Shown: positions 1 through 64,000 of the stretch, piece after piece
Position numbering within the stretch: position 1 is the stretch's first letter
How the letters are laid out: every line of letters begins with the position of its first letter
NCBI GenBank assembly: GCA_938010435.1
Contig: CALLUS010000005.1
Location: forward strand, 1-64,000
Length of the DNA: 64,000 nucleotides
Source: an uncultured Rhizobiaceae group bacterium
GTDB lineage: Bacteria; Pseudomonadota; Alphaproteobacteria; Rhizobiales; Rhizobiaceae
Reading direction: 5' to 3'
Made by a program: the position numbers and the translations under genes
The notes under the pieces: generated by a model
What the model was told of the DNA's origin: nothing
The model's input: only the letters and a program-made list of their open reading frames with translations
Database searches by the model: none

Positions 1-77
1 TGTTTACGCGAAAGCCCGCTTGTTAGTGCTATACGGACTGCTTCTCGACGAAATTCTTCAGTGTGGCCATGTGCCAT
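1..77 (-). CDS. IS3-family transposase OrfA, N-terminal fragment (runs off window)
   Basis: Reading leftward from an ATG at 77 gives 25 codons, MAHGHTEEFRREAVRIALTS and then GLSRK, before the window ends. This is the conserved N-terminus of IS3-family OrfA proteins, a helix-turn-helix subunit that is normally joined to the OrfB DDE catalytic subunit by a -1 frameshift. A good ribosome-binding site (AAGGAG, 7-8 bases upstream) supports the start. It lies 25 bases past the stop of the TniQ-like gene, so the insertion sequence appears to have landed in or just after that gene. The rest of the element lies outside the window. Confidence 0.75.
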   Translation of the reverse strand, partial: MAHGHTEEFRREAVRIALTSGLSRK

Positions 78-102
78 AGTCGTTCTCCTTGATGAACATA
101 AT

Positions 103-498
103 TCAATTCAAGGACACGGAACCAAACCGTGGCAAGTCCAATCTGCTAGGTAAAGGCTCGCATGAGAACCCTTCAATGCAGCGCGGATAAAAGAGAGGCG
201 ATTTAAGACGCAGACCATGTTGTGACATCATGTGGTTGCCGACTTGCCATCCAGACGGGCCACGAACAGGCATCTGCTTGCTGAATTGCTGCTTGTCGAT
301 GCCAGTGGCTTTGCAGTAGAATTTGAGCGCTTCTGGCTTACCAGCAATCAGGTCGTCGAGCCTTACGCCGAGAAAACGTGATAGCTCGTTTATCGTCAGA
401 AAACCGTTGAGATCCGCAGTGCGCCGCATGTGGGACAAACCAATCTCACCCGGCTTCAACAGCGGGTCGATCAGCAGCGTTGTTGTTACGTTGCTCAT
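103..498 (-). CDS. TniQ-like targeting protein, short and probably interrupted by the IS
   Basis: A 131-residue product whose ATG overlaps the TnsC stop as ATGA, so it is the last gene of the transposition operon, where TniQ/TnsD normally sits. TniQ/TnsD proteins direct the transposase to its target and are normally about 300-600 residues with Cys/His zinc fingers. Here only an N-terminal part is present (residues ~20-75 look like a small helical domain; one lone Cys near YPRC). The last ~20 residues (from about GFSCEPLPS) may be encoded by IS end sequence. No strong TniQ motif is visible, so the name rests mainly on position. It may be an inactive remnant. Confidence 0.45.
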   Translation of the reverse strand: MSNVTTTLLIDPLLKPGEIGLSHMRRTADLNGFLTINELSRFLGVRLDDLIAGKPEALKFYCKATGIDKQQFSKQMPVRGPSGWQVGNHMMSQHGLRLKSPLFYPRCIEGFSCEPLPSRLDLPRFGSVSLN

Positions 499-1610
499 TT
501 GCGATCTGCCTTTCTCTTATGGCGACGCCCTTTTTTTGCGAGCCGGTCGAATTCTTCCTGAAGTTGCATTTTTTCGAGTTGCTCCTGCGCAATCCTCGCG
601 GTGGTCATTGCAAGTCTACCGGCAGGAATGTCGAGGTAATCCTCACACAAGAACGGATTAACCGCGTCGTCTGCACTTTTGGCGGTGGAATACATCATAG
701 AAAAATGTTCAGAACCGACCGCGCCTGCCTCTGCTACGATTGCGTTGATAACGGCTTCTTTAGCCATTTCCACGCATTCTCCAATTTGCGCCCCAGCGGC
801 TACAATGAGCCGACTTGCAACGTCTTGTGCTTGCGGACCCATAGGAATTTCAGCAAGCTTTGCCAACGGTTTCAGTAGCTTCTCCGAGACTGTGGCGCTG
901 TGAAACAATGGATGGAGAGATTCGATGACGACCGGCAATGCACGACGGGAAAGCTCTGGGTCGCGTTCAATGCACTTGATGATCTCTGGGCATCCAACGA
1001 GAATAATGGTGATAGGCCATGTGTTGCTTTGACTGGCAGTCTTTAAAAACTTCGTGAATTTCTTACGTTCTTGTTCATTGGCAAGCTCAAAAATGTCGTG
1101 GGCTTCATCGATAATAAGGTAATCGATTTCACGTTGGCGCATCTGGGCCAGAACAATGCGACTAAGACCTGTGGCTGTGGTTGGTAAAGTCTTCCGAACA
1201 GGCGAGCCATCGACTTCTTCTACCGGTAAAGAATCCATCAACCCGCCTACTAGGCTGGTTAAAGTCATTGCTTCTAATTCGGCTTCAATTAGCCACGGGC
1301 AACCATCAGATGTTCCATATCCATCGAATGCACCACTCGCACGAATAGATTCCTGAACAAGTGTAGTTTTGCCGGCGCCGCTCTCTCCGGTCACCACCAC
1401 CATTTTTGCTTGCTTCCGTGCTCGATTGCCGCTTTCCGTTTTCTCTCCGTTTCTTTTATGGACCTGAATTGCCGCTTTAAGCGCTGTATTGATGACTTTC
1501 AGTGAAGGTGTCTGCCAGAAATATTCAAGCACAGCATCAATGCGAGCTGTTTGGTTGAAGTCCTCTGCCTCAAAGATCTTTTGAGCCGCCTCGATTGATT
1601 TTCTGCTCAT
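495..1610 (-). CDS. TnsC/TniB-like transposition AAA+ ATPase
   Basis: A 371-residue AAA+ ATPase. It has Walker A GESGAGKTTL at residues ~72-81 and Walker B YLIIDEAHDIF at ~160-170, then a sensor region with VGCPEI and an RRALP segment typical of TniB/TnsC. These proteins form ATP-dependent filaments on DNA that pass the target choice from TniQ to the transposase. The start is placed at 1610 rather than at 1625. A GGAG lies 8 bases upstream of 1610, and the ATG there overlaps the preceding stop as ATGA, implying translational coupling. It is downstream of the DDE transposase and upstream of the TniQ-like gene, the usual Tn5053/Tn7 order. Confidence 0.85.
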   Translation of the reverse strand: MSRKSIEAAQKIFEAEDFNQTARIDAVLEYFWQTPSLKVINTALKAAIQVHKRNGEKTESGNRARKQAKMVVVTGESGAGKTTLVQESIRASGAFDGYGTSDGCPWLIEAELEAMTLTSLVGGLMDSLPVEEVDGSPVRKTLPTTATGLSRIVLAQMRQREIDYLIIDEAHDIFELANEQERKKFTKFLKTASQSNTWPITIILVGCPEIIKCIERDPELSRRALPVVIESLHPLFHSATVSEKLLKPLAKLAEIPMGPQAQDVASRLIVAAGAQIGECVEMAKEAVINAIVAEAGAVGSEHFSMMYSTAKSADDAVNPFLCEDYLDIPAGRLAMTTARIAQEQLEKMQLQEEFDRLAKKGRRHKRKADRK

Positions 1611-2230
1611 TCCGGATCTCCCCATTTATCGATATTGTTGAAGTCGGAGTCATTGTTTCGCTGGGATTCGCTTCGCTTTTTCTTTGCTGAAGCGGTTGCA
1701 GCGATCGAACGAGTTTTCTCTGTCATCAAAACAGTTCCGGGATTACCAACGATGCGTTTGATCTGCCGACGTTCATCGCTCGCGGCTTTAGTTTCTTCTT
1801 CAGACATCCGTGGCGACTTTAGACCGGCGCGTTCCAAGGCAATGACTACTGTATCGGCGCATGCTTGAAGGCTTGCATCGCGTGTTTCAGTGTGAGCTTC
1901 CGCCTCCGCACCGCATTTGCGAAGCTGATCGGACTGCGTGAGAGACCAGTGGCGGCGGCTGACACCATTTAGGCCCGATGTTAGACAGGGAACGTCAAAC
2001 GCTTCCGATCCCGCGATCACTGTAATCGTGCTAAGATCCCAGTCGCCGCAATAGATAAATACTTGCTTGAAACGCTTACTTTCGCGCACATCTTGAAGCT
2101 CAGGACAATCATAGAGCAGCGTTTCAAACTCAATACCGGATGCCAGAATCGGGCGCACAGCCACTGAGCCAAACGTGAGCCGAGCTTGAGTTTCTGAGAT
2201 TGGGCCACTGCCGCCAATTTTACTTTTCAT
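1607..2230 (-). CDS. TnsB/TniA transposase C-terminal part encoded as a separate ORF
   Basis: A 207-residue product. Residues ~10-65 (RLTFGSVAVRPILASG, then a DWDLSTITV segment) look like the Mu-transposase C-terminal beta-barrel domain that in TnsB/TniA follows the DDE core in the same chain. The rest is basic and low-complexity, ending in KKKRSESQR, as in the TnsB tail that contacts TnsC. The ATG overlaps the end of the catalytic ORF by 11 bases (atgaaaagtaa). The transposase is thus either two subunits, one protein made by frameshifting in the A-rich overlap, or a broken gene. The ATGA junction with tnsC is intact, which argues for continued translation. Confidence 0.6.
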   Translation of the reverse strand: MKSKIGGSGPISETQARLTFGSVAVRPILASGIEFETLLYDCPELQDVRESKRFKQVFIYCGDWDLSTITVIAGSEAFDVPCLTSGLNGVSRRHWSLTQSDQLRKCGAEAEAHTETRDASLQACADTVVIALERAGLKSPRMSEEETKAASDERRQIKRIVGNPGTVLMTEKTRSIAATASAKKKRSESQRNNDSDFNNIDKWGDPE

Positions 2231-3719
2231 TGTTAAGTCCTTCCAGAAATTTGGCCTCTGGGATTTGTTTTCCTGGGCCGTTACCTTTGGTTTGCATGAC
2301 ATTGTATTCGTCGAACGTCGCACGAAGAAAAATCCCAAATACCTCGTCCCGCGCTAGGCACGCGCGTGACTGACCGTTGTCCATTTTGCCGTGTCCGGCA
2401 GTTCCAATTGTGTGACCAGGAAGTTTGCAGGAGACTAGGGACGATTGGGTTCGACAATGACGCTCAATTGGCCAGCCACGTTGTGGTTCGCCGGCCTCTC
2501 GCAGATCGAGTTGTGTACGTAGTTGGCCGCATGCGAACCTGAACTCGTCGCTCCGGAAGCATGACCCTTGATCAGTCACAATGCGTTCTGGAACAAACCC
2601 GCCAACAGGTGTGGTCTGAACGCCATTTGCATTGAATATGGCGGGCACATTCATCACAGCGCGGCGCAAGCACTCAAGCGCAGCTTCGGTGTTTTCGCTG
2701 TGAGAATGCACAATCGACATTATACGCCGGCTGTACAGGTCGATAATTGCAAACTGATAGCGACGTTCGGTGTCGATTTTTTCGATGTCGTCTGCTGATA
2801 GTCCAATTGGAATGCGGTCGATCGCTAACGAGTGGACATCGATCTCCCATGCATCAATATACCAGATCTGGTTAGATCTTGATGCTATAAGGTGCCCATA
2901 GTTACGACGATGCTGATTGTCTGCATATTGCTCACCACAACGTGCCAGATCGATCGCGTAGTCTGTGTTTCGAGATTTTATCCAATTCTTTAGTTTGTCG
3001 AGTGATAGATATGGAAAGTTGCGTCCGGTCCGTTTGCACAACGCCCGGATGTCCTTGTCAGCTTCTCGTTTTATTGTCGTGTAGTAAACGCCCGGACCAC
3101 TTAAATATAATTTCTCTGCGTCTTCAGCCACAGCAGCCAGCTCACCTGTTAGCTGCGGGTGTTTCTTGGTCCCACACCTTTCAGAATTGAGGTTTCGCAA
3201 GGCTGAAATGTGCATTCCGCCTTCGATTAATTTGTTCATCCACTTTCTCAATGTCGAAGGAGAAGGTGAAGTGAATTGCGCAACTACGGATCCGGCGCGC
3301 GGTTTACCACCGCTTTTGACCGCCCGACCGGACATTACTTTTGAGAGGTTGGTCTCAATGTTTTGCTCGTTCTTGTCGATAAAGCGCTTCAACTGCTTAT
3401 CAGAACGTGGAATACGGCATTGGATTGCTTGCAACGACCATTCAAAACGCCAAAAGATCAGTTCCGCTTTGCTACTGTCATTTGCACGCAGTAACGCATC
3501 GCGAACTTCTCTAACTGACAGAGCTGGCGAGGAAATATCGGGAATATGAAATTGGAGTGAGCCGATTTCCATAGCCGCACTAGCTGCAGGCATTCCAATA
3601 TAGATCTCTTCTCCGGTCTCGCTATCAAACCCAAGAACGCCACGAGCGCTGGCGATGACCCGAGTTAGTTGCTGTTCACCAAAAACGGCCACACAACCTG
3701 GTACATAATTCATAAACAT
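2220..3719 (-). CDS. TnsB/TniA-like DDE transposase, catalytic part
   Basis: A 499-residue DDE-family transposase with an rve-type integrase core. The acidic triad is visible: Asp in WYIDAWEID (residue ~289), Asp in VTDQGS (~383) and Glu in GWPIERH (~419), with 35 residues between the last two (D35E). An N-terminal helix-turn-helix region (~140-260) is the expected end-binding part. The open frame stops soon after the core, and the C-terminal barrel lies in the next, overlapping frame. The start ATG overlaps the stop of the TnsA-like gene as TAATG. The core looks intact, so loss of activity cannot be inferred from the triad. Confidence 0.8.
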   Translation of the reverse strand: MFMNYVPGCVAVFGEQQLTRVIASARGVLGFDSETGEEIYIGMPAASAAMEIGSLQFHIPDISSPALSVREVRDALLRANDSSKAELIFWRFEWSLQAIQCRIPRSDKQLKRFIDKNEQNIETNLSKVMSGRAVKSGGKPRAGSVVAQFTSPSPSTLRKWMNKLIEGGMHISALRNLNSERCGTKKHPQLTGELAAVAEDAEKLYLSGPGVYYTTIKREADKDIRALCKRTGRNFPYLSLDKLKNWIKSRNTDYAIDLARCGEQYADNQHRRNYGHLIASRSNQIWYIDAWEIDVHSLAIDRIPIGLSADDIEKIDTERRYQFAIIDLYSRRIMSIVHSHSENTEAALECLRRAVMNVPAIFNANGVQTTPVGGFVPERIVTDQGSCFRSDEFRFACGQLRTQLDLREAGEPQRGWPIERHCRTQSSLVSCKLPGHTIGTAGHGKMDNGQSRACLARDEVFGIFLRATFDEYNVMQTKGNGPGKQIPEAKFLEGLNNEK

Positions 3720-4459
3720 TACTGTACCCCAACCAAAGTGGAGGACATTTGCAGCTCATCGTCTTCAAACTGTTGGACAAAGCCGCATAATATAAACCGG
3801 GCAACAGAACGTAGGCCGCGGCCGCCTCCGACGTCTGCTGCTTCTACCAACGAACGCACTGAAGTAATGGTATGACCAATGGGAAGGTGTGGTTTGATGC
3901 TTTCATCGGCAGCAGCGTCTCCGTGCGCCAGACAGTTAATTGCAAAGGCTGCATTGGCAGGGGCGCTAGGATAGAAATCGTCTCGTGCAACAGCGCGCAT
4001 CTCATCGCAGTAAGTGCCCGTTGCCGGAGTGGTCGCAAGCGCTTCAAAAACGGATTCGAATTTTGCATCCTGCAGAGAACGGGGGCGAACCATGTATGCG
4101 ATCCGACGCCCATCTCTACCCACTGCTACGAAATCGAAGTAGTGTCGCCCTTCAAAGAAATCAGGATGATTAGGATCACCGAGATGCGCGTACCGAACTG
4201 GTCCTACCTGCTCACAAATAGAGACAACACCTTGTTGCCAAAAGAGAGCAAGGGCAGTGTCTGCCTCGACTCCGCTCTCTGCGCTGACTGCCCGCCATGC
4301 GCCTGCTTGAGATAGATCAGGAATACTGAGGAACCCAAATCCGTGCCGTTTTGAGGTGGCTTCGAAAGAACGCCGTGCCACTGAGGCTTGCACAATCGAT
4401 GGATTACTCCAGTCGGCGGGCATAGCATCTGTTAGGTGACTATTCTGAAATTGTGTCAT
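3719..4459 (-). CDS. TnsA-like endonuclease subunit of a Tn7-like element
   Basis: A 246-residue protein immediately upstream of and coupled to the transposase. A HYFDF segment followed by a DGRR turn and a YMVRP strand (residues ~105-130) resembles the TnsA nuclease core, where an Asp and a Val-Lys strand supply catalytic residues. Here the Lys position appears to be Arg, so activity is doubtful. The C-terminal half has the 'fyPsApaNA...GFR/Rxxxrfi' helical layout seen after the nuclease core in TnsA-type proteins. The ATG at 4459 overlaps the preceding stop as TAATG. A TTG 15 bases upstream is possible but less likely. The family assignment is by pattern and context, not by a database match. 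Confidence 0.55.
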   Translation of the reverse strand: MTQFQNSHLTDAMPADWSNPSIVQASVARRSFEATSKRHGFGFLSIPDLSQAGAWRAVSAESGVEADTALALFWQQGVVSICEQVGPVRYAHLGDPNHPDFFEGRHYFDFVAVGRDGRRIAYMVRPRSLQDAKFESVFEALATTPATGTYCDEMRAVARDDFYPSAPANAAFAINCLAHGDAAADESIKPHLPIGHTITSVRSLVEAADVGGGRGLRSVARFILCGFVQQFEDDELQMSSTLVGVQ

Positions 4460-4671
4460 TATTTTTGTGTCCAATAAGATGTCGTGATTGTTTCAGGAAG
4501 CGCATGTCCTTGATCATGTTCGTCGTTTGCATTGAGCTTCTGCTTAGAGCTTGGGCAACTGTCGAAACGATGTGCGAGCCAACTCAAGATGCTCCATCTG
4601 CCCAATGAACGGGAAGGGAGTTGATGGTTGATATTGCTGGTGTCCCAGCGAGTATAAATTTCTTTGCTCAT
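4459..4671 (-). CDS. Small uncharacterised protein leading the transposition operon
   Basis: A 70-residue product, first gene of the leftward operon. The ATG at 4671 has a clear Shine-Dalgarno (AAGGAG, 6 bases upstream), and its stop overlaps the next ATG as TAATG, so it is very probably translated. The sequence is basic and aromatic near the N-terminus (IYTRWD, SLGRWSILSWLAHRFD) with a polar C-terminus. No family was recognised. By position it could be a regulator of transposition, a small DNA-binding subunit, or a leader peptide coupling translation of the nuclease gene. Confidence 0.6.
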   Translation of the reverse strand: MSKEIYTRWDTSNINHQLPSRSLGRWSILSWLAHRFDSCPSSKQKLNANDEHDQGHALPETITTSYWTQK

Positions 4672-4762
4672 TTTGAGCTCCTTCAATTTCAATTCAGACA
4701 AAGCTCTGCCGTTGACGAAAAGCGAAATGCTCACGCCATCTGGCAGTCTTCGAACGTGTAAT

Positions 4763-4823
4763 GTGTTGACGGCGGATGCCGGTTGTCGAGCGTCTGCCGT
4801 CAACACTAATGCTGACAGCAGAC
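4763..4823. repeat. Inverted and direct short repeats, candidate Tn7-like element end
   Basis: GTGTTGACGGC at 4763-4773 is matched by its exact reverse complement at 4796-4806. A related copy, GCTGACAGCAGAC, lies at 4811-4823. The shared core is roughly GTTGACGGCAGAC. Repeated short sites in both orientations beside the first tns gene are what TnsB/TniA binding arrays look like, but the exact element terminus and target duplication could not be found. Confidence 0.4.
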
Positions 4824-5001
4824 TGACAATGAAGGTTCTAAGAGGTGTTCATTTTCATCACTCCAGTTTTGAGGCTCTGGAGACTGTGGACCACGGCGCA
4901 CGTTGAAATTGACGCAAGCGTGCTCATGTGCAAAACTGCACTCTCAGCTCCAGAGCTGTTGGTGGCGGAACTTTTTCAACGGGATCCCACCAATAAATTT
5001 T

Positions 5002-5036
5002 GGCGTCCTCGGTCTATTGGCTGAGGCGCCTTTTTT
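5002..5036 (+). terminator. Rho-independent terminator (rightward)
   Basis: GGCGTCCTCGG pairs with CTGAGGCGCC across a short loop and is followed by TTTTTTG. It is preceded by a second perfect 7-bp hairpin (TTGGTGG...CCACCAA, about 4959-4991). No rightward gene was recognised upstream, so the terminated transcript is unknown. Confidence 0.6.
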
Positions 5037-5517
5037 GTTGCTCGTTTGAGTTCATTCTAGAACCTTCGCTAAACAACTGACTTGAGAAAACAACTATTTG
5101 ATTTTCATTGCAAGATCACTTTAGATCTCATCTATCATTTGGTTGTTAGGCTGATTGATAACACTATATAGTTGTAATTCAGATTGAAACTATTAGTCGC
5201 TTCAGCATGCCATTTGAATTTTAAAGGCTTCGTTTTTTGCTCTCATTTTTTGAGATTTTATAACGAGGCAAATGGTCGATTGAATTGACATCATTACAAA
5301 CCGTTTTCAAATTGAGAAAGTCCCAAGTTGAAAGAGGTCTTGAGTGTTTGGTTTTTTCTCCGTTGATTTTTACAAGTTCTGAAATTGCCAAAATCTAGCT
5401 ACAATTGGCCATAATATTTTTTGTTCCCTTTTCCCTTTTTTCTAATTTCTAATTTCTAATCTTTTAAAATGCACTCTTAGGAGTGTGTAAGTATCCAAGC
5501 TTGTTGTGTCGCCGTCT
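5037..5517. other. AT-rich stretch without a recognised gene
   Basis: No convincing coding frame. It contains three tandem copies of a TTTCTAA unit at about 5439-5460 next to T-rich runs. It separates the transposition operon from the second TnsA-like gene pair. Confidence 0.5.
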
Positions 5518-5940
5518 CTATGAACCGCGGATTACACATCCATGCGACCAATTGAGAATAGGTGCGGCTGTTGCCCCACTTCTGACCAATATTCCCAAAT
5601 GTGGAGGTAAATTTGGATATCTTACATTTGATTCGTTCCAGAACTGTGTCCGGAGTCGCGCTGCTTGGATCGTAATTCTGGGAGAAAAAATTTGATCAAA
5701 ATTGAGATTAAAGTCTTCATTACTAGCTGGTTTATGAACGTCAAACCGCTGGCTCATTTGCCACCTTAAAGTGCAAGAACCAATTCGCGAGAACAACGAG
5801 AGTGACCTTGGCGCCGTGCCAGTGAACTCCGTCATTATCTCGCCAATTGATCTAAAATTTTCCGCTACGAGATGTCGCCACGCAAATACCCAGCGGTTCC
5901 AAGTTGATGTTTGATCCGATGACCACATAACAGTTCTCAC
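5518..5940 (-). CDS. Uncharacterised protein coupled to the divergent TnsA-like gene
   Basis: A 140-residue product starting with GTG that overlaps the preceding stop as GTGA, suggesting coupling. It has several Trp residues in its first third (WSSDQTSTWNRW, WRHL) and no recognised motif, signal peptide or membrane segment. In a Tn7-like order this position would hold TnsB, but no DDE core is present, so it may be the remnant 5' part of a decayed gene or an unrelated small protein. Confidence 0.35.
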   Translation of the reverse strand: MRTVMWSSDQTSTWNRWVFAWRHLVAENFRSIGEIMTEFTGTAPRSLSLFSRIGSCTLRWQMSQRFDVHKPASNEDFNLNFDQIFSPRITIQAARLRTQFWNESNVRYPNLPPHLGILVRSGATAAPILNWSHGCVIRGS

Positions 5941-6617
5941 TTTTTCAGTGTTGATGAATCTGAATTTTCTGAAAGCAGTTCCGGTTTAACGTTGCTAGAA
6001 TTTGTTGGCTTCCGATAAGAGTTCGAAGGCCAAATTTGAGTGTCCAAGGCAATCGACGACGAAATGTCGATTGAGAGGCTGCAATCACACACCATTCGGA
6101 AAATGGTTCTGAACAAACTGCTCGGATCGCAATTCAATGCTTCTGCGATACTGCCAATTGCAACTGGTGTATTTATTTTCTGGAGATGATGAAGCGCAGC
6201 AAGCTGGTCAACTAAAGATGTCTTCTCATTTCGTCTTGCCCAGATTGACAACGCATTCTCATATCTTCGGTCACACTGAACCCTTAGCCTGGTGATGTGA
6301 TTAGGTGCGCATCGGTCGTTCGAAAATGTATGGTCCGCGCCATCACCTGCAACTAGCAAGTCAAACCTCTTAGGTTTTGAAGCAAACTCTAGCACAATGA
6401 GGAGATTACCAACCGGTCTGCAAATGTCGTCTTGGATTAGCGGCTGCTCGGTAACTTGCGCTATACTAATAACTTCATGCGACAAAGTTTGGATGATCAG
6501 CCAATGCGCCTGCCAACGGTGTGTAAACAAAATTGGGGCAATCGTTTTTGGGCTGGTGAAACTATGTTGCTGGCGGTTCCGACAGCGGGATGCTTCATTG
6601 TTTTTGCCGATTTTCAT
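5937..6617 (-). CDS. Divergent TnsA-like protein (possible remnant of a second Tn7-like module)
   Basis: A 226-residue protein with a strong ribosome-binding site (GAGG, 9 bases before the ATG). The C-terminal half (residues ~115-200: NEKTSLVDQL ... TPVAIGSIAEAL ... SLFRTIFRMVCD ... LDTQIW) has the same helical order as the C-terminus of the TnsA-like protein at 3719-4459. The nuclease part is poorly conserved: FDLLVAGDG is the only strand-turn that could match, and no clear Lys motif follows. I infer a distant paralogue. It could equally be an unrelated winged-helix protein. A promoter candidate lies upstream at 6725-6760. Confidence 0.4.
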   Translation of the reverse strand: MKIGKNNEASRCRNRQQHSFTSPKTIAPILFTHRWQAHWLIIQTLSHEVISIAQVTEQPLIQDDICRPVGNLLIVLEFASKPKRFDLLVAGDGADHTFSNDRCAPNHITRLRVQCDRRYENALSIWARRNEKTSLVDQLAALHHLQKINTPVAIGSIAEALNCDPSSLFRTIFRMVCDCSLSIDISSSIALDTQIWPSNSYRKPTNSSNVKPELLSENSDSSTLKK

Positions 6618-6724
6618 CGGGGGTACCTCAACGCTAAACTCAAACTGAATGCGACACTTAGAAGGGCAGGGCCTATCAAGTAGTTCGCCTAAATCTGAGG
6701 TTCGCTAGAGCCAACCTTATAGTT

Positions 6725-6760
6725 ACTACAATGTATTATGTAGGCTATGTCAATGCCTAC
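6725..6760 (-). promoter_or_regulatory. Promoter with overlapping dyads upstream of the divergent TnsA-like gene
   Basis: On the minus strand TTGACA (6753-6748) is followed after 17 bases by TGTAGT (6730-6725). The -35 lies inside an inverted repeat GTAGGC...GCCTAC (6740-6745/6755-6760). A second repeat CTACA...TGTAG (6726-6730/6739-6743) overlaps the -10 and spacer. This suggests a repressible promoter. Confidence 0.4.
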
Positions 6761-6902
6761 TCTTATTTTGATGTTGGGTGTCGGTTATGGCACTGAATTG
6801 TTGTTATTTTTTTACATAAGCAGAAGCTTTTCTTCTCCCTAAGGTGGCAGGCTAACTAGCACATCAAAAGCTAAAGTGGCGTTTGAGCTTCCAGCGCTCC
6901 AT

Positions 6903-8120
6903 TTAGAAAAAATCAGCTTTTGCAGCAGCTTGCGGATCGGTTGCATTTGAAAGCAACCAGCCTTGAATTGCTGAAGGCGCAGTTTTTGTGTCTCCAATTT
7001 TCAGGCAGAATTGTTTGCACAACTCTTCTTCGCCCGGAAAAAATCGGTCAAATAGTTTCGAAGCTGTTGTTGCGCCAACCAACCCAAGTTCAACATGAAC
7101 ATCTGCGCGTCCTGGTCTGATAAGCGCGGGGTCCAATTTCTCTACGTGGTTGGTCGTCATGATTAAGGCTCTGCCTTCTTGTGCGCCAACACCGTCAATG
7201 GCATTCAGCAAGCCAGAAAAACTTATACCCGATTGCCGCTTCCCATCGCGTTGCACAAACATGGCATCCACATCTTCGATGACCAAAAGCGCGTCTTTTG
7301 GGGCATCCAGCATTGCTTCTCGCAAATCGTCGTCTGTCATACCGGCTCTTCCAAGGTCCATTGTTGCAATGTCCAAACGCAGATCTGTTGCAAGAGCACG
7401 TATAAGAGATGACTTGCCTGTTCCCGGCGGACCATGGAGCAAATACCCTCTGCGCCATGGAACACCACGTTGGAAATACCAATCTTGAGCGCTGCAAAAC
7501 CAACGCAAATCTTCAGCAAGGTGCTCTATCCTGTCATCATCGTGCACAACAGTATCTAGTCCGCGCCCTCGAACATCGCCCACATGATCCCAATAATCAC
7601 CTCTCAGAACATGAAGGCCTGGCCCAGCTTTGTCGCGAGTTCTTGCTAGCATTGCCCCGTCATTGACCCATTCTAAAATGGTATCTGTGCGGCCAAAAAA
7701 CATTGTGACCGTTAGGGTTTCCATCATGCTTTGTTGACGACCGGATTCGACACGACGTTTTTCGTCAATTGTCCAAGTGAAACTGCACAGCTTTCCGCGA
7801 TACCAGAACCAATATCGCCCGGGCGCTACTGTGAAGCCGTTGGTTCCATCTGCGTGACGCGGATCAATGCGCGACAGCTGACGAATGTTTTTTAAAACAC
7901 CACTGGTGTTGAGCCATAGAAGCAGATGGCGGTAGTTTGTAGAGCGATTGTCGATGGTCACACTGGCGCAAAAACGCCGACCTGCAACCTTTTCGCTTAT
8001 GTTCCATGCGGACCGTAATAGTGTCGCCAGAATGCCAATAATGCCAAGCGCGATTCCTCCGGCGAAGAATTCGCTTTTAGTGGCACTCATGAAAAACTCA
8101 GTAAACTGTTCAAACATCAT
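6903..8120 (-). CDS. BCS1-like membrane-anchored AAA ATPase in the rtcB-prfH operon
   Basis: A 405-residue protein. One hydrophobic segment at residues ~22-45 ([18 protein letters not shown]) is followed by a BCS1-N-like region and a AAA domain. Walker A is [18 protein letters not shown] (~223-240), Walker [12 protein letters not shown] (~275-285), sensor 1 TTNH, and [11 protein letters not shown] is the BCS1-type arginine region. BCS1 family members translocate folded proteins in mitochondria; bacterial ones are unassigned and turn up in conflict-related operons. The start is placed at the ATGATG at 8120, which overlaps the prfH stop and has AGG upstream; 8156 would overlap prfH by 40 bases. 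Its job with the repair enzymes is unknown. Confidence 0.8.
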
Positions 8121-8761
8121 CTGCTGACCTCGCGAAACGAAGTGCCTTTGAAACACCGAATGGGATTGCCTCTTTCCAGTTGTTTGTGCAGTGCCGCCAT
8201 CTCGTTCGTTGAATCTGCCGTAGCTTGAATGTTCATCAGCATCATTTTGTCTGCCAAACGTCTCAAGGATATCTGCTTGTTGCGATGTTGCGAACGTTCA
8301 TCGCGGGACAACGCGACCATCCCCGTTGGAATATGGGTCACGCGCACAGCGCTATTGGTTGTATTCTGGTGCTGCCCACCGGGGCCGCCTGCACGAAACG
8401 TTTCAACTCTTAGATCATCAACGCGGATGGAGGCATCAATGACAGAAGATGGGGCTAGCAAGAACACACCCACAAACCAATTTTGGCGCTTGTGGTTTGG
8501 TCGAAACGAACTTTTACATTTCCATTGAATCGTGCCTGTCCATCGATATGCGAGTTTCTCACTTTCGTCGCCAGACAAGGTTATCAATGCAGAAGCAGGG
8601 TCCTTGTCTTTGTGAGGTTCTGGCAGGATCACATCAAAATGAACGCTTAGGTCTTTTGCTTCACGTTCAACCTCTTTGACAACAAGTGATACAGCGCGCC
8701 TACATTCTATCGGGCCATCACCGCTGGAAATGAGCAAACGAATTTCGTTTAAATTGTTCAT
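8117..8761 (-). CDS. prfH: Peptide chain release factor homologue PrfH
   Basis: A 214-residue class I release-factor homologue. It carries the catalytic GGQ motif in [19 protein letters not shown] (residues ~122-140) and the following basic helix, but lacks the domains that read stop codons in RF1/RF2. Family knowledge: PrfH releases the peptide from ribosomes whose 16S decoding centre has been cut by a ribotoxin, so that the partner RtcB can reseal the rRNA. Its ATG overlaps the RtcB stop as ATGA and its stop overlaps the AAA start, so all three are translationally coupled. The length fits the family (about 200-215). Confidence 0.88.
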
Positions 8762-9951
8762 CGGTCACGCCTCCGTTGAAGAAGACGCTGCTGTTTGTCT
8801 TGTCGATCAGACGCGTCGTGAGCAGATGCTTTTTTGAAGGTAACCAGTGGCTTCAAAGAAACAACGGGTGTCGCTAAATTGGATTGCATGAGATCATCAA
8901 CAACAGCACGGGAATCCTTATAAGCTTGAGGAGCTTCCTCCAACAGCAACTGACGATCATCGCAAACAACACGCCCTCCAAATGATGTGCGCTCCAACTT
9001 GCTGCGATCCGACTTGGTGGAACCAACTCGACCCAGCATTGATTGCCGGTCATATTTTCGACCGGCACCATGTGACAAAGAATTTAGCGCTCGGTCAATT
9101 TGACCAGTGGGTTTCAAAAGATAGCTGAGTGCATCACGAGATCCTGCCAATGGCACCAAAGCAATGTCGGCCTTGGCAGCTCCTTTTCTGTGAAGATACA
9201 TTCCCTCATGGTTCTCGATGAGATTGTGCGGAGAATCCGCAATCAACTTTACAGAGGCACGCAAAGCTAATGCTGCGCGTTCCGCGATAAGTTTCCGATT
9301 GAGACAGGCCCATTCGACTGACCTGTCATGGTTTTTAAGATGGGCGTTGGCTTCAACGGTGTTAGCGGTCAGCCCTACCATATTGTTCTGAACGCCCCTG
9401 AAAACCTCAGCGCCCATAGAGCGTGAGCCAGAGTGAACGAGCAAAAGTACGCAGTTCTTCGAAAGTCCAACAGCACGGGCCGAAGTTTCATCAAAGATGC
9501 TGTCGACGGCCTGCAGTTCACAGAAGTGATTGCCGCCGCCAATAGTGCCCAATGAACGGTCATGGATGCTGGTTGGAAGCCCTGCATAACGGATTGCCTT
9601 TGGAATGTCTCCATCCCAAAGGCCTTCGAGTGTGCGCAGTTTCTCGGCGGCTTTTTCAACACGTATTTTACGCGCAGAAAGGTCCAACAGGAACAGTGAC
9701 ATCCCGCAACCAATATCGTTGCCAATGAGGTGCGGGTAGACGCGGTCTGCCAATATGGCACAACCAACCGGCCCGTACTTGCCGGGGTGTAAGTCAGGAA
9801 ATGCAGCGATTTTTTGAACGCCTTTTACGTTTGCGACCTGATCCAATTGATCAATAGCAATTCCTTCGATCCAAGAATGAGTAGAATGGAAAATGTTGAT
9901 GTGCGCAGCGCAATCAATATTGCGTGCGACATCCGAAAGAGGAGTGCCCAT
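8758..9951 (-). CDS. rtcB: RtcB-type RNA ligase (PrfH-associated RtcB2 group)
   Basis: A 397-residue 3'-phosphate/5'-hydroxyl RNA ligase. Mn-binding and active-site motifs are present: GNDIGCGMS (Cys ~81), [19 protein letters not shown] and [10 protein letters not shown] with the guanylylated His at residue 294. It joins 2',3'-cyclic-phosphate or 3'-phosphate ends to 5'-OH ends using GTP and Mn2+. It is first in an operon with prfH, the context of RtcB2 enzymes that reseal cleaved 16S rRNA. AAGG lies 9 bases before the ATG. Archease is absent. It faces the hen1-pnkp operon across a 411-base intergenic region. Confidence 0.92.
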
Positions 9952-10362
9952 GTGGGAATACCTTTTGAAAACAGCTTAAGTTGGAGTCCAAGCGTTTGCT
10001 TGTCTCTTTTCATCCTGGCTGCTCCGTAAAGACGGTTTAGCGCAGGTTTGCTGCCCGTTTGGGCGCGGAGATCATGAAAGTCATGTCTATTGCCTCATAG
10101 TCAAAAGGTTGTGCTGGTTGTCAGCGAGTGCGGTGGATACTCGACGAATCTAAAATGCACAACATGTGTTTTGTAGTTTCGATCAAAACAGGGAATAGAT
10201 GAAACATTTATGCAACACTCAAAAAATTCAGAAAGAATAGTACCGCATTGGGTTTTTCATTAAATTCATTACCAGCGATCATATCTTTTCTTTACCTGTA
10301 TTGATTGATAATGGGTCAGTGGTTTTTACACGAATATTATTCGCAGTTAGATAGGTTTCGGC
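9952..10362. other. Divergent intergenic region between the two RNA-repair operons
   Basis: No ORF is credible here. A compact foldable stretch lies at about 10022-10070: outer arms CTCCG/CGGAG with inner hairpins GCAG/CTGC and CCC/GGG. It could be part of the rtcB leader RNA. The right part is AT-rich and should hold the hen1 promoter. No clear sigma-54 (-24/-12) element of the E. coli RtcR type was found. Confidence 0.45.
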
Positions 10363-11790
10363 ATGCAAATTGAAATTTCATTGCTCAAAGATGAGGGTGA
10401 TACCTATTCTGCGCAAGATTTAGGTTACCTGCTTCACAAACACCCAGCCAATGTACATGAGCGAGAAACAGGTGCGGGTAAGGCAGTCATTTTCTACAAC
10501 GAAGTTTCAGACGACCGAACGACTGCTGTATTGTATCTGGACATTGATCCTATTGCATTGGTTCGTGGAAAAAATCGATTTTCAGATGGGCCGCTTGCGC
10601 AATATGTGAACGATCGGCCGTATGTGGCTAACTCTTTTCTATCAGTTGCGATGAGCAAGTCGTTCGGTCAGTCAATGTCTGGTAAGTCGAAGAGTCGTCA
10701 AGAATTGGCCGATAGATCTCTTCCGTTTGAGGCACGTGTAACTCCTGTTGGAGCGTCTGGTGGTATTGAAGTGATTAAGTCTCTTTTTGAACCACTTGGA
10801 TATACAATCGAAGCGGTCTCTTTGTCTGGTGATGAAGCTCGGGGCATCTTTGATCTAAAGCTCAAAGGCAATGTACGTCTCTGTGATCTGCTGAATCATC
10901 TCTATGTTTTGGTTCCCGTTTTAGACAACGCCAAACACTATTGGATCGACAAAGACGAGATTGATAAGTTGTTGGCAAAGGGCGAAGGGTGGTTGGCTGA
11001 CCATCCGGCAAAAGAGTTGATTGCGCGCCGGGCACTAAAACATAGAAGGGCTTTGGCCAATGATGCCCTTGGTCGGTTGGCTGATGATTCAGAAACTGCA
11101 GATGATGCTTCAGAAACCGTTGAAAGAGAAAGGAAATTGCAACCAGAAGAGGCTCTTGAGAAACCGATCAGGTTGCATGACCTTCGTTTGGATACGGTTG
11201 CGGCACTCTTGAAACAACGCGGCGTTAGCAGTGTTCTTGATCTTGGATGCGGTGAAGGCAGATTGCTGCAAAGGCTAATCAAAGAACGTGGATTGGATAA
11301 GTTGGTCGGGGTTGATCCTTCCGTTGTTTCTTTGGAAAGAGCAGCTAAAAAACTGCACTTGGAAGAAGCCGGTGACGCGATGCGCGAGCGCGTGAAGTTG
11401 CAGATGGGAAGTCTAACCTATGCTGATCGTAGATGGCATAACTTTGATGCAGCAACACTTGTAGAAGTGATTGAACATATCGATCCAACACGTTTGGCAT
11501 CATTGGCATTGTCTCTGTTTGGAGATGCTGCACCAGGGATTGTTGTCATCACTACTCCAAACCAAGAGTACAATAAATTGTTTGAAGGCATGGAACCTGG
11601 TTCAATGCGACATTCAGATCACAGGTTTGAGTGGAGCCGGGAAGAGTTCCAAAGTTGGTGCAAACCTGTCGCGGAAACCCACGGCTATTCAGTGGAATTT
11701 TCACCGCTGGGACCATTGGATGCTGAGTTTGGTGCGCCTTCACAAATGGCCGTGTTTGAACGGCAAGATCGAATTGGAGCGTCGTCATGA
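10363..11790 (+). CDS. hen1: Bacterial Hen1, RNA 3'-terminal ribose 2'-O-methyltransferase
   Basis: A 475-residue protein with the bacterial Hen1 layout. The N-terminal domain (1-~240), which in characterised homologues binds Pnkp and activates its ligase, starts MQIEISLLKDEG. The C-terminal methyltransferase (~270-470) has SAM motif VLDLGCGEGRLLQ (~289) and the metal-binding EVIEHID (~367), plus downstream TTPNQEYN and RHSDHRFEW. It methylates the 2'-OH at the 3' end of a cleaved RNA so that the repaired RNA resists the same ribotoxin. The ATG has AGG 9 bases upstream. Its stop overlaps the pnkp start as ATGA. Confidence 0.93.
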   Translation: MQIEISLLKDEGDTYSAQDLGYLLHKHPANVHERETGAGKAVIFYNEVSDDRTTAVLYLDIDPIALVRGKNRFSDGPLAQYVNDRPYVANSFLSVAMSKSFGQSMSGKSKSRQELADRSLPFEARVTPVGASGGIEVIKSLFEPLGYTIEAVSLSGDEARGIFDLKLKGNVRLCDLLNHLYVLVPVLDNAKHYWIDKDEIDKLLAKGEGWLADHPAKELIARRALKHRRALANDALGRLADDSETADDASETVERERKLQPEEALEKPIRLHDLRLDTVAALLKQRGVSSVLDLGCGEGRLLQRLIKERGLDKLVGVDPSVVSLERAAKKLHLEEAGDAMRERVKLQMGSLTYADRRWHNFDAATLVEVIEHIDPTRLASLALSLFGDAAPGIVVITTPNQEYNKLFEGMEPGSMRHSDHRFEWSREEFQSWCKPVAETHGYSVEFSPLGPLDAEFGAPSQMAVFERQDRIGASS

Positions 11791-14339
11791 AACTCTCACT
11801 TCCTGACTTTGCACTTGTTGTTCTTATTGGACCTACTGGGTCTGGTAAGTCGTCTTTCGCACGGAAGCATTTTCTAGATACTGAGGTAATTTCTTCTGAT
11901 CACTGTCGTGCTTTGGTGTCGGATGACGAAACTGACCAAACATGTACTGGTGATGCATTTGAATTGCTCAGCCAGATGGCTGGCATTCGCCTTCGTAGGC
12001 GCAAGTTGACAGTTATTGATGCAACCTCAGTGAATCGTGAGGATAGAGCGAAGTTGGTCAAGCTTGCGCGTCAATATCATGCATTGCCAGTGGCGTTGGT
12101 GTTGAACATTGAACCAGAGGTTTGCCACGAGAGAAACAAAGGTCGTGACAACAGAGACTTTGGTATCCACGTTCCAAGAAATCACTCACGCGCACTGCGC
12201 AGAGGTTTGCGAGGGCTTCAAAAGGAAGGGTTTCGACAAACCCAGATCATGAGAACGCCTGAAGATGTTGATGCTCTTGAGATCGTACGCACACCACTTT
12301 GGACGGATCAGCGAAGCCTAAAAGGTCCATTTGATATCATTGGGGATCTGCATGGTTGCTTCGATGAACTCGGTGAGTTGCTTCAAAATCTCGGTTATGA
12401 GCTGGATACTATGCCGACCGAACCTGAAGCATTGTTCAGCGCGAGGCACCCTGAGGGACGCACTGCTTTTTTTGTTGGTGACATTACAGATCGTGGCCCA
12501 AGAAACCTTGATTGCCTTCGTCTCGTAATGGGCATGTGTGCGGAAGGAACTGCACAATGCGTTATGGGCAATCATGATTTTAAATTGAGCAAATGGTTGA
12601 AAGGTCGAGACGTAAAGTTAACCCACGGCCTAGACCTGACCGTTGCTGAGTTAGAAAACACTTCCGAAGAGTTTCGCAAACAGGCAACAGAATTCGTATT
12701 CAACCTCCGCTCTCACGCATGGTTGGCAAAGGGCAAGTTGGTGATTGCCCATGCTGGTTTGAAGCAAGAGATGCATGGACGAGGATCGGGTGCAGTACGG
12801 ACATTCGCAATGTTTGGCGAAACCACAGGTGAGATTGATGAATTTGGATTGCCCGTTCGTTTGGAGTGGGCGAGGGAGTATCGTGGAGATGCCGAAGTCG
12901 TTTACGGGCATACGCCTATGGTTGAGGCAGAGTGGCTCAACAATACCCTTTGCATAGACACGGGGTGCGTCTTTGGTGGCAAGATGACTGCTCTGCGTTG
13001 GCCCGAACGGGAAACTGTGTCGGTACAAGCAAAACGACAATATTCAGAACCAGCCAAACCGTTAGATTCTGGCGATGGTCGCTCAGCGCAACAAGACAAT
13101 GACCGCTTGCTCTACTTTGACGACTTCGCTGTGAAACGTCGTATTGAAACCCGTTTTAAGAGCACAGTTCTCATACCAGAACAAAACAGTCTCGCAGCCT
13201 TGGAGGTTGTGAGCAGGTTCGCGGTAGATCCACGTTGGCTGGTATATGTTCCACCAACAATGGCAGCTTCCCCAACAGCTGCAGATGAAGGATTTCTTGA
13301 GCGTCCTGAAATGGCACTCAATTTCTATGCCAGTCGGGGAGTGACGGATCTGATCGTAGAAGAAAAGCACATGGGATCTCGGGCAATCATTGTGCTTGCA
13401 AAGAGCAAGGGCGCTGCGCGGTCTCACTTTGGCGTCGAAGATGATAAGGCAGGTGTCATTTACACCCGCACGGGGCGTCCTTTCTTCAAAGATGAAGCAC
13501 AAGAAGCTGAAGTCATTCAACGCATCACAAAGGCGATGGAAACGTCAGGCCTATGGGACGAATTGTCATCCGATTGGATGGTTTTAGACGCAGAACTGAT
13601 GCCTTGGTCGGCAAAGGCACAGGAACTGTTGAATCGCCAATATCATCCTACTCATGCGGCTGCTTTGGAATCTGCAAACGCGTTGCTTGAAGCCATTTCT
13701 TCCGCAGGCAATTCGCCTGAACTTGAGGCACTCAAAGTCACCGCAACCATTCGCAAAGACAATGCAATTCGTATGGCGCAAACCATTGATGGTTATTGCT
13801 GGTCCGCCGAGACTATTGATGATTTTCGAATTGCTCCATTTCATATTTTGGCAGCGGAAGGTCGGGTGTTTTCGAACAAAACACACGTTTGGCACATGGA
13901 AACCCTTACAAAACTAGCCGCTGCTGATCCGATTATTCAGACGACTGGTTGGAAGCAGATCGATCCAACTGACGGAAAGCAATGTCAGCAAGTGATCAAG
14001 TGGTGGTTGGAACACACAGAAGCCGGAGGCGAAGGCATGGTGGTCAAACCGAATGCCTTTTTAGTTTCGGGAGAAAAAGGTTTGATCCAACCGGCCATGA
14101 AGGTGAGGGGGCGCAACTATCTCCGCATTATTTATGGTCCGGATTACGACATGCCTGGAAATATTGAACGATTGCGGGAGAGAGGTTTGGCAAGGAAATT
14201 CTCACTAGCAGAACGAGAGTTCAAACTTGGGTTGGAAGGTCTGCACCGGTTTGTAGAAAAGCAACCTTTGTCCAAAGTGCATGAATGCGCACTTGGCGTC
14301 TTAGCACTGGAGAGCGAACCAGTTGATCCACGTCTTTGA
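11787..14339 (+). CDS. pnkp: Polynucleotide kinase-phosphatase-ligase Pnkp
   Basis: An 850-residue three-domain repair enzyme. The N-terminal kinase has P-loop GPTGSGKSSFARKHF (~13-27). The central calcineurin-type phosphatase has DIIGDLHGCFDE (~183), GDITDRGP, VMGNHD and a later IAHAG. The C-terminal adenylyltransferase has EEKHMGSRA with the predicted AMP-accepting Lys527. It heals 5'-OH and 2',3'-cyclic-phosphate ends and seals them with Hen1, acting on tRNAs cut by ribotoxins. The length is near the family's usual ~850, and all three active sites look intact. It is translationally coupled to hen1. Confidence 0.94.
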   Translation: MKLSLPDFALVVLIGPTGSGKSSFARKHFLDTEVISSDHCRALVSDDETDQTCTGDAFELLSQMAGIRLRRRKLTVIDATSVNREDRAKLVKLARQYHALPVALVLNIEPEVCHERNKGRDNRDFGIHVPRNHSRALRRGLRGLQKEGFRQTQIMRTPEDVDALEIVRTPLWTDQRSLKGPFDIIGDLHGCFDELGELLQNLGYELDTMPTEPEALFSARHPEGRTAFFVGDITDRGPRNLDCLRLVMGMCAEGTAQCVMGNHDFKLSKWLKGRDVKLTHGLDLTVAELENTSEEFRKQATEFVFNLRSHAWLAKGKLVIAHAGLKQEMHGRGSGAVRTFAMFGETTGEIDEFGLPVRLEWAREYRGDAEVVYGHTPMVEAEWLNNTLCIDTGCVFGGKMTALRWPERETVSVQAKRQYSEPAKPLDSGDGRSAQQDNDRLLYFDDFAVKRRIETRFKSTVLIPEQNSLAALEVVSRFAVDPRWLVYVPPTMAASPTAADEGFLERPEMALNFYASRGVTDLIVEEKHMGSRAIIVLAKSKGAARSHFGVEDDKAGVIYTRTGRPFFKDEAQEAEVIQRITKAMETSGLWDELSSDWMVLDAELMPWSAKAQELLNRQYHPTHAAALESANALLEAISSAGNSPELEALKVTATIRKDNAIRMAQTIDGYCWSAETIDDFRIAPFHILAAEGRVFSNKTHVWHMETLTKLAAADPIIQTTGWKQIDPTDGKQCQQVIKWWLEHTEAGGEGMVVKPNAFLVSGEKGLIQPAMKVRGRNYLRIIYGPDYDMPGNIERLRERGLARKFSLAEREFKLGLEGLHRFVEKQPLSKVHECALGVLALESEPVDPRL

Positions 14340-14408
14340 GTAAGCCGAGGGCGTGGTTACTCAGGTCTGCTACTGAGCATTTTTAGGCACACGGAGTTCA
14401 CAAAGATA

Positions 14409-14678
14409 ATGCGAGAAGAATTGGTCGAAATATACAGTGATGAAACAAGTGCAGCGGTAATCAGACACCCTGATCGAAAGTTCCCGGGTGTTTTGCTGCA
14501 GGGCGACACACTCCATTCAATGTGCCAGCAGGCGGACACCGCATTGGCAAAACTGGACCGAAGTTCTGACGCCTACAATGAACTTAATGAGATTAGAAAT
14601 ACACTTTGGTCATTGCAGACGCATTACAAAACGACGCTGGTCGAACACGATTTGACGATGCCGTTTTCGGAGCAATGA
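14409..14678 (+). CDS. Small DUF6959-like protein downstream of pnkp
   Basis: An 89-residue cytoplasmic protein, 69 bases after pnkp and on the same strand. The central segment AAVIRHPDRKFPGVLLQGD and the helical C-terminus (NELNEIRNTLWSLQTHY) resemble the short family I know as DUF6959, which has no assigned function. That recognition is from memory and needs a profile search. It may be the last gene of the hen1-pnkp transcript. No membrane segment or catalytic motif is seen. Confidence 0.6.
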   Translation: MREELVEIYSDETSAAVIRHPDRKFPGVLLQGDTLHSMCQQADTALAKLDRSSDAYNELNEIRNTLWSLQTHYKTTLVEHDLTMPFSEQ

Positions 14679-14794
14679 TTCAGCACAATCGGCGTCTGTT
14701 TTAAGGTCAGAGACATACGTCGGAATCTCTAAATTGCATTTCAAACAAACATAATGAATGTATGCTTCCAACTCACTTTCGATAGGCTGACGGA

Positions 14795-15124
14795 TCACTT
14801 GCTCATCTCTGACAACATGAGTTTTAACGAGTTTAGATCCGAAATTTTTTGATCAACTTCAGATAGCTTTTGTTTAGCAATCTCTCTCAATTCAATTTTG
14901 TCGTGCTCTTCATTATGTTCCAGTGACAAAAGCAAACGACAGTCCTCAACTGAAAAGCCAAGGTTGCGACATACTTTTAAAAATTGAAGCCTTTGAATAT
15001 TGCCTTCGGAATAAACACGATAACCGTTGGCTGAACGATCAGGTGCGACCAACTCGATATCTTCATAATATCGGAGCGTTTCGGGCAATAATCCCGTTAG
15101 CTTTGCTGCTTGTCCGATATTCAT
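14795..15124 (-). CDS. MerR-family transcriptional regulator lacking the metal-binding loop
   Basis: A 109-residue protein. The N-terminal MerR winged helix is clear (MNIGQAAKLTGL, LRYYEDIELV, NGYRVYSEGNIQRLQFLK), followed by the dimerisation coiled coil (~75-105). It ends exactly where CueR/HmrR proteins continue into the C-x7-8-C metal loop, so it has no visible metal site. It may be truncated or respond to another signal. The start at 15124 has AAGGAA 9 bases upstream. It also lies downstream of a MerR-type promoter at 15152-15182 that would put 15151 (an alternative ATG) at or before the transcript start. Confidence 0.8.
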   Translation of the reverse strand: MNIGQAAKLTGLLPETLRYYEDIELVAPDRSANGYRVYSEGNIQRLQFLKVCRNLGFSVEDCRLLLSLEHNEEHDKIELREIAKQKLSEVDQKISDLNSLKLMLSEMSK

Positions 15125-15151
15125 TTTCAAGGTTTCCTTACCAGCATCCAA

Positions 15152-15182
15152 TGTTTACACATTCTAATGACTAGAAGGTCAA
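15152..15182 (-). promoter_or_regulatory. MerR-type autoregulatory promoter with 19-bp spacer
   Basis: On the minus strand TTGACC (15182-15177) and TAAACA (15157-15152) are 19 bp apart, the over-long spacing that MerR-family activators correct. The spacer holds an imperfect dyad CTTCTAGTCATTAGAATG, much like CueR/HmrR boxes. Its only visible target is the merR-like gene itself. Confidence 0.65.
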
Positions 15183-15445
15183 GTTTTCAAAATGCGAAAC
15201 CCTCAAAACTAAATGTAGATATTGCGTCGATCTGCGATTTGATCCTAGCCACTTCCAATCAAGATTCCTGAATCACGCAATGGAAGTTTACCTTCTTGAC
15301 TTAATGTTCTTGATATGTTCCCTTTCAAATAAGTTCTTCCATAGAAGCGCTCCTAAGTTGGCCCATTTGGTTTTTACCAGTCGCCAACTCTCAAATTTAT
15401 CGAAAACTAGAGTTCAGGATCCTTGATCCTGATAGGAGTAAAGTT

Positions 15446-17593
15446 ATGGCCAAAGCCAAGAATACAACCCATTTACAAACATCTGAAACCAAACCAAAGG
15501 ACCTATTGGCCCGAGCATTTTTGGATATTCTAACCGACCGACAGGGTGCCAAGCCGAACCGGATGTTGAAAACGCATGATACAGACGAACATCATGAAAA
15601 TGAGCTGATCCTTGATGTTCTCGATGATCTAACCGACGAAGCTAATTCAGAGCCAGTTCGGATACAGCCACAGATAGCTGCGGCCGCCGTGCTTGTCGCG
15701 CGAGCAATTGAAACCTCGCCGGGTTTAATCCGTCAACTCAAACGACAAATGACATTTGTTACACTTCATGTTCCTGATGCTGATTATCTATTGCCTATTC
15801 AGCAGGTTTTTGTCGATTGCGCTCTTCCTCAACTGCCACCGAGGCCTGATTTTGTTTCCAGAAGCAGGGAACGTAAAACTGAAATCACATCCTTCAAGAT
15901 TGAAGGTCGATATGCATTTTGCATTCGAGATGGTAGCGCCAAGAACCACAACTCAATGACTGGAAACGAAGAAATCACGGAACAGGTGTTCGAGGGTAAG
16001 ACAGTGATTGGCATCTCTACCGATCCCAAACGATACCTTCCGCGTGATTTAATGCGTGTCGCAGAGCACCATCTAAGGTTACCAACATTGGACTTGTCAG
16101 CGCTCAATCTAATCATTGAAGCGACGACCGGAAAGCCAAGCAATGTTGAGTTCGATGAAAAGCTTTTGCGTCTGGTCACTTCAGCTGACCTGTCTTTGGC
16201 CATTCGGCGGGAATTCACCCCAGAAGAATGCGTCCACAAACTTCGAGAGATCATTGAGAAGAAGGATGAGTTCTCGCTAGCAGGCCCTAAACTTGAGGAA
16301 ATGTTCGGGTTTGGCACCGCGAAAGAATGGGGCCTGAACCTCGTATCTGACATGGAGGAATACAAAGAGGGAAACCTCAGTTGGTCTGAGTTTGATCACC
16401 GAGGATTGCTGTTATCGGGCGTTCCAGGAACAGGTAAAACTTCATTTGCGCGCGCCTTAGCCAAGTCTGCCAACGTGCCTATTGTGGCGACAAGTGTCTC
16501 GCAATGGAACGCTGAGGGAGATCATTTGGGCCACACTTTGATGGCAATGCGGAATGCGTTCCAAAGAGCGCAGCAGCTGGCGCCTTGTCTCTTGTTTATT
16601 GATGAAATCGATGGGATTTCATCCAGGGATAATCTGGACACTCGGTATCGAGAATACTGGGCCCAGGTCGTCAATCAACTTCTCGAATTGCTGCAGGGCT
16701 TTGAAGAGCGGACAGGGGTTGTGGTTCTTGGCGCCACCAACCATCCAGAAAAGATCGATCCCGCGGTCCTTCGCGCTGGCAGGCTTGACCGCATTATTCA
16801 AATCGATTTGCCTGATACAGAAGCTATGCACGAAATCTATCGTTTCTACCTCGCCGATTCATTGGGCGAAACTGAACTGATGCCTTTGGCGACCGCTTCA
16901 AGAGGCAAGTCTGGTGCCGATGTTGAGGCATACGTATCCAGAGCCAAAGCTAAGGCTCGACGTGAAAAACGCACCATGGTGTTGACCGATATCATGTTCG
17001 AAATCCGGGCAGGTCGCCCCGAATATCCCAAAGAAATCATGCGATGCATTGCTGTTCATGAGGCTGGCCATGCCGTTGCCAATCTGCACTTTAACATTGG
17101 AGCGCTGAAAAGCGTTGAAATCAGTGCAGCTGGCGGCGCAACAGTCCATCAAACGGAACGGCACAGCTTTCTTCAAAGCAAAGCCTGTGATGATTTCCTC
17201 GTGATCTTGATGTGTGGAGCTGCGGCTGAAGAAGTTATAATTGGATCCACTACTATTGGCAGTTCGTATGGACCCAATAATGATCTTCAAAAAGCCACTG
17301 AGCTGGCGATACAATTGGAGATGGCATGGCAAATTGGGAAGCCTGCGCCACTCACAATGTCATTGCCTGAAGAGAGATTGATAACTGCTCTGCCGGAACT
17401 TCGGGGGAGGGTGCAGCAACGTCTCAACAAGGCGGCAGAAGCGGCGAGGGCACTCATCAAGTCGAAACGAGATCAAGTTGAACTCATCGCCGATGAGTTG
17501 GAGCGGCGCCATTACCTTTCAGGGGACGAAGTCTCTCAGATTTTGACCCGAGGCTTGTCGATAGACGTTGAAACGCGTCACGAAGCAGCTTGA
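15446..17593 (+). CDS. Soluble FtsH-like AAA ATPase with M41 metalloprotease domain
   Basis: A 715-residue protein. The AAA module has Walker A LSGVPGTGKTSFARALA (~323-339), Walker B CLLFIDEIDG (~388) and the second region GATNHPEKIDPAVLR. The M41 peptidase has the zinc motif HEAGH (His538, Glu539, His542) and NNDLQKATELA with the third ligand Asp. Unlike housekeeping FtsH there are no N-terminal membrane helices; residues 1-~280 form a different, unassigned region. Such proteins occur in mobile islands as ATP-driven proteases of unknown substrates. AGGAG lies 7 bases before the ATG. A small gene follows 10 bases downstream. Confidence 0.88.
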   Translation: MAKAKNTTHLQTSETKPKDLLARAFLDILTDRQGAKPNRMLKTHDTDEHHENELILDVLDDLTDEANSEPVRIQPQIAAAAVLVARAIETSPGLIRQLKRQMTFVTLHVPDADYLLPIQQVFVDCALPQLPPRPDFVSRSRERKTEITSFKIEGRYAFCIRDGSAKNHNSMTGNEEITEQVFEGKTVIGISTDPKRYLPRDLMRVAEHHLRLPTLDLSALNLIIEATTGKPSNVEFDEKLLRLVTSADLSLAIRREFTPEECVHKLREIIEKKDEFSLAGPKLEEMFGFGTAKEWGLNLVSDMEEYKEGNLSWSEFDHRGLLLSGVPGTGKTSFARALAKSANVPIVATSVSQWNAEGDHLGHTLMAMRNAFQRAQQLAPCLLFIDEIDGISSRDNLDTRYREYWAQVVNQLLELLQGFEERTGVVVLGATNHPEKIDPAVLRAGRLDRIIQIDLPDTEAMHEIYRFYLADSLGETELMPLATASRGKSGADVEAYVSRAKAKARREKRTMVLTDIMFEIRAGRPEYPKEIMRCIAVHEAGHAVANLHFNIGALKSVEISAAGGATVHQTERHSFLQSKACDDFLVILMCGAAAEEVIIGSTTIGSSYGPNNDLQKATELAIQLEMAWQIGKPAPLTMSLPEERLITALPELRGRVQQRLNKAAEAARALIKSKRDQVELIADELERRHYLSGDEVSQILTRGLSIDVETRHEAA

Positions 17594-17603
17594 GGTGGAT
17601 GTC

Positions 17604-17789
17604 ATGCATTTAGAAAAATTGGATTATACCAAGGCGAGCGTTACTCAAAGTGCTCCCATCAACCAACTGTTGGAGGCAGTTGAGTATCTTGCACTGGTAC
17701 ACGATCTACCAGTCGAAGATCTGACAGTTGTGTTGTCAAAACGTATTACGAAGTTGGCAACTGCTGAAGATCTGAGGCAACAGCTATAA
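17604..17789 (+). CDS. Small protein downstream of the FtsH-like protease
   Basis: A 61-residue acidic, helical protein (MHLEKLDYTKAS ... PINQLLEAVEYLALVHDL ... LTVVLSKRITKLATAEDL). The start ATG at 17604 has GAGGTGG 5-6 bases upstream and lies 10 bases after the protease stop, so the two are probably co-translated. No family was recognised. It could be an adaptor, substrate or inhibitor of the protease. A hairpin at 17801-17833 would end the transcript. Confidence 0.6.
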   Translation: MHLEKLDYTKASVTQSAPINQLLEAVEYLALVHDLPVEDLTVVLSKRITKLATAEDLRQQL

Positions 17790-17800
17790 GGCCATAAACT

Positions 17801-17833
17801 ATGGGGCGCGTCTGTGGTTTAGGCGTGCCCCAT
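17801..17833 (+). terminator. Hairpin after the FtsH-like operon
   Basis: ATGGGGCGC pairs with GCGTGCCCCAT (one G-U) across a short loop, 11 bases after the small gene's stop. There is no long T-run, so termination efficiency is uncertain. Confidence 0.4.
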
Positions 17834-18169
17834 CTCAAATGTTTCATCTGGTGCCGGATGTACAGAAATTGCGCGTAGCGTCTATTTCGAATGCGATTTT
17901 CTGCATTCTATCAATGGCAGCTGAGCGGACATTGGAGACATTAGTACAGAACACCTCAATCTCTGGTTTCCGGCCACGTCATCTCAACTATGTCTACAAC
18001 GCATTGCGTTTAATTGGAGCCACAAATTGCACCAAGGCAGCGCATTTTGTAACGCTTATTGAACCTCATTAAACGCGAAACACCTTAGCACAAGGAGCAG
18101 AACCAGTTTTCGACATATCCGTACCGAATGGCATTCAATGAAAACTTGCAACAAACTATTGTGGCTCTT
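17834..18169. other. Stretch without a supported gene
   Basis: A 77-codon frame at 17839-18072 has no ribosome-binding site and no recognisable composition. Otherwise nothing identifiable. Confidence 0.4.
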
Positions 18170-18529
18170 TCATTTCTGCTTGGATATTACGCGAAAAATC
18201 ACAAGCGCTATGATGGAAAATAATAGATTGAAGACAAACAGATTAATCCAAGGGGCTCCGGAACCAAAAACAAATTTGGACAATAGAGAGGGAATTATCA
18301 CACCGCTCACAAGGGAGGTGATAAGCGCCTGTGTTCGTGACATGGTCTTGTAAAAAGCGCAGAAAAGAGCAACTAACGCAATAGAGACGCCATAGCGGCC
18401 CCATTTAGTAATCAAGGTCAAATACGGCAAGCCGACAATTGCTGTAACAACTGCACTTTGTAACAAAAGTCCGCCAACAGCACCTACAACGATACCAACT
18501 AACTCTTTATTTGAAACGGATTTGGACAT
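18170..18529 (-). CDS. Small four-helix membrane protein
   Basis: A 119-residue hydrophobic protein with about four membrane segments (LVGIVVGAVGGLLLQSAVV, YGVSIALVALFCAFY, ALITSLVSGVIIPSLL, LFVFNLLFSIIALVIF). The ATG at 18529 has GGAG 9 bases upstream. A longer frame would need a TTG at 18544. No family recognised. It stands alone at the edge of the accessory region, and its base composition is more AT-rich than the catabolic cluster beyond it. Confidence 0.6.
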   Translation of the reverse strand: MSKSVSNKELVGIVVGAVGGLLLQSAVVTAIVGLPYLTLITKWGRYGVSIALVALFCAFYKTMSRTQALITSLVSGVIIPSLLSKFVFGSGAPWINLFVFNLLFSIIALVIFRVISKQK

Positions 18530-18971
18530 GAGAGGAATCTCCAATAATAATTGAGAATATTTGCGAGGAATGCGATTTTTAAAGGCGGCACAACGACAAT
18601 GGTCTTGGAGTTATGTTGTAGCATGCTATCAGCATAGCTAAGTTGTTTTAGTTGGCCCCCAAACTCAATTTCGCTTGATAGTTCCGTGATTTCCTCCATT
18701 AATCTCGTCGGCGTTGACGGGGAAAATCAAAGCCAAACATTCGTCGCTAATTTTGGTCCAACCAAACCAGCCATTCGCGCCGCTCAAAATTCAGTCAAAA
18801 AGGGCTCGGTGCAGCCGTTGCGCTCAAATCGACTGCGCTTCGCAATCTGGCCGTAACCGGACACTACCCATTTTCCAAGGTCAGCGAATAGCGGACGTAA
18901 CGACCTATGATCACAAATACTCGACACAACACCCTGGCATCATTTGGATACGCCTCATCGGTCTACCCAAT
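18530..18971. other. Intergenic boundary between accessory region and catabolic cluster
   Basis: No credible ORF, RNA gene or strong terminator seen. It lies between the small membrane gene and the 3' end of the kinase gene, and may hold the edge of an inserted segment. Confidence 0.35.
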
Positions 18972-19907
18972 CTACTTAGCAAGGGCTTCATGCACTTGCG
19001 CGGCGATGGGGATGGGGGCGATTGCGCCGAAGCTTTGAACAGAAAGTGACGCGGCGGCTACTGCATACTTTGCAGCTGCGGTAACATCGTCACCTGCAAG
19101 CACGCGGGCCAAGAATGCACCGTCAAAACAGTCTCCTGCACCATTTGCGTCTACTTGTTGCGCGGGTCTACCGGAAATGTGGGTTACTTCTTCGCCATCT
19201 CCGACAAGCGCGCCTTCAGCGCCAAGGGTCAGTGCTACGCAACCAGCTCCAAGGTCCAGGTAATAAGCGATGATGTCCTTTGGGGTTGTGAGGCCGGTTA
19301 ATTGGCGCGCATCATCAAGGCCTGGCAACAGAAATTCGCACTTACCTGCAACACGATGAATGGCCGTTCTGGCTTTCTCCAACGACCAAAGACCCAACCG
19401 TAAATTTGGATCGAACGAAACCAGCGTTCCGGCGTCTGCTGCCTGTTCCACCGCTGCATCACATGTATTGAGGGCGCTTTCGCTTATGGCTTGGGAAATT
19501 CCTGATAGGTGTAGACAGCGTGTTGCGCGAATTGCTTTGGTGGGTACTGTTTCTGGCGACATCTTGCTCGCGGCTGAACCTGCGCGGCGATATTCGAACG
19601 TATGAGCGTCGACGCCATGCCGGACGAAATAGATGCCTGTCGGTGCGCCTTCAACTTTTTGAACGTTAGAAACGTCAACGCCTTCTGCATCCCACAGATC
19701 CAGAAGGTCGTTGCCGAAGCTGTCTTGACCAATAGCCGTTACCATCCCCACATCAGCGCCTTGTCGCGCTGCGGCAACAGCGACATTGGACACATCTCCA
19801 CCGAACCCGTAAAGCCAGCGGCCATCGGGTTGGGCATTAAACTCGACCATCGGTTCGCCCAAGCAGAGAAGGTCTGGGCCTGATTTTACCCCGTCAGATA
19901 AAGTCAT
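18972..19907 (-). CDS. PfkB-family sugar kinase, probable 2-dehydro-3-deoxygluconate kinase
   Basis: A 311-residue ribokinase/PfkB-type kinase. The N-terminal CLGEPMVEFN and GGDVSNVAVAAARQGA are sugar-binding signatures. The C-terminal ANGAGDCFDGAFLARVLAG is the PfkB signature 2, with the catalytic Asp of GAGD. The sequence style is that of KDG kinases, which phosphorylate 2-keto-3-deoxygluconate to KDPG in the cytoplasm. GAGGG lies 5 bases before the ATG. It is the last of five leftward genes behind the GntR regulator, and the neighbourhood (uronate dehydrogenase, lactonase, TRAP uptake) supports a sugar-acid substrate. Exact specificity is inferred. Confidence 0.8.
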   Translation of the reverse strand: MTLSDGVKSGPDLLCLGEPMVEFNAQPDGRWLYGFGGDVSNVAVAAARQGADVGMVTAIGQDSFGNDLLDLWDAEGVDVSNVQKVEGAPTGIYFVRHGVDAHTFEYRRAGSAASKMSPETVPTKAIRATRCLHLSGISQAISESALNTCDAAVEQAADAGTLVSFDPNLRLGLWSLEKARTAIHRVAGKCEFLLPGLDDARQLTGLTTPKDIIAYYLDLGAGCVALTLGAEGALVGDGEEVTHISGRPAQQVDANGAGDCFDGAFLARVLAGDDVTAAAKYAVAAASLSVQSFGAIAPIPIAAQVHEALAK

Positions 19908-19953
19908 CTAGTCCCTCGAACGGGTCGATCGTTATCGATGTCTGCTTCCAGTA

Positions 19954-20832
19954 TCACTTCTCCAGCTTGCGAAAATAGTCGAAAATTTCCGGTACATTGC
20001 CATCACCCATGCCAGCATCCATAGCTGCTTGAAGGTTAGAGGACGTACCTTCAGCTATTTGGGCACGCGTGCCCATGTCCTCAACCATTTGGACAAAATA
20101 GGCGATATCCTTGTTGGCGTTTGAAATGGAAAACCCGAGATCGCTCACACCATCTACCGCATAATTTTTGCAGAACTGCATGAAGGGTGAATTTGATGGT
20201 CCGGCCGACATTATGTCGAATAGCTGTTGGCGATCAACGCCTGCGCGTTCTGCTACCGCAAATGCCTGACTCATGGTGCAAACCGTCGTCATGCCCATAA
20301 AGTTGTTGATTAGTTTTGTGACATGCCCGGCGCCGAGTGCACCAAGGTGAAAGACATTCTCGCCTAGAACATCAAGAACCGGCTTAACTTCGTCATAGGT
20401 TGCTATGTCACCCGCCGCCATGATGTTCAGCAGCCCGTCTTTTGCATGAGCAGGCGTGCGCCCCAGTGGCGCGTCAATCATACCGGCATGTTTTGCTGCA
20501 AGGTCAGCGCCAATTTTTTGGGTAGAAGCTGGAATGGATGTTCCGAAGTCAATCACTGTGGCACCATCTTGAATGCCTGCCAAAATACCATCATCACCGT
20601 AGATCAGGCTTTCAACAACGTCGGAAGTTGTCACGCAGAGCATCACAATGTCGCTTGATTCTGCCAGTTTTTTCGGCGTATCGACCTCAATAGCGCCCCG
20701 TGCTGTGGTTTTTGCAACAGCGTCCTTGTTGCGGCCCATGACAACCAAGTCATAGCCGTTGGACTGCAGGCATTCGACCATATTGCTGCCCATCAGACCG
20801 AGGCCGATGAAACCAATGACTGGTTTTTTCAT
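19954..20832 (-). CDS. 3-hydroxyisobutyrate dehydrogenase-family reductase, GarR-like
   Basis: A 292-residue beta-hydroxyacid dehydrogenase. The Rossmann motif is GFIGLGLMGSNM (~6-17), the substrate-loop region GRTPAHAKDG, and the catalytic Lys lies in GHVTKLINNFMG (~165-180). Family members reduce or oxidise small beta-hydroxyacids such as tartronate semialdehyde/glycerate. In this sugar-acid cluster reduction of tartronate semialdehyde to glycerate is the likeliest role; 3-hydroxyisobutyrate is an alternative. AGGAG lies 5 bases before the ATG. It sits 22 bases after the GlcG-like gene in the same operon. Confidence 0.82.
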   Translation of the reverse strand: MKKPVIGFIGLGLMGSNMVECLQSNGYDLVVMGRNKDAVAKTTARGAIEVDTPKKLAESSDIVMLCVTTSDVVESLIYGDDGILAGIQDGATVIDFGTSIPASTQKIGADLAAKHAGMIDAPLGRTPAHAKDGLLNIMAAGDIATYDEVKPVLDVLGENVFHLGALGAGHVTKLINNFMGMTTVCTMSQAFAVAERAGVDRQQLFDIMSAGPSNSPFMQFCKNYAVDGVSDLGFSISNANKDIAYFVQMVEDMGTRAQIAEGTSSNLQAAMDAGMGDGNVPEIFDYFRKLEK

Positions 20833-20854
20833 TTTAGCTCCTGAGATAATTTCT

Positions 20855-21280
20855 TCATGTTTGTTTTTGATTAAGTGCTTGAATGCCAGCCTCAGCTACC
20901 TTCAAGTCTTGTTCAGGTGAACCAGAACTGACTCCGATGCCGCCGATAACTTCACCATCACTAAACACTGGAAGCCCGCCAGCTACGACAACCATACGTC
21001 CGCCCAATGCGGAAGAAATGCCATGCGCTGGTTTGCCAGGTTGATTGACCTCTCCAAGCACATGGGTGCCTTTCTTGATGCCGATTGCTGTAAAGCTCTT
21101 GTCGATGGCTAAATTGATGCTGGTGACCTTGCCGCCATCCATGCGTTCAAAAGCGATCAGATTACCGCTTTCGTCTGTGATGGCGATGCACATAGGTACA
21201 TCAATTTCCTCCGCTTTAGTCCGCGCACCCGCGATCAACACAGAGGCTTCTTGTATGTCTAGCCGTTTGATTGTCAGCAT
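20855..21280 (-). CDS. GlcG/HbpS-like (DUF336) protein
   Basis: A 141-residue protein matching the GlcG/HbpS family over its whole length: PMCIAITDESGNLIAFERMD, a central INLAIDKSFTA helix and the C-terminal GGLPVFSDGEVIGGIGVSSG. Relatives bind heme or occur in glycolate and sugar-acid operons with unclear function. It is cytoplasmic, without a signal peptide. It lies in the leftward operon before the GarR-like reductase. Confidence 0.82.
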   Translation of the reverse strand: MLTIKRLDIQEASVLIAGARTKAEEIDVPMCIAITDESGNLIAFERMDGGKVTSINLAIDKSFTAIGIKKGTHVLGEVNQPGKPAHGISSALGGRMVVVAGGLPVFSDGEVIGGIGVSSGSPEQDLKVAEAGIQALNQKQT

Positions 21281-21412
21281 TGGAGACTCTTTCGTAGTTC
21301 AGTTATTGAGCGCCTTGTCTCGAAAACCGAAAAGCAACGACCATAAGTTCACGGTGGTCTGCGAAGGCCAGCCTTGTAACGCTTGGACCAATTGTCAACG
21401 ACGGGAAATTGG

Positions 21413-21931
21413 TCACGCTGTTCCTCGAATAGGTCTGTCATTGTCTATGTTGAACTTCATGCCATCCAGCAATTCTTCAAGATCAGGACGTGAGGCTGGG
21501 CCGTTGGAAATATCTACAAGCATAAGTGAACCATCTGGACGCAGTGCAAATGTTCCTGGCTCCGCAAATCGGTTTGTCGTTTCAGCTTCGGAAAGCGGGT
21601 CAGAAACATACAGACCAAGCGAACGCATTTGCGGTTCCGTAAGACCGTAACAAAGATCAAATTCCCATCCAAACTCTTCGCGGTCGGCCAATGCCTTTTC
21701 TTTTGTATCGGCGGAGACAACAACCACGTCCATCGCTCCGGTCCATTGCGGCAGCGCGACATTCAGCTTGTTCAAGTACTTTTTGCAACGCGGGCAATGT
21801 TTACCGCGGTAGACAAACAATATCGTCCAACGGTCCGTTGGCACGCCGAGAGTAATGCTGCCTTCACCATCCGCTCGTGCGAGACAAAGTTCGTCGATGA
21901 TTGCGCCAACGCTTGGTTTTACATTTGTCAT
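21413..21931 (-). CDS. AhpC/TSA-family peroxiredoxin-like protein
   Basis: A 172-residue thioredoxin-fold protein. The segment TILFVYRGKHCPRCKKYL (~35-52) carries a C-x2-C after the second strand, followed by VVVSADTKEKA and a C-terminal FALRPDGSLMLVDISN. This pattern is that of AhpC/TSA-like proteins of the redoxin superfamily rather than classical 2-Cys peroxiredoxins. The start at 21931 has AGGAAAT upstream; the longer frame to 22069 overlaps the GntR gene and is unlikely. It lies directly downstream of gntR. A link to sugar-acid breakdown is not obvious; oxidative protection is a guess. Confidence 0.75.
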   Translation of the reverse strand: MTNVKPSVGAIIDELCLARADGEGSITLGVPTDRWTILFVYRGKHCPRCKKYLNKLNVALPQWTGAMDVVVVSADTKEKALADREEFGWEFDLCYGLTEPQMRSLGLYVSDPLSEAETTNRFAEPGTFALRPDGSLMLVDISNGPASRPDLEELLDGMKFNIDNDRPIRGTA

Positions 21932-21959
21932 TTTGATTTCCTGAAAAGTGAAGTGGCGT

Positions 21960-22661
21960 TCATACCAGTTCGGGTCGTTCCTGCTCGAAATAGGCAGAAT
22001 GAGTTTTATGAATGTGGTTGATGATTTCATCCAAACGCGAAAAATGCAGTCGTGCGACTGCTGTGGCATCTGTCAGATTGCCAAATTTCAGCGCGTTAGC
22101 GAGTTTGAGGTGATCATCCAGCAAAGTCGCTAAATTATCCTTACGGTCAAGACTAAGCATGCATAGTCTATCGACCTTCTTCTTGCATTCCTCAATCGTA
22201 TCGAAGGCCATCGACAGCCCGCCCAAATCGCAGATCAGTTTGTGAAATTGATAGTCTAGAGTGTGGAATTGATCCGGGTGTTCATTTTCAACTGCCGTCT
22301 TTTGCAAGGCCAGATTGTCGTCCAGAATATCTGCGCATTCGGCATTCCAAACCGAGCAAGCCTTGCGCACTACTTCCATCTCCACAGCCAATCGGACAAA
22401 CCGCGCATGAGCAATATTCTTCATGGAAAATCCGCGAACTTTAGTAGCTCTCTGCGGACGAATGAGCAGCAGATCCAGATTCTCCAGCCTATTGAAAGCG
22501 TCGCGCACGGGTTGGCGGGAAACACCAAAGCGCTGTGCAATCTCGCTCTCCGACAGTTTTGTACCGGGAAGCAGAGTCAATGACGAAATATCATCGTGCA
22601 ACTTTTCGAACACCACATCTGTCGTAGTGCGTCGCTCGAATGTTTCTGCTGCATTGTGCAT
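21960..22661 (-). CDS. GntR-family (FCD) transcriptional regulator
   Basis: A 233-residue regulator. The N-terminal winged helix-turn-helix has LPGTKLSESEIAQRFGVSRQ and PVRDAFNRLENLDLLLIRPQ (~33-75). The C-terminal all-helical FCD effector domain (~95-215) carries the Asp and His residues that bind a metal and a small organic acid. It is first of the leftward genes and faces the SDR/TRAP operon. FCD regulators of uronate and aldarate operons usually repress until the acid binds. A palindrome at 22845-22856 is a candidate operator. Confidence 0.88.
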   Translation of the reverse strand: MHNAAETFERRTTTDVVFEKLHDDISSLTLLPGTKLSESEIAQRFGVSRQPVRDAFNRLENLDLLLIRPQRATKVRGFSMKNIAHARFVRLAVEMEVVRKACSVWNAECADILDDNLALQKTAVENEHPDQFHTLDYQFHKLICDLGGLSMAFDTIEECKKKVDRLCMLSLDRKDNLATLLDDHLKLANALKFGNLTDATAVARLHFSRLDEIINHIHKTHSAYFEQERPELV

Positions 22662-22819
22662 CTCGTGTTCTCACAATCTTTCATTGACTTTGCAATAACC
22701 TATAGAAGACTTCCGCCTCAATCGACCCGCTTCTTTGGACCTGCTCTTGCTTTTCAACAGTGCCATGTCGACTGCGTTCATCCGCGAACTCCCTACGACG
22801 ATAGCTGCATAAAAGGCTA

Positions 22820-22856
22820 TTGACAATACTAACATACTAGTCCTCTAATATATTAG
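22820..22856 (+). promoter_or_regulatory. Promoter and palindromic operator for the SDR-TRAP operon
   Basis: TTGACA (22820-22825) and TCTAAT (22844-22849) are 18 bp apart. The -10 overlaps a perfect 12-bp palindrome CTAATATATTAG (22845-22856), and an imperfect dyad ACTAACATACTAGT fills the spacer. It sits between the divergent gntR and SDR genes, where the GntR protein would act. Confidence 0.5.
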
Positions 22857-22924
22857 TTATACGCATACCGAAATGAAGTTTGGCAAGTTGCTATGCAAAC
22901 TTTTTAGAGGGAACGGTCCTTAAA

Positions 22925-23698
22925 ATGGCTTCAATACAGGCAACAGGTGCTCACAATCTCGCTGGCAAGGTTGCAATCGTGACTGGCGGTGGCAGAGATA
23001 TTGGACGGGCGAGTGCCTTAGCTCTCGCGGCATGCGGAGCAGCTGTCGCGATCAACTATCATAGTTCTGCTGATGGCGCGGAAAGTGCCGTGAAAGAAAT
23101 TGAAGCTGCTGATGGCAAAGCTTTTGCCATGCAGGGTAATATGACATCCGGCGACGATGTGGCTGCTTTGGTAGAGCGGACTGTCAAAGAGTTCGGCGGT
23201 GAGATCAACATTTTGGCTCACGTAACTGGTGGTCTCGTTGCGCGCAAGAAATTGTCGGAGATGTCTGTAGAACATTGGGATTTTGTGATGGCATTGAATG
23301 CAACGTCTTTCATGCGCGCTGCAAAGGCAGTGCTTCCCCATATGAAGAACGGTTCAATCATCGGTCTTGCCAGTCAGGCTGGCCGCGATGGCGGCGGGCC
23401 AGGTTCAGGCGCTTATGCCGCTTCGAAAGGTGCCGTGATGACATTCACGCGCTCTTTGGCGAAAGAATTGGGGCCGGATATTCGGGTCAATTCAATCTGC
23501 CCTGGCATGATTGATACAGACTTTCACAACATATTCACCAAACCGGAAGTGCGCACCAATGTTGCCAATGCAACGCCGTTGAAGCGTGAAGGCTCATCGG
23601 AAGATGTCGCCAATCTGGTTGCATACCTGGCTTCTGATGAAGCCGCATTTATCACGGGCACCAACGTCGACATCAATGGCGGAATGCTCTTTTCCTAA
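22925..23698 (+). CDS. Short-chain dehydrogenase/reductase
   Basis: A 257-residue classical SDR. The NAD(P) motif is TGGGRDIGRA (~19-28), the catalytic Ser lies in GLASQAGRDG, Tyr-x3-Lys in YAASKGA (~160), and the C-terminus is ITGTNVDINGGM. The start at 22925 is chosen because it fits the family; the longer frame begins 45 bases earlier with an atypical N-terminus. It is first gene of the rightward operon with dctPQM and udh, so it probably oxidises or reduces a sugar acid or its keto form. The exact substrate cannot be told from sequence. Confidence 0.85.
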   Translation: MASIQATGAHNLAGKVAIVTGGGRDIGRASALALAACGAAVAINYHSSADGAESAVKEIEAADGKAFAMQGNMTSGDDVAALVERTVKEFGGEINILAHVTGGLVARKKLSEMSVEHWDFVMALNATSFMRAAKAVLPHMKNGSIIGLASQAGRDGGGPGSGAYAASKGAVMTFTRSLAKELGPDIRVNSICPGMIDTDFHNIFTKPEVRTNVANATPLKREGSSEDVANLVAYLASDEAAFITGTNVDINGGMLFS

Positions 23699-23755
23699 TC
23701 GGCCCATGCTGATGATTTTAGAAATGAGACTTCAACACTCTAGGGAGAAATACCA

Positions 23756-24736
23756 ATGTTAAAGAAACTTTCAATGAAGCTGCTCGGAGCAGCAACAGCC
23801 ATGACGATGATGGCAGGCATGGCCACAGCAGCTGACTGGCGCGCTTGGAACATCCACAATGAAGGCCACCCCAATTTCGGCGGAATGAACAAATTCGCTG
23901 AACTCGTCGAAAAGGAAACCGGTGGTGAAATTAAACTTCAGGTCTTCCACGGCGGTGTGCTTGGTTCGCAGCCCGATGCTCTCGAACAAGTCCGCGCTGG
24001 CGCTATTGAGGCCGGTAACTTTAACCTTGGACCGATTGGCCCGATGGTTAAAGAAGCCAACCTCGTTTCCCTGCCATTCATCTTCAAAAGCGTTCCGCAC
24101 ATGTTCCGCGTATTGGACGGAGAAGCCGGCGACATCATTTCGAAGGCGATGGCCGATGCAGGCATCATGCCAATCGCCTGGTTTGATGCTGGCGCGCGCT
24201 CTTTTTACGCTCAAAAGGAAATCAAGACTCCTGCTGATGTAAAAGGCCTGAAAATTCGTGTGATGAACAACAACCTCTACACGGCAATGATTTCTGCCAT
24301 GGGCGGCAACCCGTCTCCGATGGCTTTCTCTGAAGTTCAGCAAGCTCTGAAAACCGGCGTTGTCGATGGTGCGGAAAACAACTTCCCATCCTACAAAAAC
24401 GTTGGCCACTTCGAAGTGACCAAAAACTACTCGCTCAGCGAACATCTGATCATTCCAGAGTGCATCTGCGTGAACACTGCTAAGTTCAACGCTCTGTCAC
24501 CAGCGATGCAGGCAAGCGTGAAGAAAGCTGCTCAAGAAGCTGCACTCTACCAGCGTGAGTTGTGGGCTGTTCAGTCCGATAAAGCGCGTAAGGACGTTGA
24601 AGCTGCTGGCATCATGGTTAACGAGATTGCTGACAAGGGTCCTTTCCAAAGTGCGATGGACTCCGTCTATGCTGATTATCTCAAGGCAAACCCAGACATG
24701 CAGAAGCTTGTCGACCTTGCTAAATCAACCAAGTAG
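23756..24736 (+). CDS. dctP: TRAP transporter substrate-binding protein DctP
   Basis: A 326-residue periplasmic solute-binding protein. A signal peptide (residues 1-~25, cleavage near MATA/ADW) is followed by DctP-family signatures: VEKETGGEIKLQVFHGG, FDAGARSFYA and GLKIRVMNNNLY with the conserved Arg that binds the substrate carboxylate. It delivers an organic acid to DctQM, driven by the sodium gradient. GGGAG lies 9 bases upstream of the ATG. A strong hairpin after the gene should make it more abundant than the membrane subunits. The neighbours suggest a uronate or aldarate ligand. Confidence 0.92.
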   Translation: MLKKLSMKLLGAATAMTMMAGMATAADWRAWNIHNEGHPNFGGMNKFAELVEKETGGEIKLQVFHGGVLGSQPDALEQVRAGAIEAGNFNLGPIGPMVKEANLVSLPFIFKSVPHMFRVLDGEAGDIISKAMADAGIMPIAWFDAGARSFYAQKEIKTPADVKGLKIRVMNNNLYTAMISAMGGNPSPMAFSEVQQALKTGVVDGAENNFPSYKNVGHFEVTKNYSLSEHLIIPECICVNTAKFNALSPAMQASVKKAAQEAALYQRELWAVQSDKARKDVEAAGIMVNEIADKGPFQSAMDSVYADYLKANPDMQKLVDLAKSTK

Positions 24737-24762
24737 TTTCTAATTGCTCGGTAAGCTTTAAG

Positions 24763-24802
24763 AGCGCCCGGCTCCGCATATGGTGCCGGGCGCTTTTGTT
24801 TT
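24763..24802 (+). terminator. Intra-operon terminator/attenuator between dctP and dctQ
   Basis: A perfect 10-bp stem AGCGCCCGGC/GCCGGGCGCT (24763-24772 and 24785-24794) is followed by a T-rich tract. Partial termination here would give more binding protein than permease. Confidence 0.75.
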
Positions 24803-24819
24803 GGAAGAGGGATGAGTTG

Positions 24820-25347
24820 ATGTGCGATCGGGAAAAGTCGCCTGCATTCTTGCAGATAATGGACGCTACATATGGACTAATTTCGCGGGTCTGCATGATT
24901 ATGGCCGGTGTCGCATTGGTTGTGATGACCGTGATTTTCGCTTGGCTTGTTTACGGCCGCTATGTTCTCAACGACACGCCAACATGGGCAGAACAAGTGT
25001 CACTTCTTCTCATTATGGTTATTACGTTCTTCGGTGCCGCAGTCGGCGTCAACCAAAACCGCCACCTGTCCGTTGTCATATTCCGCAGCATTGTTCCCGA
25101 TTGGATCCGGATCTTCTTCGTCGTCGTCAGTGACATTTTAATGTTGGTCTTCGGTGGCATGATGTTTTGGTACGGCATGCAACTTACACAGTTCAAATGG
25201 AATACGCTCATCCCGCTCATACAGGTGTCGGAAGGATTTCGCTCGCTGCCTTTGACCATTTGCGGGTTGTTGATTTTCCTGTTTTCCTCAGGCCATCTGA
25301 TCCGTCTTTATCTGGGACATGACAAACGCAAAGACAGCATTGAATAG
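24820..25347 (+). CDS. dctQ: TRAP transporter small membrane subunit DctQ
   Basis: A 175-residue protein with four membrane helices (starting near VCMIMAGVALVVMTVIFAW, then LLLIMVITFFGAAVGV) and the DctQ-typical NRHLSVVIF segment after helix 2. It couples the binding protein to the DctM channel subunit. The ATG at 24820 has GAGGG 8 bases upstream; the longer frame needs a TTG inside the terminator tract. It lies 8 bases before dctM. Confidence 0.88.
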   Translation: MCDREKSPAFLQIMDATYGLISRVCMIMAGVALVVMTVIFAWLVYGRYVLNDTPTWAEQVSLLLIMVITFFGAAVGVNQNRHLSVVIFRSIVPDWIRIFFVVVSDILMLVFGGMMFWYGMQLTQFKWNTLIPLIQVSEGFRSLPLTICGLLIFLFSSGHLIRLYLGHDKRKDSIE

Positions 25348-25355
25348 AGATTGAT

Positions 25356-26651
25356 ATGGGAATTTTACTTCTTCTAAGCGTCTTCGCCTTTTGTGTGATT
25401 ATCGGAACGCCTGTCGCCTTCGCCTTGGGCATTGCGGCAATATCTGCGTTTTGGTTTGAAGGCTTACCGCTTTTTGTTGGTTTCCAGCGCATTGTCGCAG
25501 GCATCAATGTATATGCTTTCATGGCGATTCCGTTTTTCATCTTCGCTGGCGAACTCATGTTCCATGGTGGAATTGCAATGCGGCTGGTGCGGTTTGCACA
25601 GGCTGCTGTCGGCGCAGTGCGCGGCGGCCTTGGTGTCGTGAACGTTCTGTCGTCCATGCTTTTTGGCGGCATTTCTGGTTCAGCCATTGCTGATATTTCT
25701 GCCCTTGGCTCCATCCTCGTGCCAGTGATGAAAGACAAAGGGTATGACGCAGATTATGCGGTCAACGTGACTGTCACTTCTTCGATCGCCGGAATCATCA
25801 TACCGCCTAGCCACAACATGATTATTTATGCATTGGCCGCTGGAGCAGGCGTTGCTGGTTCTGTTTCGATTTCCAAACTATTCCTGGCCGGAGTTGTGCC
25901 CGGTGTTCTGATGTGCCTTTGCTTAGCTTTCGCCGCCTACTTGGTCGCGGTAAAACGGGGATACAGGGCAGAAAAATTTCCCGGTCTTTCAGCCGTGCTC
26001 ATGACGTTCCTATTCGCCATTCCAGGTCTGCTAACTGCTGTCATCATTGTTGGCGGCGTATTGTCTGGCATTTTCACGGTGACCGAATCTGGTGCCTTTG
26101 GCGCGATATACGCTCTATTCGTGACGCTGTTTGTTTATCGCAGCTTGTCTTGGCACGGGTTCAAGACCGCTGTGGTCTCGTCCGTTCGCACCACGTCAAT
26201 GGTGATGATCTTGATCGCTTGCGCTGGGGCCTTCGCCTACATGCTGACCTTCTATCGTGTTCCCGACAAAACGGTCGAGCTTGTGACGGGCATCACTGAT
26301 AATCCGATTATGATCTTGCTGATGATCAACGCCGTCTTGCTGATACTCGGCATGATTATGGACATGGCCGCTTTGATCTTGATCTGCACCCCCATCTTCC
26401 TGCCTGTGGCGCACAGCCTCGGAATGGATCCGTTGCAATTCGGTATTATGATGTTGGTCAACTTAGGATTGGGACTTTGCACACCACCAGTGGGAACCTG
26501 CCTGTTTGTGGGCTGCGCGGTTGGCAAAATACCGATTGAACAGGCGGTTCGTACGATCTGGCCGTTCTATTTGGCGATCTTTGCGGCTCTTATGCTGATT
26601 ACTTTCGTTCCCGCGATCTCGTTGACACTGCCCAATTTGCTGACGCAATAG
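25356..26651 (+). CDS. dctM: TRAP transporter large membrane subunit DctM
   Basis: A 431-residue, about 12-helix permease of the DctM/SiaM elevator type. Conserved features are the FMAIPFFIFAGELM segment, GGISGSAIADISALG (substrate and Na+ site hairpin), IIPPSHNMIIY, and the second hairpin near NLGLGLCTPPVGTCLF. It moves the organic acid into the cytoplasm with sodium. The length is as expected for the family. Confidence 0.92.
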   Translation: MGILLLLSVFAFCVIIGTPVAFALGIAAISAFWFEGLPLFVGFQRIVAGINVYAFMAIPFFIFAGELMFHGGIAMRLVRFAQAAVGAVRGGLGVVNVLSSMLFGGISGSAIADISALGSILVPVMKDKGYDADYAVNVTVTSSIAGIIIPPSHNMIIYALAAGAGVAGSVSISKLFLAGVVPGVLMCLCLAFAAYLVAVKRGYRAEKFPGLSAVLMTFLFAIPGLLTAVIIVGGVLSGIFTVTESGAFGAIYALFVTLFVYRSLSWHGFKTAVVSSVRTTSMVMILIACAGAFAYMLTFYRVPDKTVELVTGITDNPIMILLMINAVLLILGMIMDMAALILICTPIFLPVAHSLGMDPLQFGIMMLVNLGLGLCTPPVGTCLFVGCAVGKIPIEQAVRTIWPFYLAIFAALMLITFVPAISLTLPNLLTQ

Positions 26652-26736
26652 GTCAATCAACGGGAGAGAGCGTGGCCTTGACTAGGAAGTCTGCTGCTGG
26701 TCAAAAAAACCTTTGCAGCGCTAACGGAGCTTTACT

Positions 26737-27561
26737 TTGGCTATTTTTGAAACTGATCGTCCAAAAGCCTCTCGCTTAATCGTTACCGGTGCTGGTGGTG
26801 GAATTGGAACCGCTATTCGAGGCCAATTGGACCATCTGGCAGACGAAGTTGTCTTGTCAGATTTAGCGGATGTGACGGTTTCTGGAAACGAACGGTCGCA
26901 ACCATGCGACCTTACCGATCTTGAATCGGTTCGGGTATTGTTTAAGGGCGGTGGCGATGTGTTGCACTTCGGCGGACAATCTTTGGAAGCGCCGTTTCAA
27001 AACATTCTCGAAGCCAATTTGGTTGGAACATACAACCTTTATGAAGCCGCACGTTTGGAAGGTGTTCGTCGCGTTCTGTACGCTTCATCGAACCATGCAA
27101 TCGGGTTCCACAGTCGTGAGAACACGTTAGATGCCGGGAGCCCAACGATACCCGATACCCTTTACGGCGTGTCGAAGGTTTATGGTGAGGGGTTGGCACA
27201 ATTGTATTTCCATAAATTTGGTATCGAAAGTCTTTTGCTCAGAATTGGTTCCTGCTTCCCGAAACCGTCGGATCTGCGACAGCTCTCAACATGGTTGAGC
27301 TACGGCGATTTAATACGGTTGATTGAGCGGATGATAGAAACACCGGAATTGGGTTGTCCTGTTGTCTATGGCGCATCCAATAATAGCGAAGGGTGGTGGG
27401 ACAACTCACTTGTCGGTTTTCTTGGTTGGAAACCCCAAGACAGTGCTGACGATTACCGGGACGAATTGATCGCCAAGTGCGAAGCACCTGATCCGCTTGA
27501 TCCAGCGGTTGCGTTTCAAGGCGGTGCGTTTGTTAAAATGGATCATCCAGGAAGTAAGTAG
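26737..27561 (+). CDS. udh: NAD-dependent uronate dehydrogenase
   Basis: A 274-residue extended SDR. The Rossmann motif is VTGAGGGIGTAIR (~16-28), followed by the VLHFGGQS loop, YASSNHAIGFH (~112-122) and YGVSKVYGEGLA with catalytic Tyr and Lys. The SSNH-IGF segment and the overall length match bacterial uronate dehydrogenases, which oxidise galacturonate or glucuronate to the aldaro-lactone. The start is TTG with GGAG 8 bases upstream. It follows dctM by 85 bases, and the SMP-30 lactonase that would take the lactone is convergent beside it. Confidence 0.85.
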   Translation: MAIFETDRPKASRLIVTGAGGGIGTAIRGQLDHLADEVVLSDLADVTVSGNERSQPCDLTDLESVRVLFKGGGDVLHFGGQSLEAPFQNILEANLVGTYNLYEAARLEGVRRVLYASSNHAIGFHSRENTLDAGSPTIPDTLYGVSKVYGEGLAQLYFHKFGIESLLLRIGSCFPKPSDLRQLSTWLSYGDLIRLIERMIETPELGCPVVYGASNNSEGWWDNSLVGFLGWKPQDSADDYRDELIAKCEAPDPLDPAVAFQGGAFVKMDHPGSK

Positions 27562-28467
27562 CTATTTCAGTTTCATGCGCGGTTCCGGAAAGCCGGTGAA
27601 AGGCACATCAATGCGAAGAATGCGACCATCTGGTGCGTCGGACGCGGTTCCTTCTCCAATGCTGGTAACGAACAACGTGTTCAAATCGGCACCTCCGAAA
27701 CAAGGCTTTGACGGACGTTGAACAGGAAGCAGGATGCGTAAGTTGACTTCACCATCTGAGGTCAATCGCAGCAGTTCACCGCCGCCAACGCCAGCCATCC
27801 AATAACCACCTTCACTGTCCACGCAGGCACCGTCTGGCCGACCGGCAGTCACGTTGGTGTCGAAAAATTCGCGGCGATTGCTCAACGCACCCGACAATGC
27901 AGAATGATCGAATGCCCAGATTGTGCGAACGTCCGGCCAACTGTCAGACATATAGGCTGTTGCACCGTCAGGGCTGAACGCAAGCCCGTTTGCAATGTGC
28001 AATCCATCGGCAATTCGCTCGGCCTTCTCGCCATCGAAAACATACAAGTTGCCCAGAGCGGTCGAGCGATCACCAAGGGGAATCGTGCCCACATAGAAGC
28101 GACCAGCACGCGAAACAGCGCCGTCATTGGGACGGTTGCCACTTGCCTCACCGGGCAGATCAACGAGGTGTTCAAGAGTTTCTGTCTGGGGATCAAAGAG
28201 ATGCAGCCCACACGACAGCGCGACCAGAATACGATTGCTATCGGTAAGACCAAGGCACCCGATATGGGATGGCATATTCCAACACTGGCCGTCGCCCGTT
28301 TCAGGATCGCTGCAGTGCAAAATAGAGCGATCAATATCCACCCACCAAAGCCTCGAAATCCGGTCACACCAGACTATGCCTTCTCCTAATTCAGCTTTAG
28401 GCAGTCCATCAACCAGCTCAACGGAAGCATCGAAATTACCAGATGATGTGGGTGTCTCAGTCGACAT
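27562..28467 (-). CDS. SMP-30/gluconolactonase-family lactonase
   Basis: A 301-residue six-bladed beta-propeller of the SMP-30/LRE family. Metal-site residues are visible: Glu in AELGEGIVW (~28), Asn in NGLAFSPDG and Asp in AYMSDSWP. It hydrolyses sugar-acid lactones; next to udh an aldaro-1,4- or 1,5-lactone is the likely substrate. It is transcribed toward udh, with the stops adjacent, and is divergent from the RraA-like gene. No signal peptide is seen, so cytoplasmic action is expected. Confidence 0.85.
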   Translation of the reverse strand: MSTETPTSSGNFDASVELVDGLPKAELGEGIVWCDRISRLWWVDIDRSILHCSDPETGDGQCWNMPSHIGCLGLTDSNRILVALSCGLHLFDPQTETLEHLVDLPGEASGNRPNDGAVSRAGRFYVGTIPLGDRSTALGNLYVFDGEKAERIADGLHIANGLAFSPDGATAYMSDSWPDVRTIWAFDHSALSGALSNRREFFDTNVTAGRPDGACVDSEGGYWMAGVGGGELLRLTSDGEVNLRILLPVQRPSKPCFGGADLNTLFVTSIGEGTASDAPDGRILRIDVPFTGFPEPRMKLK

Positions 28468-28583
28468 TCATGGTCTCCACAAGGAAGTGAGTTTTTAGTT
28501 TTTCTCACAAATCGGTAGGCAGGCAGTTGAATGATGTCAAACCAACCTTAGACTTGTGCGATGACCTTTTGGAGTACACACAA

Positions 28584-29312
28584 ATGACCGACGTTACCAC
28601 GGTTTCAACCGAAACGATTGCTGTTTTGAAAAACGTCAGCACGGCAACCATCGCCACCTTGTTGTTCAAGCACGGTGTACGCAACGCCTTCGTTCAAGGT
28701 GTTGCGCGGCTTGGTGGAGACAAGCCCACAATGGTGGGGCCTGCGTTTACGTTAAGGTACATGGCTGCCCGTGAAGACACCGATCAATTGGTCGAGTTCC
28801 GAAGCCCTGGGCACCCTCAACGACAAGCTGTGGAGCAATGCCCTGAGGGGCATGTCTTGGTGATGGATTGCCGTCAAGATGCCTCCGCCGCATCTGCTGG
28901 TTCCATTCTCCTTACTCGACTGGAAGTTCGCGGCGGAGCCGGTGTGGTAACGGATGGAGGCATCCGCGATGCACAAGGGTCGGGTGAATTCACAATGCCA
29001 GTGTTTGCAGCAGGTCCATGCGCACTGACTAATCTGACCAAGCACCATGCCATCGACATCAACGTGCCTGTGAGTTGCGGAACTTGCCCGGTTTATCCTG
29101 GCGACATCATCGTGGGTGACGGCGATGGTGTGATGGTCATCCCTTCGCATCTAGCGGAAACCGTGGCTCAAGAAGCGCAACCGATGGAACTTTACGAGGA
29201 ATTCGTGCTCGAACAGGTTAGAGCCGGTGCATCCATTATCGGCCTCTACCCGGCAACCGATGAAAGCAACTTGGAGAAGTTCAACCAGTGGAAAGTCAGT
29301 AGAGGTTCGTGA
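28584..29312 (+). CDS. RraA-like (HMG/CHA aldolase-type) protein
   Basis: A 242-residue protein of the RraA/dimethylmenaquinone-methyltransferase-like fold. The core VVTDGGIRDAQGSG, with Arg and Asp for pyruvate/metal binding, is followed by PVSCGTCPVYPGDIIVGDGDG. Relatives are class II pyruvate aldolases (HMG/CHA aldolase) or the RNase E inhibitor RraA. Here aldol cleavage of a keto-sugar acid to pyruvate plus a semialdehyde would fit the GarR-like reductase. The start at 28584 has GGAG 9 bases upstream; an ATG at 28527 adds 19 atypical residues. Confidence 0.75.
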   Translation: MTDVTTVSTETIAVLKNVSTATIATLLFKHGVRNAFVQGVARLGGDKPTMVGPAFTLRYMAAREDTDQLVEFRSPGHPQRQAVEQCPEGHVLVMDCRQDASAASAGSILLTRLEVRGGAGVVTDGGIRDAQGSGEFTMPVFAAGPCALTNLTKHHAIDINVPVSCGTCPVYPGDIIVGDGDGVMVIPSHLAETVAQEAQPMELYEEFVLEQVRAGASIIGLYPATDESNLEKFNQWKVSRGS

Positions 29313-29714
29313 ACAGAAAACGTGATGCAACGGCTACATTAAAGCGTCCGTTTTAAGAGCGCGACCTCTGCCTCCGCAACGGTCGCTTTCAACCAAAAGC
29401 AGTATATTTCACATGTCATGGTCTCCGGACTGAGCCTTCCATCTCAATGTCCGTTATCGGACGAGAAAAATTCATACCGCAGCGTCCAATTTGGGGCGCA
29501 TAATCGACATTCGGAGAAATTCAGATCGGGCAGGGGATGTTCAGTGCTTTCGCCGCTCTATTCCCGCCATTGAAATGATACTGGTAAGTAGCTAGCTGGT
29601 TTCAAAAGCCGCCATTCAAAATTTACCGTTGGCGTTTTTCCATTCCGCTGTGGGAACGACTCTCTCCGTTGTGTCCCAGTGCTCCACGATCTTACATAAT
29701 TTGTGAAGTTTTTT
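29313..29714. other. Intergenic region between catabolic cluster and defence locus
   Basis: No supported gene. A weak GCGACC/GGTCGC inverted repeat at about 29361-29391 could end the RraA-like transcript. Nothing else recognised. Confidence 0.35.
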
Positions 29715-30620
29715 TTATGCCAAATTCTTTGCTATCAGCTCAAAACCAAGGGCTATTTTGTTCAACATGAACAAAGCTGCAATCAATGATAAAATTGATA
29801 TTGACCGCTTAGCTGCAGTTGCAGGGTCAGACAGATAGACCGAACCAACGAATGGGCCAAGTATTATACCTGCACTGACAAGCATCAGCATTATATTATC
29901 CCAAATATTAGATGAGAAAATATTGAATGGCATAAACTCCACAATCAAACGATCGATCATGAAAGTCAAAAAAAATGCTATCAAAGAAGCGCCAACATAA
30001 AGACGACTTTTAGGTTTTTTGGATTTTTTTCCCTTGAATGGCCAAACCAGGAATACAAAATAGTTAAGCACGACGATTATAACGATCAAAGCTTTTTGCC
30101 AGCCAACAGTGTCTACCTCATCGACATCGATATAGAAGGTATCGGCCAAAATCATGATCGCAACGGTGCTGACGGATGCTCCATCAGGATTCCAATCATA
30201 GAGTGCCGGAACGATGACAAAGGCGCTATAAAGGACGCCAACTGCAACACAGCTCAAGATGGCAATCGCTCTGAATTTGTTTGAAAGTTCCTCATTAGTT
30301 TCCTGCCAGGAGCTTCTGATGACGAAAGTTGTTGCGATCAATACCGTAATCAATCCTGCTGTTGTTTTTTCGAGATTTACATCTATCAAACTTGATAAAA
30401 GCTGCCATGGCCAAGCTATGATTTCGCGCCAGACTTGGGTGAGGGCTCTTATTTTTTGTGAAAGAGAGATGAACGTATCCATGTGAGAGAAGATACTGAA
30501 CGCAGTGACCAAAGTGCCGATAGTTGTTGCTGCAAAAGGAGTCTTCGCGAATTGGCATCGAAGGGTGTCATATTTCTGCTGCAAAGTTTCGCCTATCGAC
30601 ATAGAAAATTTCCAGTTCAT
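29715..30620 (-). CDS. Multi-pass membrane protein of the SEFIR/STAND locus
   Basis: About 301 residues with some seven or eight hydrophobic segments (e.g. AGLITVLIATTFVIRSS, ALIVIIVVLNYFVFLVWPF, LYVGASLIAFFLTFMI, IMLMLVSAGIILGPFVGSVY). No family recognised. It lies 165 bases downstream of the SEFIR gene on the same strand. In bacterial immunity a membrane protein beside a TIR/SEFIR or STAND gene can be the killing effector, but that is only inference. No good Shine-Dalgarno was found; ATGs at 30620 and 30602 are both possible. Confidence 0.6.
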   Translation of the reverse strand: MNWKFSMSIGETLQQKYDTLRCQFAKTPFAATTIGTLVTAFSIFSHMDTFISLSQKIRALTQVWREIIAWPWQLLSSLIDVNLEKTTAGLITVLIATTFVIRSSWQETNEELSNKFRAIAILSCVAVGVLYSAFVIVPALYDWNPDGASVSTVAIMILADTFYIDVDEVDTVGWQKALIVIIVVLNYFVFLVWPFKGKKSKKPKSRLYVGASLIAFFLTFMIDRLIVEFMPFNIFSSNIWDNIMLMLVSAGIILGPFVGSVYLSDPATAAKRSISILSLIAALFMLNKIALGFELIAKNLA

Positions 30621-30784
30621 TATTTTGAAATTCAATAATAGAGAAATCTATACACCGAAGAAATTTTCTTTACGATCGATAGCTGTAACATGCCTACTTG
30701 TACTGAATATGATTGCACCAAGGTGCAGCGATTGTTTTGTCTTAGAAGCTTAATGTTGCACTGAGAATCGTGTGGTCTTGAAGG

Positions 30785-32245
30785 CTACCTCATTGTCCCA
30801 AGGTTTTCGTAGTTTGCCAATCTGGCAACATCTAGTTGATCCCACCCATCGTTGAATGACGGAGCCTTTTGCGTTTCTGCTGCGTATCCGGCCACTAGTT
30901 CATCTAGCGGGGTTCGATCTTCCAGCCCAAGAACGCTCAATAGTTTCGCAAATTCAGAAGCCGATTGTGCACGAGCAAACAACTCAAAAGCCTGATGTCT
31001 GAATCCTAGCAAATTAAGGGTGGTTGGATACCAACTGGCGTATTGTTGCTTGTTTTGAAGAGCCGAGCGAAGGAATAGAATGAAATCGGTTTGCATGATT
31101 TGATCAAAACGAAATCCGCTACTGGCGGCTCTTTCCTTTAGTTGATCCGCGTGCAGCGAAATGCGCCTTGCTTCCATTTCTTTGTTTCGGTGTTCGAGAA
31201 GTCGGTCGAAATGTCGAAAAACGGAATAGTCAGAAACTGCCATGCCGCCGTTTTCTCCACGCAGCGCGTCATAATATGGGCGACTAACAATGGTCTGAAA
31301 GATATCTGCACGGCCATATTGTATTGCGGCTGTGCAGATGTAGAGAAAGAGTTCGTGGGCAAAGAACCGATAGTTGTCAAAGTCAAATTCACGATACCGG
31401 CCCTTTTCAGGGGTTGCATGAAAATGTTCTAAAAAGCGTTCAAGGAAAGAGTGCAGCGCATCAGGATATCGCTGGTCCGTGTTTAAGCGCATTGCTGTTC
31501 GGACAAGTTCGATGACTTCGTTTCTATATGGTAGAAAAGAATTGTAGTTTTCGATTATGTCATCCGACAAAGGGTCCGTTTCAGAGTCAATTCGAAATGC
31601 TGGAAGTTGGTTTGTAAGTATCTCCAAAAAGTCGGATGTTGCGGAAAAAGCGTGAGGACGACTGTTTTGCAATGCATCCATCGCACGGCGGTGGGCAGCA
31701 CTGGTGGCTAGAACAATTGTCGATTCACCTTGATTTAGATAATTAGGAGCCTTTCCGATTGCAGGCTTTTTGTGCAGTGGCTTATCATAAATCCATCGGA
31801 TGAGTTGCTCGAAACTATCCGTGGCACGGCTTGGATCTGTAAAGTCAATGAAGATGCGTGAAGTGTAGTAGGAAGGCAGATACGCTTTGCCATTCTCATC
31901 TTTTTCAAATACGAGCGCTGCAAATTTCCCCTGATTTTCACCTTGGTATACTTTAGCGGATATGATTTGAGCTTCGGTTCCGGCACCGCCTTCTCTCTGA
32001 TCGGACTTTTCAGAATATATTCGGTCAGAAATGATGATAACTTTGGCAACATTGGGGTCTACGACCATTTGTTCCATAAATGCTGTCGCTTCTTCTCCCT
32101 CTTTCAGATCCCATTTATCCAAAATAACGTCTACTCCCGATTCCCTGAGATCGGTTGCGAGATCTAAAACACGGGCCTCGTGTTCTGGGGTGCTCCAGCT
32201 GTATGAAATAAACGTTCTGGGAGGGGAGGGGACGGTGTTTGACAT
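30785..32245 (-). CDS. SEFIR-domain (TIR-like) protein
   Basis: A 486-residue protein. The N-terminal ~150 residues form a SEFIR/TIR fold: RTFISYSWSTPEHEARVLDL, GVDVILDKWDLKEGEEA, VAKVIIISDRIYSEKSD and the FAALVFEKDENG region. The remaining ~330 residues are helical with no recognised motif. Bacterial SEFIR and TIR proteins are NAD-degrading effectors or signalling adaptors in anti-phage immunity. The start is the ATG at 32245, without a clear ribosome-binding site. It lies 73 bases downstream of the STAND gene, so a shared transcript is likely. Confidence 0.82.
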   Translation of the reverse strand: MSNTVPSPPRTFISYSWSTPEHEARVLDLATDLRESGVDVILDKWDLKEGEEATAFMEQMVVDPNVAKVIIISDRIYSEKSDQREGGAGTEAQIISAKVYQGENQGKFAALVFEKDENGKAYLPSYYTSRIFIDFTDPSRATDSFEQLIRWIYDKPLHKKPAIGKAPNYLNQGESTIVLATSAAHRRAMDALQNSRPHAFSATSDFLEILTNQLPAFRIDSETDPLSDDIIENYNSFLPYRNEVIELVRTAMRLNTDQRYPDALHSFLERFLEHFHATPEKGRYREFDFDNYRFFAHELFLYICTAAIQYGRADIFQTIVSRPYYDALRGENGGMAVSDYSVFRHFDRLLEHRNKEMEARRISLHADQLKERAASSGFRFDQIMQTDFILFLRSALQNKQQYASWYPTTLNLLGFRHQAFELFARAQSASEFAKLLSVLGLEDRTPLDELVAGYAAETQKAPSFNDGWDQLDVARLANYENLGTMR

Positions 32246-32318
32246 CAACTAAGTGGCCCATGGAGGATTTTACTATGACGGCTTTGCATACAGACTTCCT
32301 TCGCAGAACGTGACAATT

Positions 32319-35300
32319 TCAAAGGCTTGGAAACTCAGACAAAATTTCATTCAATTCATCCAAGTTACCAAACCCTAACGTTGGGGCAGTCGTTTTCAAT
32401 ATCTCTACTGGTGCCGACAAGCTGGTCAATTGCAATGCTGCTTCGATAGACCGTTCGTTAAGTGACGGATTGACCAATAGGAAACGTTGGCGCTCCCAAA
32501 CGAATTGCCATTTGTGCTTTAACCAAGGCAGTATCAGTTCGGCAAATAAACGATAATTTCCGGTCAAATGAGCAACCTGTAAAGTCTTGAGAGAAAATTC
32601 AAAAACGTGTCTCGGTGTAGCTTTTTGGTCCGTTTTTAAACTCGAACTCTCCAAAAATATGATGTTCGCAAAACTGGTGTTAAAATCTGGAGTAGGCCCA
32701 AAACTCTGTAGTCGATCCAAAAACTTTGGTCGTAAAGTATAGCCCGACGACCGGTTTAGTTCTTCAATAACCGAACCCATTTGTGCAACTTCATCGTAAA
32801 GAACACAGTTCACACAAAAAAGTAACACAAACTGCTCAGCTGAATCTGCATGCTGGACATGTTGTGGTTTCGTAGCTCGCGGTATTTTCGCAAACGTTAC
32901 ATTTTCTACATCGAAAACATTTTCATGTCCGCCTTTGGCTAGGACGTAAGAACGATTGGCGATCGTATCTTGAAGAGCTTCTGAAAATACTTTTTGATCA
33001 AGGTTCAACAACCCTTTATGCATTTTGCTGAATGCTAATAACAATTGACCTTCCACAACTGGGCCTTCAGGTAAAAATCTATCGAGACCATCTGTAATTC
33101 CAGCGTTCAATCCCGCATGATTCTCAACCTTTGCAAGCATGTACCAAGCTAATTCTATCGGCGGGATGTATCGATCAATCATAGCCGGGTGTGGTTCAGG
33201 ATTGCTTAAGCAACCGGGGTAGATTCTGGTTTCTTCATCGTTGTCCAGTAGACGTTGGTCCCCAGTGACATTTTGATCTAACCATAACAAAACGTGTCGA
33301 CACATAGCATGGCAGTGCGCTGTTTGTACGTTCTGCTTTGGTTCCAGCTGGCCTAATTCTGTTAACACTGCTGCTAAGTCGAGGAGGCAGGTTTTACGGT
33401 CTCCATAATGCCAACTTGCTAGCGCAGCGTCTGCCAACAATCCAATACGCATCGTAATCATATCCGGAAGGTCCGTCTGTCCAGCTGCTTTGCTTCCGTA
33501 TAGATAGTACTGCCGTGCTGCTTCCATGTCTCCCTGCTTTTCAGCACTTATCGCAGCGTCTCTGCCAAGAAATGCTTTTTCCACATCACTTAGTGGTGCG
33601 TCGCTTTCGATTAATTTCTTCGAGAGAGCTAGGCTTTCTTCATGCTCATCCGAGTGATACAAAATCTTTGCCTTTGCACGCACCAACTCTGAGTTGGTGC
33701 GGCCATACAGATCCAAACCTGTATTTATTACGTCGAGTGCGCGTTCCTTCTTACCTCCGTATTCATCAAGAATTATGGCCTGATATTTGCGGCAGCAAAC
33801 TGCAAGATTTGTATGTTTCCAATTGACCGCTAGTTTTTCCAAGTCAGCAAATATTGCGCTGTGAACTTCAGGTTCAATGGAATCTGCTTTGTGCTCATGG
33901 AGCCACGCGCCAGTGACCAGCATGTCAACATCGAAGTCTTTGTGACCAAATGGTGCTAAAAGTGTTTCACGTAGTTTTGTGGGAGACGCATTCAAATATT
34001 CAAAAACTAAAGAAAGGTCAGCGATTTTTATGAGTTGTCTGCATTGATTTAGAAACATAAACCCAATTGTTGTGACACCTCTATCCTCAAACTTTAGGAT
34101 GTCTTCCAAAATTTCTGAGGGAACCTCACTTTCCTTGTTCTCAAGAATTTTATTCATTTTACCAATGACGCCGACAAAATGTGTGCCCAATTGGCTATTC
34201 GACATCGCGAGCAGTAATTTGGAGTACACAACTAGCCTCATTGCCGCGCGAGGAGCACTATGCGCAACATTTTCTGCTTCTCTCTCGAAGCAATCCAGTG
34301 CATTCTTAAGCTTGATTGAGGAGTCGTCCTGGCGGTTTATAAGCAATACCTGTACGCCACGAAACATCTGGCTGATTGAAGCATCATCAGGGTAGGCAGA
34401 TACGTCAGTTCTAAACAACGTAAACATCGACAGGTACGGCGCCAGCATTTCAAGTTCATCTTCGTTGGAGTTCAAAACCGCCATACACAGCTTGAACATT
34501 GCGGCCTTGTTTCCGCTAGTCCAAGCGGCAATTAGAGCTGAATTCATATCAGTGACGTCAAATCTATTTCCTTTCGTCAAAGAGCCTGCGACCGAGTACT
34601 GAATTGCTTTTTGTTCGTCACTGGAGAGTGTTTTGTTAGCGTAGTCTAAAAGCAGTGGTGAAAGATTGAACCGATCGCTTTCATCCTGGTCAATCCACGA
34701 CCCACACAAGCTGTCTAACACAACACCTGGATCTGAAATGGGCGGCGCAACCTTAGCTACGTCGAGTACAAGTTCTCGGCTGAAACCACCAACCTTCAAC
34801 GACAAGCGTTCGAGCAGTTGCCGACTTGAGGCCGGGAGATCGTCCAATAGCCGCTGGCGAGTGCGTTTTCTAACGTCATCAATAGCTGATGAACCCACAA
34901 TTAGTGAATTGAGTGTCTGTAATTCTTTAACCGGCCAACCAGAAGCTGCCATGCTTTGAATGAACGCGATTGCAAGTTGAGGATGCCCCCCGCCAGACAC
35001 CAGATGAACGTATTTGGCCCATGTTTTGTGGCTTACTTCAATTTTGGAAAGAATCTCTTTGATGTCTTCTTCACAGAACTCGTTGAGGTTTGTAAGAATT
35101 GATTTGTGTAGGCTCGCCGAGAATAAAAAGTCAGCAGACGGCGGGTTAGAAGCTGTTATTGTGAGCAACACATCAGAACGAAAGGCCGCGTGGAATAGAT
35201 AGTTCAAATTATCCAGTACCGACGGCCCTAACGCACAATCAAGATCATCTACGATTAGGCCGCGTAACCCTGAGCCCGATATCGCGCCCGCCGCCTCCAT

Positions 35301-36410
35301 CAATACTGTTGCGACCTGAATTTCGGTTTGGCCTCTCAAGTTCACACTTGCCCAGTCACCTTCGTTATTACGGGCAAGTACTCGGGCTGCAATTGTTTTT
35401 CCCATGCCTGAAGCACCCGAAACCCAGCATATGCCTGACGTTTCAAGACTTTTTTGTAGTACGCCTAAATCCTTTTTGCGTGTTGCCAATGCACTCGGAA
35501 GAGGTACGCCGGAGACCGCGCTCGGTGTCGTGATACGGGAGCTCGACAAGCCGGTGTCCGAATTGATTGTGCCAGATAGTGCTTTTGTTACGAGCAAATT
35601 CTGGGTTTCAAACTGCGCTCGGCTAACGGTTATCTGCGTCGCTTTTTCGAGTAGTTCTTCTAATCCACTGCGGCCAACAAAACGCTCGTCTCTATTTTTA
35701 TTGATCGCAAGATTCAAAAGCGAAAGTACAATTTCGGCTGTGCAACCTTGAGCTTGCGAGTGTACTCCACCTCGTTCAATAACCAGAGCCGATATCGTAG
35801 AATTTAGTTGGCGTTCCAGAAATTGAATTTCTAGAGCTCCGCAGTCGAAGTGAATTTTCTTAAGGAAACTCTCGCGGAGATTAGAGTCGTCAAGATTTTC
35901 GATGAAAGCTTTTGTCTTTGGTGAAAGCTTGGATCCGCTTAGAATTTTCCGCAATTCGGCCAACTCGCCCGCTTTCGCCAAATTTCGCCAGGCAACCAGA
36001 GTTGGTAAATCCCCAATTCTGTGGGCGACTTTCTGTTCTTTGCCGATGGTCGAGGTTGTTAGGTGACGCAGGGTAACTTTTTGGTTTGGATTTCTTTCCT
36101 GTATCTCAACAAAACTATCGATTGAGGCGATTATGTCATCAGAATTGATAGTGACGTGAGCTGCGGTATCTTTAACTTGAACGGCTTCCAACGCCTGCGA
36201 AGCAGCCAAAACAAAGTCTTCAGCAACTTCCAAAAATAGGAATTCATCACTTTTTAGCTCTGTCCAGGCGAGTGCGGTTTGGTAGATTTGATAGACATAT
36301 CCGCGAAGGGAAGCGACGGCTTCTCGTGCCTGATCGCCGGATGGTGTTTTAACTGGGCTGTTCAATTCACGGTTCTCCAGCTTTATTGCAGATATACTAG
36401 GCTCGTTCAT
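32319..36410 (-). CDS. Avs-like STAND NTPase with N-terminal Cap4/DUF4297-type nuclease domain
   Basis: A 1363-residue protein. Residues ~28-260 resemble the DUF4297/Cap4 restriction-type nuclease: ASLRGYVYQIYQTALAW, FLFLEVAEDF and EAVQVKDTA, that is Glu, Asp and Gln-x-Lys. A STAND/AP-ATPase-like module follows: Walker A GASGMGKTIAARVL (~332-345), Walker B GLIVDDLDCA (~383) and a winged-helix region. The C-terminal ~750 residues are helical repeats, the usual sensor part. In Avs proteins such a sensor binds a phage protein and triggers the nuclease. The class is inferred from architecture. The gene is AT-rich compared with nrdJ next to it. Confidence 0.75.
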   Translation of the reverse strand: MNEPSISAIKLENRELNSPVKTPSGDQAREAVASLRGYVYQIYQTALAWTELKSDEFLFLEVAEDFVLAASQALEAVQVKDTAAHVTINSDDIIASIDSFVEIQERNPNQKVTLRHLTTSTIGKEQKVAHRIGDLPTLVAWRNLAKAGELAELRKILSGSKLSPKTKAFIENLDDSNLRESFLKKIHFDCGALEIQFLERQLNSTISALVIERGGVHSQAQGCTAEIVLSLLNLAINKNRDERFVGRSGLEELLEKATQITVSRAQFETQNLLVTKALSGTINSDTGLSSSRITTPSAVSGVPLPSALATRKKDLGVLQKSLETSGICWVSGASGMGKTIAARVLARNNEGDWASVNLRGQTEIQVATVLMEAAGAISGSGLRGLIVDDLDCALGPSVLDNLNYLFHAAFRSDVLLTITASNPPSADFLFSASLHKSILTNLNEFCEEDIKEILSKIEVSHKTWAKYVHLVSGGGHPQLAIAFIQSMAASGWPVKELQTLNSLIVGSSAIDDVRKRTRQRLLDDLPASSRQLLERLSLKVGGFSRELVLDVAKVAPPISDPGVVLDSLCGSWIDQDESDRFNLSPLLLDYANKTLSSDEQKAIQYSVAGSLTKGNRFDVTDMNSALIAAWTSGNKAAMFKLCMAVLNSNEDELEMLAPYLSMFTLFRTDVSAYPDDASISQMFRGVQVLLINRQDDSSIKLKNALDCFEREAENVAHSAPRAAMRLVVYSKLLLAMSNSQLGTHFVGVIGKMNKILENKESEVPSEILEDILKFEDRGVTTIGFMFLNQCRQLIKIADLSLVFEYLNASPTKLRETLLAPFGHKDFDVDMLVTGAWLHEHKADSIEPEVHSAIFADLEKLAVNWKHTNLAVCCRKYQAIILDEYGGKKERALDVINTGLDLYGRTNSELVRAKAKILYHSDEHEESLALSKKLIESDAPLSDVEKAFLGRDAAISAEKQGDMEAARQYYLYGSKAAGQTDLPDMITMRIGLLADAALASWHYGDRKTCLLDLAAVLTELGQLEPKQNVQTAHCHAMCRHVLLWLDQNVTGDQRLLDNDEETRIYPGCLSNPEPHPAMIDRYIPPIELAWYMLAKVENHAGLNAGITDGLDRFLPEGPVVEGQLLLAFSKMHKGLLNLDQKVFSEALQDTIANRSYVLAKGGHENVFDVENVTFAKIPRATKPQHVQHADSAEQFVLLFCVNCVLYDEVAQMGSVIEELNRSSGYTLRPKFLDRLQSFGPTPDFNTSFANIIFLESSSLKTDQKATPRHVFEFSLKTLQVAHLTGNYRLFAELILPWLKHKWQFVWERQRFLLVNPSLNERSIEAALQLTSLSAPVEILKTTAPTLGFGNLDELNEILSEFPSL

Positions 36411-36477
36411 TAGGGCTGCATTTATCAGTGTGCAGTGAACTCAAATTCAAGTTACCCCTTCTAAGTGATTGATTTTA

Positions 36478-36515
36478 CAAAAATGCCGCTTACCAAACTA
36501 AGGTAAGCGGTATTT
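36478..36515 (-). terminator. Terminator of nrdJ
   Basis: A near-perfect 12-bp stem ATGCCGCTTACC/GGTAAGCGGTAT around a 7-base loop. On the minus strand it is followed by TTTTTG. It lies 41 bases after the nrdJ stop. Confidence 0.75.
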
Positions 36516-36555
36516 ATTCAGTCGTTAGAGCGGCACGTATTCGTCGTGCCTATAC

Positions 36556-39500
36556 CTAACTACACCCAGTCGTGCTCCCGCATGAATCACACTTCAAACA
36601 CGTTCCATTCCGCACCAATGTAAAATTCTGACACTCGGGGCAGCTTTCGCCTTCGTAGCCTTTCATGCGCGCCATGTTGCGTTGGTCTTCTTTGGACGGA
36701 GCGCTGGATGGAGCGGGGTGGGTAGTTTCTTCGACGAAACCTTCCACCACTTCTTTGGCTTCTTCAACTGTGTAGTCGCGTTTGAAGCCAACCACTTCCT
36801 CTTCCATGCCTTTGGCCATCACGTCGTTTGCAGGTTCCGCAATGGCCACCGCTGCTGCGGCGCCACCAATGGCTGTCACTGTTGTGCCACCGCCACCACC
36901 GGAAGGTGTAGCTGAGCCAGCGGGTGTTCCAGACGGGCTTCCGACCACTGAAAGTTTGTGGCCGCGTGTGAGGCCGCGTGAGACGATTTCCGTCTTGCCT
37001 TCTTCCACCCCCTTGCCGAGTGCAGTGGAGGCGAAGTTGGATGTGTCCACATGGCCAAGATCGTGGCGGCCAAGATAGGAGATCGCCAATTCACGGAACA
37101 CATAGTCGAGGATCGACGTGGCGTTCTTGATTGCGTCATTGCCCATCACGATGCCAGCAGGTTCGAACTTGGTGAAGGTGAAGGCCTCCACATATTCTTC
37201 CAACGGCACGCCGTATTGCAAGCCGAGAGAGATGGCGATGGCGAAATTGTTCATCATTGCGCGGAAGGCGGCGCCTTCTTTGTGCATATCGATGAAGATT
37301 TCACCGATGCGACCATCATCAAATTCACCTGTGCGGAGATAGACCTTGTGTCCACCCACATTGGCTTTTTGCGTGTAACCTTTGCGGCGGTTTGGCAATT
37401 TGTCACGCGCCTGCGCTCGGGCCACCTCGACGATACGTTCGACGATTTTTTCGGTGACCTGAGCTGCGCGGGCGGGAGCCGTGGCTTCAATCAGGTTTTC
37501 CAATGCATCTTCGTCTTCCTCGTCTTCAACAAGGGAGGCGTTGAGCGGCTGGGACAGTTTGGAACCATCGCGGTAGAGCGCGTTGGCTTTCAAACCAAGT
37601 TTCCAAGACATCATGTAAGCGGCGGTGCAGTCTTCCACACGCGCATCGTTTGGCATGTTGATGGTTTTGGAAATTGCGCCGGAGATGAACGGCTGCGCCG
37701 CGGCCATCATTTTGATGTGGCTTTCTGTAGAGAGCGAACGTGTGCCAATGCGGCCGCACGGCGTGGCGCAATCGAAGACGGGCAGGTGCTCGTCTTTCAG
37801 GCCAGGTGCACCTTCAAGGCTCATCGCGCCACAGCAATAGATGTTTGCAGCTTGAATTTCGTCTTTGGCAAAGCCCATTCCGGCCAGCATGTCGAAGGAG
37901 AAGTCGTTCAACTGCTCATCGGTGAAGCCGAGGACATCTTTACAGAACTCTTCGCCAAGCGACCATTTGTTGAATGCAAACTTGATGTCGAAAGCTTGTG
38001 CCAGACCCGCTTCGATAGCGTCGATTTGTTCTTTGCCAAACCCTTTTTCTTCCAGCGCACCGTGCGAAATGGCGTTGGAACCTTTCAGCGTGCCATTGCC
38101 CACCGCGTAGGTGATCATGTGTTCGATTTCAGACGCTTCGTAGCCAAGTTTCTCAAGAGCTTCCGGCACAGCGCGGTTGATGATTTTGAAGTAACCGCCA
38201 CCAGCGAGTTTCTTGAATTTCACCAGCGCAAAGTCAGGCTCGATGCCTGTTGTGTCACAATCCATCACAAGACCGATTGTGCCTGTTGGCGCAACCACTG
38301 TGGCTTGCGCATTGCGGTAGCCGTATTTGTCGCCTTTTTCCACGGCGCGGTCCCATGCAGCTTTTGCGCGGATGGACAGGCCAGCCCAAAGGTCACGACC
38401 TTCAAGGGATGCGTGGTCGAGTGGCACAGGGTTCACCGCCAGTGCGTCATAGCCGTCTTTGTTGCCGTGGGCAGCATTGCGGTGATTGCGCATCACACGA
38501 GCCATGTGTTCTTTGTTTGGGCCATAACCCGGGAAGGGGCCTTGCTCCTTAGCCATTTCAGCAGATGTTTCGTAGCAAACGCCCGTCATGATCGCTGTCA
38601 AAGCGCCGCAGATCGCGCGGCCTTCGTCACTGTCGTAAGGAATGCCCGCAGTCATCAGCAGGCCACCAATGTTGGCAAAGCCAAGACCTGTTGTGCGGTA
38701 TTCGTAAGACAATTGTGCGATTTCTTTGGACGGGAACTGCGCCATCAGCACAGAGATTTCCAAAACCATCATCCACAAGCGACAAGCGTGCTCGTAGTTT
38801 TCAACGTTGAATGTTTTGTCGTCGCGACGGAATTGCAAAAGGTTCAATGACGCAAGGTTACAAGCCGTGTCGTCGAGAAACATATATTCAGAACAAGGGT
38901 TTGATGCACGGATTGGCCCAGCAGACGGGCAGGTGTGCCAGTCGTTCATTGTTGTGTTGTAGTGCAAGCCTGGGTCAGCAGACTGCCATGCAGCATTGCC
39001 AATTTTGTCCCACAGGTCACGGGCTTGAACAGTTTTCACAACAGAACCGTCACGACGTGCAGTCAAATCCCAAGTGCCGTCAGCTTCTACAGCTTGCAAA
39101 AACTCGTCTTTAATCGACACGGAGTTGTTTGAGTTTTGGCCAGCAACAGTGAGGTAAGCTTCAGAATCCCAGTCCGTATTGTAAACGGGGAATTCAATAT
39201 CCGTGTAGCCTTGTTTGGCCAACTGGATGACGCGGTAGATATAGTTCTCTGGAACCGCGTTCTTTTTGGCTGCACGGATTTCGCTTTTCAGCTTGGGGTT
39301 TTGGTTCGGGTCAAAACATGTGTCGCCGGGGCCGTCGCAGTTTACGCAAGCTTTCATGATCGCTGTCATGTGGCGGGACACGAGCTTGGAGCCGGTGACG
39401 ATCGCAGCAACTTTCTGCTCTTCTTTCACCTTCCAGTCGATGTAATCTTCGATATCTGGGTGATCGATGTCGACCACAACCATTTTTGCAGCACGGCGTG

Positions 39501-40320
39501 TTGTGCCACCAGATTTGATTGCACCAGCTGCACGGTCACCAATTTTCAAAAAGCTCATCAAGCCAGAGGACTTGCCGCCACCTGAAAGAGGCTCGTTCTC
39601 ACCGCGAATGTGGGAGAAGTTGGAGCCTGTGCCTGATCCATATTTGAACAAACGGGCTTCACGCACCCAAAGGTCCATAATGCCACCGTCGTTGACGAGG
39701 TCATCGCCCACAGACTGGATGAAGCAAGCGTGTGGCTGTGGGTGTTCGTAAGAAGACTTAGATTTGGTCAGTTTGCCAGTTTCAAAGTCCACATAGTGGT
39801 GACCTTGAGCAGGGCCGTCGATGCCGTAAGCCCAATGCAGACCAGTGTTGAACCACTGAGGAGAGTTCGGCGCGACCTTTTGAGTGGCCAGCATGAAGCA
39901 CAACTCGTCATAATATGCGTGGGCATCTTCTTCGGTGTCGAAATAGCCGCCTTTCCAGCCCCAATAGGTCCAAGTGCCTGCCAAACGAGAGAAGACCTGC
40001 TCGGATGTCATTTCAGGACCATAACGCTCAGCTTTTGGAAGCTTTTTGAGCGCATCTTTGTCTTCAACTGAACGCCAAAGGAATGAAGGAACCGAGTTCT
40101 CTTCCACTTTCTTCAACGCGGCGGGTACGCCTGCTTTGCGAAAGTATTTTTGAGCGATGATGTCAGATGCGACCTGACTGAATTGTTCAGGAACCAAAAT
40201 ATCTTCGAGCTTAAAGACGATAGAACCGTCGGGATTCTTAATTTCGCTGGTCGCTTTGCGCATTGGCACAGAAGCGAAAGGTGATTGACCCGGTTTGGTA
40301 AAGCGGCGTTCGATGCGCAT
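36556..40320 (-). CDS. nrdJ: Vitamin B12-dependent (class II) ribonucleotide reductase
   Basis: A 1254-residue adenosylcobalamin-dependent reductase that makes deoxyribonucleotides with or without oxygen. The active-site loop [20 protein letters not shown] (Asn, Cys and Glu), [14 protein letters not shown] and [20 protein letters not shown] are conserved. The C-terminus has the TSCPD-like domain and a Cys-rich tail ([16 protein letters not shown]) that re-reduces the active site. The ATG at 40320 ([11 protein letters not shown]) matches the usual alphaproteobacterial start; 40356 adds 12 atypical residues. Tandem NrdR boxes lie upstream at 40646-40693. Confidence 0.96.
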
Positions 40321-40645
40321 CAGTTGTTTTTCCCACAAGTTTGCACAGGCCAACACTAACGCTGCCCATGCGAATATCGTTTTGACGCCAATGGCGTCCC
40401 CAAATTTTACAGTGACCTTTTGCCTTGCGGCTGATCACCCCCACTTCAATCCAGCCCCTTTATCTAGGGTTTTTGTCTGGCCCTTGATTGAGCTTAAGCT
40501 CGTTTCAAGTATTTGGTGGTGCGCACATACTTGCCCACTCAAATATTTGACGCTTCTATCTCTACGCCACTGCGAAAAGATTCGTCACCGTAATAGATTG
40601 CCAACATCTTCTCCGCGACCTTTCTTCGAGGACGGATCGTGCTAG

Positions 40646-40693
40646 ACACCCTATATAGCGTCTACCGATGATTAACACCACAATATATTGTGG
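40646..40693 (-). promoter_or_regulatory. Tandem NrdR boxes upstream of nrdJ
   Basis: A perfect 16-bp palindrome CCACAATATATTGTGG (40678-40693) and a weaker box ACACCCTATATAGCGT (40646-40661) start 32 bp apart, three helical turns. That is the standard arrangement of NrdR operators, where ATP/dATP-bound NrdR represses reductase genes. Confidence 0.8.
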
Positions 40694-41277
40694 TTAAAAA
40701 ATCATTAACGGCCAATTATTGCCGTATTGTCACACTTTCAGTTCGACAGCTCACCAGCGCACACAAAGATACTGCCCGCAGAATGGATTCCGTTAAGAAA
40801 AACATTATGCAGGCCCAAAACTCTAGGTGCCGGATTGTTGTCATGAGCTTACTTACGCATGCTCTCACCATACTTGGTAGACAAATCCAAACTAACAAAA
40901 TTGATATTTTGGTCAATGCGTCCCGAATGGTTGTAAAGTCACGTATTGAGTTGCAAAAGTTGTAAATTTGACCATTACCCACAGGCCAAAATTTGGCTAA
41001 ACATGGTGATATAAAGCGTTTTGATGAATTTAACAGACATTTTCACTACATTCCGAGATCGTTTAAAAAAAAATATAAAAAATTCGGTTGACGCAACATC
41101 CTTCCACAGGGGTGATGATTCATGCGACAAAAATTCATATATCTTGTTCAAATCTCCAGATTTAGTCCCATATATAGTGGGTGGGTATGCAGAATCAGAT
41201 TCGCACCAAATTGCTCAAGCCCCAAATTCGAGCCGTATTTTTGCTTATGACGACACTTCACCGCTCTAGGCCCTGAA
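40694..41277. other. Intergenic region between nrdJ and the P450 gene
   Basis: Two short frames (40690-40965 and 41021-41269) lack ribosome-binding sites and family resemblance. The right part should hold the promoter for the P450 operon. No RNA gene recognised. Confidence 0.4.
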
Positions 41278-42507
41278 ATGAAGCAGCAGTTCACCTCTCA
41301 AGCCTTTATGCAAAGCCCTGAAACGGTCTTTGCACCATTGCGGGAACAATCAGCTGTTGTGCGCATTCGATTGCCGATAATTGGCAAAGTATGGCTGACA
41401 ACCAATGCAGCTGCCACCAGTGCTATGTTGAAAGACAATCATCGTTTCACCATGCGAAAGTCTGCGAAATCCAATTCCAGCGAAGTGGCAGGTGTTCAAT
41501 GGTGGATGCCACGGACTATTCAATTGTTGGCAACCAATATGCTGACCCAAGACGAACCGGATCACCGTCGATTGCGCAAACTGGTTGATCAAGCTTTCCA
41601 GAGGCGCACAATTTTGGCGCTTGAAGAACGTGTTCAGGCAATTGCCGAAGATTTGGTGACTAATATCCAAAAGGATTTCCGATCAACGGGGGAAAGTGAT
41701 TTGGTTGGCAGTTTCGCACGACCTTTCCCTATGGCCATTATATGCGAATTGTTGGGCATTCCCAATGCAATACGCGACGAATTTGCTCAGCAGGCCGTTC
41801 GTATGACGAAAATGTCGGGTATATTAAGTTTCTTGTCTGCTCTTTTGCCGATCAGAAAAATGCGGCTCATGTTAAGCGACGTTATTCAAGACACGCAAAG
41901 CAGAATACAAAAAGGCGAATCGGTGGATGGTCTCATTGGCGATCTGGTGTTGGTTGAAGCCGATGGTGACCGCTTAAACCATGATGAATTGATCGCCATG
42001 GTCTTCTTGTTATTGATTGCAGGACATGAAACCACTACGCATCTGATTTCTGGTAGCGTTGTGGCTTTGTTAGAGAACCCGGCACAAAAGCAACTCTTGA
42101 TCGACAAACCAGAGCGCATTGATATGGCAGTCGAGGAATTATTGCGTTTCGTGTCACCTGTTCAATTCTCCAAACCCAGACATGTACGCCAGAGCGGTAA
42201 GTTCCATGGGGTGGAATTGAAACAAGGCGACCTTATTATGGCGGGATTGGCCTCGGCCAATTACGATCCAACAGAATTTGATAGCCCAACCAAATTGGAT
42301 TTAACGCGCAGACCCAATCCGCATCTGGAGTTTGGCACAGGCATCCACTTTTGCCTCGGGTTTCAACTTGCCCGATTGGAATTGAAGGTTGCACTACGGA
42401 CGTTACTCACCGCAGCGCCGCAGATGTGCATAGGAACAGATGGTGCTCAATGGGGACAACGTATGGGCTTGCGGGTTCTTGACCGTTTGCCCATCGTGGA
42501 AAAATGA
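41278..42507 (+). CDS. Cytochrome P450
   Basis: A 409-residue soluble bacterial P450. The I-helix is [17 protein letters not shown], the K-helix ExxR lies in EELLRF, and the heme-binding loop is [19 protein letters not shown] with ligand Cys359. Ferredoxin and reductase partners are not nearby, so it would use shared redox partners. Substrate unknown. AGG lies 7 bases before the ATG. The stop overlaps the next ATG (ATGATG), coupling it to the lytic transglycosylase. Confidence 0.93.
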
Positions 42508-43667
42508 TGATTCGATCTTTATTTGCAGCCGGTCTTTGCACCTTTTCTATTCAATCTGCCTATGGCGAGTCGTTTGACGCTTATGTCAAAGCGATCAAAC
42601 CGGATGCAACAAAGCGTGGAATATTGTCCAAAACGTTTGATCTTGCGACCAGAGGTTTGAAACCAGATCCAAAAATGGACAAACTCACCCGCAAACAGCC
42701 GGAATTGGTGAAACCTATCGGGGGCTATATCGAACGCCGTGCCAATGGCGGTTTATTGAAGACGGGCAGGGGCAAAGTCAAAGGGTTACGCCAGACGTTT
42801 AAAGCATTGGAACGCGCTTATGGTGTCGATCCTTATGTGGTTGCTGCCATTTGGGGGATGGAAACAGGATATGGGCGCGGCATTGGCAACAGCGATGTTT
42901 TCCGTTCATTGGCGACCCTTGGTTGGAAGCGGTATCGCAAGGATTTCTTTCGAAATGAATTTCTAGACGCTCTAACCATTCTTCAAAACGAGAAAGTCAC
43001 GCGCAAACAGATGATCGGTTCTTGGGCCGGCGCCATGGGACAAACACAATTCATTCCGTCCAGTTTCTTGAAGTTTGCTGTTGATTTCAACAAAGACGGC
43101 AAACGCGATCTGTGGCGTTCAACATCGGATGCTTTGGGATCTACCGCAAACTATTTGACCCAAAAAGGTTGGAAACGTAGTGAACCTTGGGGAATGCCTG
43201 TGCTGTTGCCAAAATCGTTGCCAAGGCATGTGTTGACCCAAAGCTGGAGCGATTGGGCAGCTTCCGGCGTGAAATCTTATGATGGAACGCAGTTCCCCCG
43301 CAAAGGTGAAGCCACTTTGTTCATGCCAGCAGGGCATGAGGGACCGACTTTTCTGATCACTGAAAATTACGAAGTGATCCGTGACTACAATTCGTCCGAC
43401 GCCTACGCATTGTCTGGCGCCTTGCTGGCAGACAGATTGCGCGGCAAAGCCCGTTTCAAAACAAGTTGGCCTACCGGTAAAACATTGAACAAAGCGGAAC
43501 GCATGAAAGTTCAGGCGCTTTTGGTGAAGAAGGGCTTTCCTGTTCCCAACAGAACGGGGCGCATCCTAAAAGGTGTGCGATTGGCCATACGAGATTTTCA
43601 GGTGACTATTGGTGTTACAGCCGATGGGTATCCTGACCACCAACTGTTGAAACAATTGCAACGCTAA
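42504..43667 (+). CDS. MltB-family lytic murein transglycosylase
   Basis: A 387-residue exported enzyme. A signal peptide (residues 1-~19, ending near SAYG/ES) is followed by the SLT/MltB catalytic domain: VAAIWGMETGYGRG, with the catalytic Glu, and SWAGAMGQTQFIPSSFLKFA. The C-terminal PG_binding_1 repeat (~325-385, KAERMKVQALLVKKGF) binds peptidoglycan. It cleaves the MurNAc-GlcNAc bond to 1,6-anhydro products, which AnmK (61719) would later recycle. It is translationally coupled to the P450 gene, an unexpected partner. Confidence 0.9.
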   Translation: MMIRSLFAAGLCTFSIQSAYGESFDAYVKAIKPDATKRGILSKTFDLATRGLKPDPKMDKLTRKQPELVKPIGGYIERRANGGLLKTGRGKVKGLRQTFKALERAYGVDPYVVAAIWGMETGYGRGIGNSDVFRSLATLGWKRYRKDFFRNEFLDALTILQNEKVTRKQMIGSWAGAMGQTQFIPSSFLKFAVDFNKDGKRDLWRSTSDALGSTANYLTQKGWKRSEPWGMPVLLPKSLPRHVLTQSWSDWAASGVKSYDGTQFPRKGEATLFMPAGHEGPTFLITENYEVIRDYNSSDAYALSGALLADRLRGKARFKTSWPTGKTLNKAERMKVQALLVKKGFPVPNRTGRILKGVRLAIRDFQVTIGVTADGYPDHQLLKQLQR

Positions 43668-44899
43668 GCGGTGTCCCGTCCGTCCAATGCGCGGCGTTTT
43701 CGAATATCATACCAGATGATAAACAACGTCAGCATGAACAATCCCGCTCCGAAGAAGTAGAATGCTCCCGGATTGTCGAACAGCGGAGCAGGGCCTGTAG
43801 ATTGAGCAAAGATCTGCGTCGCTAACAATGGTCCAATGATCATGGCGATCGTGTTCACGCTGCCCAAAGTCCCTTGCAGCAGACCTTGTTCATTATCTGG
43901 AACATTTTGTGACATGAGTGCTGTAAGTGTCGGCCCGGCACACCCCCAGCCAATGAGATGAAACAGGATACCGGGATAAATCATCCAACCTTCAGTCAAC
44001 AAAGGAATACCCATAAAAGCGACAGTGGAGATAATGTAGCCGCCGTAAAGCACTTTGCGTTCACCAAACATAGGAACGACTTTGCGCACCAAATAGCCTT
44101 GAACGAACGCCATGCAGACACCCACCCAAGCCAATGAATATCCGGCTTGCGCAACGGTCCAGTCAAACCGTGCCTCTGTCCACAACACCCAAATGCCTTG
44201 CAAACCCTGCTGGGCGATGCCTGTGAGGAACAACGCAATCATCAAAACCAACAAAGAGGTGTAACGTCCAATGCGGGCGAGTGCTGTAAACGGGTTCATC
44301 TTGGTCACGGTAATTTCAGACCGCTTTTCTTGCGGCAGGCTTTCCGGCAACATGAAATAGCCGAACACCATGTTGATGAATGCAAGAGCTGCCGCCAACC
44401 AGAAGGGATATTGTAGGTCAACCGCCCCCAACACGCCCCCAATGAGTGGACCAATAGTAAAACCAATGCCGAACGCGGCCCCCAACAATCCAAACGCGGC
44501 TGCGCGATTTTCCTTGGGTGTGATATCCGCGATATAGGCATTCGATGTGGAAACCGTAGCACTGAACATGCCAGCTACAATGCGACCGATGACCAACCAC
44601 GCCAGGTTCGGAGCCATGGCAAGAATGATATAGTCGAGGCACAGTCCGCCGAGTGAGATCAACAGAACAGGGCGGCGTCCATATTTGTCCGATAGTGCTC
44701 CCACAAACGGGCTGATCATGAATTGGACAGCGGCGAAACCAGACATCAACAGACCGTAAATTACGGCAGAATTTGAAAGGTCTGTGCCAGAAAGTTCACG
44801 CACCAATTGCGGCAAAATTGGCCACGCCAAACCCACGCCCAACATGTCGATCACAACAGTTGCAATTATGAAGGTGAGGGCGGATTTGTTCTTGGTCAC
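43664..44899 (-). CDS. MFS transporter, TetA/TCR-like drug exporter
   Basis: A 411-residue, 12-helix major facilitator. Motif A is GALSDKYGRRPVLLISLGG between helices 2 and 3, and ITPKENRAAAFGLLGAAFG is the TCR-type region. The layout is that of tetracycline and other drug:proton antiporters, though the substrate is unknown. Its start overlaps the stop of the racemase-like gene by 4 bases, so they share an operon. It converges with the transglycosylase gene (stops overlap). Confidence 0.85.
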   Translation of the reverse strand: MTKNKSALTFIIATVVIDMLGVGLAWPILPQLVRELSGTDLSNSAVIYGLLMSGFAAVQFMISPFVGALSDKYGRRPVLLISLGGLCLDYIILAMAPNLAWLVIGRIVAGMFSATVSTSNAYIADITPKENRAAAFGLLGAAFGIGFTIGPLIGGVLGAVDLQYPFWLAAALAFINMVFGYFMLPESLPQEKRSEITVTKMNPFTALARIGRYTSLLVLMIALFLTGIAQQGLQGIWVLWTEARFDWTVAQAGYSLAWVGVCMAFVQGYLVRKVVPMFGERKVLYGGYIISTVAFMGIPLLTEGWMIYPGILFHLIGWGCAGPTLTALMSQNVPDNEQGLLQGTLGSVNTIAMIIGPLLATQIFAQSTGPAPLFDNPGAFYFFGAGLFMLTLFIIWYDIRKRRALDGRDTA

Positions 44900-45672
44900 T
44901 TGTTGATCTGCTTATGAAAGAGCGATCCGTACTCTTGTACAGTTTCCTCAACACCTGCAAGCCGCAAACAATGCCAAGCCATTGCATGATTGGACGATGT
45001 GATTGGCAGATTAAATTCTGCCTCCAACGTTTCAACAATATGCATCATGCGTATTGATGTGCAGGAGACGAACACAGCATCAACAGAAGCCTCAGCCAGC
45101 AAAGCGCGAATGCCGTTGCGCAAGCTGTCCTCATCAATGGTGCAAACAACCGGATCCATCTCTTCGTTGAATGAACCGAACACGGGTATTTCATAACCAC
45201 CGCGTTCCAAACAAACCTGTACAAATTCATTCACATCCCTTCGGTATGGGGTGAGAACCGCAATGCGCTTGGCTCCAAAGGCCGCAAACGCTGCAAAAGC
45301 TGCAGAAACAGGATTGGTCACTTTCGCCATGGGTTTGGCAATCAACAGCATGTCGTTGACCGTGTCAGGTCCTAAAACGGTTGAAGCAGACGTACATCCG
45401 TAAGCCAACACCTCAAGATCATCATTGGGCAACAAACGAGACGCCGTTTCAGTGATGGTTGGACCCATAGCGCGCAGTGTTTCAGGTGTTATATCGGATG
45501 CGTTGGCAATGCGTGAATGATAGAGATCAACTCCCGATTGCGTTATGACTTGTTTGAATTCATTTTCCAGCGTGTAATCAGACGCCAAAACCACCAATCC
45601 TATACGTGCCCGAGCACCGATCACAGACTTTGTGGTGAAAGGCAGATTTTCAATATGTTTGGTCGCGGCCAA
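44896..45672 (-). CDS. Asp/Glu racemase-superfamily protein, maleate isomerase/arylmalonate decarboxylase-like
   Basis: About 258 residues. N-terminal RIGLVVLASDYTLENEFKQV is the signature of the maleate cis-trans isomerase/arylmalonate decarboxylase group, with catalytic cysteines in LAYGCTSASTVLG and VFVSCTSIRM. These enzymes isomerise, racemise or decarboxylate small dicarboxylic acids. The open frame runs up to 45747 but would overlap the phosphoribosyltransferase by 70 bases, so I chose the TTG at 45672, 5 bases after that gene's stop. No strong ribosome-binding site is present. Confidence 0.75.
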   Translation of the reverse strand: MAATKHIENLPFTTKSVIGARARIGLVVLASDYTLENEFKQVITQSGVDLYHSRIANASDITPETLRAMGPTITETASRLLPNDDLEVLAYGCTSASTVLGPDTVNDMLLIAKPMAKVTNPVSAAFAAFAAFGAKRIAVLTPYRRDVNEFVQVCLERGGYEIPVFGSFNEEMDPVVCTIDEDSLRNGIRALLAEASVDAVFVSCTSIRMMHIVETLEAEFNLPITSSNHAMAWHCLRLAGVEETVQEYGSLFHKQINK

Positions 45673-45677
45673 TCTTG

Positions 45678-46187
45678 TTAGCCGTCTTTTAGGCCGGAAA
45701 TCGGCTCCACGTAAGACATCTCCATATCCCACGGGAAATAGATCCAAGTGTCTTGGCTTACTTCCGTAACGAAAGTGTCCGTCAACGGCACACCTTTAGG
45801 TTTGGCGTAAACGGTAGCAATATGAGCGTTTGGTAGCATTTCACGAACCTTTTTAGCTGTTGCGCCAGTATCGGTGAGATCATCAATCACCAAAACGCCA
45901 CGACCACCATCCGCCTGTACCATTTCTTCGGAAATGCCTTTGATCACGTCCAATTCACCTTGGTCTTTATATTCATGGTAAGAGGCAATACCGACGGTCT
46001 CAATGTTACGAATGCCCAACTCGCGGGCGATAATCGCCGCTGGCACCAATCCACCACGGGTAATCGCTACAATAGCCGTCCATTCGGGCGCATCTTTGCC
46101 GGGTCCCGCAAGCCGCCAAGCCAGAGCTTTACAATCGCGGTGAAACTGATCCCAAGAAACAGGAAAGGCTTTTGGATTGGAAGACAT
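45678..46187 (-). CDS. gpt: Xanthine phosphoribosyltransferase
   Basis: A 169-residue type I phosphoribosyltransferase. The PRPP loop [30 protein letters not shown] and the C-terminal [10 protein letters not shown] are typical of Gpt. It salvages xanthine and guanine to nucleotides. The ATG at 46187 has AAGGA 7 bases upstream; the longer frame to 46265 is not needed. First gene of a leftward group with the racemase-like and MFS genes. Confidence 0.9.
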
Positions 46188-46260
46188 GGGATGGTCCTTG
46201 GTCGAACTAGAAGTGAAAACAGAAATAAGGTCACCCGCGATAGCGCATGAGAAGTGTTGG

Positions 46261-46284
46261 TTCAACTGTGTTCAACTGTGTTCA
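46261..46284. repeat. Short tandem repeat upstream of gpt
   Basis: TTCAACTGTG occurs twice in tandem, followed by the partial copy TTCAGCT. It lies about 75 bases before the gpt start, in its leader or promoter. Function unknown. Confidence 0.5.
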
Positions 46285-46387
46285 GCTATTTCTGACGGTT
46301 TGAGAGTTCCAGAAATACACATATCGTCAGCTAGTGGTATTATAGTGGCAAAAGACGGGCCATGAGAGCGGCAAAGTGTTTGCCAAA

Positions 46388-46576
46388 TCAAAAGTCAGGT
46401 CGTTGTTCCAGTTCTATTTTTAGGTCTTTCAAAACTTCTTTTGCGTAATTCATATCAACTCCAACTCTAGCACTGAAAGATCCATCATATTCCAAAGCTT
46501 CAATCGTCTCTCTGATGCAGTTATAGAACATGAGAAGATCGAGATTTTTTAGTTTTTCTATTTGAACAGGTGTCAT
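46388..46576 (-). CDS. Small uncharacterised protein
   Basis: A 62-residue acidic, helical protein (MTPVQIEKLKNLDLLMFYN ... NYAKEVLKDLKIELEQRPDF). The ATG at 46576 has AAGG 9 bases upstream. An alternative TTG at 46666 would overlap the CinA-like stop and give 92 residues. No family recognised. Confidence 0.45.
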   Translation of the reverse strand: MTPVQIEKLKNLDLLMFYNCIRETIEALEYDGSFSARVGVDMNYAKEVLKDLKIELEQRPDF

Positions 46577-46662
46577 AAAATTGGACCTTGCACTATCAGG
46601 AACTACACATAGATAGTTGTTGTACTGTTTGAGAAATGGCGCAGCTCTAACAGAGCCACAAT

Positions 46663-47421
46663 TCAACCCTTGGTGCGCTTTTTTTGAATCACTTTTAACA
46701 TGGCTTCAACTTCACCAATAGCTTTTGTGACCGCGCTCTCGTCTCGGCTGCGCACGACGATCTGTGTCGAGTAATTTCCATTTTCAAAGCGAGGGTAGGA
46801 ACCGATGATCGTGTCGGGGTGTTCATTCTGAATGACACCTAATGGCGTGCTAATATCACCTTCACCAAAGGGACAATCGACGACCTGTGACGTCATTTTC
46901 GTGCCGCCTTTGAGTGTCGGCGCAATAGAATCCATCATGGCTTGCATAACTTTTGGCACGCCTGCCATCACGTGCACATTCTCAATCCGAAACCCCGGCG
47001 CGATGGACACCGGGTTTGCAATCAGTGTCGCGCCTTCAGGCGTACGGGCCATGCGCATACGGGATTCAGTGAACTCCATATCGCGGGAACGATAAGACAT
47101 TGTGAGCAATTCCATAGCTTCCGGATGATGAGTGCAGGGCAGGCCGAATGCGGCAGCGACGGAATCTGCTGTAATATCATCGTGGGTGGGGCCAATGCCG
47201 CCCGATGTGAACACATAAGTGTAGCGCGCGCGTAAAGCGTTCACAGCGTCCACGATATCGGCCTGCTCGTCTGAAACAATCCGCACTTCTTTGAGATCAA
47301 TGCCCAAATTGGTGAGATAGTCTGCCACATATCCGATGTTCTTATCCTTGGTGCGGCCAGACAAGATTTCATCACCTATAATAAGCATAGCAGCTGTGGG
47401 TATGTCAGGCGTGTCAGTCAT
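46663..47421 (-). CDS. CinA N-terminal/MoaB-like molybdopterin-binding domain protein
   Basis: A 252-residue protein with the MoCF_biosynth fold. AAMLIIGDEILSGRTKDKN and TSGGIGPTHDDITADSVAAA are the conserved CinA/MoaB motifs. The C-terminal CinA deamidase domain is absent, as in many alphaproteobacteria where it is a separate gene. CinA N-terminal domains act as ADP-ribose or NMN-related pyrophosphatases; the role here is not defined. The start at 47421 fits the family; a longer frame to 47523 is less likely. Confidence 0.85.
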   Translation of the reverse strand: MTDTPDIPTAAMLIIGDEILSGRTKDKNIGYVADYLTNLGIDLKEVRIVSDEQADIVDAVNALRARYTYVFTSGGIGPTHDDITADSVAAAFGLPCTHHPEAMELLTMSYRSRDMEFTESRMRMARTPEGATLIANPVSIAPGFRIENVHVMAGVPKVMQAMMDSIAPTLKGGTKMTSQVVDCPFGEGDISTPLGVIQNEHPDTIIGSYPRFENGNYSTQIVVRSRDESAVTKAIGEVEAMLKVIQKKRTKG

Positions 47422-47670
47422 GGTGACGCTCGATGGGCAAGAGAAATGCAAGTATGATTCAACTGATTGTATATAGAAGTGGATGCAAAGCGCGGAGTTT
47501 TTTGCTGGGTCGTGACCAATCATCGCGATTTATCGTTCATTCCGTTTGATAGGATGCACATAGTAAACCAAAACTTAACCAATAAAATAAATGCGAGATC
47601 TAATCGAAAACTTATGGGAACGCGCGCGTTGTATTCTGAATGGGAGAAACGAATACACAGGTGATCAAAA

Positions 47671-49428
47671 ATGCCGCCAATTGATGATAACATCCCGACT
47701 ATCCCGGAGCTCACTCCCACTGTTCCGGGTGATAATGATTTGCCTGTTGTGGGAGATGTTATACCTCCTCAAGAAAACGAACGCATTGTATTGGCATTGC
47801 CTGATGCAGAATCTGTTCAAGAAGACCCGACTGTGAATGTGGTCAAGTTGGTGGGATCTAATGCGGATGAAGAATTGAGGGGCAATAGTGCCAATAACAA
47901 GTTCATTGGCCGCGGTGGGACTGATACTTTGTTTGGGTTTGATGGCAACGACAATCTGAACGGTGGCAGTGGCGATGACTTTCTCTATGGTGGCAATGGT
48001 GTTGACCGTTTAACGGGTGGCCGTGGTGCAGATTTTCTCGATGGTGGTGCTGGAACAAAAGACTATGCTCAATATCACTCATCAGACGCAGCTGTGACTA
48101 TCAACTTGGAAACAGGCGTTGCGGAAGGCGGTCACGCGGAAGGCGATACGCTCGTGAACATTGAACGTATCAATGGTTCAAAATTTAATGACTCCCTTAC
48201 TGGCGATATAGCGGACAACGTTTTGATTGGTCGCAACGGCGATGATATTTTGTCCGGTGGCTTAGGCAATGACATGTTGAACGGCGGCAATGGCGCAGAC
48301 ACGCTGATAGGCGGCGATGGTAAAGACAATCTATTGGGTGGCGCTGGTGCAGATGTTCTTGATGGTGGTGCAGGCGACAATGATCGCGCGAACTATCGAA
48401 ATTCTAAAGAAGGCATAAACATCGACCTCGTTGCGGGCACCGGTTCCGGTGGCAATGCGGAGGGTGATGTGCTGATTGATATTGAGCAAATCTATGCAAC
48501 AAAGTTTGATGACATCTTGACTGGTGATGATGGAAACAACCGCTTTATCGGTCGCGATGGCGAAGATGTTTTAGACGGCGGCGCCGGCAATGATGTTCTG
48601 TATGGTGGTAACGACAATGATGTTCTTATCGGCGGCGCTGGCCGGGACAAATTGAATGGTGGCAAGGGTGACCGTGATACTGCTGACTATAGAGAGTCAG
48701 ATGCAGGTGTTCAGGTTGACTTAACGACCGGCCGTGGTACAGGCGGAGATGCTCAAGGCGACAGACTTTCCAGTATTGAAGATACCCGTGGATCGGCTTT
48801 CGAAGATGCTTTGACGGGCGATGATGTCGTCAACCGATTGATGGGAAATGAAGGCGACGACGAACTGTTCGGTATGGGCGGCAACGATATGTTGCTCGGC
48901 GGCGAAGGCGCTGATCTTATCGATGGCGATGACGGTATCGACACCACCAATTACCAACACGCTGATGAAGGGGTTGGTGTCAATCTCGCGACAGGCGGCT
49001 TTGCTGGTGAAGCTACAGGCGATACATTTGTCGATGTGGAGTTTTTCTACGGATCAAAATTTGACGACACTGCAATAGGTGATGACCTTGCGAACCGTTT
49101 GAACGGTCAAGCTGGCGATGATATTTTGGATGGGGCAGGTGGTCGAGATACGCTCATCGGTGATCTTGGCAATGACACGCTCACAGGTGGAGATGACCTT
49201 GATCTATTCTTGTTCAGAGGCAACTTTGGCAATGACGTGATTACGGATTTTGAGGCAGGTGCAGGCATTGTTGACCGTATCTATTTCCAAAGCATGGGTC
49301 TTTCCATGGGTGAACTCTCACTCACAGATGCCACTGATGGGTTGTTGATCGAAGCCGGAACTTACGGAACTCTTCTGCTTGAAGGCGTAGTAGCCGCAGA
49401 CTTAGCAGCAGACGACTTTATCTTCTAA
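47671..49428 (+). CDS. RTX-repeat calcium-binding protein, probably secreted
   Basis: A 585-residue acidic protein built from about five ~105-residue units. Each contains two or three GGxGxDxLxGG-type nonapeptides (e.g. GGAGNDVLYGGNDNDVLIGG) followed by a DYRESDAGVQVDL-like beta segment and a GSAFEDALTGD link. RTX repeats fold on calcium outside the cell. There is no Sec signal peptide; the C-terminal GNDVITDFEAG region is typical of type I secretion signals. No catalytic domain is seen, and no T1SS genes are adjacent. AGGTG lies 9 bases before the ATG. Confidence 0.88.
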   Translation: MPPIDDNIPTIPELTPTVPGDNDLPVVGDVIPPQENERIVLALPDAESVQEDPTVNVVKLVGSNADEELRGNSANNKFIGRGGTDTLFGFDGNDNLNGGSGDDFLYGGNGVDRLTGGRGADFLDGGAGTKDYAQYHSSDAAVTINLETGVAEGGHAEGDTLVNIERINGSKFNDSLTGDIADNVLIGRNGDDILSGGLGNDMLNGGNGADTLIGGDGKDNLLGGAGADVLDGGAGDNDRANYRNSKEGINIDLVAGTGSGGNAEGDVLIDIEQIYATKFDDILTGDDGNNRFIGRDGEDVLDGGAGNDVLYGGNDNDVLIGGAGRDKLNGGKGDRDTADYRESDAGVQVDLTTGRGTGGDAQGDRLSSIEDTRGSAFEDALTGDDVVNRLMGNEGDDELFGMGGNDMLLGGEGADLIDGDDGIDTTNYQHADEGVGVNLATGGFAGEATGDTFVDVEFFYGSKFDDTAIGDDLANRLNGQAGDDILDGAGGRDTLIGDLGNDTLTGGDDLDLFLFRGNFGNDVITDFEAGAGIVDRIYFQSMGLSMGELSLTDATDGLLIEAGTYGTLLLEGVVAADLAADDFIF

Positions 49429-49512
49429 AAGAAGTTCAAAGTCGTTTGCATAGATTATATCGTTCGGTGTGGTTTAAAATACCGGGTTAACGCTATCTAT
49501 TTCACTATGACC

Positions 49513-50007
49513 TTAATTAACCTTGCGGCTCCATCGGACTCGTTTGTAAAGATCAGTTATGTCTTTGTTATGCATTCTAATGCATCCATAAGATACTGAT
49601 TTACCGATTGATTCAGGTCTGTTAGTGCCGTGGATAGCATATTTGTCCCGCGCGAGAACCAAGGCTGCAACGCCAACTGGATTGCGAGCGGAACCCCCTG
49701 GGATCACATCTGGCAGATTTGGGTGGTCTCTGCGGATTTCAGCTGCAGTTTTCCAACGTTTCGATCGGATATGAGTCGTGCCTTTCCACTGCTTTCCGGC
49801 ACGGCCTACTGCAACTGAATATTTGATGGCTTTACCTTTCCCAATGCCATAATACAGCTGTCTTTTGCGTGTGCTGACAACAATTGTTCCTTTTGCCACG
49901 CTAGGTGCATCGACAATTGTATGAGCTTGTGCGCTGTTACTTGGGGAAAATGTCAACGCAACCATTAGAACAGCCAAAATGCTTTTAGAACGCGCAGATT
50001 CATACAT
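49513..50007 (-). CDS. L,D-transpeptidase (YkuD domain)
   Basis: A 164-residue exported enzyme. A signal peptide (residues 1-~28, ending near SAQA) is followed by a YkuD domain with [14 protein letters not shown] and [12 protein letters not shown] carrying the catalytic Cys. It forms 3-3 cross-links in peptidoglycan or links proteins to it. The catalytic motif is complete. It stands alone, convergent with the RTX gene. Confidence 0.92.
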
Positions 50008-50134
50008 TTTTGAAAATCCGGTACGATACAGGCTAGGTGTGGAGGGCGTTGTTGATCTTCTGCCGTAACGTCAAATTTAGATGCAATATGAAGGAATGTA
50101 TCTGTTATAGGTAGTGTCGCGAAATAACAGGCTA

Positions 50135-50168
50135 AAAATTAAACCGCAGTCAAACTTGACCGCGGTTT
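50135..50168 (-). terminator. Terminator of the globin/heme-protein operon
   Basis: AAACCGCAGTCAA pairs with TTGACCGCGGTTT (one mismatch). Read leftward it is followed by TTTAATTTTTAG. It lies about 32 bases after the heme-protein gene. Confidence 0.65.
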
Positions 50169-50199
50169 TCTACTTCACACTCATGATTACGAGAGTTGA

Positions 50200-50421
50200 C
50201 TATTTCCAATAATTATTAGCTTTGGCAACAGTTTGAAAATGAACTGCAACCACATGTGATGCCATAGTCAAACTGTCAGCGCTGTTTTCATAGTCTGCGC
50301 GCAAGCGTCCGCGAATTGCGTCGTCAGGCTGGGTTTTCTTAACGGCCATGCGGCTGAGTTTAATAGCAAGTTCAAATCCCGCTTCGGGCGTTTCTGTAAC
50401 CAATGTTGGTAGCCAACTCAT
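50200..50421 (-). CDS. Hexameric tyrosine-coordinated heme protein (HTHP)
   Basis: A 73-residue protein. WLPTLVTETPEAGFELAIKL, SRMAVKKTQPDD, LRADYEN and HVVAVHFQTVAKANNYW match, from memory, the HTHP described in the marine alphaproteobacterium Silicibacter pomeroyi. That protein forms a hexameric ring with one Tyr-ligated heme per subunit and has peroxidase and catalase activity. The Tyr of ADYEN is the likely ligand. It is last of three leftward genes led by a truncated haemoglobin, which suggests a shared role against nitrosative or peroxide stress. Confidence 0.88.
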   Translation of the reverse strand: MSWLPTLVTETPEAGFELAIKLSRMAVKKTQPDDAIRGRLRADYENSADSLTMASHVVAVHFQTVAKANNYWK

Positions 50422-50455
50422 ATAATTTCTCCTTCAGAATAGATGTTGTTTAGGC

Positions 50456-50617
50456 TTACCATGAAAGTACAATAAACAGCACAATCATTCCCCAAAAGCA
50501 GGAGTTGATAAATGATCTCAATATACCAGAATCTTCTTCAACTGTAATGCCCAGCCCGTGCAGAACGATGTTTCCAGGTAAAAAAAGCAACTTTAAGAGC
50601 AGTTTGAAAATCCACAT
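50456..50617 (-). CDS. Small membrane protein between globin and HTHP genes
   Basis: A 53-residue protein starting MWIFKLLLKLLFLPGNIVL and ending in a second hydrophobic stretch (CFWGMIVLFIVLS). AAGG lies 8 bases before the ATG. It lies 29 bases after the globin stop and 34 bases before the HTHP start. No family recognised; its position between two heme proteins makes a role in the same stress response plausible. Confidence 0.55.
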   Translation of the reverse strand: MWIFKLLLKLLFLPGNIVLHGLGITVEEDSGILRSFINSCFWGMIVLFIVLSW

Positions 50618-50646
50618 TTTCTTGCCTTCGTGTTTGTAAAATTGTT

Positions 50647-51093
50647 TTAGACCGCTGCATTCTTTTGCCATTGGGGTGGTGTCGCGAATGGATCTGAATT
50701 TCGTGACAACCAAAGGCTCGATGCTATGCGTTCAGCAGACTGAACTACCAATACAGAGGCCTCAGCTGTAAAAATCTCTTGGGAAGTGGCTTCAAATAGA
50801 GTTAGCCATACTTCAAAATTATCGGTGTCGATGCCATCTATTTTTTGATGAACAACCACTGGTTTTCCTTTGTATTCACCTGTTCGCAACAGAACCGAAC
50901 GCCAAAAGCCTTTCATCGTATCAAGATGTTTGCTCCAGGCTTCGCCAGCATGTTTAACAAATATTGGACCTAACTTCTCATTCTCCATGACACGCGCGTA
51001 GAAGCAATCAACCAGTTCAGAAACTTGCTGAGCGGTGATTGATGGATGAACGCTTCGCCGTTCGACGTGTGCTCTTGCTTCGATGGTGCTCAT
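50647..51093 (-). CDS. Group III truncated haemoglobin
   Basis: A 148-residue globin of the truncated group III type. It has VSELVDCFYARVMENEKLGP, with the B-helix Phe-Tyr pair, then a FWRSVLLRTGEYKGKPV segment and the proximal His in VVHQKI. Such globins handle NO or reactive oxygen. It is the first gene of the leftward operon, 93 bases from the divergent NsrR-like gene, and an NsrR-type operator lies in between (51104-51126). Confidence 0.88.
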   Translation of the reverse strand: MSTIEARAHVERRSVHPSITAQQVSELVDCFYARVMENEKLGPIFVKHAGEAWSKHLDTMKGFWRSVLLRTGEYKGKPVVVHQKIDGIDTDNFEVWLTLFEATSQEIFTAEASVLVVQSAERIASSLWLSRNSDPFATPPQWQKNAAV

Positions 51094-51103
51094 GGTAGGG
51101 TAT

Positions 51104-51126
51104 ATAATGCATTTAAAATGTATCTT
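51104..51126 (-). promoter_or_regulatory. NsrR-type operator between globin and Rrf2 genes
   Basis: A 23-bp dyad with arms ATGCATTT and AAATGTATCTT matches the E. coli NsrR consensus (AAGATGCATTT mirrored) at most positions. It lies 11 bases upstream of the globin start, in the divergent region, so it could control both directions. Confidence 0.65.
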
Positions 51127-51186
51127 TTAATTATGTTTGATCTCAATTAAAGTCAACATCTGAGTTGAATGTTATAGAGTTGTCCT

Positions 51187-51582
51187 ATGCGATTGAGCCT
51201 TGCCAGTGATTTAGCTCTGCGCATCTTGATGATGCTTGCGCAAAGCAAAGACCCTCAAACTGTGAACATCGCGTCTAACGAATTAAAATTGGTGAAATCC
51301 CATGTCATGAAGATTGTAGCAAAGCTGGTGAAAGCTGGTCTTGTAAAGTCGACTCGTGGGCGCACTGGAGGGATTTCTTTGGGGCGTCCGGCACAAGACA
51401 TAACTATTGGCGAAGTTGTGAGACTTATTGAACCTGATTTTGCGATCGTGGAATGTATGAGGGAAGGGACCAGCCAATGTACTTTCATGCCCGGTTGCAG
51501 ATTGCGCGACACTATGGGCAAGGCCAATGCTTCATTTTTGAAAGTGCTTGATGAAGAGCGGTTGAGCAATTTGGTTCATTGA
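51187..51582 (+). CDS. nsrR: Rrf2-family regulator, NsrR-like
   Basis: A 131-residue Rrf2 winged-helix protein. The N-terminus MRLSLASDLALRILMMLAQS and TRGRTGGISLGRPAQDI are typical. Three Cys (VECMREGTSQC and MPGC, spacing C-x7-C-x5-C; E. coli NsrR has C-x4-C-x5-C) would hold an iron-sulfur cluster that reacts with NO. It probably represses the divergent globin operon through the operator at 51104-51126. Confidence 0.8.
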   Translation: MRLSLASDLALRILMMLAQSKDPQTVNIASNELKLVKSHVMKIVAKLVKAGLVKSTRGRTGGISLGRPAQDITIGEVVRLIEPDFAIVECMREGTSQCTFMPGCRLRDTMGKANASFLKVLDEERLSNLVH

Positions 51583-51657
51583 GTTTTCGTGGTGAACCCG
51601 AGACTTTTAAATTGTAATTCCAAGTGAGCAGCATACATAGATCGTTCAAGTTTAAAG

Positions 51658-52788
51658 ATGAAAGTCATATCTATGGCGACTTCCCACGACGTTCTATTCC
51701 AACCTTTTGAATGCAAATCTCTTAACATGCGAAATCGTATCGTTATGGCACCTATGACACGGGTATTTTCGCCTGGCGGCGTGCCAAAAGGAAATGTTGC
51801 AGAATACTATCGAAAACGTTCAGCAGGTGAGGTGGGGCTCATACTATCTGAAGGTACGGTGATTGACCGTCCTACATCCAAGAATGAAGAGGCAATTCCG
51901 TTTTTCCATGGCAAAGAAGCATTGGCTGGTTGGCAAACTGTGATTGATGGCGTTCATGAAGCTGGCGGTAAAATGGGTCCTCAGATTTGGCATACTGCTT
52001 CCACCAGAGGGCAACAGGGATGGGAACCGGAGCATCCGGTCGAAAGCCCTTCAGGTCTTGTAGGCCCGGGAGATCCGCGTGGCAAAGCCATGAGCGAAGA
52101 AGATGTCACTGATGCGATCGCTGCTTACGCAAAGGCGGCAGGAGAATCTGAACGTCTAGGATTTGATATGGTTGAAATTCATGGGGCCCATGGATATCTC
52201 ATCGATCAATTTTTCTGGTCTGGTACTAATGAACGCAAAGATATTTGGGGCGGCGCAACGTTAAAGGAACGCTCTAAATTTGCGGCTGAAGTTATACGCG
52301 CTGTGCGCCGCGAGGTGGGGGATGATTTCCCAATAGCGTTGCGGGTTAGTCAGTGGAAACAACAAGATTACAAAGTGCGCTTGGCAGAAACACCAGAGGC
52401 CATGACAGATTGGCTTTTGCCCTTAGTGGAAGCTGGTGCTGACATGCTTCATTGTTCGCAACGCAGGTTCTGGGAACCAGAATTCCCCGAACTCGATGGC
52501 GCAGACGGATTCAACTTCGCAGGTTGGGCAAAGAAACTCACCGGAACTACAACCATTTCAGTCGGGTCAGTTGGATTGTCCGGTGATTTTTTCGGTGCAT
52601 TCGGTGGAAAGTCTTCTGAACCAACAGATTTGAACGAACTTGTGCGCCGCATGGAACGTGAAGAGTTTGATCTTATCGCAGTCGGCCGCGCCTTATTGGC
52701 TGATCCTGATTGGGTGGCAAAAATTAAAGGCACGAACGATGAGCCTAGAATAGATTTCAGCCCGAAAGCTTTTGGAGAGCTGGTATAA
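51658..52788 (+). CDS. Old yellow enzyme-family NADH:flavin oxidoreductase
   Basis: A 376-residue FMN-dependent TIM-barrel ene-reductase. NRIVMAPMTRVFSPGGVP, IWHTASTRGQ (His region), FDMVEIHGAHGYLIDQFFW and IAVGRALLADPDW are conserved OYE motifs. It reduces activated C=C bonds or nitro compounds with NAD(P)H; the physiological substrate is unknown. Both ATG 51658 and ATG 51673 (MATSHDVL, the more family-like start) are possible. It follows the NsrR-like gene by 75 bases and may respond to the same stress. Confidence 0.88.
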   Translation: MKVISMATSHDVLFQPFECKSLNMRNRIVMAPMTRVFSPGGVPKGNVAEYYRKRSAGEVGLILSEGTVIDRPTSKNEEAIPFFHGKEALAGWQTVIDGVHEAGGKMGPQIWHTASTRGQQGWEPEHPVESPSGLVGPGDPRGKAMSEEDVTDAIAAYAKAAGESERLGFDMVEIHGAHGYLIDQFFWSGTNERKDIWGGATLKERSKFAAEVIRAVRREVGDDFPIALRVSQWKQQDYKVRLAETPEAMTDWLLPLVEAGADMLHCSQRRFWEPEFPELDGADGFNFAGWAKKLTGTTTISVGSVGLSGDFFGAFGGKSSEPTDLNELVRRMEREEFDLIAVGRALLADPDWVAKIKGTNDEPRIDFSPKAFGELV

Positions 52789-52957
52789 GTTCAAACTTCA
52801 TCGGACACCGAGTTTATGAGCTGCATAGACTCGGTGTCGATTTGATCAAGCAGAATTGTCAACTTGGCTAACGTGAGCGACAATTCAAACCGCTTCTTTA
52901 CAGCACGTACAGTCACGCTTATCTGTTCACAAAACACATACCTTTGGAATTTATTCA

Positions 52958-54082
52958 ATGCGCGCAGAGATGCAAACCCTTGCAGACGAGATCACTCAGG
53001 CAATTAGCCTGCTGCGCCGCCATTTGGATTGGGATGTGGCCAATAACCGCTTAGCTGAATTAAACATTGCTGCTGAAGATCCTGAATTATGGAATGACGC
53101 TGGCAAAGCGCAGATATTAATGAAAGAACGTCAGACACTGGAAACCAGTATCACATCTATCAATGGGTTGGAGACGGATCTTCAAGACGCCTCAGACCTG
53201 ATCGAATTGGCGGAAATGGAAGACGACGCAGACGTTTTGAGTGAAGCCGAAGCGTCATTACGGAAACTGCACGGCGAGTTGGGCAAACGTCAGGTGGAAA
53301 CCCTGTTGTCTGGCGAGGTGGATGCAAATGATACGTTTTTTGAAGTCCATTCAGGGGCAGGCGGCACAGAATCAAACGATTGGGCCAATATGTTGTTGCG
53401 CATGTATATCCGCTGGGCGGAACGCAATGGCTACAAAGTTGAAATTCAGGCGACCACTGCGGGCGATGAAGCTGGGATCAAAGCAGCAACCGTCTTGGTG
53501 AAGGGACACAATGCCCATGGTTGGTTGAAAACAGAATCCGGCGTCCACCGTCTGGTGCGTATCTCGCCTTATGATTCCAATGCACGCAGGCACACATCGT
53601 TTTCTTCAGTGTGGGTTTATCCCGTGATCGATGACAATATCGAGATCGACATTCAAGACAAAGATATTCGGGTCGATACGTTCCGTTCATCCGGCGCGGG
53701 TGGTCAGCATGTGAACACAACAGACTCCGCCGTACGCATCACCCATGAACCCACTGGAATTGTGGTGACGAGTTCAGAGAAATCTCAGCACCAAAACCGT
53801 GCGAACGCCATGAAAGCGTTACGCGCGCGTCTCTATGATATGGAGATGAAAAAGCGCGAAGAAGCGACCCAATCAGCCCATGACAACAAGACTGAAATTG
53901 GTTGGGGACACCAGATTCGTTCTTATGTTTTACAGCCGTATCAATTGGTGAAAGACCTACGCACAGGCATTGAAAGTACGAACCCGAATGGTGTGTTGGA
54001 TGGTGATCTCAACCAGTTCATGGAGGCCGCACTAGCGCATCAAGTGAGCGGCGAAGATAAGGTAATCGAAGACGTCGAGTAA
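52958..54082 (+). CDS. prfB: Peptide chain release factor 2
   Basis: A 374-residue RF2. The catalytic loop SGAGGQHVNTTDSAVRITH has the GGQ, and GAGGTESNDWANMLLRMYIR is the conserved domain-2/4 segment. It terminates translation at UGA and UAA. The single open frame begins MRAEMQTLADEITQ, as in other rhizobial RF2s, with no internal UGA frameshift site. This is the housekeeping factor, distinct from PrfH at 8117. Confidence 0.96.
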   Translation: MRAEMQTLADEITQAISLLRRHLDWDVANNRLAELNIAAEDPELWNDAGKAQILMKERQTLETSITSINGLETDLQDASDLIELAEMEDDADVLSEAEASLRKLHGELGKRQVETLLSGEVDANDTFFEVHSGAGGTESNDWANMLLRMYIRWAERNGYKVEIQATTAGDEAGIKAATVLVKGHNAHGWLKTESGVHRLVRISPYDSNARRHTSFSSVWVYPVIDDNIEIDIQDKDIRVDTFRSSGAGGQHVNTTDSAVRITHEPTGIVVTSSEKSQHQNRANAMKALRARLYDMEMKKREEATQSAHDNKTEIGWGHQIRSYVLQPYQLVKDLRTGIESTNPNGVLDGDLNQFMEAALAHQVSGEDKVIEDVE

Positions 54083-54085
54083 GCC

Positions 54086-55345
54086 TTACAAATAAGGCTT
54101 CAAATGTTTTTCAAGACGAACATAATGGATTGGGTCCAGAACTCGACCCTTGCGGCGTACTTCGTAATGCAAATGCGGTCCTGTAGAACGACCTGTGCTG
54201 CCGACTTTTCCAATCAATTGACCTCGAGACACGTGCTGACCCACACGCACTTTGATCCGACTTAGATGCGCATAGCGAGTCGTAATTCCACCACCGTGAT
54301 TAATTTCGATCATCTTGCCGTAACCACCATTGCGGCCAGCTTTAACAATCTTGCCGGATGCAGTGGCAATGATTGTTGAACCGGTGCGAGCTTTAAAGTC
54401 TAAGCCTGCGTGCATTGCGGATTTTCCGGTAAACGGATCATGACGACGCCCGTATTTCGATGAAATGCGACTGCCTGGAACAGGATTACCATGAGGTAGG
54501 CTCTTTGCAGCACGACGAACCTTATCAAGTGTTTTTAACGATGCATCGAGTGCATCAACATGATCTGAAAAATGTGCGGCGCTTTTCAATTCAATAAGCG
54601 GGCCACCAATAGCAGAAGCATTTGGAATTCTAATCCCCTGTTTTGTTAGGATGCGCGCAAGCTTACGTGCTTTGTCTTGAGCATTAGCGCGCAACAGAGT
54701 TAGTTCAGCAAGTTGAGCTGTTTCTGTTTCAACCAAAGTGGCTTCAAGAGAATCCAGAACCTTAGAATCCGGTTGAAAATCAACAGAAGCAAGAGCGACA
54801 GGATTGCTTGAAGTGGTGACAAATGGGCTGCTGCTGCCAACAAGTGAACCCAACTTCAATCCGGCACGTTTGTCTTTCCGAACCGACGAGGTTGTTGTTG
54901 GATCAATGAGTTTCAATTTCCCTGTGCGTTTCAAGGCTTTTCGCACGCGTACTTGTCGTTCACCAATCTCACTTTGGCGTGCCAGAAGTTCTGATACACG
55001 TTCTTCAACCGCTTGCTGATCTAACATCTGGCGGCTGGTGACCAAATCAACTTGTGCGCGGAGCGTTGTAATGCGGTCTTCATAAGCTTGCTGCATGCGT
55101 GCATGGTTCGCCAATGTTGCGCCCATCATATCGTCGCGCAACATAAGATATGATCCGGAAATCAAAACGCCGACCAGAAACACAATTGCTAAACCACCAA
55201 AGACAATCATACGGCTGCGTGGGATGGAGAGGGAAACAGTGTCAGATGGCATGTTGTTTGAGCGCGAAATTTTAACGCGAGAAGGTGTCCCGGCGAGATT
55301 TTGAGGAGCTATATTGCCATTTGGAAATGGAAAAGAACGCGACAT
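54086..55345 (-). CDS. M23-family cell-wall metallopeptidase (LytM-like)
   Basis: A 419-residue protein. One membrane helix near residues ~47-68 (MIVFGGLAIVFLVGVLIS) is followed by a coiled coil (~75-150) and a C-terminal M23 domain with MHAGLDFKARTGS and GPHLHYEVRRKG giving the His/Asp zinc ligands. It cuts peptidoglycan cross-bridges or activates amidases in the periplasm. ATG 55345 and ATG 55251 are both possible; neither has a good Shine-Dalgarno. Confidence 0.9.
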   Translation of the reverse strand: MSRSFPFPNGNIAPQNLAGTPSRVKISRSNNMPSDTVSLSIPRSRMIVFGGLAIVFLVGVLISGSYLMLRDDMMGATLANHARMQQAYEDRITTLRAQVDLVTSRQMLDQQAVEERVSELLARQSEIGERQVRVRKALKRTGKLKLIDPTTTSSVRKDKRAGLKLGSLVGSSSPFVTTSSNPVALASVDFQPDSKVLDSLEATLVETETAQLAELTLLRANAQDKARKLARILTKQGIRIPNASAIGGPLIELKSAAHFSDHVDALDASLKTLDKVRRAAKSLPHGNPVPGSRISSKYGRRHDPFTGKSAMHAGLDFKARTGSTIIATASGKIVKAGRNGGYGKMIEINHGGGITTRYAHLSRIKVRVGQHVSRGQLIGKVGSTGRSTGPHLHYEVRRKGRVLDPIHYVRLEKHLKPYL

Positions 55346-55424
55346 GAAACCAAAATTGAACTCGAATCTGAATTTCAGTATCAGTCTTTATGGTTAACAG
55401 AAGCTTATTTTAGACGTTATGCTT

Positions 55425-56315
55425 TTATGTTCCAGAACTTGAAAGGGTTCGATAAAAACCTGGTGTCAGCCCCGCACGTGCGCGTGCCATGTCGTTGAAT
55501 GGTGGTTTTAACGGCCCTCTGAAATGAGAACGGACCAATTCTTGAAAAGCTGCTGCGGGTTCGCGTCCTTCGCGCAAACAAAGAAACCGGAACCACTTGG
55601 CACCCACGGCCACATGGCCTTGTTCATCACGATAGATAATATGAAAAATGCGCGCAGACTTATGATCGCCTATTTCTTCCATCTTTTCCAAAAGAGAAGG
55701 GGTGATGTCCAATCCGCGAGCTTCAAGAATGAGTGGTACAACCGCCAATCGTGCAGTCAGCCCATGAGAAGTGGACTGCGCAGCTTCCCACAAGCCATCA
55801 TGAGCATCCAAGTCTCCATACATTCCGCCCAACTCAGCAAGGCGCTCTTGCAGAAGAGAGAAATGTTTTGATTCTTCCAAGGCAACGCGCACCCAACCGT
55901 CATAAAAACTTCGAGGCATATCTTGTTTTGCGAAACGGGCAATGATGTCCCATGCCAGATCAATCGCGTTCAATTCAATGTGTGCTATTGCATGCAACAG
56001 TGCAAAACGCCCTTTTTCAGACCGAAGAGAACGTTTCTTGGTTTGAAAAGGCGGCACGAGCTTTGGCAGAGCAGGACGACCAGGACGGTCAGGTATAGAA
56101 GTTGCTAAAGCGCCGCCAATGCCCAGTTTCCCGTCAAACCAATGCCGTGCAGTTTCGCGCGTATAGGCTATTTTATTTTCAAGCAGGTCAGCGCTCAATG
56201 CCTTCACAGCGCCATCTTGCAACGAAGATGGTCGAAAATCTTTATCACAGCGGTCACGCCAAACGCTTGGCCACTCGTCGAGTTGAAAGTAACGATCTGA
56301 TAGTAGATTAGCCAA
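55425..56315 (-). CDS. DUF455 ferritin-like protein
   Basis: A 296-residue protein of the DUF455 family. A four-helix diiron-type core is visible: HAIAHIELNAIDLAWD, VALEESKHFSLL, LILEARGLDITP and YRDEQGHVAVGAKW, giving the paired Glu and Glu-x2-His ligands. The fold resembles MiaE and other ferritin-like oxidases; the reaction is not established. It overlaps the end of bcp by 8 bases on the same strand. Confidence 0.85.
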   Translation of the reverse strand: MANLLSDRYFQLDEWPSVWRDRCDKDFRPSSLQDGAVKALSADLLENKIAYTRETARHWFDGKLGIGGALATSIPDRPGRPALPKLVPPFQTKKRSLRSEKGRFALLHAIAHIELNAIDLAWDIIARFAKQDMPRSFYDGWVRVALEESKHFSLLQERLAELGGMYGDLDAHDGLWEAAQSTSHGLTARLAVVPLILEARGLDITPSLLEKMEEIGDHKSARIFHIIYRDEQGHVAVGAKWFRFLCLREGREPAAAFQELVRSHFRGPLKPPFNDMARARAGLTPGFYRTLSSSGT

Positions 56316-56769
56316 AGTGTTGTCGTGCGGCTTCTATGACAGCATCTACATGTCCTTTTACACGCACCTTGCGCCACATCTCGACAATTCTTCCGTCCGC
56401 ATCAATGAGAAAAGTCGAGCGCTCTACACCCATATAGGTCTTGCCATACATACTTTTTTCCACCCAAACACCATAAGCTTCCAAAGCAGTTTTTTCTTCG
56501 TCCGCTGCAAGGGCAATCGACAAATCATATTTTTTCGAAAATTTGTCATGTTTAGCGGCTGTGTCGGGCGACATTCCAATCACAGCGACATCCAATTTTG
56601 CGAGTTCTGACTTTGCAGCACTGAATTCAATGGCTTCTGTCGTGCAGCCGGGGGTATCGTCCTTGGGGTAGAAATACACAATTGCCGCTTTGCCGTTAGG
56701 AAACGAAATTGTTTCTCCGTTATTTCCGGGCAGTTCGAACGCTGGCGCTTGATCACCGATATTCAACAT
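56308..56769 (-). CDS. bcp: Bcp/PrxQ-type peroxiredoxin, 1-Cys form
   Basis: A 153-residue thiol peroxidase. The active site YPKDDTPGCTTEAIEF has the peroxidatic Cys42. The resolving Cys five residues on (found in E. coli Bcp) is Ile here, and there is no other Cys in the protein, so it must work as a 1-Cys enzyme with an external thiol. It reduces hydroperoxides. It overlaps the DUF455 gene by 8 bases. Confidence 0.92.
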   Translation of the reverse strand: MLNIGDQAPAFELPGNNGETISFPNGKAAIVYFYPKDDTPGCTTEAIEFSAAKSELAKLDVAVIGMSPDTAAKHDKFSKKYDLSIALAADEEKTALEAYGVWVEKSMYGKTYMGVERSTFLIDADGRIVEMWRKVRVKGHVDAVIEAARQHFG

Positions 56770-56964
56770 TATTGTTTCCTAAGAGAGGTAAGAGTCCTAA
56801 AATCACCACACTTTTGTGTCAATCAAATTGCCTTAAGACAAGGGGCAAGTGTGTCGCTGCACTCATCATCCATTTTATTCTTTGGATATAACGTTAGGTA
56901 AATCGTAAGGTCCTGTTGTCCTGGGCAATTTAGTGATTCTGCGAGAAAGACTCTGTTCTGAATT

Positions 56965-59900
56965 ATGATTGTGAAATTCAAAAAGAGTGAGCAACCTAAA
57001 CTTCTGGATTTTCCTTCAGCAATGGCGCAGGACCAAACACCGCTTCAAGGAGAAGCGAGTGTTGCAAAAGAAAAACGTAAATCTGGTAAGTCGTGGATAT
57101 TGAGAGCCGTTCTGTTCGTTGCAGTTCTGGCCATTGTCGGCATTGTGGCAATCACGTTGGTTTTGTCGCAAGGTCCGATTTCCAACGAACAATTACGTGC
57201 CGGTCTTGAAACTCAACTTTCGCAGTTGCTGGGAGAAAATTATCAAGCAAAAATTGGCAATGCCAATGTGGCTTTGGGCGAACGGGGGCTGATCTCACTT
57301 AAAGCCGCAGATGTAAAGTTTCTCGATAAGCAAGACACCAATCTTGGTGTCGTAAACGATGTTTCCGTTCAACTGAAAGCGTTGCCGTTTTTATCCGGTC
57401 AAGTGAAGGCAGAGAGTCTATCGCTCAACAAAGCCTCCGTATCTATACTTCCATATTTTGGGTCGCCGATTGGTAAAGCCACACAAGCAAGCGATTTGTG
57501 GAGTGCCAAAGTTGATTTATCCACTGGGCTTAAATCGCTCGGAGACGCGCTGCGACAAGCAGAAAGCTCTATAGCGTCGGCGGGCTTGGACAGCATTGTT
57601 CTTAAAGACACTGCAATTTTGGGATTTGAGGCATTCGGCCTCCGTTCACGTCGCGCAACGGCCACACGTTTTGAAATCAAACACAACGCGAACTTTCAAT
57701 CCGGCTTGCAGTTCAAAGGTCTGATGGAAACAGAACACAGCAATTGGGTTTTCAGTGGAAGCTGGCTGACAGAAGAGACAACTTCCATTTTAGAGATTCA
57801 GATTTCAGGACTTAAGTTCCGCGATTTCTTGTTTTTACCAGATCAGACAGAGCCCGGCAAATTTGATATGGATGGTGATTTTGTACTGACGCTCAAGGCT
57901 CCATTTTCATCTGATAAGAAGCCACAGCAAGCGTTTGGACAAATCGCTATTGGTCAATCCAGTCTGAACATGGGGAAGGATCATGCTTCGACTATTGCAA
58001 AGGCGATTTTGAATTTCCGGATACATCCGCAAGGCAATCGGATTACTCTTGAAAAATCGCCATTCATTTTTCCAACGGCCAAATCTGTCTTGGTTGGCAA
58101 TATCGATTTCGCCAACTCCGCAACCGTTGATCCGGTATTCACAATACAAGCATCTGACATTGTGAGCTATGCCATGTTGCCATCGGAAGCCGCAGCCGAA
58201 GGAGGGCTTTTAGCTCAAGGAAAACTCAATCGGCAAAACAAAAGTTTCGATTTCGAAAAACTGGAGGTCAAAACGAAACAAGGTCACATTTCAGGAAATG
58301 GATCTGTGGCATTTTCGGAACAAGCAACACCAAATATCAAATTGGATTTGATCTCTGATCGAATGAGAGTGTCTGATTTCAAACAAATCTGGCCACTGTT
58401 TCTGGCCCCAAAAGTACGTGAATGGGCGAAGGATGGATTGTTGGGGGGAGAAATTCGTTCCGCTAAGGTCAAAGTAGATTTCCCACTGAGCATAATCAGA
58501 GATCAAATTCCGTTCTCAAATCGACATGTACAAGCAACGATCAAAGTTGCCGGAGTGAGCATCAAAACTGCAGGCGAGCTTCCAAGACTGATCAATGCAA
58601 ATGGAGAGGTTCGGTATCAAGGTGTTGAAACAAAAGTCCTGTTAAACGATGCCACTGCCAAAGTCGTTGGTTATCCGAGTTTAAAAGTAACTAGCGGTCA
58701 GTTTATCGTTCCCAACTACAAATCTAAACCATTGCTAGCTGATCTATCATTCGATGTTGCCTCATCAGCATCATCCCTTGCGACAATCACATCCAAAGCG
58801 CCTCTAAATGTAAAGCCAATCGCCGGACTGGAACCATCCAATGTCGCGGGTTCTGTGACATCGACGGTGAAAACCCAACTGGTTCTGCTGCCAGAAAATA
58901 AGATTAAAACACAATCATGGTCCGTAAAATCCAGTGTTCGAAATGGTAGCTCTCGCAAAAAGATTGCAGATCGGTCAATCTCGGCTGCCAATATAGAAGT
59001 GGCTTTAAGTTCTTCATCAGCGGTTGCTGACGTTAAAGGCAATGCCAAAATTGATGGCGTGCAAGCCGACATTGCATTGCTTCAGCCTTTGGATGGCAGT
59101 GCGGCAAAAAATTCTGTGACAATGCAGTTGGATGACACTGCACGCAAAAAACTTGGGATCAATACCGGCGACGTGATCAAGGGGCCTATTGCAGTCTCTA
59201 TCGGGTCTCAAAAGAACGGTGGAACTTCAATCACTGTCGATTTGAAAAACGCAACCTTGTCTTTTCCATGGATCGGATGGAGCAAAGGAAAAGGCGTATC
59301 GGCAACTGCGTCATTTGCAATGTATGACAAGAATGGCGTTACAGAGTTGAGAGACATTCGTTTGAAAGGCAAAGGATTTTCCGCTGGAGGAAGTATCGTT
59401 GCTGATAAGTCAGGGTTAAGGTCTGCCAAACTGAAGAATGTCAAACTCAACAAAACTGATGATTTAGACTTGCGTTTAGCGCGAACCAAATCCGGATACG
59501 ATGTGGTTGTAAATGCCAGATCGTACGATGTGCGTGCGATCATCAAGTCATCACTGAACAATCAACGTGTATCCGGCGGCAAAGGATTACGTGTGAATGT
59601 GAAAGGTTCAGTGCGTCGATTGCTGGGGTTTAACGGTCAAATTCTTTCTGGAGTCTCAATAGATCTTTCGCAGAGAGGAAATGTCGTCAACAGAGCAAAC
59701 TTAAAGGCCGTTGCTGCGGGTGATGCGCCGACTATCTTTGCAGTGGCACCAGCAAATGGTGGTCTTCAAACAACAATTAAAACCCAAAATGCAGGGTCAG
59801 TATTAGCATTTTTGAATCTCTATTCAAAACTCTCCGGCGGTTCTATGAATGCGCTGTTGACCACTGATAAATCAGGTATCTCGCGCGGTACCATTCAAGC

Positions 59901-60366
59901 AAGAAATTTCAAACTGCTCAACGAACCTCGATTAGCAGCACTGCTGAAAGCGCCGCAAAACAATGTGGCAGGATTGGATGGCGACAAAGTGAGGAGTGTC
60001 CTACGATCTGTACCAACAAAGAATGCAGGTGTGGACAGTCTGCTGGCCGAGGTCATCAAAAAACCGGGAAACTTGCGTATTACGCGTGGAAGGCTTTCGG
60101 GAGGTGATGCAAGTGCGGCTTTTGAAGGCACAGTCTATGATCGCAATAATCGTATGAAGATCAATGGTACATTTTTACCGGGCCGTGCTCTCAATACCTT
60201 TGTTTCCAAAATACCATTGATCGGTTTGGCGTTTGGCAATGGTAAAACCAGCGGTTTACTTGGCATCACATTTCAGTTGCGTGGGGCATACAACAACCCG
60301 CAGATCCGTGTGAACCCACTGTCGATCGTCGCTCCCGGCGTGTTCCGGAAGCTGTTTAAATTCTAA
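56965..60366 (+). CDS. AsmA/YhdP-like (TamB-type) envelope protein
   Basis: An 1133-residue protein. An N-terminal membrane helix (~46-69: LFVAVLAIVGIVAITLVLS) is followed by a long beta-rich periplasmic part with a DUF3971-like middle (e.g. VREWAKDGLLGGEIRSAKV) and an AsmA-like C-terminus (GLLGITFQLRGAYNNPQIRV). Relatives such as YhdP and TamB are thought to carry phospholipids between the inner and outer membranes. It is divergent from bcp and convergent with tyrS. Confidence 0.85.
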   Translation: MIVKFKKSEQPKLLDFPSAMAQDQTPLQGEASVAKEKRKSGKSWILRAVLFVAVLAIVGIVAITLVLSQGPISNEQLRAGLETQLSQLLGENYQAKIGNANVALGERGLISLKAADVKFLDKQDTNLGVVNDVSVQLKALPFLSGQVKAESLSLNKASVSILPYFGSPIGKATQASDLWSAKVDLSTGLKSLGDALRQAESSIASAGLDSIVLKDTAILGFEAFGLRSRRATATRFEIKHNANFQSGLQFKGLMETEHSNWVFSGSWLTEETTSILEIQISGLKFRDFLFLPDQTEPGKFDMDGDFVLTLKAPFSSDKKPQQAFGQIAIGQSSLNMGKDHASTIAKAILNFRIHPQGNRITLEKSPFIFPTAKSVLVGNIDFANSATVDPVFTIQASDIVSYAMLPSEAAAEGGLLAQGKLNRQNKSFDFEKLEVKTKQGHISGNGSVAFSEQATPNIKLDLISDRMRVSDFKQIWPLFLAPKVREWAKDGLLGGEIRSAKVKVDFPLSIIRDQIPFSNRHVQATIKVAGVSIKTAGELPRLINANGEVRYQGVETKVLLNDATAKVVGYPSLKVTSGQFIVPNYKSKPLLADLSFDVASSASSLATITSKAPLNVKPIAGLEPSNVAGSVTSTVKTQLVLLPENKIKTQSWSVKSSVRNGSSRKKIADRSISAANIEVALSSSSAVADVKGNAKIDGVQADIALLQPLDGSAAKNSVTMQLDDTARKKLGINTGDVIKGPIAVSIGSQKNGGTSITVDLKNATLSFPWIGWSKGKGVSATASFAMYDKNGVTELRDIRLKGKGFSAGGSIVADKSGLRSAKLKNVKLNKTDDLDLRLARTKSGYDVVVNARSYDVRAIIKSSLNNQRVSGGKGLRVNVKGSVRRLLGFNGQILSGVSIDLSQRGNVVNRANLKAVAAGDAPTIFAVAPANGGLQTTIKTQNAGSVLAFLNLYSKLSGGSMNALLTTDKSGISRGTIQARNFKLLNEPRLAALLKAPQNNVAGLDGDKVRSVLRSVPTKNAGVDSLLAEVIKKPGNLRITRGRLSGGDASAAFEGTVYDRNNRMKINGTFLPGRALNTFVSKIPLIGLAFGNGKTSGLLGITFQLRGAYNNPQIRVNPLSIVAPGVFRKLFKF

Positions 60367-60375
60367 TCGAAACTG

Positions 60376-61626
60376 TTATTTCGGCTGGATAAGAACGTGG
60401 CGTTTTTTACCAAACGATAATTTGTCCTCACCATCGTTCATGTCAGCCAGATTGATCGACAGCGTTTCATCCGAAACAACAGTGTCGTTCCAGCGAACCG
60501 CGCCACCTTTGATATGACGACGCGCTTCGCCGTTTGATTTTGCAAAGCCGGAGGCTACCAATAACTGAAGGATGCCCATGCCGCCTTCAAGTTCAGATCT
60601 GTCAATCTCGACAGTTGGTAAGTTTGACGCCAATGCCCCTTCTTCGAAAGTTTTGCGTGCGGTCTCTTCAGCCTCGTATGCCGCTTTTTCGCCGTGTACC
60701 AACATAGTTGCCTGCGTTGCTAGAATCTTCTTAGCTTCGTTCAGTTCCGCACCTTGAAGGGTTTCCAACTTAGCGATCTCATCCAACGGGAGAGTTGTAA
60801 ACAGACGCAGGAACTTACCAACGTCAGCGTCTTCTGTGTTGCGCCAATATTGCCAGAAATCAAAAACAGGCAACATGTTCGGATCAAGCCATACTGCACC
60901 ATTGGCTGTCTTGCCCATCTTTGCGCCAGAAGCTGTTGCCAGAAGTGGAGTGGTCAATGCGTAAAGTTGTTCAGCGCCGGAACGACGGCCAAGGTCAACA
61001 CCGGAAACAATATTACCCCATTGATCCGATCCGCCCATCTGCAGCCGGCAATCGTAGCGGCGGCTCAATTCCACATAGTCATAGGCTTGAAGGCACATGT
61101 AGTTGAATTCAAGAAAAGAGAGATGCTGTTCACGATCCAAACGGTTTTTCACGGAATCTCGTGCCAACATTGCATTGACCGACAGGTGTTTTCCGTAGTC
61201 CCGCAAAAACTCAATGTAATTTAACTTGAGCAACCAATCGGCATTGTCCGCCATAATGGCGCCGTTCGAGTCATCATTGAAATCGAGAAAAGTTGAAAAG
61301 CCGACTTTGATCTTTGTCTTGTTGTCTTCGATCTGTTCAGCCGTCAACAATTGTCGAGATTCGTCCTTGCCAGATGGGTCGCCCACCATGGTTGTTCCGC
61401 CACCCATCAATGTAATAGGGCGATGGCCAGTTTGCTGGAACCAGTACAGCAACATGATCTGCGTCATGTGTCCCACATGCAAGCTTGGCCCGGTTGGATC
61501 AAAACCGATATAGGCAGTCACAACTTCCTTGGATAAAAGATCATCAAGACCTGATTCGTCAGAAATTTGGTGAATAAATCCCCGTTCAGAAAGCGTGTTC
61601 AGGAATGCCGATTTGAATGCGGACAT
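60376..61626 (-). CDS. tyrS: Tyrosyl-tRNA synthetase
   Basis: A 416-residue class I synthetase. The HIGH-type motif is in [12 protein letters not shown] (~45-55), [20 protein letters not shown] is the tyrosine pocket, the KMSKS-type motif reads KMGKT, and the C-terminal S4 RNA-binding domain has [18 protein letters not shown]. It charges tRNA-Tyr. Divergent from anmK. Confidence 0.96.
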
Positions 61627-61718
61627 GGTATAACAAGTTCCAAAGTGTGTTTGGCGGACACTTACAAGATTAGAATAGAAATTTCACGCTCTAATTCGTG
61701 CAATTGAAAGGCCAAATT

Positions 61719-62840
61719 ATGATTGAAAATGCCATAGGCCTTATGAGTGGTACTTCGATGGACGGAATCGATGTAGCGATGATCAGGACGGATGGTCAGT
61801 CACATGTGGAATTTGGTCCAACCCTAGCAATTGATTATGCAACATCGGTACGCCGTGAGATCGAAGCTTCATTGAAAGAAGCAGAAGCAATTTCAGAACG
61901 TGAAGAGCGTCCGGGAAATTTGGCTCAGGTAGAACATTTAGTGACTGATTTGCACGCGCAAGCTTGCGAAACGTTCTTCAAAATCCATGGGATAGATCGT
62001 AACACAATTCGCGCTATAGGTTTTCACGGACAAACGGTGCTCCATAGGCCAGAACAAGGCTTGACCGTTCAACTTGGTGATGGGCAAGCCTTGGCAAATG
62101 CTGTTGGTGTGGACGTAATCTACGACATGCGTGCCAAAGACATGACGGTCGGCGGACAAGGTGCGCCACTCGTCCCAATCTACCATCAAGCCTTGGCTGA
62201 AAAGATTGCATCTGATTTGCCCGTCGTCTTCGTGAATATCGGTGGTATTTCCAACATCACTTATGTTGGGGCGGACGGTGAATTGTTGGCCTTTGATACG
62301 GGGCCGGGCAATGCGTTGATTGATCAATGGGTCCAAGCAAAAGCTGGAATTCCGTTTGATCAAGGTGGCAAGATTGCATCTGAAGGTGTGTTTCTCGCTC
62401 CAATCGTTGATCAATATATGAAATCAGACTTCTTTCAGCGCAGTGGGCCGAAGTCTCTTGATCGTAATGATTTCAAACCGTTAGATCCGGGTGCTGCCGA
62501 ACTCAGCGACGGCGCGCGATCATTGGCGCGCATCACTGCGCAATCGATCATCCGCTCAACAGATCTCATGCCGGAATTACCAGTGCAATGGATCATCAGT
62601 GGCGGCGGGCGATTGAATGAAACGATTATGAATGACCTGGCATTGCTGGCTCAACAACAAGGCGCAAGTGTTGTGACATCTGACAGTCATGACTTAAATG
62701 GCGACATGATGGAAGCGGAAGCTTTTGCGTATTTGGCAGTCAGAAGTTTGCGCGACCTGCCATTAACGTTCCCGACGACAACAGGCTGCAAGCAACCCAT
62801 ATCGGGCGGGTTGCACGCCAAATCCGATTCTATCCTGTAA
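61719..62840 (+). CDS. anmK: Anhydro-N-acetylmuramic acid kinase
   Basis: A 373-residue ASKHA-fold kinase. The N-terminal GLMSGTSMDGIDVAMIRTDG, GFHGQTVLHRPE and VNIGGISNITYV are diagnostic. It phosphorylates and opens 1,6-anhydro-MurNAc released by lytic transglycosylases such as the one at 42504. The ATG at 61719 has AAAGG 8 bases upstream; the longer frame to 61698 adds residues not in the family. Its 3' end overlaps the convergent TSUP gene by 11 bases. Confidence 0.95.
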   Translation: MIENAIGLMSGTSMDGIDVAMIRTDGQSHVEFGPTLAIDYATSVRREIEASLKEAEAISEREERPGNLAQVEHLVTDLHAQACETFFKIHGIDRNTIRAIGFHGQTVLHRPEQGLTVQLGDGQALANAVGVDVIYDMRAKDMTVGGQGAPLVPIYHQALAEKIASDLPVVFVNIGGISNITYVGADGELLAFDTGPGNALIDQWVQAKAGIPFDQGGKIASEGVFLAPIVDQYMKSDFFQRSGPKSLDRNDFKPLDPGAAELSDGARSLARITAQSIIRSTDLMPELPVQWIISGGGRLNETIMNDLALLAQQQGASVVTSDSHDLNGDMMEAEAFAYLAVRSLRDLPLTFPTTTGCKQPISGGLHAKSDSIL

Positions 62841-63603
62841 TCAAATATCCGTAGGCGCGCCATAAATAGACGACGCTCACGATGAGACCGAATGAGATCA
62901 CAAGCGCACGCATCACTTTTTGTGAAAGTTTCTTGGAAAAACTACCACCAAAAGCGCCACCCAAAGTTGCGCCCACCATCATGGCAATCGCATAAGGCCA
63001 ATCCACCAAACCGCTTGATGCCACAACGACAATACTCACAAGGCTGATCACGGTTCCCGCAGCATTTTTGATCGCATTGGCCAAATGGGCGTTTGTGTAT
63101 CCGGCAATTGTGAAAGACGCTAAAAGAATCACACCAAGGCCAGCGCCGAAATAACCGCCATAGATCGAGAAAAAGAACAGTAAAACGCGCCCAAGGACAT
63201 CGCTGCCATTGGTGCTAAAAATACTTTGAATGAAAGACCGCACTTGATTGCCCAGTGCATAGATCGTGACAGCAACGAGCATCAACCATGGAATGAGAGT
63301 TGTGAAAGTTGATTCGCCCAACTGCAGAAGCAAGAACACACCCACGATGCCACCAGCAGCGCAAATCGATAGGTCAACCCAGAGGCGTCGGCCGAGGCTC
63401 AGCAATTCATCTTTAAAAGCTGGTACGGCCGCCGCATTGCTGGGCAGTAGAGCCACAAAGTTTGTGGCATTGGCAACCAATGGTGGTAGGCCAACTGCCA
63501 TCAAAACGGGAAAGGAAATGAATGTCGCGCCGCCTGCAATTGAATTGAACACACCAGCAACGATGCCAGTGGCAAACAAAAAAGCGAGCGTCGCGTAATC
63601 CAT
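62830..63603 (-). CDS. TSUP (TauE/SafE) family permease
   Basis: A 257-residue, 7-8-helix protein. GVFNSIAGGATFISFPVLMA and VANATNFVALLPSNAAAVPA are the first TauE/SafE repeat, and SIYGGYFGAGLGVILLASF with LANAIKNAAGT the second. The family exports or imports sulfite, sulfoacetate and similar organosulfur anions; substrate unknown. It lies 24 bases downstream of the alpha/beta hydrolase gene on the same strand. Confidence 0.9.
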   Translation of the reverse strand: MDYATLAFLFATGIVAGVFNSIAGGATFISFPVLMAVGLPPLVANATNFVALLPSNAAAVPAFKDELLSLGRRLWVDLSICAAGGIVGVFLLLQLGESTFTTLIPWLMLVAVTIYALGNQVRSFIQSIFSTNGSDVLGRVLLFFFSIYGGYFGAGLGVILLASFTIAGYTNAHLANAIKNAAGTVISLVSIVVVASSGLVDWPYAIAMMVGATLGGAFGGSFSKKLSQKVMRALVISFGLIVSVVYLWRAYGYLITG

Positions 63604-63627
63604 ATTCGGCTTTCAGATCAGAAGCGC

Positions 63628-64000
63628 TTAACGCTCCAGCATAGTTTCTTCGACGCCACCTTCAATCAAGCCAAGACGTTTGTCGAGGTAGATTTGGCAT
63701 TCGTCGAGCAACTCATCTTGATGTTCGCTGAAGAAGTGGTTGGCTTCAGGCATTGTGATTTGTGTCGTCGTAATGCCTTTTTGACTGCGCAATTTATCAA
63801 CCAATGTTTGCACATGCTCTGGTTTCGACACGCGATCATCTTCGCCGTGGATAATCAATCCGGAAGAAGGGCAGGGTGCAAGAAACGCAAAATCATAAAT
63901 ATTCGGCTGAGGGGCAATCGAAATATAACCTTCAATCTCAGGGCGACGCATCAAAAGCTGCATACCAATCCATGATCCGAAGGAGAAACCGGCAACCCAG
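63628..64000 (-). CDS. Alpha/beta hydrolase, C-terminal part (runs off window)
   Basis: The frame stays open to the window edge; the first residues read WVAGFSFGSWIGMQLLMRRP, so the true start is upstream. GFSFG is the nucleophile-elbow position, SGLIIHGEDDRVSKPEHVQT holds the Asp of the triad, and MPEANHFFSEHQDELLDE the His. This matches the small CocE/YfhR-like dienelactone-hydrolase type. Substrate unknown. Confidence 0.82.
   Translation of the reverse strand, partial: WVAGFSFGSWIGMQLLMRRPEIEGYISIAPQPNIYDFAFLAPCPSSGLIIHGEDDRVSKPEHVQTLVDKLRSQKGITTTQITMPEANHFFSEHQDELLDECQIYLDKRLGLIEGGVEETMLER

Follow-up and report, generated by a model that had tools for sequence, protein, structure and literature searches.

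The window, the whole 64,000-nucleotide stretch of DNA that was analysed, carries two RNA-repair operons on opposite strands (Table 1). The left operon, on the minus strand, faces hen1-pnkp, on the plus strand, across 411 bp, and ATGA overlaps are found at three joints, rtcB2/prfH, prfH/bcs1 and hen1/pnkp. Because the start of bcs1 overlaps the stop of prfH in this way, the left operon is rtcB2-prfH-bcs1. A preliminary description of this DNA, whose RtcB/PrfH and Hen1/Pnkp reading frames agree with ours in their coordinates, had treated the left operon as two genes and missed the third, BCS1-like one; its label of an 'RNA-repair island' is otherwise fair. RtcB2, PrfH, Hen1 and Pnkp all score above their NCBIfam cut-offs (4/4) and retain their catalytic residues, which are conserved in alignments, bearing out the earlier statement that the active-site motifs are intact.

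Table 1. Features of the RNA-repair locus, in window coordinates
Feature	Position	Strand	Basis
BCS1-type AAA protein, 405 aa	6903..8120	-	BCS1_N, AAA, AAA_lid_BCS1; start overlaps prfH stop (ATGA)
PrfH release-factor homologue, 214 aa	8117..8761	-	TIGR03072, GGQ, solved PrfH chains; start overlaps rtcB2 stop (ATGA)
RtcB2-type RNA 3′-phosphate/5′-OH ligase, 397 aa	8758..9951	-	TIGR03073, PRK09588, active-site residues
Intergenic region between divergent operons, 411 bp	9952..10362	.	no named element
Hen1 3′-terminal RNA ribose 2′-O-methyltransferase, 475 aa	10363..11790	+	TIGR04074, Hen1_L, PDB 4dqz, 3jwh
Pnkp polynucleotide kinase-phosphatase-ligase, 850 aa	11787..14339	+	TIGR04075, solved domains; start overlaps hen1 stop (ATGA)

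The two repair modules

RtcB2 matches TIGR03073 with 334.4 bits (cut-off 271.8) and PRK09588 with 415.4 bits (cut-off 407), and an alignment that takes in canonical RtcBs shows no variation at its residues D79, C82, N141, H142, H173, H242 and H294. PrfH reaches 202.8 bits against TIGR03072 (cut-off 166.65), retains GGQ at 128–130 and, among solved structures, matches the PrfH chains 9mor and 7sa4 (E down to 9.5e-41). The pair belongs to the RtcB2-PrfH module, with a PrfH equivalog above cut-off that keeps its GGQ, an adjoining intact release-factor-associated RtcB, and a 4-nt overlap between the genes. This rtcB2 is the sole RtcB detected in the window's genome, the search having returned two pieces of this one gene. 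On the other strand, Hen1 scores 602.4 bits against TIGR04074 (cut-off 340) and 288.8 bits for its Hen1_L domain, and retains E368, E371, H372, H417 and H420. Pnkp matches TIGR04075 over its full length, 1–850, with 1246.4 bits (cut-off 750), matches solved kinase, phosphatase and ligase domains, and has a P-loop, phosphatase residues and K527 that are invariant among five sequences. The full set of the bacterial Pnkp-Hen1 system, the three domains of Pnkp together with the ligase-activating N-domain and the methyltransferase of Hen1, is present in one operon. We take the residues listed for RtcB, PrfH, Hen1 and Pnkp to have catalytic roles.

According to the partial text of PMC9223846, RtcB2-PrfH shields E. 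coli from colicin E3 but does not protect it against E5 and D, which are tRNA toxins; by analogy with that homologue, the module in the window would rescue and ligate ribosomes cut by colicin E3. Metal-independent ribotoxins leave 2′,3′-cyclic phosphate and 5′-OH ends, and repair by Pnkp-Hen1 adds a 2′-O-methylation that blocks re-cleavage (PMC4411300, partial text); the window's Hen1-Pnkp would likewise couple repair with 2′-O-methylation, as in these homologues. RtcB accepts both 3′-phosphate and cyclic-phosphate ends (PMC7824862, partial text). The two chemistries are therefore distinct, as had been claimed, but not by a contrast of 3′-phosphate with cyclic phosphate, since both start from the same RNA ends; the contrast is one of target RNA and of a plain versus a methylated junction.

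Among 41 near genomes, PrfH and Pnkp each exceed their cut-offs in one, the window's own being counted, and in 0/14 other genomes of the same genus. Across the class sample, RtcB2 is found in 5/385 genomes and Pnkp in 7/385, again with the window's genome counted.

The BCS1-type gene

The third protein of the left operon has BCS1_N, AAA and AAA_lid_BCS1 domains, all above cut-off, which places it in the BCS1 AAA family, whose hallmark is the heptameric translocation of folded protein across a membrane. A profile of six homologues, compared with solved structures, matches mitochondrial BCS1 (6sh3) over positions 4–402 of 414 (E 7.4e-83). Likeness to the mitochondrial translocase thus extends from an N-terminal stretch that resembles a membrane helix (judged by eye) through BCS1_N and AAA to the BCS1 lid; the window's protein differs in being bacterial and in sitting in an RNA-repair operon.

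BCS1 homologues are found in repair islands at four loci (L179, L181, L193 and L198), with the same domains confirmed in L179 and L193. A general role of BCS1 as a repair gene was rejected: 6/11 homologues (L178, L180, L194, L195, L196 and L197) have no repair neighbours, repair-gene queries of the fetched flanks (on one side of L195, 1.4 kb) giving only weak AAA and sigma-54-activator matches. Linkage to repair is confined to the BCS1 group that holds the window's protein (tree support 85/84). This recurrent link offers a definite starting point for working out what bacterial BCS1 proteins do, and would bring a membrane component into RNA-repair systems.

Intergenic region and surroundings

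Searches of the intergenic region gave no Rfam match at gathering scores, no inverted repeats of at least 10, no sigma-54-like site with fewer than three mismatches (three-mismatch sites only) and no listed sigma-70-like site; a single terminator-like stem of five pairs lies at 9989–10002. Neither the sigma-54 nor the palindrome search of this stretch revealed an operator shared by the two divergent operons. Control by RtcR was rejected because the window's genome is without RtcR, and the combination of RtcR and a sigma-54 promoter that marks an RtcR-regulated Rtc operon is absent here.

A degraded Tn7/Tn5053-like set (TniQ-like, TniB and rve) occupies 103–3719 at the left edge of the window, and a defence cluster of bSEFIR and LmuA/Cap4-like genes (30785–36410) lies 16 kb to the right of the island. 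On the question of whether the island is Tn7-like cargo, a plain repeat search of 4300–6950 gave no obvious transposon end; the contig begins at window base 1. An FtsH/M41-like protein (15446–17593) was dropped as an island member because its matches in other loci were weak and at the AAA level only.

Recurrence of the pairing

Four more loci bring RtcB2-PrfH and Hen1-Pnkp to within about 2.2 kb of each other: L088, L102, L182 on a Skermanella plasmid, and L193 in the alphaproteobacterium G500. The last holds the same five genes in tandem together with rlaP, with bcs1 placed between RtcB2-PrfH and Hen1-Pnkp, and with rtcB2 cut by the contig end. Gene layouts differ among the paired loci: the divergent arrangement noted earlier is true of the window but is not conserved, the other four being tandem.

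The co-occurrence survey thus shows a pairing that recurs beyond one locus, yet as a minority state among the loci surveyed. RtcB2-PrfH falls inside the fetched flanks of 2/80 Pnkp loci, and of 1/34 whose flanks reach 8 kb or more each way, while Hen1-Pnkp stands beside RtcB2 at 1/8 loci in one family, at 0/4 other loci of the class and in 1/32 plasmid records. The window's genome alone in the class sample holds both modules above cut-off, and the genome-level association of RtcB2 with Pnkp in that sample gives no signal outside the window. Within one family of 248 genomes, RtcB2 is present in 8, Pnkp in 6 and both in 2 (Fisher p 0.013), a post hoc test which counts a contig-truncated RtcB2 and in which one of the two double positives, G499, has the genes on separate contigs. 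Some RtcB is present at 12/80 Pnkp loci, including the two with RtcB2-PrfH, and other RtcB subfamilies also join Hen1-Pnkp, for example in an island of RtcR and TROVE/Ro60-RtcB-RtcA-Hen1-Pnkp whose domains were checked.

On the 16-row RtcB2 tree the pairing label changes four times (at least three of them forced), and on the 83-row Pnkp tree five times, or four if only well-flanked negatives are counted; on both trees it clusters no more than shuffled labels. Since each change could reflect a gain or a loss, and clustering does not exceed that of shuffled labels, repeated assembly of the pairing is favoured, not proved, by the differing layouts.

Discussion

From the gene content, the intact motifs, the overlapping genes and the recurrence of both the pairing and the BCS1 link, we propose a horizontally acquired RNA-repair island whose two complementary modules would return a ribotoxin-cleaved translation apparatus to working order, and we give this proposal an even chance. 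Both repair reactions are taken from published homologues; we infer the transfer, the division of labour, co-regulation and any role of BCS1. On a cut at the 16S decoding site, PrfH would enter the damaged ribosome and free the peptide, the ribosome would fall apart, and RtcB2 would then reseal the cut rRNA. On a cut in the anticodon loop of a tRNA, Pnkp would phosphorylate the 5′-OH and strip the 2′,3′-cyclic phosphate, Hen1 would methylate the 2′-OH, and the Hen1-dependent ligase domain of Pnkp would seal the break to give a junction refractory to that toxin. BCS1, presumably co-translated with RtcB2-PrfH, would probably contribute to this response from the inner membrane, where it might, for instance, extract or relocate a folded protein. 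Because RtcB2-PrfH guards against E3 and not against E5 or D, and Pnkp-Hen1 methyl-marks its repair, the modules would cover different targets. Full-length components, intact motifs and linkage that recurs in further loci argue for complementary repair; the minority state of the pairing, the divergent operons and a search that found no shared operator argue against it. Should the modules cooperate, a single locus would cover rRNA and tRNA damage and would make it possible to test directly if unmarked and methyl-marked RNA repair are layered in bacteria.

Since co-localisation is the minority state, the modules may instead sit together in accessory islands without being functionally coupled, as mobile genes that collect at hot spots of defence or integration become neighbours. 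The degraded transposition set and the defence genes in the window suit such an origin, as do the presence of both modules on plasmids, the 14 other genomes of the genus with neither above cut-off, and the separate location of RtcB2 and Pnkp at most of the loci examined. We nevertheless consider it rather unlikely, given a pairing at such short distance in distant lineages and different layouts, and the single tandem set of G500 with bcs1 between the modules. Complementary repair might also be directed at self-inflicted damage, with the RNA cleaved, once phage have attacked, by toxin-antitoxin or abortive-infection nucleases that the cell itself encodes and not by rival bacteriocins. The nearby defence cluster and toxin-antitoxin neighbours at other islands (VapBC; a MazE-like gene) point that way, but the scan of neighbouring proteins turned up no recognisable RNase toxin, and we regard this version as unlikely.

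A bolder form of the proposal, which seems to us quite improbable, is a coordinated, three-armed translation-repair island in which the BCS1-type membrane AAA protein is a dedicated RNA-repair partner at the inner membrane, where it would, for example, pull back or expel a folded toxin domain, or clear arrested products, with ribosomes left to PrfH/RtcB2 and the mending and marking of tRNAs to Hen1/Pnkp. If true, it would give bacterial BCS1 a role, and connect RNA repair with toxin entry, in a way absent from the literature searched; BCS1 and RtcB are each treated for jumbo phages, in separate sections, in PMC7824862 (partial text). Very doubtful is a single pathway in which two ligases compete for, or back each other up on, the same RNA, RtcB2 being fast and unmarked and Hen1-Pnkp slow and methyl-marked: both start from 2′,3′-cyclic phosphate and 5′-OH ends (PMC4411300 and PMC7824862, partial texts) and other islands pair Hen1-Pnkp with a canonical, presumably tRNA-directed RtcB, but PrfH links RtcB2 to the ribosome and the E. 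coli module gave no protection against colicins E5 and D (PMC9223846, partial text).

Comparison with known systems

The left operon is like the RtcB2-PrfH operon of E. coli ATCC25922 (TIGR03073/TIGR03072) in families, order, overlap and intact active sites, and differs from it by the coupled BCS1-like gene and by the hen1-pnkp operon that faces it. The latter shares its full domain set and single-operon arrangement with the bacterial Pnkp-Hen1 RNA repair complex of the Clostridium thermocellum/Anabaena type, and is set apart by its link to RtcB2-PrfH. Among the nine nearest relatives with hen1 visible, seven have rlaP between hen1 and pnkp (L073, L088, L090, L091, L092, L193 and L231) and two do not (L228 and L229); rlaP is absent at the window's hen1-pnkp, and no RlaP was found in its genome.

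The literature already describes each of the two modules as well as accretion around RtcB-PrfH. The accretions described in the main text of PMC6514570, section 2.4, the part considered here, are TPR, Pol-beta NTase, zinc-ribbon and charged-helix proteins, and the bcs1 and hen1-pnkp of the window are not among them. Neither the pairing of RtcB2-PrfH with Hen1-Pnkp nor the BCS1 partner was found in the literature searched, which covers PMC6514570 by its main text and, by citation only, Burroughs and Aravind (NAR 2016, gkw722), where an earlier mention is most likely; the one paper in it that has both PrfH and Hen1 is an unrelated one on insects. Compared with the RtcR-controlled Rsr/TROVE-RtcB(-RtcA) operons, the window's genome is without RtcR and its sole RtcB is of the RtcB2 type, while related islands join the same modules, with Hen1-Pnkp at L128/L071, L091/L179 and L231 and with RtcB2-PrfH at L186 and L200.

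RNA-repair modules and operon structure

The preliminary description had the locus as a divergent RtcB/PrfH and Hen1/Pnkp pair with intact active-site motifs. Checking of the open reading frames confirms that rtcB2, prfH, hen1 and pnkp are real, complete and placed where that description had them (see the table). Each product scores above its NCBIfam cut-off: PrfH at 202.8 bits, Hen1 at 602.4, Pnkp at 1246.4, and RtcB2 at 334.4 and 415.4 against two models. The motifs are indeed intact: in alignments with canonical RtcBs and with other PrfHs, Hen1s and Pnkps, the catalytic residues are kept. The best solved relatives are 4dwr and 1uc2 (RtcB) for RtcB2, 9mor/7sa4 for PrfH, 4dqz and 3jwh for Hen1, and 4drf, 4j6o and 4gp6 for Pnkp.

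We read the locus as a pair of operons with translational coupling, rtcB2-prfH-bcs1 leftward and hen1-pnkp rightward, with 411 bp between them, because the genes overlap at their junctions: by 4 nt at both rtcB2/prfH and hen1/pnkp, and as ATGA at the prfH stop, where the ATG at 8120 is in all likelihood the start of bcs1 within the open frame 6903-8156. No operator was recognised for the island, and neither RtcR nor RlaP was found in the window's genome.

The contig starts at window base 1, close to the remains of a Tn7/Tn5053-like transposition set. The short ORFs between these remains and the island have no Pfam match. On the other side, the AAA/M41 protein scores 189 bits, far below the FtsH equivalog cut-off of 600, and a probable defence cluster lies about 16 kb from the island.

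Features of the window and of other repair loci (L, fetched locus)
Locus	Position (strand)	Feature
Window	103-3719 (-)	TniQ-like (PADLOC 2.6e-5), TniB (PF05621), rve transposase (PF00665)
Window	4807-6902	A+T-rich, about 2 kb, between transposition genes and island
Window	5518-5940, 5937-6617	short ORFs
Window	6903-8120 (-)	bcs1
Window	8117-8761 (-)	prfH
Window	8758-9951 (-)	rtcB2
Window	10363-11790 (+)	hen1
Window	11787-14339 (+)	pnkp
Window	15446-17593	715-aa protein, AAA and M41 protease domains, adjoining island
Window	30785-36410	bSEFIR defence protein (PADLOC 349.5 bits); neighbouring 1363-aa protein with Cap4/LmuA-like nuclease domain
L088	9176-9994	RlaP nucleotidyltransferase gene between hen1 and pnkp
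L102	5952-7421	PcfJ-domain protein between RtcB and Hen1-Pnkp
L098	3273-4694	PcfJ-domain protein between RtcB and Hen1-Pnkp
L071 / L128, Rhizobiales	226-10548	RtcR / Ro60/TROVE-RtcB-RtcA-Hen1-Pnkp
L186, Shinella plasmid	2311-9816	RtcB2-PrfH adjoining RtcR / TROVE-RtcB
L200, Novosphingobium plasmid	8001-17082	RtcB2-PrfH adjoining RtcR / TROVE-RtcB, with RtcA
L201, Klebsiella pneumoniae conjugative IncC plasmid	3299-8649	RtcB2-PrfH flanked by qnrA6 and sul1

Frequency of the pairing

Both modules are sparse among close relatives. PrfH and Pnkp each exceed the cut-off in one of 41 near genomes, the window's own, and the 14 other genomes of the genus that were examined have neither PrfH over cut-off nor Pnkp at E up to 1e-40. 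G032, a genome of the same order, has a PrfH split over two frames (L004 / L084, G032:C308) and, on a separate contig (L232, G032:C207), a Pnkp match confined to profile positions 2-426, a kinase-phosphatase length.

Counting co-occurrence more widely, we find that the pairing does recur beyond the window, with five linked loci in all, the window's included, but seldom. Among the best 80 Pnkp loci by similarity, of at least 573 confirmed stretches in the genome collection, 12 have RtcB nearby and two have RtcB2-PrfH (L088 and L102); restricting the 80 to the 34 whose flanks reach 8 kb or more in each direction leaves four and one. In the class sample (385 genomes), Pnkp exceeds the cut-off in seven and RtcB2 in five, and only the window's genome has both. 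None of the other six Pnkp loci, several of them on short contigs, is flanked by RtcB2 and one is flanked by another RtcB; none of the other four RtcB2 loci is flanked by Hen1-Pnkp. Plasmid records hold RtcB2 in 32 cases and Pnkp in 18, with both in three (Skermanella, Rhizobium leguminosarum and Nonomuraea), adjacent only in Skermanella rosea pSR-1.

The second family (248 genomes) has six genomes with Pnkp over cut-off and seven with RtcB2, plus a copy in G500 cut by the contig end. Both modules occur in two genomes, adjacent in G500 and on different contigs in G499 (Fisher p = 0.013, post hoc). Uniform placement (6/248 x 20 kb/4 Mb) predicts about 1e-4 adjacent cases per RtcB2 locus and about 0.001 for eight loci, far below the one observed, although the true null must be higher since accessory genes cluster. 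The genome samples overlap slightly: G292 is in both, L128 is a contig of G229, and L089 is apparently the same contig as L230, both having length 5411.

Origin of the linked loci

The five layouts are divergent in the window, Hen1-RlaP-Pnkp-RtcB2-PrfH in L088, RtcB2-PrfH-PcfJ-like-Hen1-x-Pnkp in L102, Hen1-Pnkp-x-x-(x)-RtcB2-PrfH on the Skermanella plasmid and RtcB2-PrfH-BCS1-Hen1-RlaP-Pnkp in G500. As they differ, repeated assembly of the pairing is the favoured reading of these gene orders. L088 and G500 pair on the RtcB2 tree (93/89) and may owe their linkage to one common origin. Decay or poor assembly may have affected the G500 copy, since Hen1 and Pnkp are each matched in two pieces, Pnkp with a TAG, and RtcB2 is cut off by the contig end.

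On the RtcB2 tree (16 rows), the linkage label requires four changes, at least three of them forced by well-supported branches; on the Pnkp tree (83 rows, quick method, no bootstrap) it requires five, or four with only well-flanked loci as negatives. Each change may be either a gain or a loss, and the outcome is much like that for shuffled labels (215/500 and 500/500 as low), so that the trees show linkage to be scattered and how often it formed cannot be read from them.

BCS1 and other partners

The bcs1 product has BCS1_N, AAA and BCS1-lid domains, and a profile built from six homologues aligns with mitochondrial BCS1 along almost all of its length. This BCS1-type protein is rare, with homologues in 2/385 class genomes (E up to 1e-15, window counted), 6/248 of the second family (1e-40) and no plasmid record (1e-20). 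Five of 11 homologues examined lie in repair islands: those of the window, G500, Sulfitobacter DFL-14 (adjoining RtcR / TROVE-RtcB-Hen1-x-RlaP-x-Pnkp), an Erythrobacter MAG contig (L181; adjoining RtcR / TROVE-RtcB, with Pnkp on a different contig) and G440 (a fragment with a TGA, after RtcR / TROVE-RtcB). This count is biased, as Sulfitobacter and Erythrobacter were chosen for carrying Pnkp; the BCS1-only search of the second family places two of six matches (G500 and G440) in repair islands, and the sole other class match, in G145, is outside any. The five form one group on the tree (85/84, branch not starred), two of the rows being short pieces. The protein of G499, a genome that carries Pnkp and RtcB2 at other sites, joins them at 98/99. 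A role for BCS1 in the repair island is a proposal only.

RlaP lies between hen1 and pnkp in seven of the nine nearest relatives with hen1 in view (L088, L073, L090, L091, L092, L193 and L231) and is absent there from the window, L228 and L229. The PcfJ-domain proteins of two distant islands, 39% identical, are a candidate further partner. L071 / L128 represents a second kind of combined island, with the regulator RtcR, and RtcB2 and canonical RtcB stand side by side in L186. A domain scan underlies the names RtcR, Ro60, RtcB and RtcA given to these genes; it confirmed the RtcR and Ro60/TROVE domains in L071 and L179.

Discussion

The simplest reading of the pairing is that it would give complementary coverage, of rRNA by RtcB2-PrfH and of tRNA by Pnkp-Hen1. 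A homologous RtcB2-PrfH guards against colicin E3 and not E5 or D (PMC9223846), and RNA mended by a homologous Pnkp-Hen1 carries a 2'-O-methyl group that prevents re-cleavage (PMC4411300). The literature searched yielded no related work on PrfH together with Hen1 and, mostly short of full text, did not tie BCS1 to bacterial RNA-repair operons; a 2016 survey beyond that scope might mention either. Like the island, jumbo phages combine several RNA ligases, a set that the authors of that work regard as probably non-redundant (PMC7824862). Gene accretion around the RtcB-PrfH module has also been described (PMC6514570, section 2.4). Both modules and such accretion are already known, and the locus is a variant on them.
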